This document shows positions 1-39,070 of a DNA stretch of 39,070 nucleotides, piece after piece; the stretch's first letter is position 1, and the number at the start of each line of letters is the position of its first letter. This DNA comes from a virus. The DNA is taken from IMG/VR virus record IMGVR_UViG_3300044846_002851, positions 1-39,070 of that record. One strand, given 5' to 3'. Under the pieces are notes generated by a model. That model ran no database searches, was not told the DNA's origin, and saw only the letters and a list, made by a program, of their open reading frames with translations. The position numbers and the translations under genes are program-made.

Positions 1-41
1 TCTGTTATTTCAGGTAATTGAGATATTGGTAAATTTGACAT
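1..41 (-). CDS. Start of a probable tail fibre or appendage protein (partial)
   Basis: Only the first 13 codons lie in the window. The ATG is at 41-39 on the minus strand and the reading MSNLPISQLPEIT runs off the left edge. Short openings of the type NLPISxLP are familiar from fibre and appendage proteins of T4-like phages of marine and freshwater bacteria, so a fibre role is suggested by that resemblance and by the adhesin gene 20 bases upstream in the same direction. The start codon is preceded by an A-rich stretch and no Shine-Dalgarno sequence. Function is not proven by so short a piece. Confidence 0.5.
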   Translation of the reverse strand, partial: MSNLPISQLPEIT

Positions 42-61
42 TTTTTTATATTTTTTTTGTT

Positions 62-2206
62 TTATTGGATTATTAATTTTCCATCATTTTCTTGTAAAAT
101 AAACCCTCCATTTTCTTGTAATAAAAAATTTTCAACTATAGGGGTTGGTGTTGGCGTAGGTTGAATTAATTCATAATACAAATCATTACTTGGTATAGAG
201 AGATAATTTAAATCATTATCTGGAATAAAAATGTAAGATAAATTATTATCAGGAATAAAACTGTAAGTTAAATCATTATCCGGTATAAACTCATATGTTA
301 AATTACCCTCAGGTATTTCAATATAATATAAATCATTTACAGGAATAACAATTCTACAATCTTTACAATCAGGATTTAATAAATCGTATTTTAACTTTAA
401 TAAATTAAAGTTATGTTTTATTTGAGATGCGTTTAATGGTTCGGTGTACATTCTAAATGCACTGATATCACCAATCATACTACCCCCAAAATATTCTTCC
501 AACTTAATATGAGTTGTAAGACCTGAGTAAATTGTATTATCTAAATCGTGTGTTGTTAAACATTCAGGGTCTTGTTGATAAACGATATCATCAATTGTCG
601 GAGGGCATCCACCCGAAAAAGTTAAGTTATCATGAAGACCTTGAGTTCCTCCACCTAACGAAATATTATATCCAACCCCAATTTGTTTTTCTTTTGGAGT
701 ATCTAATAATCTTGGGATTATCTCTTCAAAATTTTCCGCAACCATGAACAATTTACCATTCACATAGAACTTCATTGTTCCTAATCTATATTTTTCTTCG
801 GCAGTCCAATTATCGTTGAATGTTACAATTTCTGTTGTTGCAGGGTCGTATTTTTCCTCGTGAGTAATTGGTGGCTCGATTAAACTAATACTATTGTTCG
901 CAGTTGTCGCAGTATAAATTTCTTTAACAATTAATCCAAGACCTCCTTTATTATTTAAATCACAGGCATCAAACCATTCGTTTCGTTGAAACACCGCATC
1001 TATTTGAACCCAATGTTCAACATTTGAATAAGTCGTACCACTACAGTCATCAAAGATTCCTCTTGTTGAGCACCACTCCGTAACTGATGTTCCGGTTGTA
1101 TAGGTCACCCCTGTCAAACAAGTTCCTGTTGTTTCACATCCTCCGGTAATTCTATATGTTTTTACACATAACCTTGGACTTCCTGTATCTCCACTTAACC
1201 TTAAAGATAATGCATTTGAAACCCCATCGTATAATGGGTCGGTTTCCGGATATTGTGCAGATACTTCACATTCACAAGAACAACCACAACTACAATTGTA
1301 TGAGGTACCACCTGATTGTTGATAAACTTTTAAACAATCGTGAGGGTTACTACCTAATAAACTACAAGCACAAGTATCCATGCAGGTTAAACCTGAAGTA
1401 ACTCTTGTGTATCCCGAATCTTGTTTTGGGGAACCGTCTGCGTAGTGATAGAATTTGTTTTCCGCTCTCGCTCCCATATAAAAGAATGTTCCTTTGTTAT
1501 TTGGGTATCGAGAATTCAAACCAACAGATGTATCACCGGTCCATCTATATCTTAACATAAATTCGGCGCTCCAACCTAAATTAGGTCTTTCAGGGAAAAT
1601 TTGGTAATCATAACCAGCAACCTTGTAAAATCCTTGGAAGAATCCACCATCTAATCTCGCAACATATCCAATATCACCTCCGGCATTGTTGTACGATAAA
1701 TCATACGAATATGAATTATCATTCCATAATCTATTCTGTGATGTTGTGAACCCAGTAATTGGGTGCATTTTCATCCTTCTATCGTATTTGTATCTACTAA
1801 ATTTGTCTGATTGTGTAGTATAAAGTCCTGTATTAATTTGAATTGTTTCACCGGACATATGTTTTACCAAACCATTATCAATCCCTGTTAAACCAACATC
1901 ACATAAGTCAGTTATAATAGGACAAAAATTCGGGTCAGTATCCGTTGGGTTCCAATAATTTTCTGACACAATAGTTTCATAGTCAAACGTACACGCACTT
2001 GTCGTACATAAAGTTGTTCCTGAACTATTGAAATTGAATTTAAATGGCATTCTATTACCATCCAATTCCCCGATTAGTAAAGGTGAAAACACAACCTCTT
2101 GGTCGTAATCTTTTTCGTCTGAAGCAAGACAAATGTCCGTGATTTCATTCGCCGGTTTTAGACCCCATCGTCTAAAATTATACTGATTAATGTTTTGATA
2201 TGCCAT
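62..2206 (-). CDS. Tail adhesin/fibre protein with LamG-type lectin fold and C-terminal decapeptide repeats
   Basis: This 714-residue protein is probably a receptor-binding or decoration protein on the tail or head. I chose the ATG at 2206 (MAYQNINQYN) over an upstream in-frame TTG. The second half resembles concanavalin A-like/LamG lectins: a strand reading KFYVNGKLFMVAENF and a closing segment GDISAFRMYTEPLNASQIKHNF are typical. A cysteine-rich stretch in the middle includes YNCSCGCSCECEV. The C-terminus has six ten-residue repeats (consensus xxIPxNDLxY), a PTPTPTP linker and a tail with two LQEN motifs, which I recall from ends of other Bacteroidota phage appendage proteins. It lies upstream of the partial fibre gene on the same strand. 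The lectin call is by motif only; the ligand is unknown. Confidence 0.7.
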   Translation of the reverse strand: MAYQNINQYNFRRWGLKPANEITDICLASDEKDYDQEVVFSPLLIGELDGNRMPFKFNFNSSGTTLCTTSACTFDYETIVSENYWNPTDTDPNFCPIITDLCDVGLTGIDNGLVKHMSGETIQINTGLYTTQSDKFSRYKYDRRMKMHPITGFTTSQNRLWNDNSYSYDLSYNNAGGDIGYVARLDGGFFQGFYKVAGYDYQIFPERPNLGWSAEFMLRYRWTGDTSVGLNSRYPNNKGTFFYMGARAENKFYHYADGSPKQDSGYTRVTSGLTCMDTCACSLLGSNPHDCLKVYQQSGGTSYNCSCGCSCECEVSAQYPETDPLYDGVSNALSLRLSGDTGSPRLCVKTYRITGGCETTGTCLTGVTYTTGTSVTEWCSTRGIFDDCSGTTYSNVEHWVQIDAVFQRNEWFDACDLNNKGGLGLIVKEIYTATTANNSISLIEPPITHEEKYDPATTEIVTFNDNWTAEEKYRLGTMKFYVNGKLFMVAENFEEIIPRLLDTPKEKQIGVGYNISLGGGTQGLHDNLTFSGGCPPTIDDIVYQQDPECLTTHDLDNTIYSGLTTHIKLEEYFGGSMIGDISAFRMYTEPLNASQIKHNFNLLKLKYDLLNPDCKDCRIVIPVNDLYYIEIPEGNLTYEFIPDNDLTYSFIPDNNLSYIFIPDNDLNYLSIPSNDLYYELIQPTPTPTPIVENFLLQENGGFILQENDGKLIIQ
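173..352 (-). repeat. Six 30-bp tandem repeats encoding decapeptides
   Basis: The minus strand encodes IVIPVNDLYY, IEIPEGNLTY, EFIPDNDLTY, SFIPDNNLSY, IFIPDNDLNY and LSIPSNDLYY in succession. Length is exactly ten residues in every copy and the DNA copies are visibly related, with the middle four closest. Alternating hydrophobic residues around an IPxNxL turn suggest a beta-strand-turn stalk just before the C-terminal tip of the adhesin. Confidence 0.9.
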
Positions 2207-2212
2207 ATACAA

Positions 2213-2257
2213 TTGATAAATACCTTGATTCGTAGTATTTATAATTAAAAAGAATAG
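2213..2257. promoter_or_regulatory. Divergent intergenic region with paired late-promoter-like motifs
   Basis: This 45-base region separates the minus-strand adhesin from the plus-strand block. It contains TATTTATA on the plus strand at 2236-2243, 14 bases before the ATG at 2258, and TATTTATC on the minus strand at 2222-2215, 8 bases before the ATG at 2206. The plus-strand copy matches four other copies in the window in sequence and spacing. The minus copy is imperfect and closer to its gene. Because TATTTATA is the reverse complement of the T4 late element TATAAATA, orientation of the signal is open. Confidence 0.5.
2236..2243 (+). promoter_or_regulatory. Candidate phage late promoter TATTTATA
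   Basis: TATTTATA followed by ATTAAAAAG lies 14 bases before the ATG at 2258. The same octamer with 13-15 bases to the start codon precedes the genes starting at 28303, 31854, 34512 and 36102. It would serve the gene starting at 2258 and possibly the long co-directional block after it. Confidence 0.5.
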
Positions 2258-3070
2258 ATGATTAGCGTAGACACAGAATTTTATTCATCACCTTATTATT
2301 TTCTTATCAGAGATAAGGGGGATAAATATTCCTTATATTTCTCTGCAGAGGAAACGTTAACTGAAGCTCGTAAAAAAGACGAGGTTATCCACTTTGATAA
2401 AAAGAAAGGAAAGAAAGTTAAAAATTATTTGGAAAAAACCGTAAAAGACAAAAAAAAGAAATCAACCAAAACACTTAAAACTGATTTGGAAGAATTGGTG
2501 AATTCAGACGGTGCTATGTCAAACTCAGCAATTCCAATTCTTGACCCAAAACTTCACCCAAAGAAAACGATGGACCAAACCGTAGCTGCGGCAAGAATCA
2601 CCAACGACCCTATTGCTCGTGGTTATAGAAGTTATTATGGTGAGTCAGTTGAAGAAATTGAAGAAATTGATATGTCAGGAGCTTTTGGTTATGAAGAAAC
2701 TGAAGATATGGATGGGAAAGACACTTTTGAATATTTGGTAAACGATATGGGAATGGAACCGGAAGATGCTGAAGAAAGAACAAAACAAAAAGGCCAAGAC
2801 CCAACAGGTAATAAAGATAAAAAGTCCCCTTATTATAAGGACCCAAATTTTATAACAAGAGCAACTCTTTCTGAAATACAAAAACAAAAGGCAATTAAAG
2901 TTGTTGAAGATTTATTAGTTAAGAAAAAATCATCAAACAATGCCGATGTAAATAAAAAAGAATTAGAGACTTCAAGAATGTTAAAAAGAAATTTAACGGT
3001 TTTGAAAAAACAAGCAGAAAAAGAAGGTATTTCAGTTTCGGAATTAATTAAAATGTTAAAAAGTGAATAA
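2258..3070 (+). CDS. Hypothetical phage protein, charged, probably virion-associated
   Basis: I do not recognise this 270-residue protein. It opens with a short beta-rich part (residues 1-35), then a lysine-rich stretch (about 35-75, with KKKGKKVKNY and KDKKKKS), an acidic central part with a VEEIEEIDMSG segment, and a helical C-terminal third. The composition suggests a nucleic-acid or core-associated structural protein, but that is inference. It follows a candidate late promoter and overlaps the next gene by 8 bases, so it probably heads the plus-strand operon. Confidence 0.65.
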   Translation: MISVDTEFYSSPYYFLIRDKGDKYSLYFSAEETLTEARKKDEVIHFDKKKGKKVKNYLEKTVKDKKKKSTKTLKTDLEELVNSDGAMSNSAIPILDPKLHPKKTMDQTVAAARITNDPIARGYRSYYGESVEEIEEIDMSGAFGYEETEDMDGKDTFEYLVNDMGMEPEDAEERTKQKGQDPTGNKDKKSPYYKDPNFITRATLSEIQKQKAIKVVEDLLVKKKSSNNADVNKKELETSRMLKRNLTVLKKQAEKEGISVSELIKMLKSE

Positions 3071-3539
3071 AGACCTATACAATTCATCCAAAGGTGAAAT
3101 CGAATTTCCTAAAGAGAAAAAGGAACATATGAAAAAATGTTTTCATATGGTTAAAGGTGCCGATGAAAATACGGAAGGTTTTAACAGAAATAAGGAATTA
3201 CAAAATCAAAACTTTATTGAATATAAACAATTAAAGAGAATTAAAAACTTCTTTGATAATTTTATTGGTAATCAAAATGAACCTTCATTTATTTTGAATG
3301 GTGGTGTCGTTATGAAAAATTGGGTTAATGATGAACTTCGTAAAATGAGAGAATTTGGTGACTTAACCAAACGAAACAAAAAAGACACGGGAATGCAAAA
3401 CGCATACATCAAACCTCACGAGAAAAAAGATTTTACAAATGTAAGAAAATCTCAAGAGCATTCAAAAACTGTTGAACGATATGATGAGGCGGTTACGAGC
3501 ACCTTGAAAAGAATAAATGAAATAATGTTAAAATTATAA
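3063..3539 (+). CDS. Conserved phage protein of unknown function (LNGG/MKxWVN type)
   Basis: This protein has 158 residues from a GTG start that overlaps the stop of the preceding gene. An ATG at 3129 would remove the first 22 residues, but KGEIEFPKEKKEHMKK looks like the front of the conserved part, so I prefer GTG. Recognisable patches are ENTEGFNRNKELQ, QLKRIKNFFDNF and ILNGGVVMKNWVNDELRKMR. I associate this pattern with a recurring family of unknown function in marine T4-like phages. It is almost entirely helical and charged. It is translationally coupled to its neighbours. Confidence 0.65.
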   Translation: MNKDLYNSSKGEIEFPKEKKEHMKKCFHMVKGADENTEGFNRNKELQNQNFIEYKQLKRIKNFFDNFIGNQNEPSFILNGGVVMKNWVNDELRKMREFGDLTKRNKKDTGMQNAYIKPHEKKDFTNVRKSQEHSKTVERYDEAVTSTLKRINEIMLKL

Positions 3540-3541
3540 TT

Positions 3542-3841
3542 ATGGCAACAGAAATTACAGTAGATTTATCACAAAATGTTGATAACAATCTTTCAGCAAT
3601 TGCTGAGATGGAAAGAGCAAAATTAATACCTAAAAATGACTTTAACGCGGTAGGTAATGAATATTCATCAGTAAATAAAGATGCCCTTGCTGATGGGGAT
3701 AATAAAGGTAGAGGAACAGGTGTGTTTCTTGACGTGTATAATACCGCCGCAGGTACTGCTCAAGATATTATCGAAAGAAAAGACGACATTAAAATAAATA
3801 AATTTAATTCATCTAACACTTATCCGAACTTTCAACTATAA
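3542..3841 (+). CDS. Small hypothetical phage protein
   Basis: This 99-residue protein begins MATEITVDLSQNVDNNLS and ends SSNTYPNFQL. No domain is recognised. It lies 2 bases after the preceding stop and its own stop overlaps the next start by one base (TAATG), so it is part of the same translation unit. The middle is polar and glycine/aspartate-rich (ALADGDNKGRGTG), which suggests a flexible segment. A small structural or assembly role is possible from context only. Confidence 0.6.
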   Translation: MATEITVDLSQNVDNNLSAIAEMERAKLIPKNDFNAVGNEYSSVNKDALADGDNKGRGTGVFLDVYNTAAGTAQDIIERKDDIKINKFNSSNTYPNFQL

Positions 3842-4500
3842 TGAAATTACAAGAATCTCTTAAAGGTTTAATATTAGAAATTGCTTCTATTGAAAGTGTT
3901 ATTGACTCAATCAAAAAGAAGCAAGTTATCGCTTTATATTATACTGGTGACTCACCGGGTGGTGATGGTTTAAGAACCATTGAACCTGTGTGTCTTGGTG
4001 TTAGTAAAGCAGGTAATAAAGTTTTAAGAGCTTGGGATTACGAAGGGGCATCTCATACCGCAACTTTAGGTACCCAACCATTACCCGGTTGGAGACTTTT
4101 TAGATTAGATAAAATAACTTCATATAAACCAAATGGACAAGTGTTTAATGAAATGAGACCAAATTTTAATCCAAATGGTGATAAAAGTATGGTTTCAATA
4201 ATTACATTGGCAAATTTTGGAGAACCGGCACAACCATCAATAATTCCACAAGAATTACAACAACCTCAACAAACACCTGAAACACCACAACCAAACAATG
4301 ATGCCGTTATTGATAGAACTATCGATTCATTAACAAACGAGTTTACACAGAAATATGGTGACGGTGGATTTGATTTATCTAAATCAGCTGAAGCATTCAA
4401 ACGAATTTACGCGGCAATAGAATCAGAAACCGGAAATAAATTAACAGACGCCGAAAAAGCTTCATTAAGAACAATAATAACAAACAAATTACAAAAATAA
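3841..4500 (+). CDS. Stand-alone WYL-like domain protein
   Basis: The 219-residue protein has a WYL-like beta domain at about residues 20-105: an opening helix ending in KKKQVIALYYTGD, strands around RTIEPVCLGVSKAGNKVLRAW, and a closing RLFRLDKITSYKPNG, matching the order of features in WYL domains (basic residues, then FRLDRI). WYL domains usually sit behind a helix-turn-helix and sense ligands or nucleic acid. No such DNA-binding domain is present here. After a Pro/Gln-rich linker (residues 130-157) there is a helical C-terminal domain. The N-terminus MKLQESLKGLILEIAS resembles the short amphipathic leaders of other proteins in this window. The WYL call is by eye and moderate. Confidence 0.6.
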   Translation: MKLQESLKGLILEIASIESVIDSIKKKQVIALYYTGDSPGGDGLRTIEPVCLGVSKAGNKVLRAWDYEGASHTATLGTQPLPGWRLFRLDKITSYKPNGQVFNEMRPNFNPNGDKSMVSIITLANFGEPAQPSIIPQELQQPQQTPETPQPNNDAVIDRTIDSLTNEFTQKYGDGGFDLSKSAEAFKRIYAAIESETGNKLTDAEKASLRTIITNKLQK

Positions 4501-4520
4501 TTTTAACCTTATAATGACAA

Positions 4521-4542
4521 AATCATAAATTCGTTTATGATT
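4521..4542 (+). other. Hairpin with 9-bp perfect stem and TTCG tetraloop
   Basis: AATCATAAA, TTCG, TTTATGATT forms a perfect stem-loop with the stable UUCG tetraloop in RNA. It lies in the 61-base gap between the WYL-like gene and the next gene, 19 bases before the next ATG. No T-tract follows, so it is not a typical intrinsic terminator. An RNA-stabilising, processing or translation-control element is possible. Confidence 0.55.
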
Positions 4543-4561
4543 ATATTAAAATTCAAAACTT

Positions 4562-5185
4562 ATGAGTGATTTAATGCAAAAATTAGCAATGTCAAACGCT
4601 AAAGCCCTTATGACCCAAACAGATAGTCCAAGAAGAATGGACTCATCATCACAACCAATGGTTCAACAATTCGACATGCCAAATGTAAAATATAACATAC
4701 CACAAGAATTCTTACAAGAAAGTCCTCAACAATCGTCACAACCATATCTTTCCTCATTACCTGTTGAAAATACTAAACCTGTTGGTGTACCTACGGTTGA
4801 TGCAATTAAAAACTCAAAACTACCGGATGAAATCAAAAAATTAATGATGGAACATCCAATTGCTCAACCAAACCAAGCACCTACAATGACAATGTCTAAC
4901 GAGTTAATTGAAAAATCAAGAAGATTAATGGGGCACAACGAAGGAAGTTATATTCCTGAATCTGCAAAACCAAAATCATCCCCTGTTCAAAAATCACAAC
5001 CAACTCAAAACACAGGAATCGATTATAAATTAATTCAAAGAATGATTAATGATGCAGTTACGAAATCATTAAAAGAAAATGGTTTGATTGCTGAAAGTAC
5101 AGAAAAATCTAACGAAACATTTAGTTTTAAAGTTGGAAAACACGTATTTGAAGGTAGAGTAACAAAAATTAAAAAAATGTCTTAA
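4562..5185 (+). CDS. Hypothetical low-complexity phage protein
   Basis: This 207-residue protein is not recognised. Residues 1-140 are Pro/Gln/Ser-rich and probably disordered, with several short helices such as VDAIKNSKLPDEIKKLMMEHP. The C-terminal part has a predicted helix (YKLIQRMINDAVTKSLKENG) followed by a compact beta ending FKVGKHVFEGRVTKIKKM. Disordered linkers joining small modules are common in phage scaffold or head-vertex proteins, so a virion-assembly role is plausible. The gene stands apart from its neighbours, with intergenic gaps of 61 and 55 bases that each contain a hairpin. Confidence 0.6.
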   Translation: MSDLMQKLAMSNAKALMTQTDSPRRMDSSSQPMVQQFDMPNVKYNIPQEFLQESPQQSSQPYLSSLPVENTKPVGVPTVDAIKNSKLPDEIKKLMMEHPIAQPNQAPTMTMSNELIEKSRRLMGHNEGSYIPESAKPKSSPVQKSQPTQNTGIDYKLIQRMINDAVTKSLKENGLIAESTEKSNETFSFKVGKHVFEGRVTKIKKMS

Positions 5186-5208
5186 CGACTTTCTTTCTAC
5201 GACATAAA

Positions 5209-5234
5209 TTATTATATTTTAGTGAATATAATAA
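5209..5234 (+). other. AT-rich hairpin upstream of the glycan island
   Basis: TTATTATATT, loop TTAGTG, AATATAATAA forms a 10-bp perfect stem directly before the first glycosyltransferase gene (ATG at 5241). There is no T-tract, so termination is unlikely. It might mark an operator, an RNA processing site or part of an AT-rich promoter. Confidence 0.4.
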
Positions 5235-5240
5235 ATAACT

Positions 5241-6452
5241 ATGTCAAAAATAAAAGTATTAGTCGTACCATCCGACAGAAGCGGAGTTGGTAAATTTAGG
5301 TCAGTTGACCCTCACATTTTCTTACAAAATCTTTATGGAGATGATTTTCATATTGATATCATCTATGACCCGTCCTATGACGATATGAACTTTTGGAAAC
5401 AATATCAAATTGTTAGTTTCCATAGAAGTATCGGTCCTGATTTTGAAAAAGCCCACGAATTAATCCAAAAATTAAATACTATGGGTATCATAACTGTTTG
5501 TGATATCGATGACTATTGGATGCCGGGTAAAGAACATCCTATTCATGACATAATTATGTTTAATAAAATAAACGAAAAGATAACTGCAAACCTTAAGGTA
5601 TCAAAATATGTCACTACAACAACCACATTATTTGCGGATGAAATTAGCAAATACAATAAAAATGTTTTTGTATTACCAAACGCGATAAATCCCAACGAAC
5701 CTCAATTTAAAGAACCAACATTAGAATCAGATAGATTAAGATTTGGATGGTTAGGAGGGTCATCTCACTTACATGATATTCAAATATTAAACGAAGGGTT
5801 TAATAAATTAACGAAATATCAAGATAAAGTACAATACGTTCTTTGTGGTTTTGACACTAGAGGTACGGTGACTGAAATTAATTCACAAACCGGAGAACAC
5901 GTAAAACGAAACATTAAACCTGAAGAAACTGTTTGGGCTCAATATGAAAAAATCTTCACACAAGATTATAAAATAGTTTCAGACAACTATAAAAAACATC
6001 TACTATTATACAATCAAGATATATTCCCTAATGAGATGGCAGAATCTTATTTAAGAGTTTGGACAAAACCAGTTACCTCTTACGCTAAGAATTATTCAAA
6101 ATTTGATGTATCTTTGGCACCAATTAAAAACCATATGTTTAACAGAATGAAATCTCAATTAAAAGTAATTGAGGCTGGATTCTACAAAAAAGCATTAATT
6201 GCCTCTAATATCGGTCCTTATAGTTTAGATTTAAAACATTGTTTGAAAAATGGTGAATTTGTGGATGGAAATGCATTATTAGTTGATGAGGTTAGAAATC
6301 ACTCTGATTGGGCAAAATATATGGAAAAATTAATCAAGAACCCTAATATGGCAAAAGACATGGGAGAAAGATTATATGAAACAGTTAAAGACAAATATGA
6401 TTTAAATATTGTAACAAAAGATAGAGCAGAATTTTATAAATCAATACTATGA
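5241..6452 (+). CDS. Glycosyltransferase, GT-B fold (GT4-like)
   Basis: The protein has 403 residues, a normal size for a GT-B enzyme transferring sugar from a nucleotide donor. The N-terminal Rossmann half starts IKVLVVPSDRSGVGKFR. A bridging strand gives VFVLPNAINPNEP, the usual boundary before the C-terminal donor-binding half, which opens RFGWLGGSSHLHDIQIL. Later, FDVSLAPIKNHMFNRMKSQLKVIEAG matches the acidic donor-ribose region of GT4 enzymes, where a Glu binds the nucleotide-sugar. No signal peptide or membrane segment is visible. It opens the glycan island and overlaps the exonuclease gene by 4 bases. Donor and acceptor are unknown. Confidence 0.8.
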   Translation: MSKIKVLVVPSDRSGVGKFRSVDPHIFLQNLYGDDFHIDIIYDPSYDDMNFWKQYQIVSFHRSIGPDFEKAHELIQKLNTMGIITVCDIDDYWMPGKEHPIHDIIMFNKINEKITANLKVSKYVTTTTTLFADEISKYNKNVFVLPNAINPNEPQFKEPTLESDRLRFGWLGGSSHLHDIQILNEGFNKLTKYQDKVQYVLCGFDTRGTVTEINSQTGEHVKRNIKPEETVWAQYEKIFTQDYKIVSDNYKKHLLLYNQDIFPNEMAESYLRVWTKPVTSYAKNYSKFDVSLAPIKNHMFNRMKSQLKVIEAGFYKKALIASNIGPYSLDLKHCLKNGEFVDGNALLVDEVRNHSDWAKYMEKLIKNPNMAKDMGERLYETVKDKYDLNIVTKDRAEFYKSIL

Positions 6453-7150
6453 TAAACATACCATTAAACAAGATTTTATTTTTAGACATTGAAACTGTTG
6501 GTATTGAACCAACATGGGAATCATTGTGTTTAAATAGACCGGAACTTTCATTTCAATTTGAGAAATATTTTGATTGGTTCCAAAAAAGATTTCCTGAAGA
6601 TGCCGATGAAGGTCCGGGTAAAATGTTTGTTAACCGAGCGGCATTAGTTCCGGAATTTTTACGAATTGCTTGTGTTAGTGTTGCGTTTGTAGCTCCTGAT
6701 GGTACTACAAAAATGGAATCATATAGTAATGTAGATGAAAAAGAACTATTAAAAGATGTTCAGAAAATGCTTCATCGTACCGGTGAATTAGGATTCTTCC
6801 TATGTGGTCATAATGTTAAAGGGTTTGATATTCCTGTTCTTGCAAAAAGAATGATTATGAATGGATTACTACCACCAAAAATATTACCAGGTCATGACAC
6901 TAAACCTTGGGAAATTAAAGCACTTGACACCAAAGAAGTTTGGCAATACGGTGGTTATGGGTCAATCGCATCATTAGAATTAATGTGTGTTTGTTTAGGA
7001 GTTGAGTCTTCTAAAAATATGGAAGTCACCGGTAATAAAGTTCACGAAGCGTTTTGGGATAAAAAAGATATCAAAGGAATTGTTGAGTATTGTGAAAAAG
7101 ACGTTGAGGTATTAATAGACGTAATTAAAAAATTAAAAGAATTAGTATAA
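6449..7150 (+). CDS. DEDDy-type 3'-5' exonuclease (DNA polymerase B-like)
   Basis: A 233-residue single-domain exonuclease. Exo I is LFLDIETVG (D13, E15), Exo II is CGHNVKGFDIP (D127), and Exo III is YCEKDV with Y214 and D218 spaced YxxxD. These four acids and the tyrosine define the DEDDy class that uses two metal ions to remove nucleotides from 3' ends. It resembles the proofreading domain of family B polymerases as a free-standing protein. No polymerase domain is attached. It begins within the stop of the preceding glycosyltransferase gene (ATGA) and its stop overlaps the start of the dUTPase, so replication/repair functions are co-translated with glycan genes. Confidence 0.85.
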   Translation: MINIPLNKILFLDIETVGIEPTWESLCLNRPELSFQFEKYFDWFQKRFPEDADEGPGKMFVNRAALVPEFLRIACVSVAFVAPDGTTKMESYSNVDEKELLKDVQKMLHRTGELGFFLCGHNVKGFDIPVLAKRMIMNGLLPPKILPGHDTKPWEIKALDTKEVWQYGGYGSIASLELMCVCLGVESSKNMEVTGNKVHEAFWDKKDIKGIVEYCEKDVEVLIDVIKKLKELV

Positions 7151-7779
7151 TGGATGGATTAGACGGATTGGGTTTTGACCCTGAAATATTAAATGATATT
7201 CAAAATCATTTTAAGAAAATACAAGAAGAGGCAGGTGTTGAACTTGATGTGGATGATGAATATCAAAGAGAATTAGAAGAGTTAATTGGTATGACATATG
7301 AAGAAATGAATGAAGATGCTGTCAAAACCTTTAAAACAAAAACTTTAAAAGTAGAGTTAATTGATAATGATGCAAAATTCCCTGAATATGCATATCCAAG
7401 TGATTCAGGATTTGACTTATTTTCAACAGAGGAAGTTATATTACAACCATTTGGACGAGCATTAGTACCAACAGGAATTAAATTATCAATACCAGATGAA
7501 TTTGAAATTCAAGTTAGACCTAAAAGTGGATTGGCAATTAATCAAGGGTTAACTGTATTAAACACTCCGGGAACAGTTGATTCCGGATATAATGGTGAAA
7601 TTAAAGTAATAATTTTCAATACAAATAACATATCAGTATCAATCCCTAAAGGAACTAAAATTGCACAAGCGGTTTTATCTCCGGTAGTAAATGGAAAATA
7701 TGTTAACTTAGTTCAAGTTAATAAGGTTAACGATGGTGATAGAGGTGATAACGGATTTGGTAGTACAGGATTAAAATAA
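7150..7779 (+). CDS. dut: dUTP diphosphatase with N-terminal extension
   Basis: The enzyme hydrolyses dUTP to dUMP and pyrophosphate, keeping uracil out of phage DNA and feeding dTMP synthesis. All five trimeric dUTPase motifs are present: PSDSGFDL (about 83-90), RPKSGLA (123-129), GTVDSGYNGEI (141-151, with catalytic Asp144), KGTKIAQAV (167-175) and RGDNGFGSTG (198-207). Usual length is about 140-150 residues. Here some 65 residues precede the core: an acidic helical region with DVDDEYQRELEELIG and a MTYEEMNEDA patch, not recognised. The gene overlaps the exonuclease stop by one base. Confidence 0.93.
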   Translation: MDGLDGLGFDPEILNDIQNHFKKIQEEAGVELDVDDEYQRELEELIGMTYEEMNEDAVKTFKTKTLKVELIDNDAKFPEYAYPSDSGFDLFSTEEVILQPFGRALVPTGIKLSIPDEFEIQVRPKSGLAINQGLTVLNTPGTVDSGYNGEIKVIIFNTNNISVSIPKGTKIAQAVLSPVVNGKYVNLVQVNKVNDGDRGDNGFGSTGLK

Positions 7780-7780
7780 T

Positions 7781-9406
7781 ATGATAACAGTAGGATATTC
7801 GACAAGAACTCATAACCCAGAGTTTATTGAATACTTGAAGAAAAGTTCAGGTTTCAAAAAAATTGAGGTTATTGAAAAAATAAACAATGGTGAAAAATCT
7901 CTTTCAGAGGTTTACAATGAAATACTATCCGAGTCAAAGACGGATATTGTTGTTTTATGTCATGACGACATTTATTTTGATACTAACGCATGGTATAGTA
8001 AATTAATTAAACATTTTGAAAAATCTGATTTCGGTATTATTGGAATGGCCGGAACTACTGAAATGCCTGAAAGCGGTATGTGGTGGGAAAACAGAAAAAA
8101 AATGGTAGGTATTGTTAACCACGAACATGAAGGGAAAAAATGGGAATCAAAATACTCAGAGAGTATTGGTAATAATATTTTTGAAACTGTGATTGTTGAC
8201 GGTCTTTTTATGGCAATTAATAAGAAAAAAATTAAGAAAAACTTTAACGAAAATTTTAAAGGATTTCACTTCTATGATATACCATTTTGTTTTGATAACT
8301 ATTTGGAAGGTGTTAAAGTAGGTGTTATAACAAACATCAGAATAACTCACAAATCTATTGGTCAAACTAATGAACAATGGGAAAAAAACAAAAAATTATT
8401 TGCGGAAACATATAAATCAAATTTACCGGTTAAACTACCATATAACGAACAAAGAAAACTAAAAGTATTATTATCTTGTTTATTCTTTAAAACATTTACT
8501 GGTTCAGAACTTTATGTTTATGAATTAGCAAAAAATTTAATTAAACAAAATTGTGACGTAACCGTAATGTCCCAAATTGGAGGACCATTAACGGACATGG
8601 CAAAAAAACAAGGTATTAAATGTGTTTCTTTTGAAGATGCTCCCGGATTTAAAATGGGGGACGGAAAATGGGGACATAACACAGATAAAGGGTTTCAACC
8701 ATCTCAACCAAATGTAATGTACCGAGTGTCAGAAGTTAATTTTGATTTAATCCATATGCAACATAAACCTGTTGCAGAAAGAATGATTCAATTCTATCCT
8801 GAGATTGATAAAATTTATTCAATTCATTCAGAAGTGATTGAATTGGAAAACCCTATTGAACACAAATCAATTAAAAAATACATTGCAATTAGACCTGAAA
8901 TTAAAGATTATTTAATTAATTTTTTCCAAATACCTGACGAGAAGATTGAAGTTATTTATAATCCTATTGATAATGAAAAATTCAAGCCAAAATCAATTAA
9001 GGAAGAAAATAGCGTTCTTTTTGTTGGAACAATTGATTACCTACGAAAAGAAACAATCTTAGATTTAATGGAACGAACTAAGGAAGAAGGTAAAGAATTA
9101 TGGTTAGTTGGCGAAGATAAAGGAAATTACCTACAACAAGTATTGTTTGAAACTCACGTAAAACATTTTTCACCAACATGGAATGTGGAATCATTTATTT
9201 CTAAATGTTCTGAAACGGCAGGCGTTCAGTTAGGAAGAACAACTATTGAAGGTTGGTTATGTGGAAAACCGGGATGGATTTATAAAGTTGATTCAGGAGG
9301 ATTTATTTTAAATAAAGAAAAGTTTGAGGTACCGACAGATTTAGAAAAATATTACGCATCAACTGTCTCAAAACAAATAAAAGAAGAATACATTAAAATA
9401 TTATAA
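7781..9406 (+). CDS. Bifunctional glycosyltransferase: GT-A (GT2-like) fused to GT-B (GT4-like)
   Basis: At 541 residues this carries two transferase modules. Residues 1-210 look like a GT2-type GT-A domain: ITVGYSTRTHNPEF at the start, the metal/donor motif VLCHDDIYF (H61-D62-D63) and a late FHFYDIPFCFDNYLEG region. From about residue 226, KVLLSCLFFKTFTGSELYVYELAKNL opens a GT-B enzyme, with KIEVIYNPIDNEKF at the inter-domain boundary and SVLFVGTIDYLRKE starting the donor domain. The C-terminal donor motif includes GRTTIEGWLCGKP. Such fusions usually add two consecutive sugars. It lies 1 base after the dUTPase and 1 base before the dehydrogenase. Confidence 0.8.
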   Translation: MITVGYSTRTHNPEFIEYLKKSSGFKKIEVIEKINNGEKSLSEVYNEILSESKTDIVVLCHDDIYFDTNAWYSKLIKHFEKSDFGIIGMAGTTEMPESGMWWENRKKMVGIVNHEHEGKKWESKYSESIGNNIFETVIVDGLFMAINKKKIKKNFNENFKGFHFYDIPFCFDNYLEGVKVGVITNIRITHKSIGQTNEQWEKNKKLFAETYKSNLPVKLPYNEQRKLKVLLSCLFFKTFTGSELYVYELAKNLIKQNCDVTVMSQIGGPLTDMAKKQGIKCVSFEDAPGFKMGDGKWGHNTDKGFQPSQPNVMYRVSEVNFDLIHMQHKPVAERMIQFYPEIDKIYSIHSEVIELENPIEHKSIKKYIAIRPEIKDYLINFFQIPDEKIEVIYNPIDNEKFKPKSIKEENSVLFVGTIDYLRKETILDLMERTKEEGKELWLVGEDKGNYLQQVLFETHVKHFSPTWNVESFISKCSETAGVQLGRTTIEGWLCGKPGWIYKVDSGGFILNKEKFEVPTDLEKYYASTVSKQIKEEYIKIL

Positions 9407-9407
9407 G

Positions 9408-10565
9408 ATGAGGATTGGAGTTATTGGCGCAAATACATTAGGGGTGGCGTTTTCATTACTTTGTGAAAATGCGGGATACGATGTTATAATTTATGATGAA
9501 AATGAAGATACCATTTTTAATATAAATCAAGAAATTTTTAACACAAAAGAACCATTGATTCAAAAAATGTTATTTGAGTCAGTCGATTTTTCGGGTACTA
9601 CAAATGTAATTGACTTAATAGAAAAATGTAATACTATCTTTACGTTTGTTGATACGGTTCCAACATTAGAAGGAGGGAACGATACCACAAAAGTTTTTGA
9701 AGTTGTCAATCATTTTTTTACCGTATCTCAATTAGACAAACCAATTCATAATAAAAAATTTATAATTGGCTCTACAATGAATCCCGGAGAAACCGAACAA
9801 ATTCAAGAAAAGTTACATATGTTTAACATACAAGTTGCGTATTGTCCGTCAATGTCATCAGAAGGTAATATAATTAACGGGTACTACAATTCAGATATGG
9901 TTATTGTTGGGTCAGAATACCAAGAATTGTCAAACGAACTAATGAGGTTATTCTCTAAAATACAACCAAATGGACTTAATATTTATACTATGTCTTCAAA
10001 AGCTGCTGAAATTACTAAACTATCAATAAACACTTTCTCATCAATGAAAATAAGTTTTATTAATATGTTAGGGGATTTATTCGTTAAATCCGGTTTGGAA
10101 AATGAAAGTGGTCTTATTTTAAGTACAATAGGTAAAGATTCAAGAGTTGGAACAAAATCATTAAAATACGGATTTGGATATGGGGGTATTAATCTCCCGA
10201 GAGATACAAAAACGTTAACTGATTATTTAACAAAATACGATATAGACACAACATTAATTACATCAATTAAAGAAAGTAATGAAAATCATTCCAAATTCTT
10301 AAAAGAACATTACATATCTCAAAACCCAAATAAAGACATTCCTTTTATTATTGAAGACATAGGGTTTAAGAAAGGTACGGACAATTTAGTTAATTCACAA
10401 CCGTGGAATCTTTGTATTGAATTACTCAATGAAGGATATCATATTGGAGTAATTGATAACCACCAACTCGGTAATCAATTCAATGAATTGTCTTTGTCTT
10501 ATAATAACAGACTTAAATTTTATAAATCAGGGACAAAACCTGAAGGATATCTAATCAAACTATAA
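9408..10565 (+). CDS. UDP-glucose/GDP-mannose dehydrogenase family protein lacking the catalytic cysteine
   Basis: The 385-residue protein has the family architecture. It has an N-terminal NAD-binding Rossmann domain (MRIGVIGANTLGVAFS), a central helix with AEITKLSINTF (K204 and N208 in the expected places), and a C-terminal UDP-binding-type domain. In the family the thiol nucleophile sits in a motif like GFGGxCxPKD. Here the matching segment is GFGYGGINLPRD, so Asn262 occupies the cysteine position (codon AAT). The PEFLxEG segment is also altered to PSMSSEG. It may therefore be a dehydrogenase with altered chemistry or a sugar-nucleotide binding protein. Its stop overlaps the next start by one base. 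Confidence 0.8.
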   Translation: MRIGVIGANTLGVAFSLLCENAGYDVIIYDENEDTIFNINQEIFNTKEPLIQKMLFESVDFSGTTNVIDLIEKCNTIFTFVDTVPTLEGGNDTTKVFEVVNHFFTVSQLDKPIHNKKFIIGSTMNPGETEQIQEKLHMFNIQVAYCPSMSSEGNIINGYYNSDMVIVGSEYQELSNELMRLFSKIQPNGLNIYTMSSKAAEITKLSINTFSSMKISFINMLGDLFVKSGLENESGLILSTIGKDSRVGTKSLKYGFGYGGINLPRDTKTLTDYLTKYDIDTTLITSIKESNENHSKFLKEHYISQNPNKDIPFIIEDIGFKKGTDNLVNSQPWNLCIELLNEGYHIGVIDNHQLGNQFNELSLSYNNRLKFYKSGTKPEGYLIKL

Positions 10566-11230
10566 TGAAATTATTAATTAAATTCCCAACAAGAAATCGT
10601 AAGAATAAATTTTTTACAGTATTAAAACAATATCAAAGATTATGTGAAGATATTGAAAACACATTTTTTTTAATAACTTTAGATAATGATGATGATGAAA
10701 TGAATTCACCTGAGGTTGCCGATATTTTTACCACCTTTAAGAATATAAAATATGTTTATGGAGATAGTACCTCTAAAATTCATGCAATAAATAGAGACCT
10801 TGAAACTGTTGACGAATGGGATATTGTTTTATTAGCATCAGATGATATGACACCAAAAGTTAAAGGGTATGACAATATCATTCGTAATAAAATGAAAGAA
10901 CATTATCCTGACACTGATGGTGTATTATGGTTTAATGACGGTCACCAAGGAAACAATTTAAACACTTTATGTATTTTAGGTAAAAAATACTACGAAAGAT
11001 TTAACTACATTTATCATCCTGAATATAAATCTGTTTGGTCGGATAATGAATTTATGTTGGTTGGAAATATATTGAAAAAACAAACCTACTTTGATGAGGT
11101 TATTATTGAACACGAACATCCTGATTGGGGATACGGCAAACGAGATAATATTCATCAAGTAAATTCTACAAATGAAAGTCACGATAGAAACTTATTCTTA
11201 ACTCGAAAACAAAATAACTTTTATCTATGA
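10565..11230 (+). CDS. Putative GT-A glycosyltransferase
   Basis: A 221-residue protein with a GT2-like beginning, LLIKFPTRNRKNKFFTVLKQYQ, and an acidic motif in DIVLLASDDMTPKVKGYD that corresponds to the DxD region binding metal and nucleotide-sugar. A later WSDNEFMLVGNI followed by HEHPDWGYGKRDNIHQ fits the acceptor side of such enzymes. It is somewhat shorter than usual GT2 proteins. The stop overlaps the next ATG by 4 bases. Donor sugar unknown. Confidence 0.65.
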   Translation: MKLLIKFPTRNRKNKFFTVLKQYQRLCEDIENTFFLITLDNDDDEMNSPEVADIFTTFKNIKYVYGDSTSKIHAINRDLETVDEWDIVLLASDDMTPKVKGYDNIIRNKMKEHYPDTDGVLWFNDGHQGNNLNTLCILGKKYYERFNYIYHPEYKSVWSDNEFMLVGNILKKQTYFDEVIIEHEHPDWGYGKRDNIHQVNSTNESHDRNLFLTRKQNNFYL

Positions 11231-11880
11231 AAAAAATAATAAGTTATTCCCTTTGGGGGGATAACCCTAAGTACACAATAGGCGCTATTAAAAACGCTGA
11301 ATTAACACCAATCATTTATCCCGGATGGATTTCAAGATTTTATTGTGGTGAGTCTGTCCCAACGGATATTATCAAAACATTAATTTCTTTACCACACACT
11401 GAAGTTATTATGATGGATGTAGATGGGGATTGGACAGGTATGTTTTGGAGATTTTACGCTTGTGAAGACTCAGATATAATGTTATCAAGAGATACTGACT
11501 CAAGACTAAGTTTAAGAGAAAAATTGGCGGTTGACGAATGGTTATCATCTGATAAAGATTTTCATATAATGAGAGACCACCCTTACCACAACACCGAAAT
11601 TTTAGGAGGTATGTGGGGAGTAAGAAATGGTTTATTAAAAAATATAAAAGAATTAATTAAAGACTACACTAAAGGTGATTTTTGGCAAGTTGACCAAAAT
11701 TTTTTAAGAGAAAAAATACACCCATTAGTTATTAATGATAGTTTTACTCACGATTCTTATTTGAATTACACACCTAACTCAAGACCATTTCCATCGGAAA
11801 GAATAAATAGAGAATTTGTTGGTGACGTTTTTGATGAAAACGAAAATAGACACCCTGATTATTATTTAAAAATTTATTAA
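11227..11880 (+). CDS. Putative glycosyltransferase with DxD motif
   Basis: This 217-residue protein starts MKKIISYSLWGDNPKY and contains MFWRFYACEDSDIMLSRDTD, where RDTDSR (D89, D91) is a plausible DxD metal-binding motif. I recall this opening and RDTDSR pattern from proteins of unknown specificity in polysaccharide clusters. A later GGMWGVRNG and DQNFLREKIHP are also typical of that group. It lies between other GT-A type genes and overlaps the previous stop by 4 bases. Assignment as a transferase is by motif and neighbourhood. Confidence 0.6.
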   Translation: MKKIISYSLWGDNPKYTIGAIKNAELTPIIYPGWISRFYCGESVPTDIIKTLISLPHTEVIMMDVDGDWTGMFWRFYACEDSDIMLSRDTDSRLSLREKLAVDEWLSSDKDFHIMRDHPYHNTEILGGMWGVRNGLLKNIKELIKDYTKGDFWQVDQNFLREKIHPLVINDSFTHDSYLNYTPNSRPFPSERINREFVGDVFDENENRHPDYYLKIY

Positions 11881-11887
11881 AACAATC

Positions 11888-12550
11888 ATGACATTAACCA
11901 TATTAATTTGTGTTCATAGTATCAATAATTTTAACGATGAACTATTAAACAAAGCAATATTATCATTAGTTAATCAAACATATAAAGAATTTAAAACAGT
12001 GATTGTTTTAGATGAATGTTGGAGTAATACTAAAGAAATGATTACCTCATCAAATTACGATTTGGATTTAACAATATTAACAAGAGATAAAAAACAAGGT
12101 TTATCTTATGCTAAAAATTATGGATTATATCATATTAACACTGAATGGGTAGGATTTTTAGATGCGGATGATTTGTACCTTCCAAATAAACTTGAGAAAC
12201 AAGTTGATTATATTATGAACAACAAAGTTGATTTTTTAGGTACAAAATCTTGGTATATTGACGGATTAAATGAAAAAAATTTATACACTAATTGGGATTT
12301 AACCAATAATGAAATTCCAAATTATGAAAATCATGAAGAAATTAAAAGTGAAATTTTTAATTCAAATGTATTAACTCATGGTTCTATGTTGTTTAGAAAA
12401 GAATGTATTAATATATTAAATGGATACCAAGATGTTAGAGGTGCCGAAGATTGGGATTTATGGAAAAGAGGAATTTCGAGTGATTTTATTTTTCACCAAT
12501 TACAAGATAAACTTTATATCTATAGAAGAGGGACTAGCGTTCCATTATAA
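11888..12550 (+). CDS. Family 2 glycosyltransferase (GT2)
   Basis: A 220-residue classical GT2 core. LTILICVHSINNFNDELLNKAILSLVNQTY is the usual nucleotide-binding opening, shown here by residues 3-32. GLSYAKNYGL is the helix after the third strand, and FLDADDLYLP (D92, D94, D95) is the DxD region. EDWDLWKRG near the C-terminus is the typical catalytic-base ED motif. There is no membrane tail, so it acts in the cytoplasm on a soluble or peripheral acceptor. Donor unknown. Confidence 0.85.
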   Translation: MTLTILICVHSINNFNDELLNKAILSLVNQTYKEFKTVIVLDECWSNTKEMITSSNYDLDLTILTRDKKQGLSYAKNYGLYHINTEWVGFLDADDLYLPNKLEKQVDYIMNNKVDFLGTKSWYIDGLNEKNLYTNWDLTNNEIPNYENHEEIKSEIFNSNVLTHGSMLFRKECINILNGYQDVRGAEDWDLWKRGISSDFIFHQLQDKLYIYRRGTSVPL

Positions 12551-12570
12551 TCAATAAAATAATTTAAAAA

Positions 12571-13479
12571 ATGTATAAATTAATAAATAACAATACGTTA
12601 TTATATCGTAGTGAAAAAATAAATTACCTAAAATCTTTGGAATATGCAAAAAGTTTAGAAAAAAAAGAAATTGATAAACTGATATTTCATTCTTTTTGGA
12701 GAGTACCTAAAGACTTTGGTTTAAAACAAGCATCGGCGATTAAATCAATTATTGTTGCACATAAACATAAACTAGATAAGGTTGAGATAAATTTATGGTC
12801 GAATATTGATTTATCGAATAATAGTTATTTCCAAGAAATTTCAAAATATGTTAATTTAAAAATTTGGGATATGAGTGAAGAAATTAAAAACACTACTCTC
12901 GAAGATTGTTATTTCTTAAAAAATTCGGAATCAGTTAATGATGACTTTTGTTGGCTTGAAGGGGATTTATTTAGATTATTAGTATTACATAAATATGGTG
13001 GATTTTACATTGATATGGATGTATTAGTATTGAGAGATATGTCTCCATTAAATGATTTAGAATTTCTATACCAATGGGGGCCAACCGGATTTAAGTGTTT
13101 TCACACTGACACTATTGACCCTAATTTTAGGATGAACGGAGCAATTATGAGATTGAATAAAGGGTCGGATTTATCATTAGAATTTTTAGAAATTTTAAAA
13201 GTAATTCCACCTATAAAAAATACCACAAGATGGGGTAGTGAATTATATTCCAAAACTATCAGAAATGAAGTGTTAGCATTACCTTGTATTTGGTTTAATT
13301 CTGAATGGGGGTATGAAGATACTGTATTAGAACCATTTAAAAAAATTGATAATATTAAATTTTTTGACGGAGCGTTTACTTGGCATTGGCATAATAGATG
13401 GGATGAACCAATAGAGATTGACTCTAAATTTGATATTTTACATAAACAACACGACAAAGAATTTAAATTAATTAGTTAA
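12571..13479 (+). CDS. GT32-type glycosyltransferase (DXD sugar-binding family)
   Basis: The 302-residue protein contains the signature of the Gly_transf_sug/GT32 family: IFHSFWRVPKDFG near residue 38, then GDLFRLLVLHKYGGFYIDMD (131-150), in which D148 and D150 form the DxD motif. NGAIMRLNKGS follows and TWHWHNRW lies near the end. Members transfer mannose, galactose or related sugars with retention. No signal anchor is visible, unlike eukaryotic relatives. It starts 20 bases after the preceding stop and abuts the next gene. Confidence 0.85.
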   Translation: MYKLINNNTLLYRSEKINYLKSLEYAKSLEKKEIDKLIFHSFWRVPKDFGLKQASAIKSIIVAHKHKLDKVEINLWSNIDLSNNSYFQEISKYVNLKIWDMSEEIKNTTLEDCYFLKNSESVNDDFCWLEGDLFRLLVLHKYGGFYIDMDVLVLRDMSPLNDLEFLYQWGPTGFKCFHTDTIDPNFRMNGAIMRLNKGSDLSLEFLEILKVIPPIKNTTRWGSELYSKTIRNEVLALPCIWFNSEWGYEDTVLEPFKKIDNIKFFDGAFTWHWHNRWDEPIEIDSKFDILHKQHDKEFKLIS

Positions 13480-14163
13480 ATGAAATACATTTATCACCAT
13501 TTAGGTCTTGGAGACCATATTATTTGTAACGGAATTGTTAGACATTATCGAGAACTCTATGATACAGTTACTGTTTTTTGTAAACCACATTATTTTACTA
13601 ATGTTGAGTATATGTATCGAGACGATAACAATATTATTATTTTACCAATCGGTGAGGATTCTGATGTAATTAATTATATTAATAAAAATAATTTACATTC
13701 AGATTTAATAACTGTCGGTTTTGATAAACCGGGATTCCATAATGCAAAAACATTTGATGAAGGATTTTACAACACGGTTGATTTACCATTTGAATATAGA
13801 TTCTCTAAATTTAAATTTGAACGAAACATTGAGAAAGAATCCGAAGTTTATAATGAATTAAACCCAAATGATGAACCTTACATTTATGTTCATGATGACC
13901 GGGAAAGAGGGTTTGAAATTGATAGAAATAAAATAAATCCTGAGTTAAAAATCATCGAAAATGACAAAAGATTTTTAATGTTTGATATGTTAAAAATTAT
14001 TGAGAATGCAACTGAAGTTCATAGTATGCAAACAGGAATGAAAGACTTAATTAATTCTTTTAATTTTAACAAACCAAAGTTTTACCTACATTGGTATGTT
14101 AGACCATACAACGACAATTACGATAGTATTGGATTAAATAAATTTACTAAAATATTAAAATGA
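13480..14163 (+). CDS. Putative GT-B glycosyltransferase, heptosyltransferase-like
   Basis: This 227-residue protein opens MKYIYHHLGLGDHIICNGIVR, close to the glycine-rich loop of GT9/ADP-heptose transferase-like GT-B enzymes (GLGDxIxxxP/G). It is shorter than a complete GT-B enzyme (usually 330 or more residues), and the C-terminal half keeps only a partial donor domain (YIYVHDDRERGF, ATEVHSMQTGMKDLINSF). It could be a compact transferase or an accessory protein. It overlaps the GT11 gene by 4 bases. Confidence 0.5.
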   Translation: MKYIYHHLGLGDHIICNGIVRHYRELYDTVTVFCKPHYFTNVEYMYRDDNNIIILPIGEDSDVINYINKNNLHSDLITVGFDKPGFHNAKTFDEGFYNTVDLPFEYRFSKFKFERNIEKESEVYNELNPNDEPYIYVHDDRERGFEIDRNKINPELKIIENDKRFLMFDMLKIIENATEVHSMQTGMKDLINSFNFNKPKFYLHWYVRPYNDNYDSIGLNKFTKILK

Positions 14164-14942
14164 ACGGATACGTTTCAAGTCATTTACAAGGAGGGCTAGG
14201 AAATTACCTATTTCAAATTTCCGCAGCCTACGCTGTTTCACTAAAGCATAACAAAGAATTAAAAATTGACACTTCGGATATTTCAACTATCCATAGTCCA
14301 TTAGAGTTATACTCAAATAACATTTTAAGAAATATTCAATTTGGTAATATTGATGAATTTAGATTAATTCATAATTCCGGGCATTCACCAATATCTTATC
14401 TTGAAATACCCGTTACCGAAGGTAATTTAAAATTAGATGGGTATTATCAAAACGAAATGTATTTTAAAGAATATAGAAATGAAATTCTTAATTTGTTTGA
14501 TATTGATGATACAACCAGTCAATATTTAACTGAAAAATATAACTCAATTAATTTTGATAATACTTGTTCAATACACGTTAGAAGAGGTAACTATGTTGAA
14601 AGACAACATTTTCATCCATTACAAACAGTAGAATATTATAAACAAGCAATCTCAATTATCGGTGAAAAAACATTATTTTTAATTTTCTCAGACGATATAG
14701 AATGGTGTAAAATTAATTTAGATTTTATTGAAAATAAAATTTTTATTAGTGGAAATTTGGATTATCAGGACTTATATTTAATGTCGAAGTGTAATCATAA
14801 TATCATTGCTAACTCAAGTTTTAGTTGGTGGGGTGCTTGGTTAAACAAACTTAATGATAAAAAAATAATATACCCATCATTTTGGTTTAATAATGGACCT
14901 GACAGTAGTCAAATAGGTGGAGAAAATTGGATTAAAATTTAA
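14160..14942 (+). CDS. GT11 alpha-1,2-fucosyltransferase-like enzyme (fucose or colitose transfer)
   Basis: GT11 enzymes transfer L-fucose from GDP-fucose, and relatives in E. coli O55-type clusters use GDP-colitose. The 260-residue protein shows GGLGNYLFQISAAYA at residues 11-25, the GDP-binding motif SIHVRRGNYV (H139, R141, R142; the usual Asp is Asn here), FSDDIEWCK, and the C-terminal ANSSFSWWGAWLN. Length is near the family norm. It lies next to the epimerase-reductase and close to ColD-like and Gmd genes, so the donor is probably made by these neighbours. Confidence 0.88.
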   Translation: MNGYVSSHLQGGLGNYLFQISAAYAVSLKHNKELKIDTSDISTIHSPLELYSNNILRNIQFGNIDEFRLIHNSGHSPISYLEIPVTEGNLKLDGYYQNEMYFKEYRNEILNLFDIDDTTSQYLTEKYNSINFDNTCSIHVRRGNYVERQHFHPLQTVEYYKQAISIIGEKTLFLIFSDDIEWCKINLDFIENKIFISGNLDYQDLYLMSKCNHNIIANSSFSWWGAWLNKLNDKKIIYPSFWFNNGPDSSQIGGENWIKI

Positions 14943-14948
14943 AAAATT

Positions 14949-15875
14949 ATGAGAAAATATTTAATAACAGGGTCAAATGGACTTGTGGGTTCATCATTAA
15001 AAAACATACTTGGAGACGGTCATGTCTATCACACAAAAGATGAGGTTGATTTAACTGACTCAAAAAAAACATTAGATTACATAACATATCACGTTAAAAA
15101 TAATGGAGTTAACACTATTATTAATTGTTCCGCAAAAGTAGGTGGGGTACAGGCGAATATGAGAAACAATAAAGGTTTTTTTATAGAAAACTTTATGATA
15201 AATAATAATGTAATTGAAGCTTCCTTTAAAAACGAAATACCTAATTTTGTTAACTTACTATCAACTTGTATTTTTCCGGACGAAAATATAACATTCCCAC
15301 TAACTCCAAATCAAATGGATAATGGGGCACCTCACTTTTCAAATCATGGTTATGCCTATTCAAAAAGAATTGCGGGATACCAAACAAACGTTATCAAAAA
15401 AGTATTAAACGCCAATTGGATATCAGTAATTCCTACTAATGTTTATGGGGTTAATGATAACTTCCATTTAGAGGATGGTCATATGATTCCGGCAATGATA
15501 CACAGAGCGTATCTCTCAAAATTAAAATCAGAAAAAATGGTTGTTTGGGGAGACGGAAGTCCTTTAAGACAAGTAATTCATTCTGATGATTTAGCAAAAT
15601 TAATTTTATGGTCATTAGATAATTGGAAAAATGATGAATCGTTTATGGCAATAAATCCAAACGAACATTCAATTTTAGACATTGCAAATATCATTTGTAA
15701 TACTTTAGAAATCCCAAAAAATGATATTATATTTGATTCGGAAAAACCAATGGGTCAATATAGAAAACCGGCTATTTCTAACGCACCTGAAGATTTTGAA
15801 TTTATATCATTAGAGAATGGTATTAAAAAAACCATTGATTGGTTTATAGAAAATTATGACACAATTAGAAAATAA
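14949..15875 (+). CDS. GDP-L-fucose synthase / GDP-L-colitose synthase-like epimerase-reductase
   Basis: A 308-residue short-chain dehydrogenase of the GDP-fucose synthase type, which epimerises and then reduces a GDP-4-keto-deoxysugar with NADPH. NADP-binding ITGSNGLVG is at 6-14. NLLSTCIFP gives Ser105 and the epimerase Cys107, GYAYSKR gives Tyr135 and Lys139, and GHMIPA gives His178, so every catalytic residue expected from E. coli Fcl is in place. ColC, which makes GDP-colitose, is a homologue of this family, and with a ColD-like gene next door either product is possible. I therefore leave the gene symbol open. Confidence 0.88.
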   Translation: MRKYLITGSNGLVGSSLKNILGDGHVYHTKDEVDLTDSKKTLDYITYHVKNNGVNTIINCSAKVGGVQANMRNNKGFFIENFMINNNVIEASFKNEIPNFVNLLSTCIFPDENITFPLTPNQMDNGAPHFSNHGYAYSKRIAGYQTNVIKKVLNANWISVIPTNVYGVNDNFHLEDGHMIPAMIHRAYLSKLKSEKMVVWGDGSPLRQVIHSDDLAKLILWSLDNWKNDESFMAINPNEHSILDIANIICNTLEIPKNDIIFDSEKPMGQYRKPAISNAPEDFEFISLENGIKKTIDWFIENYDTIRK

Positions 15876-15879
15876 AAGT

Positions 15880-16638
15880 ATGAAAAAATACGATATTGTC
15901 ATAGTGTCTCACGAAAAAGATTTCAATAATATAAAACACATTGTCGAACATTGTGAAAAAAATTTAGAATTTGATTCAATACATTTAATATTAAGTGACC
16001 GTCACCCATATCAACATATGGAATTATTACAAACATTAACTAAAAGACCGGTACACAAACACATTGAAACCGATGTTTTAAAGATAGATAAATCAAGATT
16101 AAGACATAGACCTGAATGGGTTTATCAAATGATGTTAAAAATTTTTCAAAATGTAACAAGTAATGATAATTTTTTAGTAATTGAATCTGATTGTATTATT
16201 TTAAAAAATTTAGAATTCTTTAATGAAGACAAAACTATCTTTTATTTAGGGAGAGACCATTACCACCAACAATATTATACATTTAATCAAAGATTATTGG
16301 GAATTGGTAGAGAATACGACCACTCTTTTATTTCTGAATTTATGATGTATAATAAAAAAGTGGTTAAAGAACTACTAAATAAAACAAACTGTGATACAGT
16401 TGAAGATTTTTTAGAACTTCTTTATCATTATGTTGACGGAGAGAGTTACCCATCAGATTATGACCTATATGGTAATTTTTATTACACCAACTATCCTGAA
16501 AATTTCGAAACAAAAGTATTGAATTTTGATATGTCGGGAAGAAGTGGAAACTATTGGTCCGATTCCGAAATTAAAGGATTAATTAATTTACACCAAGATA
16601 AAGACGCAATTAGTTTTCATTGCTGGGGACATAATTAA
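15880..16638 (+). CDS. DUF6492-like putative glycosyltransferase
   Basis: I start at the ATG at 15880 (MKKYDIVIVSHEKDF), giving 252 residues. A longer in-frame start at 15856 would overlap the previous gene by 20 bases. The protein has a GT-A-like shape: a first strand KYDIVIVSHEKD, then FLVIESDCIILKNLEF with an ESDC motif in place of DxD, and a histidine-rich YHHYV-type acceptor region (GRDHYHQQYYTF). This looks like the DUF6492 group found in polysaccharide clusters. Family recall is moderately certain. Confidence 0.6.
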   Translation: MKKYDIVIVSHEKDFNNIKHIVEHCEKNLEFDSIHLILSDRHPYQHMELLQTLTKRPVHKHIETDVLKIDKSRLRHRPEWVYQMMLKIFQNVTSNDNFLVIESDCIILKNLEFFNEDKTIFYLGRDHYHQQYYTFNQRLLGIGREYDHSFISEFMMYNKKVVKELLNKTNCDTVEDFLELLYHYVDGESYPSDYDLYGNFYYTNYPENFETKVLNFDMSGRSGNYWSDSEIKGLINLHQDKDAISFHCWGHN

Positions 16639-16654
16639 AATAACAAAATAAAAT

Positions 16655-17812
16655 ATGAATGACAAAATAACATTAGTAAAAGACACTATCGACATTAATG
16701 ATGTTAATAATTTAATCGAATGGTTAAAAACTAACCCTAGATTAACTAAAGGGGACCTGACAATTGAATTTGAAAAAAAATGGTCTGAATGGTTAGGTAC
16801 CAAATATTCGGTATTTGTCAACTCAGGGTCATCTGCTAATTTAGCCGCAATATATTCCTTAATTCTTTCAGGTAAATTAAAAAACAATAAGATTGTTGTG
16901 CCCGCAGTATCATGGGTAACAACCGTAACACCAACAATACAATTAGGTTTAGAACCGATTATGTGTGAATGTGATATGGATAACTTAGGGTTAGATATTA
17001 ATCACTTAAAAGAGATTATCAAAAATGAAAATCCAAGTGCAATTATCTTAGTACACGTATTAGGATTTCCAAACCACATGGATGAAATCATAGAATTGTG
17101 TAAGGAAAATAACATTCTGTTAATTGAAGACACTTGTGAATCAATAGGGTCTGAATACAAAGGAAATAAATTAGGAACTCTTGGGGATTTATCAACATTC
17201 TCATTTTATTTTGGGCACCATATGTCAACCATTGAAGGTGGGATGGTTTCAACTGATGACGAAGAGTTATATCATATTTTATTATCAATTCGTTCTCATG
17301 GTTGGGACAGAGATTTACCTAAAGAAAAACAAGAATTTCTTAGAGAAAAGTATAATGTAGATTCATTTAGGTCGCTATACACTTTTTATTATCCGGGATT
17401 TAATTTAAGAGCAACTGATTTACAAGCCTTTATTGGTTTAAATCAGTTAGAAAAATTACCAATGATTGTTGAAAATAGATATAAAAACTATCTGAGATAT
17501 AAAAATGAAATTAAAAATGATTATTGGAACGTATCTCCACCTGAAAATTCTTATGTTTCAAATTTTTCATTCCCAATTATAACCAAAAATATTAAATCAT
17601 TAACTAAAGAGTTGATGGATAACAATATTGAGTGTCGTCCACTAATATGTGGTTCAATAAACGAACATCCGTTTTGGTATGAAAGATACGGAAAACAAGA
17701 ATTACCAAATTCAAAAAAGGTACATGAGTATGGAATATACATACCAAATAATCATCAGATGACTGATGATGAAATAACTAAAGTTATAAAAATAGTTAAC
17801 AATAATATATGA
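16655..17812 (+). CDS. GDP-4-keto-6-deoxy-D-mannose 3-dehydratase-like (ColD), PLP enzyme
   Basis: The 385-residue protein has the DegT/DnrJ/EryC1 aminotransferase fold. NSGSSANLAA (about 56-65) binds PLP phosphate, and LIEDTCESIGS supplies Asp159 for the pyridine ring. The position of the usual Schiff-base lysine reads SFYFGHHMSTIEGGM, so His188 replaces Lys. In this superfamily that change marks 3-dehydratases such as ColD, which remove the C3 hydroxyl of GDP-4-keto-6-deoxymannose using PLP and glutamate. The length and the His position are as I recall for E. coli ColD. E1-type Fe-S cysteines are not evident. It overlaps the Gmd gene by 4 bases, which supports a GDP-sugar substrate. A perosamine transaminase is disfavoured by the missing lysine. 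Confidence 0.83.
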   Translation: MNDKITLVKDTIDINDVNNLIEWLKTNPRLTKGDLTIEFEKKWSEWLGTKYSVFVNSGSSANLAAIYSLILSGKLKNNKIVVPAVSWVTTVTPTIQLGLEPIMCECDMDNLGLDINHLKEIIKNENPSAIILVHVLGFPNHMDEIIELCKENNILLIEDTCESIGSEYKGNKLGTLGDLSTFSFYFGHHMSTIEGGMVSTDDEELYHILLSIRSHGWDRDLPKEKQEFLREKYNVDSFRSLYTFYYPGFNLRATDLQAFIGLNQLEKLPMIVENRYKNYLRYKNEIKNDYWNVSPPENSYVSNFSFPIITKNIKSLTKELMDNNIECRPLICGSINEHPFWYERYGKQELPNSKKVHEYGIYIPNNHQMTDDEITKVIKIVNNNI

Positions 17813-18783
17813 AAATAGCATTAATTACCGGAATAAATGGACAAGACGGTTCGTACCTTGCAGAATTTTTATTAGAAAAAGGGTATGAAGTCCATGGGAC
17901 TTTAAAAAGAAATTCAGTTGCTGAAAATCAAACATCAAGATTAACATCAATATATGATAAAGTTAAATTACATTATGCCGATTTAACTGATTTATCATCA
18001 TTAATTAATGTGATTCAAAAAGTTTTACCTGATGAAATTTATAATTTAGCCGCTCAGTCTCATGTTAGAATATCATTTGACCAACCTTTATACACTGCAA
18101 ATGTTACTGGTATTGGAACATTAAATATGTTAGAGGCAGTTAAATCAATTAAACCTGAAGCTAAAATTTATCAAGCATCATCTTCCGAAATGTTTGGTAA
18201 TTCTATAGATTCGGATGGATTTCAAAGAGAAACAACACCAATGAATCCTGTGTCACCTTACGGATGTGCAAAGGTTTTTAGTTATAACATTTGTCGTAAC
18301 TACCGTAATTCATACGGAATGTTTATTTCCAATGGTATTTTATTTAATCATGAATCACCAAGAAGAGGAACAAATTTTGTAACAAATAAAGTTTGTAAAG
18401 AGGCGGTTAAAATTAAACTTGGGTTATCTAATGAACTTAAATTAGGTAATTTAGAGGCGACTAGAGATTGGGGACACGCTAAAGATTATGTTAAAGTAAT
18501 GTGGGAAATACTACAATTAGATAAACCTGATGATTTTGTATGTGCAACAGGAATTTCTCATACCGTACAAGACTTATGTGAATACGTATTTAAAAAATTA
18601 GATTTAGATTGGAAAAAATATGTTACACAAGACGAAAAATTTCTAAGACCCGAAGAATTACATAATTTGAAAGGGGACCCTTCAAAATTAGTTAAGTCAA
18701 CTAATTGGACACATGATTACACATTTGAAACCATGTTAGATGAGATGGTTGAATATTGGATAAACTATTACAAAAAAAATTAA
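17809..18783 (+). CDS. gmd: GDP-mannose 4,6-dehydratase
   Basis: The enzyme converts GDP-D-mannose to GDP-4-keto-6-deoxy-D-mannose, the branch point to fucose, colitose, rhamnose and perosamine. The NADP-binding loop is ITGINGQDGSYLAE (G8, G11, G14). NLAAQSHV, SSSEMFG (S125-S126-E127) and SPYGCAK (Y151, K155) are the Gmd active-site motifs, and NHESPRRG is the substrate-binding signature. ATRDWGHAKDYV completes it. At 324 residues it is a little shorter than usual, trimmed mostly at the C-terminus. It is coupled by a 4-base overlap to the ColD-like gene. Confidence 0.95.
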   Translation: MKIALITGINGQDGSYLAEFLLEKGYEVHGTLKRNSVAENQTSRLTSIYDKVKLHYADLTDLSSLINVIQKVLPDEIYNLAAQSHVRISFDQPLYTANVTGIGTLNMLEAVKSIKPEAKIYQASSSEMFGNSIDSDGFQRETTPMNPVSPYGCAKVFSYNICRNYRNSYGMFISNGILFNHESPRRGTNFVTNKVCKEAVKIKLGLSNELKLGNLEATRDWGHAKDYVKVMWEILQLDKPDDFVCATGISHTVQDLCEYVFKKLDLDWKKYVTQDEKFLRPEELHNLKGDPSKLVKSTNWTHDYTFETMLDEMVEYWINYYKKN

Positions 18784-18786
18784 ACT

Positions 18787-19170
18787 ATGGTAACAGTACC
18801 AGTTAGTGTTGGTGAGTTAATTGATAAATTATCAATTCTTCACGTAAAACAATTAAAAATAGTTAATGAAAATAAATTATCTTTCATTAATAAAGAATTT
18901 GAATTGATATACAATATGTCATCAATGTATTTAGATGATGAAAAAATTTTAAACCTTTATCGTCAACTAATTGAAGTTAATTTATCATTATGGGACGTAG
19001 AAGATGAGTTAAGAACAATTGAAACTACTAAGAATTTCGATTCACATTTTATTGAATTAGCTAGAAAAGTATATTATATTAATGATGATAGATTCTTATT
19101 GAAAAATCAAATTAATGAATTAACTGATTCTGAAGTTAGAGAACAAAAAGATTATGTCGAATATAAATAA
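18787..19170 (+). CDS. DUF6165 family protein
   Basis: A 127-residue helical protein opening VTVPVSVGELIDKLSILHVKQLKI, which I recognise as the DUF6165 pattern. Members are small cytoplasmic proteins common in LPS and polysaccharide gene clusters, with no known activity. It follows gmd by 3 bases. A supporting role for the neighbouring nucleotide-sugar enzymes or transferases is inferred from this repeated association. Confidence 0.7.
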   Translation: MVTVPVSVGELIDKLSILHVKQLKIVNENKLSFINKEFELIYNMSSMYLDDEKILNLYRQLIEVNLSLWDVEDELRTIETTKNFDSHFIELARKVYYINDDRFLLKNQINELTDSEVREQKDYVEYK

Positions 19171-19187
19171 ATTACTAAATTTAAACT

Positions 19188-19931
19188 GTGCAAAAACCAA
19201 CTAGAGGGAGTAAACCAAAACCAACTTCAACACCAATAAGTGATAAAGTTGACACAAGAACGAAAAAACAATTAATTTGTTCTTTGGTTAAAAAGAAAAC
19301 TAAACAAAAGTTTTTATCAGAAAGTCAAAGAAAATACTATGATATTCTCAATAATAATCAAATTACAATTTGTTCAGGTCCTGCAGGGGTAGGTAAAAGT
19401 TACATAGCAATGAAAGCTGCTGTGGACTTATTATTAGACGAGAACAACGCATATGAAAAAATAATCATTGTCAGACCGGCAGTTGAAGCTGAAGAAAAAC
19501 TTGGCAGTTTACCCGGAGGTGTCGAAGAAAAATTAGACCCTTATATTTTTCCATCATATTATTTGTTAAATAAAATAATCGGAAAAGAAACAAGAGAAAA
19601 ATTAAAAGATATTGAAGCGATTGAAGTATTCGCCTTAGCATATATGAGGGGAATGAATATTGACAACTCAATATTAATTTTTGAAGAAGCGCAAAACTCA
19701 ACACCAAGTCAAATGAAACTTTTACTAACAAGGATTGGTTTTAATTCAAAATTCTTTATTTCAGGAGATTTAGAACAATTTGACAGACATAAAGATAAAA
19801 CACAAACAGGGTTATGGGATGCTCTTAAAAAATTTCAAGATTTAGATGATGTTGGAACATTTGAGTTTAATCCGGAAGACGTAGTTAGAAATCCACTAAT
19901 TTCTAAAATATTGAAAAGATATGAACCATGA
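19188..19931 (+). CDS. phoH: PhoH family P-loop ATPase
   Basis: A 247-residue protein with a GTG start at 19188. No ATG is available before the P-loop. The Walker A motif is CSGPAGVGKSYIA (about 62-74), followed by IIIVRPAVEAEEKLGSLPGG, the PhoH signature after the first strand. Walker B reads ILIFEEAQNSTPSQMKLLLTRIG, with Glu where most PhoH proteins have Asp, and FISGDLEQFD is the sensor region. PhoH genes are common in marine phages. The role is uncertain, possibly RNA metabolism. The basic N-terminal 40 residues could bind nucleic acid. The stop overlaps the methyltransferase start. Confidence 0.9.
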   Translation: MQKPTRGSKPKPTSTPISDKVDTRTKKQLICSLVKKKTKQKFLSESQRKYYDILNNNQITICSGPAGVGKSYIAMKAAVDLLLDENNAYEKIIIVRPAVEAEEKLGSLPGGVEEKLDPYIFPSYYLLNKIIGKETREKLKDIEAIEVFALAYMRGMNIDNSILIFEEAQNSTPSQMKLLLTRIGFNSKFFISGDLEQFDRHKDKTQTGLWDALKKFQDLDDVGTFEFNPEDVVRNPLISKILKRYEP

Positions 19932-20554
19932 TAACAATTAAAGAACACACAATAGAAGAAACCATTATTGACAAAAACGGATGGGTTTTAGATTTAGGAT
20001 GTGTAAATTTTGGATTTAGTCTTGAAGTAAAAAAATATTGTAATAATGTTATTTGTGTTGACCCAAATCCAAATATTAAAGAAATACCTGACGGATTAAT
20101 TTATGAAAATATCGCAATTACACACGATGAAAATTTAACCGAGGACGTATATTATCTATATGATGATATTAGTGGATATTCATTACTAAACCCATCAAAC
20201 GATACTTGTAGATTATTAAGTGAACAAATCATTAATTTAACAACAATAAAAAAATTAATGTTAAAATATGATATTGAAAAATTTGAACTGATAAAATTTG
20301 ATATTGAGGGGTCCGAATACAAAATATTAGAAAATTTAGATTGGAGTATTTCTAAACAATTTTCTGTTGAATTCCATGACTTTAGAAATATGAACCCATA
20401 TTACCCTAATAATGAAATATATTATGATAAATTATTAGACCAAATAAAAGATAAATTTGATGTAATAACTCATTCAAATACACATCATCCAGGGTTTCCA
20501 TTGGGTATGGGTTATAACTATTGGGATAGTTTATTTGTTGAGAAAAAACAGTAA
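19928..20554 (+). CDS. FkbM-type SAM-dependent methyltransferase
   Basis: A 208-residue class I methyltransferase. GWVLDLGCVNFGFSLEV is the SAM-binding loop (the usual DxGxxxG is DLGCVNFG), CVDPNPNIKEIP binds the ribose, and IKFDIEGSEYKILENLDW is the diagnostic FkbM motif. Members O-methylate sugars in glycolipids, O-antigens and natural products. Embedded in the glycan island, it probably caps or decorates a sugar residue. The ATG lies in the stop of phoH (4-base overlap). Confidence 0.85.
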   Translation: MITIKEHTIEETIIDKNGWVLDLGCVNFGFSLEVKKYCNNVICVDPNPNIKEIPDGLIYENIAITHDENLTEDVYYLYDDISGYSLLNPSNDTCRLLSEQIINLTTIKKLMLKYDIEKFELIKFDIEGSEYKILENLDWSISKQFSVEFHDFRNMNPYYPNNEIYYDKLLDQIKDKFDVITHSNTHHPGFPLGMGYNYWDSLFVEKKQ

Positions 20555-20567
20555 AAAGACACAAATT

Positions 20568-21167
20568 ATGAGAATTGGAGTAGAGTTAAATGGGGTGTTG
20601 AGAGACACCCTTAAAAAAATACAACAAGAGTACGAAAAATGGTATATTGAAAATCCGTTTAAAGAAGATGGTGAAGAGGAATTTGAATATGGGGTAATCT
20701 CTGATTTGATAACTTTGAATATCATGAATCACCTTAAATTTAAAAATGAGGACGAATTATATGATTTTCTTTATAAAGAACATACAATGGAAATTTTCGG
20801 TCATTCGGGGTCTGTTGAAGTATCGAGTATGATGGACTTTAACGAGTTTTATTTAGATGTTAGGGATAATCACGATATTTTAATAGTATCAGATGAAATG
20901 GGTAAATCAAAACCGGCGTCATTATTTTTCATTTCAAAATTTGGATGTTTAGTAGAAACTGTAAAATTTTATAGTGAAAGTACAATAAATTCTATGTGGG
21001 ATTCAATAGACGTTTTACTTACGGCAAATCCTAAACTATTATTAGAGCATCCTGAGGATAAAAAGGTAATTAAATTCAACACCAATTATAACTCAGAAAT
21101 TAACATCGAGCATTCAATATCAAGTATTAAAGAGCTCAAATCTAAAATATCAGAAATTTATGATTAA
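20568..21167 (+). CDS. Degenerate HAD-like protein
   Basis: I start at ATG 20568, giving 200 residues. An upstream in-frame TTG at 20535 would overlap the previous gene by 20 bases. The opening RIGVELNGVLRDT lines up with HAD motif I (DxDGVL), but both catalytic aspartates are changed, to Glu and Asn. ILIVSDEMGKSKPASLF resembles motif II with Ser and a following Lys, while the motif III region DVLLTANPKLL lacks the acidic pair. It is thus HAD-like in order of motifs but unlikely to be a normal phosphatase. A binding or regulatory role is possible. The fold assignment is moderate. Confidence 0.5.
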   Translation: MRIGVELNGVLRDTLKKIQQEYEKWYIENPFKEDGEEEFEYGVISDLITLNIMNHLKFKNEDELYDFLYKEHTMEIFGHSGSVEVSSMMDFNEFYLDVRDNHDILIVSDEMGKSKPASLFFISKFGCLVETVKFYSESTINSMWDSIDVLLTANPKLLLEHPEDKKVIKFNTNYNSEINIEHSISSIKELKSKISEIYD

Positions 21168-21438
21168 TGTATTAGGAGAAACTTATTATGTTGACTTAGA
21201 CTTAGTTGAAGAGTATATTGGAATACCAAACAATGAAGTGTCAATGTCAGGTGAAACGTCTGAAATGAAAATAAACATTATTAAGTTTGACTTGGTTAAA
21301 ATGTTATTGGACACAGTATTAACTGAACATGAAGACGGTGATGAAACCTTAGGTATGAAACAATCATCAAACACAAGCATTCCGTTTAGAATTGCATTCA
21401 ATAGCTTATTAAATAAAAAACTTATAAATCACTATTAA
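21160..21438 (+). CDS. Small hypothetical protein
   Basis: This 92-residue protein begins MINVLGETYYVDLDLVEEYIGIP and ends SLLNKKLINHY. No known domain is seen. It overlaps the HAD-like gene by 8 bases and is followed 3 bases later by a glycosyltransferase. It has a short beta start and helical rest, no membrane segment and no cysteine. It might be a partner of the HAD-like protein, judging only from coupled translation. Confidence 0.6.
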   Translation: MINVLGETYYVDLDLVEEYIGIPNNEVSMSGETSEMKINIIKFDLVKMLLDTVLTEHEDGDETLGMKQSSNTSIPFRIAFNSLLNKKLINHY

Positions 21439-21441
21439 AAT

Positions 21442-22494
21442 ATGGAAAATTCGTTAGAAGAAAAAGTAAAACAATCCATTCAAACATTAAGAGACAAACA
21501 AGCCCGAATTTATCTATTAGTTCAAGACACTAAAGGTAATGCAAGAGCCTCTGTCCGTTATATGTATCAAATGGGTAAAACATTAAAAGATAATGGGTTT
21601 AACCCAATCATACTTCATGAAAAGGCCGATTACGCAGGTGTTATTGCATGGTTAAGTGAAGAATATATGGAGTTACCTCATAAAGCCATTGAAGGCCAAA
21701 ACTTAGAAATATCTCCTGAAGACTTTTTAGTTATACCTGAAGTATTTGGTTATGTTATGGACCAAGTAAAACAATTACCGTGCGCTAAAATTGTTTTAAC
21801 ACAATCTTACGCATATATGTTGGAAACGTTACAACCAGGTCAAACTTGGGCTCAATTTGGGTTTATGAAATGTATCACAACCAATAACAAACAAAAAGAA
21901 TATATTGAGAAAGTTATGAGAAATTGTTCTTTTGATATTATTGAACCTTACATTAGTGAGTCGTTTGAATCTAAATCTTTACCACCAATGCCAATTATTG
22001 GTATTCATACTAAAGACCAAAGCGACGCAGTTAATTTAATTAAAACGTTCTATTTGAAATTCCCACAATATCGTTGGTTTACATTTAGAGATTTACGAGG
22101 GTTATCTGAAACTGAATTCGCTAATTCACTTAAGGATTGTTTTGTAAGTGTTTGGGTTGATAACGAAAGTGGTTTTGGAACATTCCCATTAGAATCAATG
22201 AAATGTAATGTACCAGTTATTGGTAAAGTACCTAATTTACCACCTAGTTGGATGAATGAAGATAATGGAATATGGATAACAGACCAAACATTACTTGCAG
22301 ATATTGTTGCAGATTTTATTCAAAATTGGTTAGAAGATAATATTAAACCTGAAGTTTATGAAGAAATGAAAAAAACCTCAGAACAATTTTCAGATAAACA
22401 AAAATTCGAATCAACTGTAGTTACCTTATTTGAAGATTATTTAAACACAAGAGCTAACGCGTTCGAACAACAAATAACAAAAACAGAAGAATAA
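21442..22494 (+). CDS. Putative GT-B glycosyltransferase
   Basis: The 350-residue protein starts with a helix, then IYLLVQDTKGNARASVRYMYQMG, a GT-B N-terminal motif for acceptor binding. A bridging region ending MPIIGIHTKDQSDAVNLIK starts the donor half. FVSVWVDNESGFGTFPLESMKCNVPVIGKV contains the GT4-like GFGTFPLEA-type signature (Gly-Phe-Gly then Glu), where the Glu contacts the nucleotide-sugar. No transmembrane segment is visible. It sits 1 base before a GT2-type gene. Confidence 0.78.
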   Translation: MENSLEEKVKQSIQTLRDKQARIYLLVQDTKGNARASVRYMYQMGKTLKDNGFNPIILHEKADYAGVIAWLSEEYMELPHKAIEGQNLEISPEDFLVIPEVFGYVMDQVKQLPCAKIVLTQSYAYMLETLQPGQTWAQFGFMKCITTNNKQKEYIEKVMRNCSFDIIEPYISESFESKSLPPMPIIGIHTKDQSDAVNLIKTFYLKFPQYRWFTFRDLRGLSETEFANSLKDCFVSVWVDNESGFGTFPLESMKCNVPVIGKVPNLPPSWMNEDNGIWITDQTLLADIVADFIQNWLEDNIKPEVYEEMKKTSEQFSDKQKFESTVVTLFEDYLNTRANAFEQQITKTEE

Positions 22495-22495
22495 T

Positions 22496-23302
22496 ATGGA
22501 AAACAAATTATCACTTTCAATTATATTACCAATCAAATCTTCAAAAGTTAAAGATTTTGAAGATTATTTTAACAAAGCAATTGAATCTATTAAAAACCAA
22601 CAAGTTGGTATTGAAGAATTAGTTATTATACATACTCCGGAAGAGTCATTGGTCTCTTATTTAAATGGATATGATTTTGGAGAATTATCGGTTAATAAAT
22701 TACTTTGGGATAAAGACCCGAGTTATATGGACCAAGTTAATCACGGAATTAAAAATGCTAAAGGTAAATGGGTCTCATTGTTTGAATTTGATGATGAATA
22801 TTCATCAATTTGGTTTAAAAATGTTAAAACCTATAGTGAGGCTTATCCTGAAATACAAATGTTTTTACCTGTAGTTGTTGAAACTGACGATAAAGGTGTG
22901 TTTGCAGGGTTTACAAATGAAGCAACATTTGCTGCCAATTTTACACAAGAAGTAGGATTTTTAACTAATGATACATTACAAAATTATCAGAATTTTCAAA
23001 CTGCGGGGTCAGTATTTAAAAAAGAAATTATTGAAGATTTTGGTGGTTTCAAATCATCAATTAAATTAACATTTATTTACGAATTTTTATTAAGGTTAAC
23101 TTATAATTCAGTTTCAATTATGACCATCCCTAAACTTGGTTATAAACATACCAATATGAGGGAAGGTTCAATATTTTGGAATTATAAGTTTGGAGAGTCT
23201 GTAATGACAGAGGATGAGGTTAAGTTTTGGATTCAAACAGCAAAACGAGAATATTTCTTCGTTGAGGATAGAGCCATAAAATATGAACTATCAAATGAGT
23301 AA
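22496..23302 (+). CDS. Family 2-like glycosyltransferase
   Basis: A 268-residue GT-A type protein: LSLSIILPIKSSKVKDFEDYFNKA is the standard N-terminal strand and helix, VNHGIKNAKGKWVSLFEFDDEYSS is the region leading to the DxD-equivalent FDDE, and FGGFKSSIKLTFIYEFLLRL resembles the acceptor ED region with a changed pattern. No membrane tail is visible. It is the last gene of the glycan island, directly followed by the sigma factor gene with no gap. Confidence 0.75.
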   Translation: MENKLSLSIILPIKSSKVKDFEDYFNKAIESIKNQQVGIEELVIIHTPEESLVSYLNGYDFGELSVNKLLWDKDPSYMDQVNHGIKNAKGKWVSLFEFDDEYSSIWFKNVKTYSEAYPEIQMFLPVVVETDDKGVFAGFTNEATFAANFTQEVGFLTNDTLQNYQNFQTAGSVFKKEIIEDFGGFKSSIKLTFIYEFLLRLTYNSVSIMTIPKLGYKHTNMREGSIFWNYKFGESVMTEDEVKFWIQTAKREYFFVEDRAIKYELSNE

Positions 23303-24049
23303 ATGCAAGAAACTCTATCTGCGTCAACAGAAGATGTTTTATCAAAAAAAAGAGGTAGGAAAACCGTTAATTTAAACTATTTTGCGGAAAAAGAAGAATT
23401 AGCTGTAAGAAATTTTTTAATTGCCGAAACCTTTGAGGAGAAAAATAAAATTTATAATGAATTTTTAAGAGCACCTCTCGATAAAATGATATCTTCTATT
23501 ATTAGACGATACAAATTATATCGTAAAGATATGAATTTTATTGAAATTCATACCGACACACATTCTTTTTTAATGACCAAAGTTGATAAATTCAAACCGG
23601 CAAAAGAAAAGAAAGCATATTCATATTTTGGAACTATTTGTAAAAATTATTTAATGGGTCAAATCATTAAAGACCAAAAAGAAACAAATAGAAAAGTATC
23701 TTATGAAGATATTTCCGCAAGTATTGAAGAAAGACCTGATATGATTTATAGAATTGATGATGATGTGGTTGAGAGCCATGTTATCATCAATGAATATCTC
23801 AAAGAATTAAAAGAATTTATTGAACGGGAATCGTTAAATGATAATGAAAAAAAATTAGGTTATGCTTTAATTGATTTGTTTGACAATTATGAGGAAATAT
23901 TCTCAGGTGCAGATAATAATAAGTTTAATAAAAATGTCATTCTTCTTTCATTAAGAGAAATGACGAATTTAAGTACTAAAGAAATTCGTAGTTCTATCAA
24001 ACGATTCAAAAAGCTTTATCTAATTATTCAGGTAAAGATGAAAAACTAA
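23303..24049 (+). CDS. Late transcription sigma factor, T4 gp55-like
   Basis: A 248-residue sigma-like protein. The central patch KAYSYFGTICKNYLMGQIIKDQKETNRKVSYED resembles sigma region 2, where aromatic residues open the -10 element, and this arrangement is typical of gp55 of T4-like phages (shown by residues about 109-142). KSIIRRYKLYR-like sequence upstream (ISSIIRRYKLYRKDM) would contact the core polymerase. The C-terminal part ends with a helical segment (LREMTNLSTKEIRSSIKRFKKLY) that looks like a minimal region 4-like helix-turn-helix. It should direct RNA polymerase to late promoters, and a recurring TATTTATA motif in the window is a candidate target. Confidence 0.75.
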   Translation: MQETLSASTEDVLSKKRGRKTVNLNYFAEKEELAVRNFLIAETFEEKNKIYNEFLRAPLDKMISSIIRRYKLYRKDMNFIEIHTDTHSFLMTKVDKFKPAKEKKAYSYFGTICKNYLMGQIIKDQKETNRKVSYEDISASIEERPDMIYRIDDDVVESHVIINEYLKELKEFIERESLNDNEKKLGYALIDLFDNYEEIFSGADNNKFNKNVILLSLREMTNLSTKEIRSSIKRFKKLYLIIQVKMKN

Positions 24050-24068
24050 ACGGAAAGTATTTATTAGT

Positions 24069-24434
24069 ATGGCAAGACCTACAAGAAAAGAAATTAATTT
24101 TTCTAAAGATTCTATATTATCGCTTATGCAAGAAATCTATAATGAACTTGTTGAGCAAAGACAGACTGCAATTAGAATTCAAAACAAAATGTTGGCAATG
24201 TTGAAAGACCCTGCTGATATGGTAACTATTGGACCGGTAATTGAAAAACAACAAAAAATCGTTAATGATTGTGTTGAGAAAAAAATTAGTTTGTCAAAAC
24301 TACAATCGAGTATTTGGGAAAAATCTAATAATAATACCGAATCATTTTCATTAGCAGATTTAGATGAAGATTTAATACAGAATCTTATTGAAAAAGATGT
24401 TTCTGATGATTTAGAAACATATAAAATGAAATAA
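24069..24434 (+). CDS. Small helical hypothetical protein
   Basis: A 121-residue protein, almost fully helical, with heptad-like spacing in residues 13-80 (ILSLMQEIYNELVEQ, IGPVIEKQQKIVNDCVEKK), so a coiled coil is likely. The C-terminus is acidic (SLADLDEDLIQNLIEKD). It follows the sigma gene by 19 bases and precedes a large tail protein by 1 base. By position it could be a transcription cofactor (in the way T4 gp33 helps gp55) or a tail chaperone, but no sequence similarity to gp33 was noticed. Confidence 0.55.
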   Translation: MARPTRKEINFSKDSILSLMQEIYNELVEQRQTAIRIQNKMLAMLKDPADMVTIGPVIEKQQKIVNDCVEKKISLSKLQSSIWEKSNNNTESFSLADLDEDLIQNLIEKDVSDDLETYKMK

Positions 24435-24435
24435 G

Positions 24436-26556
24436 ATGCAATCTTTATCAACTAACACAACACCAACAACCGGAAATTTATCAGGTGGAGGTAACAAAGA
24501 TTTAAACAATTCGGAGGAAAAAATCCAAAGAAGACTTGCTGCGATTAAAACATTTAATGAAGTAACTCAGTCGGAAAAAGATTTACTTAAAAACGCCGGT
24601 AGTTCTTTATCGAAGTCAAATGCTGAAGTATCCACACAACTTAATAAGATAAAAGACTTTCAAAAAAGGTATTTAAAAGACCCACCAAATTCAACAGATA
24701 AAATGTTGGATTTTTTGGGTACTACAAAAGGTAACGGTTCAGAATCGTTATCATACATAAAAAAGAAAGTTCTTGAAGTTGCAGTAAAAATTGAACCGAC
24801 AATCGCTGCAATTGTTAAAGAACAAACAATTAAAGCATTAGGATGTTCTCAAGAACAAACATACAAAGGTTACAATCTAAATGGATTGGAAATAAGTCCT
24901 CTTGCAACACTACCACAAGCCGAAGGTATTTATATTCCTGTTGAATCAATAGATTTTTTCTCTAATTTAAAAAGTTCACCCGACACACCATTTGGTAAAA
25001 TGTTTTATGAAAAACAAGTACCATCTGCAAGTCCAATATTTAAACCTTATGGAGGTACAAAGCCGTTCCCAATGAACAAGCAAATGTACCAAATAATGGA
25101 AACTCAAAACTTAAATAAATCATATTCACAAATCACGGGTAAAAATTATTTAGGTAAATCAGGTCAAAATTTATTTGATTTTCAATATACCACAACAAAT
25201 AGTTTTGGTGTGACCGGTAACTATTTTAGAATGTTATTACTTGACCGACAAAATAACGTAAATAATGTTGGTGAGTTTTTATCTGATTACTACAGTACAA
25301 TTAAATTAATTGACCCTGTAGATGTTGGAATGCAATTAACTAATATAGTTTCAGGTGCGGTTAGTATTAATTCCCAAATTGGTATTGGAGAAATAACTAA
25401 TCAATCTAAATTCATGTTAATTGCACAACGAGTTTTAGGTCTTTGTTTTGATTCAAGACAAGAAATTGATGTTAGTGGTACTGCAAAAATTGCCGAGTTG
25501 GATGGGGTAGACGATAGTTTTTTTGAACTAACTGAAGTTGATTTAAGAAATATCGACATTGAAATAACAAATGTACAGAACGGAGTCATGGAATTTGTTG
25601 ATTGTGATAACGTTAAATTACCTGTAGATAGTGAATCATTAGTTTCACAACTTATAGATTTCCGAGATGATGTTGATAATCAAACAACCGAACAACAAGT
25701 TAATTCAATTAATAACATTCTTAATTCTATATCACAAAACCCTCAATGGGCACCTTTACTTCCATCAAACTTTAATGCGGGAGTTGCAATCGATAAAAAT
25801 ATTATTAAAAAAATACCATTGGCAATTGCCGCAGGTGTTTTATCACCTAAAGTATTGCTACCTCTTTATACTTTGTTATCAGTTGTTCAATCAGGAGCGA
25901 CCTACACATATAATCAAAATGTAACTTCGGTAAATGAAGTTATCCAATCAGGAAATAGTAATACCTCACAAGGAAGTAATATTGTTGCCGATGGGGCAGA
26001 CTTCTTAAAAAAATATAAAAAATTCTCAATAGACACAATTTCATTAATTAATAATGAATTTTTAAAAGTTCTATTTCAAGAATTAAAAAGAGATATTTTA
26101 TTATTAGTTGCATCGGTTTTAAAAGATGTTACTAAATCTCAACGATTAAAAAAATACGCAATTATATTAAAATTAATACAATTGGCGTTAATTATTGCCC
26201 AACTAATTAATGATTATAGAAAGTGTAAGTCTTTAATGAGTAGTATCTTATTATTATTAGATACTATCAATGGGTTAGGTCCAAAACAATTGATTAGTCG
26301 AAATGATATTCCAGCACCATTGCTGTATTTGTCACAATTTTTACCGGGATATTCTCCGGAAAGGGCAACTATAAACACAATAGAGCTATTACAAGGGATT
26401 GGTATTCCAACCGGGACTTTACCTGATGGTTCACCTAATTTAATGTTATTGTATAATTTAATGTCAAATCGAGGTGCTGACACAGAAAATGCGGAAAATG
26501 GAAGAATACAAGGAATACTCACAGACGGGTTTAATGTAACAGGAAAAGCAGGTTAA
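24436..26556 (+). CDS. Large tail/baseplate structural protein (unassigned)
   Basis: At 706 residues this is among the longest proteins here and lies two genes before the gp5-like spike. Features: a Gly/Asn/Thr-rich start, helical region to about residue 135, a mixed middle part with NSFGVTGNYFRMLLLDRQ, and a C-terminal half with long hydrophobic helices (IKKIPLAIAAGVLSPKVLLP; KYAIILKLIQLALIIAQLI). These hydrophobic helices may be buried in the baseplate or enter the host membrane on infection. I cannot name a T4 equivalent. A baseplate hub or tail-tube initiator role is suggested by gene order only. Confidence 0.55.
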   Translation: MQSLSTNTTPTTGNLSGGGNKDLNNSEEKIQRRLAAIKTFNEVTQSEKDLLKNAGSSLSKSNAEVSTQLNKIKDFQKRYLKDPPNSTDKMLDFLGTTKGNGSESLSYIKKKVLEVAVKIEPTIAAIVKEQTIKALGCSQEQTYKGYNLNGLEISPLATLPQAEGIYIPVESIDFFSNLKSSPDTPFGKMFYEKQVPSASPIFKPYGGTKPFPMNKQMYQIMETQNLNKSYSQITGKNYLGKSGQNLFDFQYTTTNSFGVTGNYFRMLLLDRQNNVNNVGEFLSDYYSTIKLIDPVDVGMQLTNIVSGAVSINSQIGIGEITNQSKFMLIAQRVLGLCFDSRQEIDVSGTAKIAELDGVDDSFFELTEVDLRNIDIEITNVQNGVMEFVDCDNVKLPVDSESLVSQLIDFRDDVDNQTTEQQVNSINNILNSISQNPQWAPLLPSNFNAGVAIDKNIIKKIPLAIAAGVLSPKVLLPLYTLLSVVQSGATYTYNQNVTSVNEVIQSGNSNTSQGSNIVADGADFLKKYKKFSIDTISLINNEFLKVLFQELKRDILLLVASVLKDVTKSQRLKKYAIILKLIQLALIIAQLINDYRKCKSLMSSILLLLDTINGLGPKQLISRNDIPAPLLYLSQFLPGYSPERATINTIELLQGIGIPTGTLPDGSPNLMLLYNLMSNRGADTENAENGRIQGILTDGFNVTGKAG

Positions 26557-26557
26557 T

Positions 26558-26764
26558 ATGAGAAAAGAAGAATTTGAAATTATAATTAAGGAACAATCAA
26601 ACCTTAAAAATTTACCTAACCAAAAATTGGTTGAGTTTATGGATTTACTATCTTTAGATTTTGAAGGTACTAAACAAAACATAATCGATTCAACACTTTA
26701 TTTAGACAAAGTGGAAGAATTGTATAATAATACTTTAAAGGTATATCAAGAAAGAAATAAATAA
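26558..26764 (+). CDS. Small hypothetical protein between baseplate genes
   Basis: A 68-residue helical charged protein (MRKEEFEIIIKEQSNLKNLP to KVYQERNK). The start lies 1 base after the preceding stop, and the stop overlaps the next ATG by one base (TAATG). No domain seen. Small proteins at this place in T4-like genomes are often assembly chaperones, which is only a suggestion. Confidence 0.6.
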   Translation: MRKEEFEIIIKEQSNLKNLPNQKLVEFMDLLSLDFEGTKQNIIDSTLYLDKVEELYNNTLKVYQERNK

Positions 26765-28281
26765 TGAGTGATTCGATATTTTATCAGTGTATTGTTTTAG
26801 ATAATCAAGACCCTCTAATGCTTGGAAGAGTTAGAGCAAGAATTGTCACAGACAACTATGAAGACATTCTTAATAGTGTTGATAGTCCAAAATGGAATCC
26901 CGAAAAAGACCCATGGACATCGAGAGACCCATTAGTGTTTAATTCATTATTACCTTATTTTATTTATCAAGTACCAAAAGTTGATGAATTAATTCAAGTA
27001 ATGTTTTTGAACTCTGATTTTAAATATCAAAATCAGTATTACGTTCAAAATAATTTCTCGAGCCCAACCTCAACATTTAAGGAATTTAATTTTGGTGCCA
27101 ACAAATTTACCGGAACAGGATTTCAAATTCAAAATCCAAGACCATTAAAAAATCAAAATGGTACTTACACCGATAACGGAATCCACGAAGGTGTATTCCC
27201 ACAACCGGGAGACAATGCTATTTTAGGTAGAGGAAGTGCCGATTTAATAGTTAAACAAGATGAGGTATTATTAAGGGCAGGTAAATTTACAGGAGATTTA
27301 TTACAACCTAATGTTGTACCAACCGCAAATGCAAAACGAGGATTTTTACAATTAACAAAATTTAATAGCGTTAAACAAACTTTAGCGCCTAAAACCTATT
27401 TTGAACTTAAAGAAAATGTTCTTTTAACTAAATATTTAATCGAATGGGTTGTTAATAATCCTGAAAATACTCAGGATAAATTTGGAGGGTCCGTTTATTT
27501 ATACCAATTAAAATCAGATTTGTCCGTTAACACTAATAACCTAACAGTTGGTAGTTTAGTGAGTGAAAACTTAAAACAATTAATTACCGTACAAGATTTT
27601 AATTTATTAACTAAAGCCGAAGTAATAAAATTTATTAATGAGTTTATTAAAAAATGTAATGATAAAAGTCCTTCAATTGGAGGGGTTGTAACATTTACAC
27701 CGAACGCTCAGGACCCTAATTTTCCAATATTCTTTAGACCTTCAAATCCGATGTACAATATAATTAATTCAGCATCGGGTGTTGAGACCGTAAATCTTTC
27801 CGAAATTTATAAAGGGATAAAATTAAATTCTGCAGACCCGGGTGGTTATGGATTCATATATGTAAAAGGTAAAGTAACGTTACGAACTCCTTTAGTTCCT
27901 GTTAAAAAAGTGATTCCTCAAAGCACTTATGTTAATACCGAATCAACCTATGGTGCACTTGGTTCAGATAAACTTTATTTATTATCACATCAGTCACAGA
28001 TTCCGGGTAAACAAAAAATTAATTTTGATAACACATTATACGGTATTAGTACTGAAAAATTTGCCGATGATATTGAACCAAATACCTCAAGTATGGTTAG
28101 AGGAGAAGAACTTTTAGAACTAATGGGATTGGTTGTTAGATTCTTAGTAAGTCACACTCATGCCTATCCAGGATTACCACCAGTACCTAAAACTCAAGAC
28201 GGTTCTACGGTCGGTAATATCCTAACTGAGATGCAAAATGCATATACTAAAATACTTAATACAAATATTCGACTTAATTGA
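26764..28281 (+). CDS. Baseplate central spike protein, gp5-like with OB-fold, no lysozyme domain
   Basis: The 505-residue protein opens with a gp5/VgrG-type OB-fold: YQCIVLDNQDPLMLGRVRARI, then PWTSRDPLVFNSLLPYF, then VDELIQVMFLNSDFKYQNQYY, i.e. the series of strands with GRVRxRI and the P...DExVxVxF pattern. A glycine-rich middle may contain beta-helix elements (PQPGDNAILGRGSADLIVKQ, SADPGGYGFIYVKGKV). The C-terminus has SHTHAYPGLPPVP, reminiscent of late segments in spike proteins. No lysozyme domain is inserted, unlike T4 gp5. It should form the membrane-piercing device at the tail tip. Linked to neighbours by TAATG. Confidence 0.75.
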   Translation: MSDSIFYQCIVLDNQDPLMLGRVRARIVTDNYEDILNSVDSPKWNPEKDPWTSRDPLVFNSLLPYFIYQVPKVDELIQVMFLNSDFKYQNQYYVQNNFSSPTSTFKEFNFGANKFTGTGFQIQNPRPLKNQNGTYTDNGIHEGVFPQPGDNAILGRGSADLIVKQDEVLLRAGKFTGDLLQPNVVPTANAKRGFLQLTKFNSVKQTLAPKTYFELKENVLLTKYLIEWVVNNPENTQDKFGGSVYLYQLKSDLSVNTNNLTVGSLVSENLKQLITVQDFNLLTKAEVIKFINEFIKKCNDKSPSIGGVVTFTPNAQDPNFPIFFRPSNPMYNIINSASGVETVNLSEIYKGIKLNSADPGGYGFIYVKGKVTLRTPLVPVKKVIPQSTYVNTESTYGALGSDKLYLLSHQSQIPGKQKINFDNTLYGISTEKFADDIEPNTSSMVRGEELLELMGLVVRFLVSHTHAYPGLPPVPKTQDGSTVGNILTEMQNAYTKILNTNIRLN

Positions 28282-28289
28282 TATTTATA
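28282..28289 (+). promoter_or_regulatory. Candidate phage late promoter TATTTATA
   Basis: TATTTATA, then ATTAAAAAGG, lies 13 bases before the ATG at 28303. It directly follows the stop of the spike gene. The downstream sequence is nearly identical to that before the gene at 2258. Both genes are on the plus strand, so the motif direction is set here by a site with no divergent gene. Confidence 0.55.
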
Positions 28290-28302
28290 ATTAAAAAGGT
28301 AA

Positions 28303-29805
28303 ATGTCAATTTTAAGGTCTTACATAGATAAAAACAACACCATCATTTCAAACTCCTATGTTAATACAGGAAGGAACCCTGTTATTGAGTTAAATTTTGG
28401 TGCGTCTGATTTAATAGTTCCCAACTTTGGTTATTCAAGATTCATCTTTGATTTAGATTTATCTCTACTACGCCAAAACATCCAATCCGGAGTAATATCA
28501 ACAGGATGTACTACGGGGATGACTCATACACTAAACATGACCAACACATCTTCGTTTGATAATGAATTGTTAAATACATTCATGACTAACGAACGAAGAA
28601 GAGCAACCTCATTTGATTTAATCTTATTTAGAATACCTCAAATATCCGGAACTACCGGAGGTACTCAACCATGGGATGAAGGTGTCGGATATGATTACAG
28701 TAACTTTAACTTAACTCAAGGAAGTCCAAACGGGGTATCAACCCCTTTAACCTTTGTTGATAGTCGTGCTTATTCTTTAAGACCATCAAACTGGTTTCAA
28801 ACGACAACAATCAATGATTGGTCTCAACCGGGAATCTACGATAACAACAACCAAGGAGTTGTAAATTATTCAGGATTGACAATTGTTGCTCAACAACATT
28901 TTGAATTAGGTAATGAGGATTTATCTATGGATATGTCTGACGAAATTAATGGAGTGTTAAATGGAACCATAACCGGTGTTACGGGGTGGGGAGTGGCTTA
29001 CTTACCTCAGATAGAAAACATCTCAGGTCTTACCGATAGTTATAGTACCGCATTCTTTTCAAGACATACACAAACTTTTTACCAACCATTCCTACAAACA
29101 ACATATAATGATTTAATTCAAGACGACCGAAATATATTTTTGAAGAACCAAGAAAATAAATTATTTTTATACATTTATCAAAATGGTGATTTTGTTAATT
29201 TAGATTCAGACCCGTTTGTTAGGATTGAAGACCGAAATGGTGACGCTGTTAATGGTATGTCATCACTAAACACTTGTTTAAGAACAAAAGGGGTTTATGA
29301 GGTTATAGTACCTAACGGATTCACCGGAAGTCCATCACCTTGTTTATTCTATGATATATGGTCAGGTTTGACTATTAATGGTCAGGCAATACCTAATGTC
29401 CAAAATCAATTTATTCTTCAAGAATACAACGCAGGAATCCAAATTGGGTCAACATCAAGAGAACCTCAAAAATACGGATTTGATTTCTATGGTATTTTAC
29501 AAAATGAACAAATTCTTAATACGGATATTAGAAAAGTTGGTGTGACAATTAAAAAGGCATACACCGGACAACAATTGTTGTTGGATGTCTCATCTTTCTA
29601 TCGAGTATATGTTAAAGAGGGAACTACTGAAGTTTTAGTTCAAGATTGGACACCTATCAATAGAACTCCAAATGAATATTACTTTATGTTTGATATGAGA
29701 GATAAAATACCAAATCAATATTATGTGGACATTCAAGTGAACACTTCAGGTGAAAAAGATACTTATAAGAAACAATTAACATTTAATATCGTAAATACAA
29801 AATAA
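28303..29805 (+). CDS. Virion structural protein, beta-rich (unassigned)
   Basis: A 500-residue protein with mainly beta character, rich in Asn, Thr, Gly and aromatic residues. RFIFDLDLSLLRQNIQSGV near residue 47 and a repeat of strand pairs suggest a jelly-roll or Ig-like layout. The C-terminal part (LLLDVSSFYRVYVKEGTTEV, YYVDIQVNTSGEKDTYKK) looks like an Ig-like domain as in phage surface proteins. It follows the spike gene after a candidate late promoter. Tail fibre, baseplate wedge or head decoration are all possible. Confidence 0.55.
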   Translation: MSILRSYIDKNNTIISNSYVNTGRNPVIELNFGASDLIVPNFGYSRFIFDLDLSLLRQNIQSGVISTGCTTGMTHTLNMTNTSSFDNELLNTFMTNERRRATSFDLILFRIPQISGTTGGTQPWDEGVGYDYSNFNLTQGSPNGVSTPLTFVDSRAYSLRPSNWFQTTTINDWSQPGIYDNNNQGVVNYSGLTIVAQQHFELGNEDLSMDMSDEINGVLNGTITGVTGWGVAYLPQIENISGLTDSYSTAFFSRHTQTFYQPFLQTTYNDLIQDDRNIFLKNQENKLFLYIYQNGDFVNLDSDPFVRIEDRNGDAVNGMSSLNTCLRTKGVYEVIVPNGFTGSPSPCLFYDIWSGLTINGQAIPNVQNQFILQEYNAGIQIGSTSREPQKYGFDFYGILQNEQILNTDIRKVGVTIKKAYTGQQLLLDVSSFYRVYVKEGTTEVLVQDWTPINRTPNEYYFMFDMRDKIPNQYYVDIQVNTSGEKDTYKKQLTFNIVNTK

Positions 29806-29807
29806 TT

Positions 29808-30188
29808 ATGGGACCAGTTAAATTACACATATCAAATAATTCAGGATTAAGTTTACTTGTAATGAATAATCAAGTAGGTAATATTGGAGGATGTAACAAT
29901 GGTGAAACATTTGATTACGAATTTGATTCGTCATTTACAAACAATACAAACGCCATCAGATTTTATGACCCATCAACACCAGGTACTTTCACAGATGTTG
30001 CAGGTTCTTCTTGGTCAGGTGGTGGAAGTGGATTTGACCCGGGATGGCAATCACCATTTACTATTTCTGCAAATGGAGATTATAATGGTGTCCCTTTTAA
30101 CGCTACTCAAAATGGGTGGATTGAACTACAACCTTGGAACCTGATGGAAAATGGTGGTAATGTAAACATAACTTTTACAAAAATTTAA
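29808..30188 (+). CDS. Small beta-rich hypothetical protein
   Basis: This 126-residue protein (MGPVKLHISNNSGLSLLVMN to NVNITFTKI) is beta-rich and glycine-rich, with WSGGGSGFDPGWQSPF in the middle. Two short beta motifs with FDYEFDSSFTNN suggest a small beta-sandwich. It lies 2 bases after the preceding gene and 4 bases before the next. Possibly a virion surface or fibre-attached protein from context. Not recognised. Confidence 0.55.
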   Translation: MGPVKLHISNNSGLSLLVMNNQVGNIGGCNNGETFDYEFDSSFTNNTNAIRFYDPSTPGTFTDVAGSSWSGGGSGFDPGWQSPFTISANGDYNGVPFNATQNGWIELQPWNLMENGGNVNITFTKI

Positions 30189-30192
30189 TATA

Positions 30193-30654
30193 ATGAAAAA
30201 AATAGTTAAACTAACAGAATCTGATTTAAATAGACTTGTTAAAAAAGTTCTAAAAGAACAAGAAGTTGCTGACTATATGTTCTTCAGTAATCTACAACAA
30301 ATTAAAAGACAATGTGAAGTATTGTTAGAAATGGACCCTCGACAAATTGATGAAATTATTAATGAAGGAGGTCACGATTGGGCAGATGACCACGTAACTG
30401 AAGCTAAAAATAATATGGACCAAGTATTTGATTTCTTAATGAACGAGACAAAAAAAGAATATATCGATTACGAGGACATTACTGAAGGTAAAAAGAAAAC
30501 AGGCACCAAATTATGTGCAAGAGGTAAAGCAGCAGCTAAATCAAAATTTGATGTTTACCCTTCCGCTTACGCAAATGGATACGCAGTTCAAGTATGTAAG
30601 GGAACCAAACCCGGATTGGACGGAAAAAAAAGGTGTTCATCTCCTTACTGTTAA
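30193..30654 (+). CDS. Putative internal virion protein with N-terminal targeting-like helix and Cys motif
   Basis: A 153-residue protein. The N-terminal VKLTESDLNRLVKKVLKEQE is an amphipathic helix ending with LKE, a candidate T4 prohead-protease site. I know similar LTESDLxxLVKKVLxE openings from many marine T4-like phage proteins. The C-terminal GTKLCARGKAAAKSKFDVYP and YANGYAVQVCKGTKPG form a short Cys/Lys-rich motif that recurs in marine phage proteins, with further cysteines in KRCSSPYC, perhaps metal-binding. A strong terminator follows at 30662. Function unknown; packaging into the head is inference. Confidence 0.6.
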   Translation: MKKIVKLTESDLNRLVKKVLKEQEVADYMFFSNLQQIKRQCEVLLEMDPRQIDEIINEGGHDWADDHVTEAKNNMDQVFDFLMNETKKEYIDYEDITEGKKKTGTKLCARGKAAAKSKFDVYPSAYANGYAVQVCKGTKPGLDGKKRCSSPYC

Positions 30655-30661
30655 CTAATAA

Positions 30662-30690
30662 AAAACCTCCAATCTTGGGGGTTTTATTTT
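30662..30690 (+). terminator. Rho-independent terminator after the plus-strand block
   Basis: AAAACCTCCAA, TC, TTGGGGGTTTT forms an 11-bp stem (one G-U pair, short loop) followed by ATTTT. It begins 7 bases after the stop codon at 30654 and closes the long plus-strand block. Confidence 0.85.
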
Positions 30691-30703
30691 AATTGTTTTT
30701 TTT

Positions 30704-30734
30704 TTTGGTATTTTCAAAAATATGATTATCTTTG
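30704..30734 (+). promoter_or_regulatory. Bacteroidota-type housekeeping promoter
   Basis: TTTG at 30704-30707, 19 bases, then TATCTTTG at 30727-30734. This matches the Bacteroidota -33/-7 consensus (TTTG and TAnnTTTG, 19-21 apart). The ATG at 30757 follows 22 bases downstream. It lies directly after a terminator, so this gene has its own host-recognised promoter. Confidence 0.75.
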
Positions 30735-30756
30735 TGGTGTTAAAAAACACTAAACA

Positions 30757-31167
30757 ATGAGAAGATATTTCAAAAGATTATTTAAGAGATTATGTTTAAG
30801 AATTTATTTAAAATTCAAAAGCATATCAAGAACCAATATGTCGTCTGTTGATGCAAATGAAATTAAGTCCTCGGCAATTTGTAGAAAATTAATTTCACAT
30901 CCGGATTCAACTTTTTTAATTGCTCCATTATCTCAAAAAAGATACATCAAAAACGATTCTTTAGGTGTGTTTATTGTTTTATCCGACAAAAGAATTAACA
31001 TCACTAATCACATTTATAATTATGATGTCAATTTATCTCAAATTATTTCTGATAAATTAAACAATATGTTTGATAATAAAGTAGAATCTTTACGATTAGA
31101 ATTTGAAACTGAAATTAAAAGTCAAATTAAACATTCTTTAACAACAATACTTGAAAGACTATCCTAA
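30757..31167 (+). CDS. Accessory small protein under a host-type promoter (hypothetical)
   Basis: A 136-residue protein. The first 26 residues are very basic (MRRYFKRLFKRLCLRIYLKF) and may bind RNA, DNA or membrane. The middle is a mixed alpha/beta region (STFLIAPLSQKRYIKNDSLGVFIVLSDKRINIT), and the C-terminus is helical. No domain recognised. It has its own Bacteroidota-type promoter behind a terminator and is an isolated transcription unit between virion genes, an arrangement typical of early or moron genes. It ends exactly where the minus-strand gene ends (31167/31168). Confidence 0.65.
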   Translation: MRRYFKRLFKRLCLRIYLKFKSISRTNMSSVDANEIKSSAICRKLISHPDSTFLIAPLSQKRYIKNDSLGVFIVLSDKRINITNHIYNYDVNLSQIISDKLNNMFDNKVESLRLEFETEIKSQIKHSLTTILERLS

Positions 31168-31854
31168 TTAATTTTTATATTGTTCCTTAATTACTTTGAT
31201 GATTAAACCTCTTAACGATTCGTTTTGAGGTTTTTTTGGTTTATAACTAACCATAGTTGGTTTGTTACCTTTACCAATTTTAGGGTCTTTCTTTTCTTCT
31301 CTACGTTTTTGTGAACAAGCAGATTTTTTTTCACTGTCACTCATTTTTCCGGCAACTCCGGCTGCTCGACATTTTGGATAACTTTTTGGACTTGCGTCAG
31401 GTCGACCACATGGTGGATGTTTTCCGTCAACTTTACGACAAATATTAACCCAAGGACCTTTTGGTTGTTTAGACCCCTTAGGTTTTTTCTTAGTACCAAA
31501 CCAAACCGCCAAATCTTCTCTTAATAAATCTTCTTTCAATGGTAATCCATTCATAGTTGGATTAACTGCAGAACCTTCTTCATCATTTTGTCCTCGGTAA
31601 TCTTTCTTTTGTTTCATTAATAATTTAGATATTTTTATTGTTCTATTTTCAATTTCTTTTCGTTTTTGTGGGGTTTCTTTAAAATCACCATCAGCCTCCT
31701 CATAAGCCAATTCAGCATTTGTATATTCGTACACATCATCAATAAAAGGTCCTAATTGTTTTTTTTCCCAAATTTGAGGGGCTAATACTATTGGAACTTT
31801 AATTGAACCTGAATTTCCGGAACCGGTTGCTTCACTAATCTTATTCTTTTTCAT
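31168..31854 (-). CDS. Putative internal virion protein with Cys-motif domain (DUF5872-like)
   Basis: A 228-residue protein. The N-terminus MKKNKISEATGSG contains ISE followed by A, similar to prohead-protease sites. A charged helical region follows. Residues about 135-185 contain GPWVNICRKVDGKHPPCGRP and SYPKCRAAGVAGKMSDSEKK, a small cysteine/lysine domain that I recall from marine phages and large eukaryotic viruses. The C-terminal ESLRGLIIKVIKEQ resembles the LKxLIxxVIxE leader helices. A candidate late promoter (TATTTATA) lies 14 bases upstream. Role unknown. Confidence 0.6.
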   Translation of the reverse strand: MKKNKISEATGSGNSGSIKVPIVLAPQIWEKKQLGPFIDDVYEYTNAELAYEEADGDFKETPQKRKEIENRTIKISKLLMKQKKDYRGQNDEEGSAVNPTMNGLPLKEDLLREDLAVWFGTKKKPKGSKQPKGPWVNICRKVDGKHPPCGRPDASPKSYPKCRAAGVAGKMSDSEKKSACSQKRREEKKDPKIGKGNKPTMVSYKPKKPQNESLRGLIIKVIKEQYKN

Positions 31855-31868
31855 ATATTTTAATTAAC

Positions 31869-31876
31869 TATAAATA
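31869..31876 (-). promoter_or_regulatory. Candidate phage late promoter between divergent genes
   Basis: On the minus strand TATTTATA then GTTAATTAAAA lies 14 bases before the ATG at 31854. Read on the plus strand the same site is TATAAATA, the exact T4 late element, 15 bases before the ATG at 31892. The site may drive both genes or only one. Confidence 0.5.
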
Positions 31877-31891
31877 TACAATTAAAGAATA

Positions 31892-32131
31892 ATGGAACAA
31901 GAAAGACAACCAATGGGGTTATTATTTGACAGTGTGGGTTATAACAAACCTGAAGATGTTGATAAATTAATTGATGAAATGACAATTGAACAATCTTTTT
32001 ATCTATTAACACAATCATTACACTATGTTCATCACACTAGATTATTTACATTGCAAGAAACGGAAGTTGTATCAAAGGCTTTAAGAGTTCTTCATAAGAA
32101 GATATCAAGTAACGATGAAGTTATTGAATAA
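31892..32131 (+). CDS. Small hypothetical protein
   Basis: A 79-residue helical, acidic protein (MEQERQPMGLLFDSVGYNKP to SNDEVIE) with no recognised domain. VDKLIDEMTIEQSFYLLTQSLHYVHH suggests one amphipathic helix pair. It is divergent from the preceding gene and ends just before a bidirectional terminator. The upstream site reads TATAAATA in its direction, so late expression is possible. Confidence 0.6.
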   Translation: MEQERQPMGLLFDSVGYNKPEDVDKLIDEMTIEQSFYLLTQSLHYVHHTRLFTLQETEVVSKALRVLHKKISSNDEVIE

Positions 32132-32167
32132 AAAAAAAAAGGTCTCACGGGACCTTTTTCTGTTTTT
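32132..32167. terminator. Bidirectional terminator
   Basis: A-tract, AAGGTCT, loop CACG, GGACCTT then TTTTCTGTTTTT gives a stem with A and T tracts on either side. It sits between the convergent genes ending at 32131 (plus) and 32166 (minus) and can serve both. Confidence 0.85.
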
Positions 32168-32951
32168 ATAATTTATTACCACAAGACGGACAAAACTTAA
32201 AATTTGATTTTGTCTTGGTACCACACTCAGTACAATATTGTCTGATATCCTGAGATGTTTTATTTTTAGTTGTTAGTGGTTGTATCTTATACAATATCTG
32301 ATGAGAAGTATAAGAATTAAATTCTTCATATGAGTTTTGGAAATTTTGGTTTGATTTCCCACCTTTTTCAACTCTACCAGTCTCAATTGATTTTTTAGAA
32401 CGAGTACGAGGAATACTCAAATCAACTGATGATGTATTTGTATAACACAAGTTTGAACCTCCAATCAAACTTGTGGTATTAGTTGTAAATGTTGTTGGAG
32501 AAACATATCCACCTGTGTGGTTTAAATTTCCGTACAATGTATTATTCGCCCATGGACGATATGTACCGGAATGGTTTAGATTAAGGTTATTTACATGAAC
32601 AACCTTTTCATCATAGAACTCTACTCTAACATCCCCGTTTAACGATATTGCCGATTGATTTTCGGAAGTATTATTAACGGAGTAGGTACTGAACTGAAAT
32701 TTATTATTAGTGTCTAAAAACCTCTCTAAAAAGATTCTTTCACCCGGTCTTAAAACTAAACCACTTTGAGAGATGTAATCTCCGTTCAATTTAATTTTAC
32801 AAAGTACTGTTTTTGTTGTTGGGTTATGAATTTCGAATTCGAAATTGTCTTGGTCTTCCATGAAGACTACGTGTCCATTGTAGATTTTTAGACGCGATTT
32901 TTTCTTTGTGATGTGAGCGTTTGGTTTGCTCACCGCAGTTGTGTAATTCAT
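32166..32951 (-). CDS. Beta-sandwich protein with C-terminal zinc ribbon
   Basis: A 261-residue protein. Residues about 20-115 form a beta-rich domain (HVVFMEDQDNFEFEIHNP, TVLCKIKLNGDYIS, GLVLRPGERIFLERFLD) that I recall from phage and giant-virus proteins of unknown role. A Ser/Thr/Asn-rich stretch (120-175) is probably flexible. The C-terminus is a zinc ribbon, CTECGTKTKSNFKFCPSCG, with two CxxC pairs 13 residues apart. The domain may be a virion surface or capsid-associated element. Upstream, 172 bases separate it from the divergent gene at 33124, and no clear promoter for it was seen. Confidence 0.7.
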   Translation of the reverse strand: MNYTTAVSKPNAHITKKKSRLKIYNGHVVFMEDQDNFEFEIHNPTTKTVLCKIKLNGDYISQSGLVLRPGERIFLERFLDTNNKFQFSTYSVNNTSENQSAISLNGDVRVEFYDEKVVHVNNLNLNHSGTYRPWANNTLYGNLNHTGGYVSPTTFTTNTTSLIGGSNLCYTNTSSVDLSIPRTRSKKSIETGRVEKGGKSNQNFQNSYEEFNSYTSHQILYKIQPLTTKNKTSQDIRQYCTECGTKTKSNFKFCPSCGNKL

Positions 32952-33123
32952 TTTACTTAATTTTATAATAGTTAATGACTATGTTACTGATACCTTCGTG
33001 TCCGTGAATACTCAAAAGTCAAAATGACTCGGGACCAATAATCTAAAATCTATGAATAAATATATGTGAAAAAATTTTGCAGTGTAGTAAAAACTATTTA
33101 TATTTGTAGAAAATTTAGAAATT
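32952..33123. other. Intergenic region between divergent genes
   Basis: The longest gap in the window (172 bases). Its right part carries the Bacteroidota-type promoter of the gene at 33124. The left part holds two AATGACT copies and a short AGTCA/TGACT inverted repeat, and TATTATAAAATTAAG on the minus strand before the ATG at 32951, which is only loosely like the late motif. No RNA gene or ORF is evident. Confidence 0.5.
33076..33106 (+). promoter_or_regulatory. Bacteroidota-type housekeeping promoter
   Basis: TTTG at 33076-33079, 19 bases, TATATTTG at 33099-33106. The spacing and sequence match the -33/-7 consensus exactly, and the ATG at 33124 follows 17 bases downstream. Confidence 0.8.
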
Positions 33124-33378
33124 ATGAAAAAATTATTTATTACTTTAGTATTACTTATTGGAACATTAACATTTTCTCAAGAAAAGAAAAAAGACCCAAA
33201 TAAAAATGTTGACCAAAATGTCACACAAAAAATGGACTCACTATCTAAAAAATATAAAGTCAAAGTCATAGGTGCATATGAAATAACCCATAATGGTATT
33301 TTTGTACAAGGATTTGTATATGAAGATAAAAACGGGAAATTAATTGAAAGGGAGACAAAACGAATGAAAGTCGATTAA
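33124..33378 (+). CDS. Small secreted protein with flavobacterial signal peptide
   Basis: An 84-residue protein. MKKLFITLVLLIGTLTFSQE is a Sec signal peptide of the type common in Flavobacteriia, with cleavage expected near FSQ. The mature part of about 65 residues starts with a Lys-rich stretch, then a small beta domain (YKVKVIGAYEITHNGIFVQG, VYEDKNGKLIERETKRMKV). It would be exported to the periplasm or envelope of the infected host. It has its own host-type promoter and is probably a moron gene. Function is unknown; superinfection exclusion or envelope modification are possible. Confidence 0.7.
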   Translation: MKKLFITLVLLIGTLTFSQEKKKDPNKNVDQNVTQKMDSLSKKYKVKVIGAYEITHNGIFVQGFVYEDKNGKLIERETKRMKVD

Positions 33379-33381
33379 AAA

Positions 33382-33405
33382 AAAAGGTAGTTAAATACAA
33401 CTACC
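33382..33405 (-). terminator. Terminator for the OmpA-like gene, overlapping its stop codon
   Basis: On the minus strand GGTAGTT, GTATTT, AACTACC is followed by nine T residues. The stem includes the stop codon at 33393-33391. On the plus strand it is preceded by an A-tract but lacks a T-tract, so it mainly serves the minus gene. Confidence 0.8.
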
Positions 33406-34512
33406 CTCAATTTTAAATCCTGTGGAACCCATTCCTTTACCACCAATTGGCGCATAAACAAAGAATAAATTATTACCTTTACTAGTATCATAAACAAGCT
33501 CATAAGGTGTAGTTCTTTTTTCGTACAACACAAATTCTCGAACACCTGAATTAAACAGATTAAGTAAGTTTACGAATCCAATAGATACTTCTCCTGTTCC
33601 CGCATATCCGGTTAGTCTAGACGATATGGTCTTGGTATCATTTTTTTTAATCAAATCAATTAAAGTATTTTTTATCTTCTCATCTTTAAATATTAATGAA
33701 ATTAACTCATCTGTTGATGAAATAGTTTTTGTAATTAATTTACTACCACTAACAGATGGAGATTTTTGATTATAAAATTTAGTTAAACTATCAACCCATG
33801 CAGGGATATAATTCATTTTATCATCTAAATACAATGCTGTTGAAACATATCCCGTATCTTGAGTCACTTGTTTTTGAGTATCAGTAATAATTAATCTATC
33901 AGGCATCGTACCGGTATAAAAACTTAATTTTCCTTTATCATTTAAAACATTTGTATATGGGGGTGGTAAAATCGCAATAAAATTATTTTTAGGTAACCCC
34001 TGAACCCCTTCATATTTAATATTAAACTGACATTTTTCCGCAGATAAATCCAAAGTAACATATTGATACTTTTTATATTCAGGATTTTCTGCTCCTTTAT
34101 TTTTATCCCATTCAGGTCCTTGAGCTCCCAAATCATTAATTTTTACGTTTACTGAATCCCCTAATTTGGATTTAAGATATTTTTCAACAGCCTCTCCTCT
34201 CAATCGAGATAAATCACCCGGTTTTAAACCAACACCACTATTAGGTACTTTAGATTCAGAAGAATTAATCACAATAGTATTAAATGAACCTTTACCGGAT
34301 TTTAAATAATTATTTATTTGATTAATTGCGTTATCAATTTCAGTTGTTTTAGTTAAATCATATTTCCCACTCGGAAAAGAATCAGTAATATTAAAATTAA
34401 TTGGTTTAGTCGTATCTTCTTTAATTAAATATAAATTATTAGTTGCAGTTTCATGAAGATTTAATATCCTATTTCTTTCATCTTCATCTATATTCCATGT
34501 TTGTTTAATCAT
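33391..34512 (-). CDS. OmpA-like protein with MIKQTWN leader and unique C-terminal domain
   Basis: I start at ATG 34512 (MIKQTWNIDEDE), giving 373 residues, rather than at an upstream in-frame codon at 34542. The paralogue at 36102 begins identically, and the late motif is correctly spaced from 34512. After a 30-residue leader ending LIKE comes an OmpA-like module (about 37-135: DSFPSGKYDLTK, TIVINSSESKVPNSG, LSRLRGEAVEKYLKS, YVTLDL). The remaining 240 residues are unrecognised. OmpA-like domains often bind peptidoglycan. The leader may be a head-targeting propeptide or a scaffold tag. No Sec signal peptide is seen. Confidence 0.65.
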   Translation of the reverse strand: MIKQTWNIDEDERNRILNLHETATNNLYLIKEDTTKPINFNITDSFPSGKYDLTKTTEIDNAINQINNYLKSGKGSFNTIVINSSESKVPNSGVGLKPGDLSRLRGEAVEKYLKSKLGDSVNVKINDLGAQGPEWDKNKGAENPEYKKYQYVTLDLSAEKCQFNIKYEGVQGLPKNNFIAILPPPYTNVLNDKGKLSFYTGTMPDRLIITDTQKQVTQDTGYVSTALYLDDKMNYIPAWVDSLTKFYNQKSPSVSGSKLITKTISSTDELISLIFKDEKIKNTLIDLIKKNDTKTISSRLTGYAGTGEVSIGFVNLLNLFNSGVREFVLYEKRTTPYELVYDTSKGNNLFFVYAPIGGKGMGSTGFKIEGSCI

Positions 34513-34527
34513 TTTAACTATTTTTAT

Positions 34528-34535
34528 TATAAATA
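34528..34535 (-). promoter_or_regulatory. Candidate phage late promoter TATTTATA
   Basis: On the minus strand TATTTATA followed by ATAAAAATAG lies 15 bases before the ATG at 34512. It sits beside a divergent host-type promoter at 34548-34578, so late and housekeeping signals are back to back. Confidence 0.55.
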
Positions 34536-34547
34536 TAACCAAAAAAT

Positions 34548-34578
34548 TTTGTGGGTAATTAAAAAATATTTATATTTG
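34548..34578 (+). promoter_or_regulatory. Bacteroidota-type housekeeping promoter
   Basis: TTTG at 34548-34551, 19 bases, TATATTTG at 34571-34578. The ATG at 34604 follows 25 bases downstream. It is the third promoter with exactly the same spacing. Confidence 0.8.
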
Positions 34579-34603
34579 TACAAATATTAAAACATATACA
34601 CAT

Positions 34604-34993
34604 ATGAAAAACTTAATTACCATCATTCTTTTTATTTTTATTTCAAATTTATCATTTGGTCAACTTACTATCAGAGAGGCAGGAGACTTTTATGAATTAA
34701 ACGATTTATGGAAACGTGATTCCATATCAGTTAAAAAATTAATGGATAACTATAAAATAGATACCACTAATTTAACTAATGTTAAATTTTTTGACGAATT
34801 TGATTTAAATGTAGAATTACACGAAAAGTATTCTTACACAGGATATTCATATGTTTTATACAAGACAACCGGAGTAGTTACTATGAAAACAGTTTCTTAT
34901 AAAGGAACTTTACCAAGTCCTAACAAATATGTTATGGTTTTTTGTTTTGATGATTATGTCGATAAAAAAATTATTAATATTAAGGTATTTTAA
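34604..34993 (+). CDS. Small secreted protein with flavobacterial signal peptide
   Basis: A 129-residue protein. MKNLITIILFIFISNLSFGQ is a Sec signal peptide ending FGQ, a frequent flavobacterial form. The mature part is mixed alpha/beta (IREAGDFYELNDLWKRDSIS, YSYTGYSYVLYKTTGVVTMK) with a single cysteine (VFCFDDYV). No domain is recognised. It stands alone with a host-type promoter before it and a terminator after it, between two minus-strand OmpA-like genes, so it looks like a moron. It would be exported to the host envelope early in infection. Confidence 0.7.
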   Translation: MKNLITIILFIFISNLSFGQLTIREAGDFYELNDLWKRDSISVKKLMDNYKIDTTNLTNVKFFDEFDLNVELHEKYSYTGYSYVLYKTTGVVTMKTVSYKGTLPSPNKYVMVFCFDDYVDKKIINIKVF

Positions 34994-34997
34994 GAAT

Positions 34998-35030
34998 AAA
35001 AAAAAAAGGGTCTTACTGACCCTTTTTTTT
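34998..35030. terminator. Bidirectional terminator
   Basis: A-tract, GGGTC, TTACT, GACCC, T-tract. The stem is extended by A-T pairs to 12 bp or more. It lies between convergent genes, the one ending at 34993 (plus) and the one ending at 35029 (minus), and is strong in both directions. Confidence 0.9.
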
Positions 35031-36102
35031 ATTGTTGTTGTTGTTTTATAATTTGAGGAAGTTTAATAATTAATCTTCTATTAGGTGCTGTTTGATTCAC
35101 ATCTTTTACTTCAGGGTATTTTTTTCCGCGAGCAAATTGGTCGGTTTGTCCAATACCTTTAGGGATAAAGTTTAACTTAATATCCGGTAAGTTATTTTTA
35201 AGAGTTGATACGATTGCTTCAGCTCTTTTTTTAGATAATTCCATATCATAAACCTTTCTTGTTTTACCTGAGGCAACTTTACCTTCAGGGTCACCATCAA
35301 TAGATGAGGAAGATATTACTTGTACATCCCCCGTTGCGTTAGCATAATTAGTTTTAATTGATTGGATAAATTTATCAAATTCTATTTGAGCTTCCGGAGT
35401 TAATGATACTGAATCAAATTTAAATGGACTTTCAATATTTAATTCAAATGGTGTTGGGTCCGGTGTTGGGTCCGGTTCTCCTGAATAATATGAAGTATGA
35501 CCGGCAGAAGGGTATAATTTCACATAAACCCCATTACTACCCCTTTTAACATATGTAAGTGGAGATATTGAACCATCCTCGGATTTTGTTAAACCAAAAC
35601 TCTCTAATATTTCTATATCTTCTTCTAATATACTTGCAGTATAAACTATTGGTCTACCAATCATTTTTTTGTCTCTCGGTGTTCCAATTGGTTTAAGATT
35701 TGGAAGAAGAGCTATGAACTTAAAATCAACATTATTATAATTTTGAGGTTTAGCATTAGGTGCAGCCTCTATATCAGGCCAAAAATCGTCTGTAATTGCA
35801 ATACTATTCTCAAACCCTTTATTAGGAAGTAATTCAAATGTTTTAGGATTAACTTTAAAATCCGCAACATTACCGTTCATATAAATTTTAGGTATTACCA
35901 TACCATTTTCTTCGTCTAAGATTGCATAGTATAGTTTACCTTCACGAACTTTAAATTTTAATCCGGTTCCATCTATTTCATAGTAGGGTGTAGGCTCAAC
36001 TTCATTTTGTTCTGACAAGTACATTCTTTTAGTTGCACTCTCATGAAGATTTAAAATCCTATTTTTTTCATCCTCACTTATATTCCAAGTTTGTTTAATC
36101 AT
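35029..36102 (-). CDS. OmpA-like (peptidoglycan-binding type) protein with MIKQTWN leader
   Basis: A 357-residue protein. It starts MIKQTWNISEDEKNRILN, then about 30 residues in reaches YLSE, a possible prohead-protease site. Residues 40-220 are an unrecognised beta-rich region with PTPDPTPFELN as a linker. The C-terminal OmpA-like domain (about 225-350) shows FKFDSVSLTPEAQIEFDKFI, MELSKKRAEAIVSTLKNNL and QTAPNRRLIIKLPQI, the classical N..LS..RA and NRR pattern. The C-terminal QQQQ is a run of identical codons. The leader is shared with the gene starting at 34512, but the OmpA-like module is at the other end. Confidence 0.78.
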   Translation of the reverse strand: MIKQTWNISEDEKNRILNLHESATKRMYLSEQNEVEPTPYYEIDGTGLKFKVREGKLYYAILDEENGMVIPKIYMNGNVADFKVNPKTFELLPNKGFENSIAITDDFWPDIEAAPNAKPQNYNNVDFKFIALLPNLKPIGTPRDKKMIGRPIVYTASILEEDIEILESFGLTKSEDGSISPLTYVKRGSNGVYVKLYPSAGHTSYYSGEPDPTPDPTPFELNIESPFKFDSVSLTPEAQIEFDKFIQSIKTNYANATGDVQVISSSSIDGDPEGKVASGKTRKVYDMELSKKRAEAIVSTLKNNLPDIKLNFIPKGIGQTDQFARGKKYPEVKDVNQTAPNRRLIIKLPQIIKQQQQ

Positions 36103-36116
36103 TTCTATTATTTTAT

Positions 36117-36124
36117 TATAAATA
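36117..36124 (-). promoter_or_regulatory. Candidate phage late promoter TATTTATA
   Basis: On the minus strand TATTTATA then ATAAAATAATAG lies 14 bases before the ATG at 36102. It follows the capsid-gene terminator, so the OmpA-like gene can be transcribed separately from the capsid gene. Confidence 0.55.
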
Positions 36125-36130
36125 CTTCAA

Positions 36131-36165
36131 AAAAAAAAAGAGGACAAATATTTGTCCTCTTTTTG
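36131..36165. terminator. Strong terminator after the major capsid gene
   Basis: AAAAAGAGGACAAAT followed by ATTTGTCCTCTTTTT is a perfect 15-bp inverted repeat with A and T tracts. It lies 20 bases after the capsid stop codon on the minus strand and is a strong intrinsic terminator, also usable in the opposite direction. Confidence 0.9.
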
Positions 36166-36184
36166 GTATATCATAAGATATTGA

Positions 36185-37999
36185 TTATCTCAATTCTCTT
36201 AAGTCGAATGTTCTAACACCATCAACTGTGATACGTCCGTAGAAACGGTTATTAACCATTTTCTTAGCGTAACGTGTCATAATACCTTTGATAGGTGTAA
36301 AGTTGAATGGGTTATACATTGTTGGAGTTAATTGTAATGGTACATATGGTGCGTAGATATAACCTGTGTCTAACAATGATGTTCCTTTGTGTCCCATTAA
36401 CACTTGGTTTGGTGGGAAGTAAGGGTCACGGTAAACTTGGTAACGTCCTGCAAGAGTACCAACTCTTTCAATACCCATGTTGTATTGGTCTTGCTCAGGA
36501 GAAGCGTTTGATACGTGGAAGTATTCTAAATCGTCAAAGATAGCTGAGATTTCAGAAGAAACTACAATCCAGTTCGCTCCACCTCTTAATGTAGATTTGT
36601 GGATTTGAGCAGAGATTTGGTTAATCGCTGTGATAAGCGTTTGGTTCCAGTCTTTTTGAGTGTAAGGAACTGCAGAAGACCCTAAACGTTTCCAACCATT
36701 GTAATCCCAACGTAAGTTCCATGCCGCACCTTTACGTAAATCTCTTAAGATTTCACGGTCGATTTCAGCCGCAACTTGCTCAGATAATAAAGCTGTTAAT
36801 TCAGCTTCAGCATCGATGTTGTGGAATGCAGCAACGTCTTGAGCCATTTCAGGAGACCATTGTGCTCTTAATTTTCTTTCTGTTACAGAAACAGTTACTG
36901 ACATTAAGTCAAAAGAAACCTCACCAATTCTATCTTCAAACTCTAAGTTTCTGTAGATTCTATAAGAACCTGTAAACGCTTGATTTAAAACAGTTGTTGA
37001 TGAGAATGTAGAACCTGTGTAACCGTCCATTGAACCACCACAAGTAATACATACTGGTACTTGTAAATCAACTTCTAAATAGATAACTCCTTCAGCATCA
37101 CATAAGTTGTCATATTGACCACCACCTGTTTTACTTTCAGGGAATAATAAATTAGAGTTATTGTTTCCGTACTCAACAATTCCTTTACCGTATCTTTGAG
37201 TTACAACTCTAAATAAGTAAGGATTTTGTGTATTAGCCGATGTTGTAAAATTTCCATTAGCTCCTTTAATTGTTAAATCAGCTAAGAAAGATTCATTGTC
37301 CATTGGTTGACCATCAGGACCGATTAATTTACCTGCTCCATTATTTGCGAAACCTGATAATTTGATTAATACTTTTCTGTAGTCACTTGTTGTATAAGCA
37401 GAAGGAATTAATGAATCTCCAGCCCAAGCAACAGTTTGTACATTAGCAGTAACTGATGAGAATTGCCCTTTTGAATAGTCATATAAACCTGGTGGGTCTA
37501 AAGCTGGTTCATTACCTTCATAGAATCTATCGTAAAGGTCTTTAGTGTCATTGTAGTTGTAACCACTTCCTGGTCCATCAGGTCCATCAGTAGCGTTGTC
37601 ATACCCAGGTGCTCCGTAAGGTTTACGGTGAATACCATTAGTAGATGTTGAATCTTCAGTATACGCTTGAATGTTTGGTACGAAGTAGAATAATTTACCA
37701 ATTGGTAAGTTCATAGCTTGTACAGAAACGATATCGTTAGATAATAATTTAGAGAATACTCTTCTAACAATTGGGAAAACCACTGTTTCAAATGCACCTG
37801 TATCAGATGTAGATGATGCTTCGTTAATTAAATACGATGCTTGGTTTTCATATAATTGTGCAACGTTTTCTCTCATGTGACCTTTAAGACCCTCTAAGAA
37901 TCCTAATTTGTCCCATTTGTTGATTGTGTCTTCTTTGATAACTTTAAGGTGTTTTAACCCGATGTTACCAACTAATCCTGATTCTAATAATGCTCCCAT
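36185..37999 (-). CDS. Major capsid protein, T4 gp23-like
   Basis: A 604-residue protein, longer than T4 gp23 (521). The N-terminal 60 residues are a helical propeptide ending SYLINE, followed by ASSTSDTGAF; Glu60-Ala61 fits the prohead-protease rule (I/L)xE. VVFPIVRRVFSKLLSNDIVSVQ matches the P-domain start of gp23-type HK97-fold capsids, and later WSPEMAQDVAAFHNIDAEAELTALLSEQ matches the spine-helix region. NNRFYGRITVDGVRTFDLREL is the typical C-terminus. A likely insertion at about 115-345, with Gly/Asn-rich text and CITCGGSMDG, explains the extra length. It is preceded by the scaffold gene and followed by a strong terminator. It forms the hexamers of the prolate or isometric head. Confidence 0.92.
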   Translation of the reverse strand: MGALLESGLVGNIGLKHLKVIKEDTINKWDKLGFLEGLKGHMRENVAQLYENQASYLINEASSTSDTGAFETVVFPIVRRVFSKLLSNDIVSVQAMNLPIGKLFYFVPNIQAYTEDSTSTNGIHRKPYGAPGYDNATDGPDGPGSGYNYNDTKDLYDRFYEGNEPALDPPGLYDYSKGQFSSVTANVQTVAWAGDSLIPSAYTTSDYRKVLIKLSGFANNGAGKLIGPDGQPMDNESFLADLTIKGANGNFTTSANTQNPYLFRVVTQRYGKGIVEYGNNNSNLLFPESKTGGGQYDNLCDAEGVIYLEVDLQVPVCITCGGSMDGYTGSTFSSTTVLNQAFTGSYRIYRNLEFEDRIGEVSFDLMSVTVSVTERKLRAQWSPEMAQDVAAFHNIDAEAELTALLSEQVAAEIDREILRDLRKGAAWNLRWDYNGWKRLGSSAVPYTQKDWNQTLITAINQISAQIHKSTLRGGANWIVVSSEISAIFDDLEYFHVSNASPEQDQYNMGIERVGTLAGRYQVYRDPYFPPNQVLMGHKGTSLLDTGYIYAPYVPLQLTPTMYNPFNFTPIKGIMTRYAKKMVNNRFYGRITVDGVRTFDLRELR

Positions 38000-38042
38000 T
38001 TTAAAATATTTGGTTTTTAATTTTTTATTTATTTATTTTTGA
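38000..38042 (-). promoter_or_regulatory. AT-rich leader of the capsid gene
   Basis: The 43 bases between scaffold and capsid genes hold AATAAATAAATAAAAAA on the minus strand, then CCAAATATTTTAAAATG. This resembles a T4-like late element loosely but does not match the TATTTATA pattern, so promoter status is uncertain. Confidence 0.35.
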
Positions 38043-39070
38043 TTACCCTAATTTACTCATCAAATCTTTCATTCTCATGAATTGCGGATTTTCGTAAGTT
38101 TTTGATTCAATTAAAGTAGTCGATGAACCTGTAGATACAGTTTTTTGAATTTTGTTTTCCACCGATTCACTAAGTGATTTTTTAATTTCCGGTTTAGATA
38201 ATTCACCTTTGATTGACTGATAAAGATTTTTAGATTCTTTTAAAGTTTCAACATCGTCAAATCTTCTTAAGATATTAATTTTCTCTTTTTTAGTAGTCGA
38301 ATGTTCGGTAAACAATCTAGTTGCATATGCCAAGTTTGAATTGAAGATTGCGACTTCATTAAGTTTTTCTCTGAAAACATTTAATGCTTTTCTGTATTCT
38401 TCATTTTTTTCTCTCAACATAGTTACCTCTTGAGTAGATTCTTTATAAACGATATTACGATTTGGTGTAATACCTTTTCTTAATCCTCTACCTGATTTAG
38501 AACCCATTCCGTATGTTCTAGCAGCTTCTTTTGTTTCTTCTTTTTCAAAAGCTTTTCTTTTTAAAGTGTCACCTTTTTTAGTAGTGTAATCTTCTTTACC
38601 TTTCATGGTTTTAGATTTATCACCCTTGTTCATTCCGTGAGCACCTTCTTTTGTTTCTGCTTTAACAACTTTGGAACTTCCTTCCATATTTTCGCCTTTC
38701 TTGTAATCGAATTTAGCTTTACCTGTACCAACAGATTTAGGTCCTTCTTTTCTTTTTTCATTGAATCCGCCTGAAGCTTTATCTTTGTAAGTAAATTTAG
38801 GTCCTGAGCCAATTCCAACACCTTTAGGTTTAATTGTTGATTTTGATTCTCTAACAGTTCTTCTTCGGTTGTAAGATTCTTCTAAGTCCTCTTCTTCGTC
38901 CATCATGTCCTCTTCGTCCATCATGTCCTCTTCATCCATCATGTCTTCTTCTTCGTCGATAAATTCTTCTTCTTCATCGTCTTCAAATTCAATTTCAAAC
39001 ATAACTTCTTCTTCGTCTTGGTCTAATTCGATGTCATCAGCATCACCATCTGCAAAAATCGCATCAAGTA
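38043..39070 (-). CDS. Prohead core scaffold protein, T4 gp22-like (5' end outside window)
   Basis: The frame is open to the right edge (codons for LDAIFADGDADDIELDQDEE precede the first ATG at 39002), so the true start is outside the window. The visible 342 residues begin with a strongly acidic tract containing MMDEED repeats. A lysine/glycine-rich middle (RESKSTIKPKGVGIGSGPKF) follows, and then a helical C-terminal part (LREKNEEYRKALNVFREKLN, FNSNLAYATRLFTEHST) typical of gp22 scaffolds. It should form the inner core around which gp23 assembles and then be degraded by the prohead protease. Gene order scaffold then capsid matches T4 22-23. Confidence 0.8.
   Translation of the reverse strand, partial: LDAIFADGDADDIELDQDEEEVMFEIEFEDDEEEEFIDEEEDMMDEEDMMDEEDMMDEEEDLEESYNRRRTVRESKSTIKPKGVGIGSGPKFTYKDKASGGFNEKRKEGPKSVGTGKAKFDYKKGENMEGSSKVVKAETKEGAHGMNKGDKSKTMKGKEDYTTKKGDTLKRKAFEKEETKEAARTYGMGSKSGRGLRKGITPNRNIVYKESTQEVTMLREKNEEYRKALNVFREKLNEVAIFNSNLAYATRLFTEHSTTKKEKINILRRFDDVETLKESKNLYQSIKGELSKPEIKKSLSESVENKIQKTVSTGSSTTLIESKTYENPQFMRMKDLMSKLG
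38901..38954 (-). repeat. Three 18-bp tandem repeats in the scaffold gene
   Basis: Three copies of an 18-base unit (CATCATGTCCTCTTCGTC on the plus strand, the third more diverged) encode MMDEED repeats on the minus strand. It is an acidic low-complexity tract that may vary in copy number. Confidence 0.85.

Follow-up and report, generated by a model that had tools for sequence, protein, structure and literature searches.

WYL domains are best known from hosts, in which they act as sensors switching antiphage or DNA-damage genes. Two surveys treat WYL as a sensor domain (PMC7824862, PMC9503650), and the literal Trp-Tyr-Leu, described as lying on its strand only in a subset of the WYL superfamily (PMC4012209), is not required for membership. 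The WYL regulators BrxR, CapW, PafBC, and DriD carry an N-terminal helix-turn-helix (HTH) and, in most cases, a WCX or dimerisation domain. WYL1, an accessory of Cas13d, and the WYL domain of a PIF1 helicase depart from the customary repressor architecture: they are described as binding single-stranded RNA or single-stranded DNA, acting with or fused to an enzyme (PMC9122601). Head-targeting peptides, the second kind of system to which the present locus can be compared, are well known from T4 (PMC9026906, PMC9958956), P1 DarB (PMC9024508), and giant phages (PMC5694885, PMC10052503). The T4 internal proteins are described as having N-terminal propeptides of 10-19 residues that act as capsid-targeting sequences, and the T4 prohead protease gp21 as cleaving after L/I-X-E (PMC9026906), while the T4 head protein gp23 loses 65 residues (PMC5694885, PMC9026906). 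ORF40 of Limnohabitans phage DC31 is annotated as a WYL domain-containing protein in a passage that carries no head-targeting claim, and it is likened to the present protein by annotation only (PMC12195039). Within the titles and abstract openings covered, no head-targeted phage WYL protein and no such set of tagged proteins was encountered; most subscription papers fell outside this coverage, making it weak evidence of absence.

The window analysed here is a 39,070-base virus record, a phage fragment whose gene at 36185-37999 (-) encodes a T4-type major head protein (phrog_138, E 9.9e-63). We examined the open reading frame at 3841-4500 (+), a real open gene of 219 codons (219 aa) that lies approximately 32 kb from the head protein gene. 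Five relatives of the window are contigs of 296-326 kb, and freshwater phages with such size and a T4-type head module are reported to infect Bacteroidetes (PMC9723584). Because the size and head module resemble those phages, the hosts of the window's phage group are probably Bacteroidetes, an assignment made by likeness only. A first scan confirmed 219 relatives of the protein, from which the loci of 80 were kept, with best-segment identities to the window protein of 46-94%; the gene was complete in 79 of the 80 fetched loci, giving 46 distinct proteins, and was single-copy in all six records searched. A second scan yielded 464 relatives confirmed by two patterns (80 kept), most of which belonged to a long type of ~300 aa. 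The long type was also present in five 'uncultured phage' records of 634-735 kb, where LR756501 and LR756503 may be one genome counted twice, given their equal length and equal match position. When bacterial homologues were sought by running two conserved peptide patterns against genome contigs, 45 stretches were returned and none was confirmed; distant WYL proteins would escape such a search. It was also noted that the window contains a long run of sugar genes at 5241-18783 (+), including a glycosyltransferase (phrog_7162) and, by reading only, nucleotide-sugar dehydratase/dehydrogenase-like and aminotransferase-like proteins, and that the gene content of this run differs among three relatives.

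The sequence-only reading had placed a WYL-like domain at the front of the protein, and Pfam, PADLOC, an AlphaFold2 model, and fold matches agree on this. Residues ~17-126 (3889..4218, +), comprising a leading helix and an Sm/SH3-like barrel, near-certainly have the WYL fold, as judged from these predictions and profile matches. The window protein matched Pfam WYL (PF13280) at E 0.0024 with 18.3 bits, below the cut-off of 21.8, and 25 of the 35 aligned family members matched at E<=0.01 (best 1.4e-5), with relatives from G004 and G005 exceeding the cut-off at 22.1 and 22.8 bits; the PADLOC WYL models matched the window protein at 6e-6. The AlphaFold2 prediction, built from 35 sequences, had a mean pLDDT of 71, with 73-89 in the ten-residue blocks across residues 21-130 except for 59 at 71-80, and consisted of a long helix followed by an SH3-like barrel. 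Structure prediction and comparison with WYL structures, which had been proposed as the check, thus returned an SH3-like/WYL fold and did not refute that reading. The first 23 rows of a Foldseek search against the PDB were all WYL regulators (E 8.9e-4 to 2.8e-2, probability 1.00), and VIA-align ranked BrxR first (Z 10.6, rmsd 2.4, 87 aligned), followed by PafBC (10.2), CapW (10.1), and DriD (9.8), with a CRISPR-related protein (Z 7.5) and the first Hfq rows (6.8) lower. The long type, for which a ~300-aa relative was modelled separately (25 sequences, mean pLDDT 76), gave a similar picture: WYL proteins led the Foldseek matches (CapW E 8.5e-4), and VIA-align recovered PafBC at Z 9.3 (rmsd 2.6, 90 aligned) with Hfq and Sm rows below 6. 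In the window model these fold searches effectively covered residues 8-126, and in the long-type model residues 52-155. The likely counterpart of the Trp-Tyr-Leu strand reads NKVL in the window protein, its register being judged by eye, and no WYL entry was retrieved when PDB chains were searched by sequence. In a viral-structure library, the matches listed included an 'Ackermannviridae sp.' protein, an uncultured Caudovirales phage 'WYL domain containing protein', and Bacillus phage G gp296.

While BrxR, CapW, PafBC, and DriD are the best fold matches of the phage protein, neither of their additional parts was recognised in it. No HTH was recognised in the window protein, whose model has a single helix before the barrel. 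The PADLOC HTH-WYL model was matched only at positions 126-198 of 229, leaving its HTH half unmatched, whereas E. coli YfjR matched the same model over 1-218, which upholds the earlier claim that the domain stands without a DNA-binding partner. In this respect the domain can be compared to WYL1 and the PIF1 WYL domain, to which it is likened by description only; unlike those, it is alone rather than working with or fused to an enzyme. The Pro/Gln linker and helical C-terminus that had been read from the sequence are present in the window protein, but the tail is a feature of only some of the family. The linker, at residues ~127-152 (4219..4296, +), has pLDDT below 50 at 132-151, and is absent from 29 of the 46 distinct relatives; the tail, at residues ~153-218 (4297..4494, +), has model helices at 153-172, 183-197, and 203-218, and occurs in 17 of the 46. 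Since 29 of the 46 distinct complete relatives stop at 126-135 aa, most proteins of this set consist of the WYL domain and little else, and those 29 are too short for a WCX or dimerisation domain, the window's own tail being barely covered by the fold search. We also considered a separate source for the helical tail, which was rejected: when residues 146-219 were compared with the rest of three relatives and with four long-type loci, nothing scored better than E 0.1.

We then considered what the barrel might bind. Among the 35 aligned proteins, Y34, R45, R63, S71, H72, R85, F87, and R88 are invariant and K91 nearly so, and across the long and short types together the invariant set is I, Y, G, R, P, G, R, G, S, and W-R-x-F. 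The conserved surface of CapW includes Tyr145, Arg183, Phe185, and Arg189 (PMC9122588), and the phage residues look like counterparts of this proposed ligand surface. The matching to the CapW and BrxR pockets was done by eye because a profile comparison with E. coli YfjR aligned 20-22 residues only and was uninformative. WYL domains in several proteins are described as binding single-stranded DNA or RNA, and a basic patch of BrxR as holding sulphates (PMC9122601). A phosphate-bearing ligand is favoured on account of these observations and the apparent CapW counterparts, and binding of RNA or single-stranded DNA by the phage domain is plausible in view of the family and of the invariant Y34, R45, R63, R85, F87, and R88.

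A protein that shares its fold with defence-system sensors, minus the HTH, could act as a decoy or sponge, soaking up the ligand of host WYL regulators of the BrxR or CapW type and thereby silencing defence; sensors of this type are reported to regulate CBASS and BREX genes (PMC9122588, PMC9122601). This agrees with the earlier suggestion that the protein blocks host WYL sensors, which the conservation data do not favour. The WYL core is 65% identical to that of G005, the most distant of three large relatives, compared with 31-53% for the four small neighbouring genes, 68% for the glycosyltransferase, 61% for the exonuclease, 48% for the dUTPase, and 72% for the head protein. Judged from these sequence identities, the conservation of the WYL gene is unlike that of the usual fast-evolving counter-defence gene, and its place in the genome is fixed; a sensor-blocking role is not favoured because of this, and we regard it as improbable.

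The genes surrounding the WYL gene were retained in 74-80 of the 80 loci, some of which end at a contig edge. Immediately upstream is a 99-aa gene of unknown function (3542..3841, +), a candidate partner found in 80/80 loci, whose stop overlaps the WYL start codon (TAATG in 71 loci, ATGA in 9). The remaining conserved-module genes encode 158 aa from a GTG or 136 aa from the ATG at 3129 (3063..3539, +; 78/80 loci), 270 aa (2258..3070, +; 77/80), and, downstream, 207 aa (4562..5185, +; 79/80). None of these four small neighbours (2258, 3063, 3542, 4562) came close to the curated cut-off of any family, and those at 2258, 3063, and 3542 had no match in a named-phage collection. Among genes of recognisable type, the closest encode a glycosyltransferase, a 3'-5' exonuclease, and a dUTPase; the latter two are nearby in 78/80 loci, and all three belong to the genes present in 77-79 of the 80.

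The small genes around the WYL gene had been described as looking structural, and this did not hold up: the neighbours lack a structural match, the nearest recognisable genes are metabolic, and the head protein is ~32 kb away. A structural neighbourhood was rejected on these grounds. SH3-like barrels are common adaptors, and a permanent structural part of the head, neck, or tail, in which the barrel serves as a protein-protein adaptor and not a sensor, would suit a conserved, single-copy gene. Yet WYL sensors rank ahead of other barrels in both models, the neighbouring genes show no match to structural families, and several basic residues never vary, making a structural part improbable. An alternative is an intracellular ligand-binding protein that remains in the infected cell and cooperates with the translationally coupled 99-aa protein or with enzymes of nucleotide and DNA metabolism encoded close by, its N-terminal helix docking a partner and not being a cleaved tag. 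We consider this possible and treat the role with the coupled 99-aa protein as the main rival to the reading developed below; the stop/start overlap in all 80 loci and the proximity of the exonuclease and dUTPase speak for it. In four long-type loci, the neighbours of the window's WYL gene were not found beside the long-type gene.

Although the structural-neighbour argument for a virion link failed, another reason for such a link emerged from the N-terminus. What is new here, as read from the sequence, is that residues 1-13 of the WYL protein (3841..3879, +) end in I/L-x-E, the T4 gp21 cleavage motif, here I11-L12-E13; they form a candidate head-targeting or processing peptide, which also distinguishes the phage protein from BrxR, CapW, PafBC, and DriD. 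L3, L10, I11, E13, and A15 are invariant in 35 aligned proteins while residue 12 is free (entropy 1.80). The [I/L]-x-E is located 23 residues before a conserved glycine loop in 51/51 distinct short-type proteins (50 I, 1 L), of which 46 came from the first scan and 5 from the second, the window's own I-L-E being additional; A15 is not kept in all five of the latter. The likeness to the T4 internal proteins (IPI-IPIII) and Alt lies in the short propeptide ending in L/I-X-E and in a gp21-type protease in the same phages (PMC9026906): a protease of this type (PF03420) was found in 5/5 of the ~300-kb relatives and in 0/2 fragments, one of which is the window. The first 60 residues of the head protein, ending in LINE-A, are nearly identical in the window and three relatives, and by comparison with the processing of gp23 LINE-A is inferred to be a cleavage site of the head protein here. 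Adjoining the head protein, an acidic protein at 38043-39002 (-) without a PHROG match at E<=0.001 has relatives in three genomes; a prohead protease is close to these in G001, G004, and G005, and the acidic protein is probably a scaffold or core protein.

The same N-terminus can be read in terms of an intracellular docking helix, since in the model it runs on into the first WYL helix and a partner might instead bind to the invariant Leu and Ile. For a docking helix it is odd that residue 12 is free while I11 and E13 are invariant; the low pLDDT of the N-terminus (54 for residues 1-10, 64 for 11-20) and the occurrence of similar peptides on otherwise unrelated proteins also speak against this reading. 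On the other side, the I-x-E peptide was absent from the long-type N-termini inspected, including four in the 634-735 kb records, which fits an intracellular role and counts against packaging. In loci L142-L145 of those records, many proteins begin with another recurrent, targeting-peptide-like pattern, in which a few residues rich in Lys and Phe precede Asn-Glu or a similar pair, as in MINNFIKFINEE and MENIKSFDSFNE.

The occurrence of similar N-termini on other proteins was assessed in three large relatives, comprising 923 proteins of at least 100 aa, which were grouped by their similarity beyond residue 32 into 528 families. The h..hh.E pattern started within the first 25 residues in 82.6 weighted families, compared with 18.0, 26.1, 20.5, and 18.7 in the four following windows, and the per-genome odds ratios were 4.1, 3.7, and 5.7. 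These counts are to be read with ~20 motif families expected by chance, gene starts called mechanically, and possible common ancestry among motif families that BLAST did not detect. Enrichment by end residue was 3.96-fold for Glu, 3.11 for Leu and Val, 2.84 for His, 2.65 for Arg, 2.48 for Ile, 2.45 for Lys, and 0.84 for Asp. A general amphipathic start therefore contributes to the excess in these sequences, with Glu still highest and Asp not enriched, and the 2.4-3.1-fold enrichment of patterns ending in Leu, Val, Arg, Lys, or His counts against packaging. In the exact register of the WYL peptide (residues 3-13, BLOSUM62, score >=22), 16 of 1054 other proteins matched, where internal stretches led one to expect 1.88; [IL]-x-E occupies positions 11-13 in 12 of these proteins (0.34 expected) and is missing there in the other 4. 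With a strict profile built on residues 4-16 of the WYL protein, 5 N-terminal windows reached >=10 bits versus 8 internal ones, and four of the five were WYL proteins themselves, leaving one other weak match. The window alone contained 3 h..hh.E starts, without a significant excess (p 0.18). Both this and the nearly empty strict profile count against packaging. A tblastn search of named phages with a related 26-residue N-terminus found nothing, the query being short and the test weak.

We further characterized the motif-bearing proteins, of which 74 were listed and 63 scanned, 11 being left out by eye as not signal-like. Seven Pfam families were represented among the 63: DUF6576 (3), LRR_14 (3), LRR_8 (2), LRR_EndoS (1), thymidylate synthase (2), Phage_L5_gp82 (1), and DHH (1). 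There were 19 PHROGs, including thymidylate synthase and endolysin; for thymidylate synthase, the motif match is probably spurious. A scan of ten motif-bearing proteins recorded leucine-rich repeats in some and no family above its cut-off. In loci L088-L136 of G001, G004, and G005, the N-terminal peptides of dozens of small proteins, most of them unknown, fall into common classes, with starts such as MKKVIRLTESDL, MKYIITES, MKELIRHIIKEE, and MNLQENIRRILREE, often in runs of adjacent genes; these shared classes are candidate head-targeting or processing peptides. Two window proteins that adjoin the head protein, at 33391-34542 (-) and 35029-36102 (-), have OmpA-like C-terminal matches (E 5.6e-4 and 3.6e-6) and a common N-terminus of the type MIKQTWNI.EDE.NRILNLHE. 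A further protein, at 31168-31854 (-), has a C-terminus, NESLRGLIIKVIKEQ, that resembles the N-terminal peptides at the opposite protein end and is kept in relatives.

Because the first 13 residues resemble phage-head tags, the WYL protein may travel in the virus particle. Our leading reading, which we hold tentatively, is that of a stand-alone WYL protein that is targeted to the head, trimmed, and injected, and whose ligand is a nucleotide or nucleic acid. As suggested by the sequence, residues 1-13 would act as a head-targeting propeptide that draws the protein into the prohead core, and a gp21-type prohead protease would trim it after Glu13. The trimmed protein would then be packaged alongside the DNA and injected into the next host, where, to judge from the family and the invariant residues, the conserved basic face of the barrel may bind a phosphate-bearing ligand, most likely a short single-stranded DNA or RNA, a nucleic-acid end, or a nucleotide. 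The conservation suggests that the protein would serve a conserved early-infection step and not a fast arms race. This conservation also counts against packaging: the T4 internal proteins IPI-IPIII are described as varying between phages (PMC9026906), whereas the phage WYL protein is conserved. A broader extension, which we consider possible, is that these large phages, whose hosts are probably Bacteroidetes, package and inject the WYL sensor by means of an I-x-E tag found on dozens of their otherwise unrelated proteins, amounting to a wide, protease-edited cargo system in which the WYL protein would be a conserved member.

A phage lineage that conserves a WYL protein without a DNA-binding part shows that the fold is used on the other side of the conflict between phage and host, or for the phage's own biology. 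Should the N-terminal peptide be a packaging tag, the sequence would offer a simple rule to predict which of the many unknown proteins of large phages travel in the virion.
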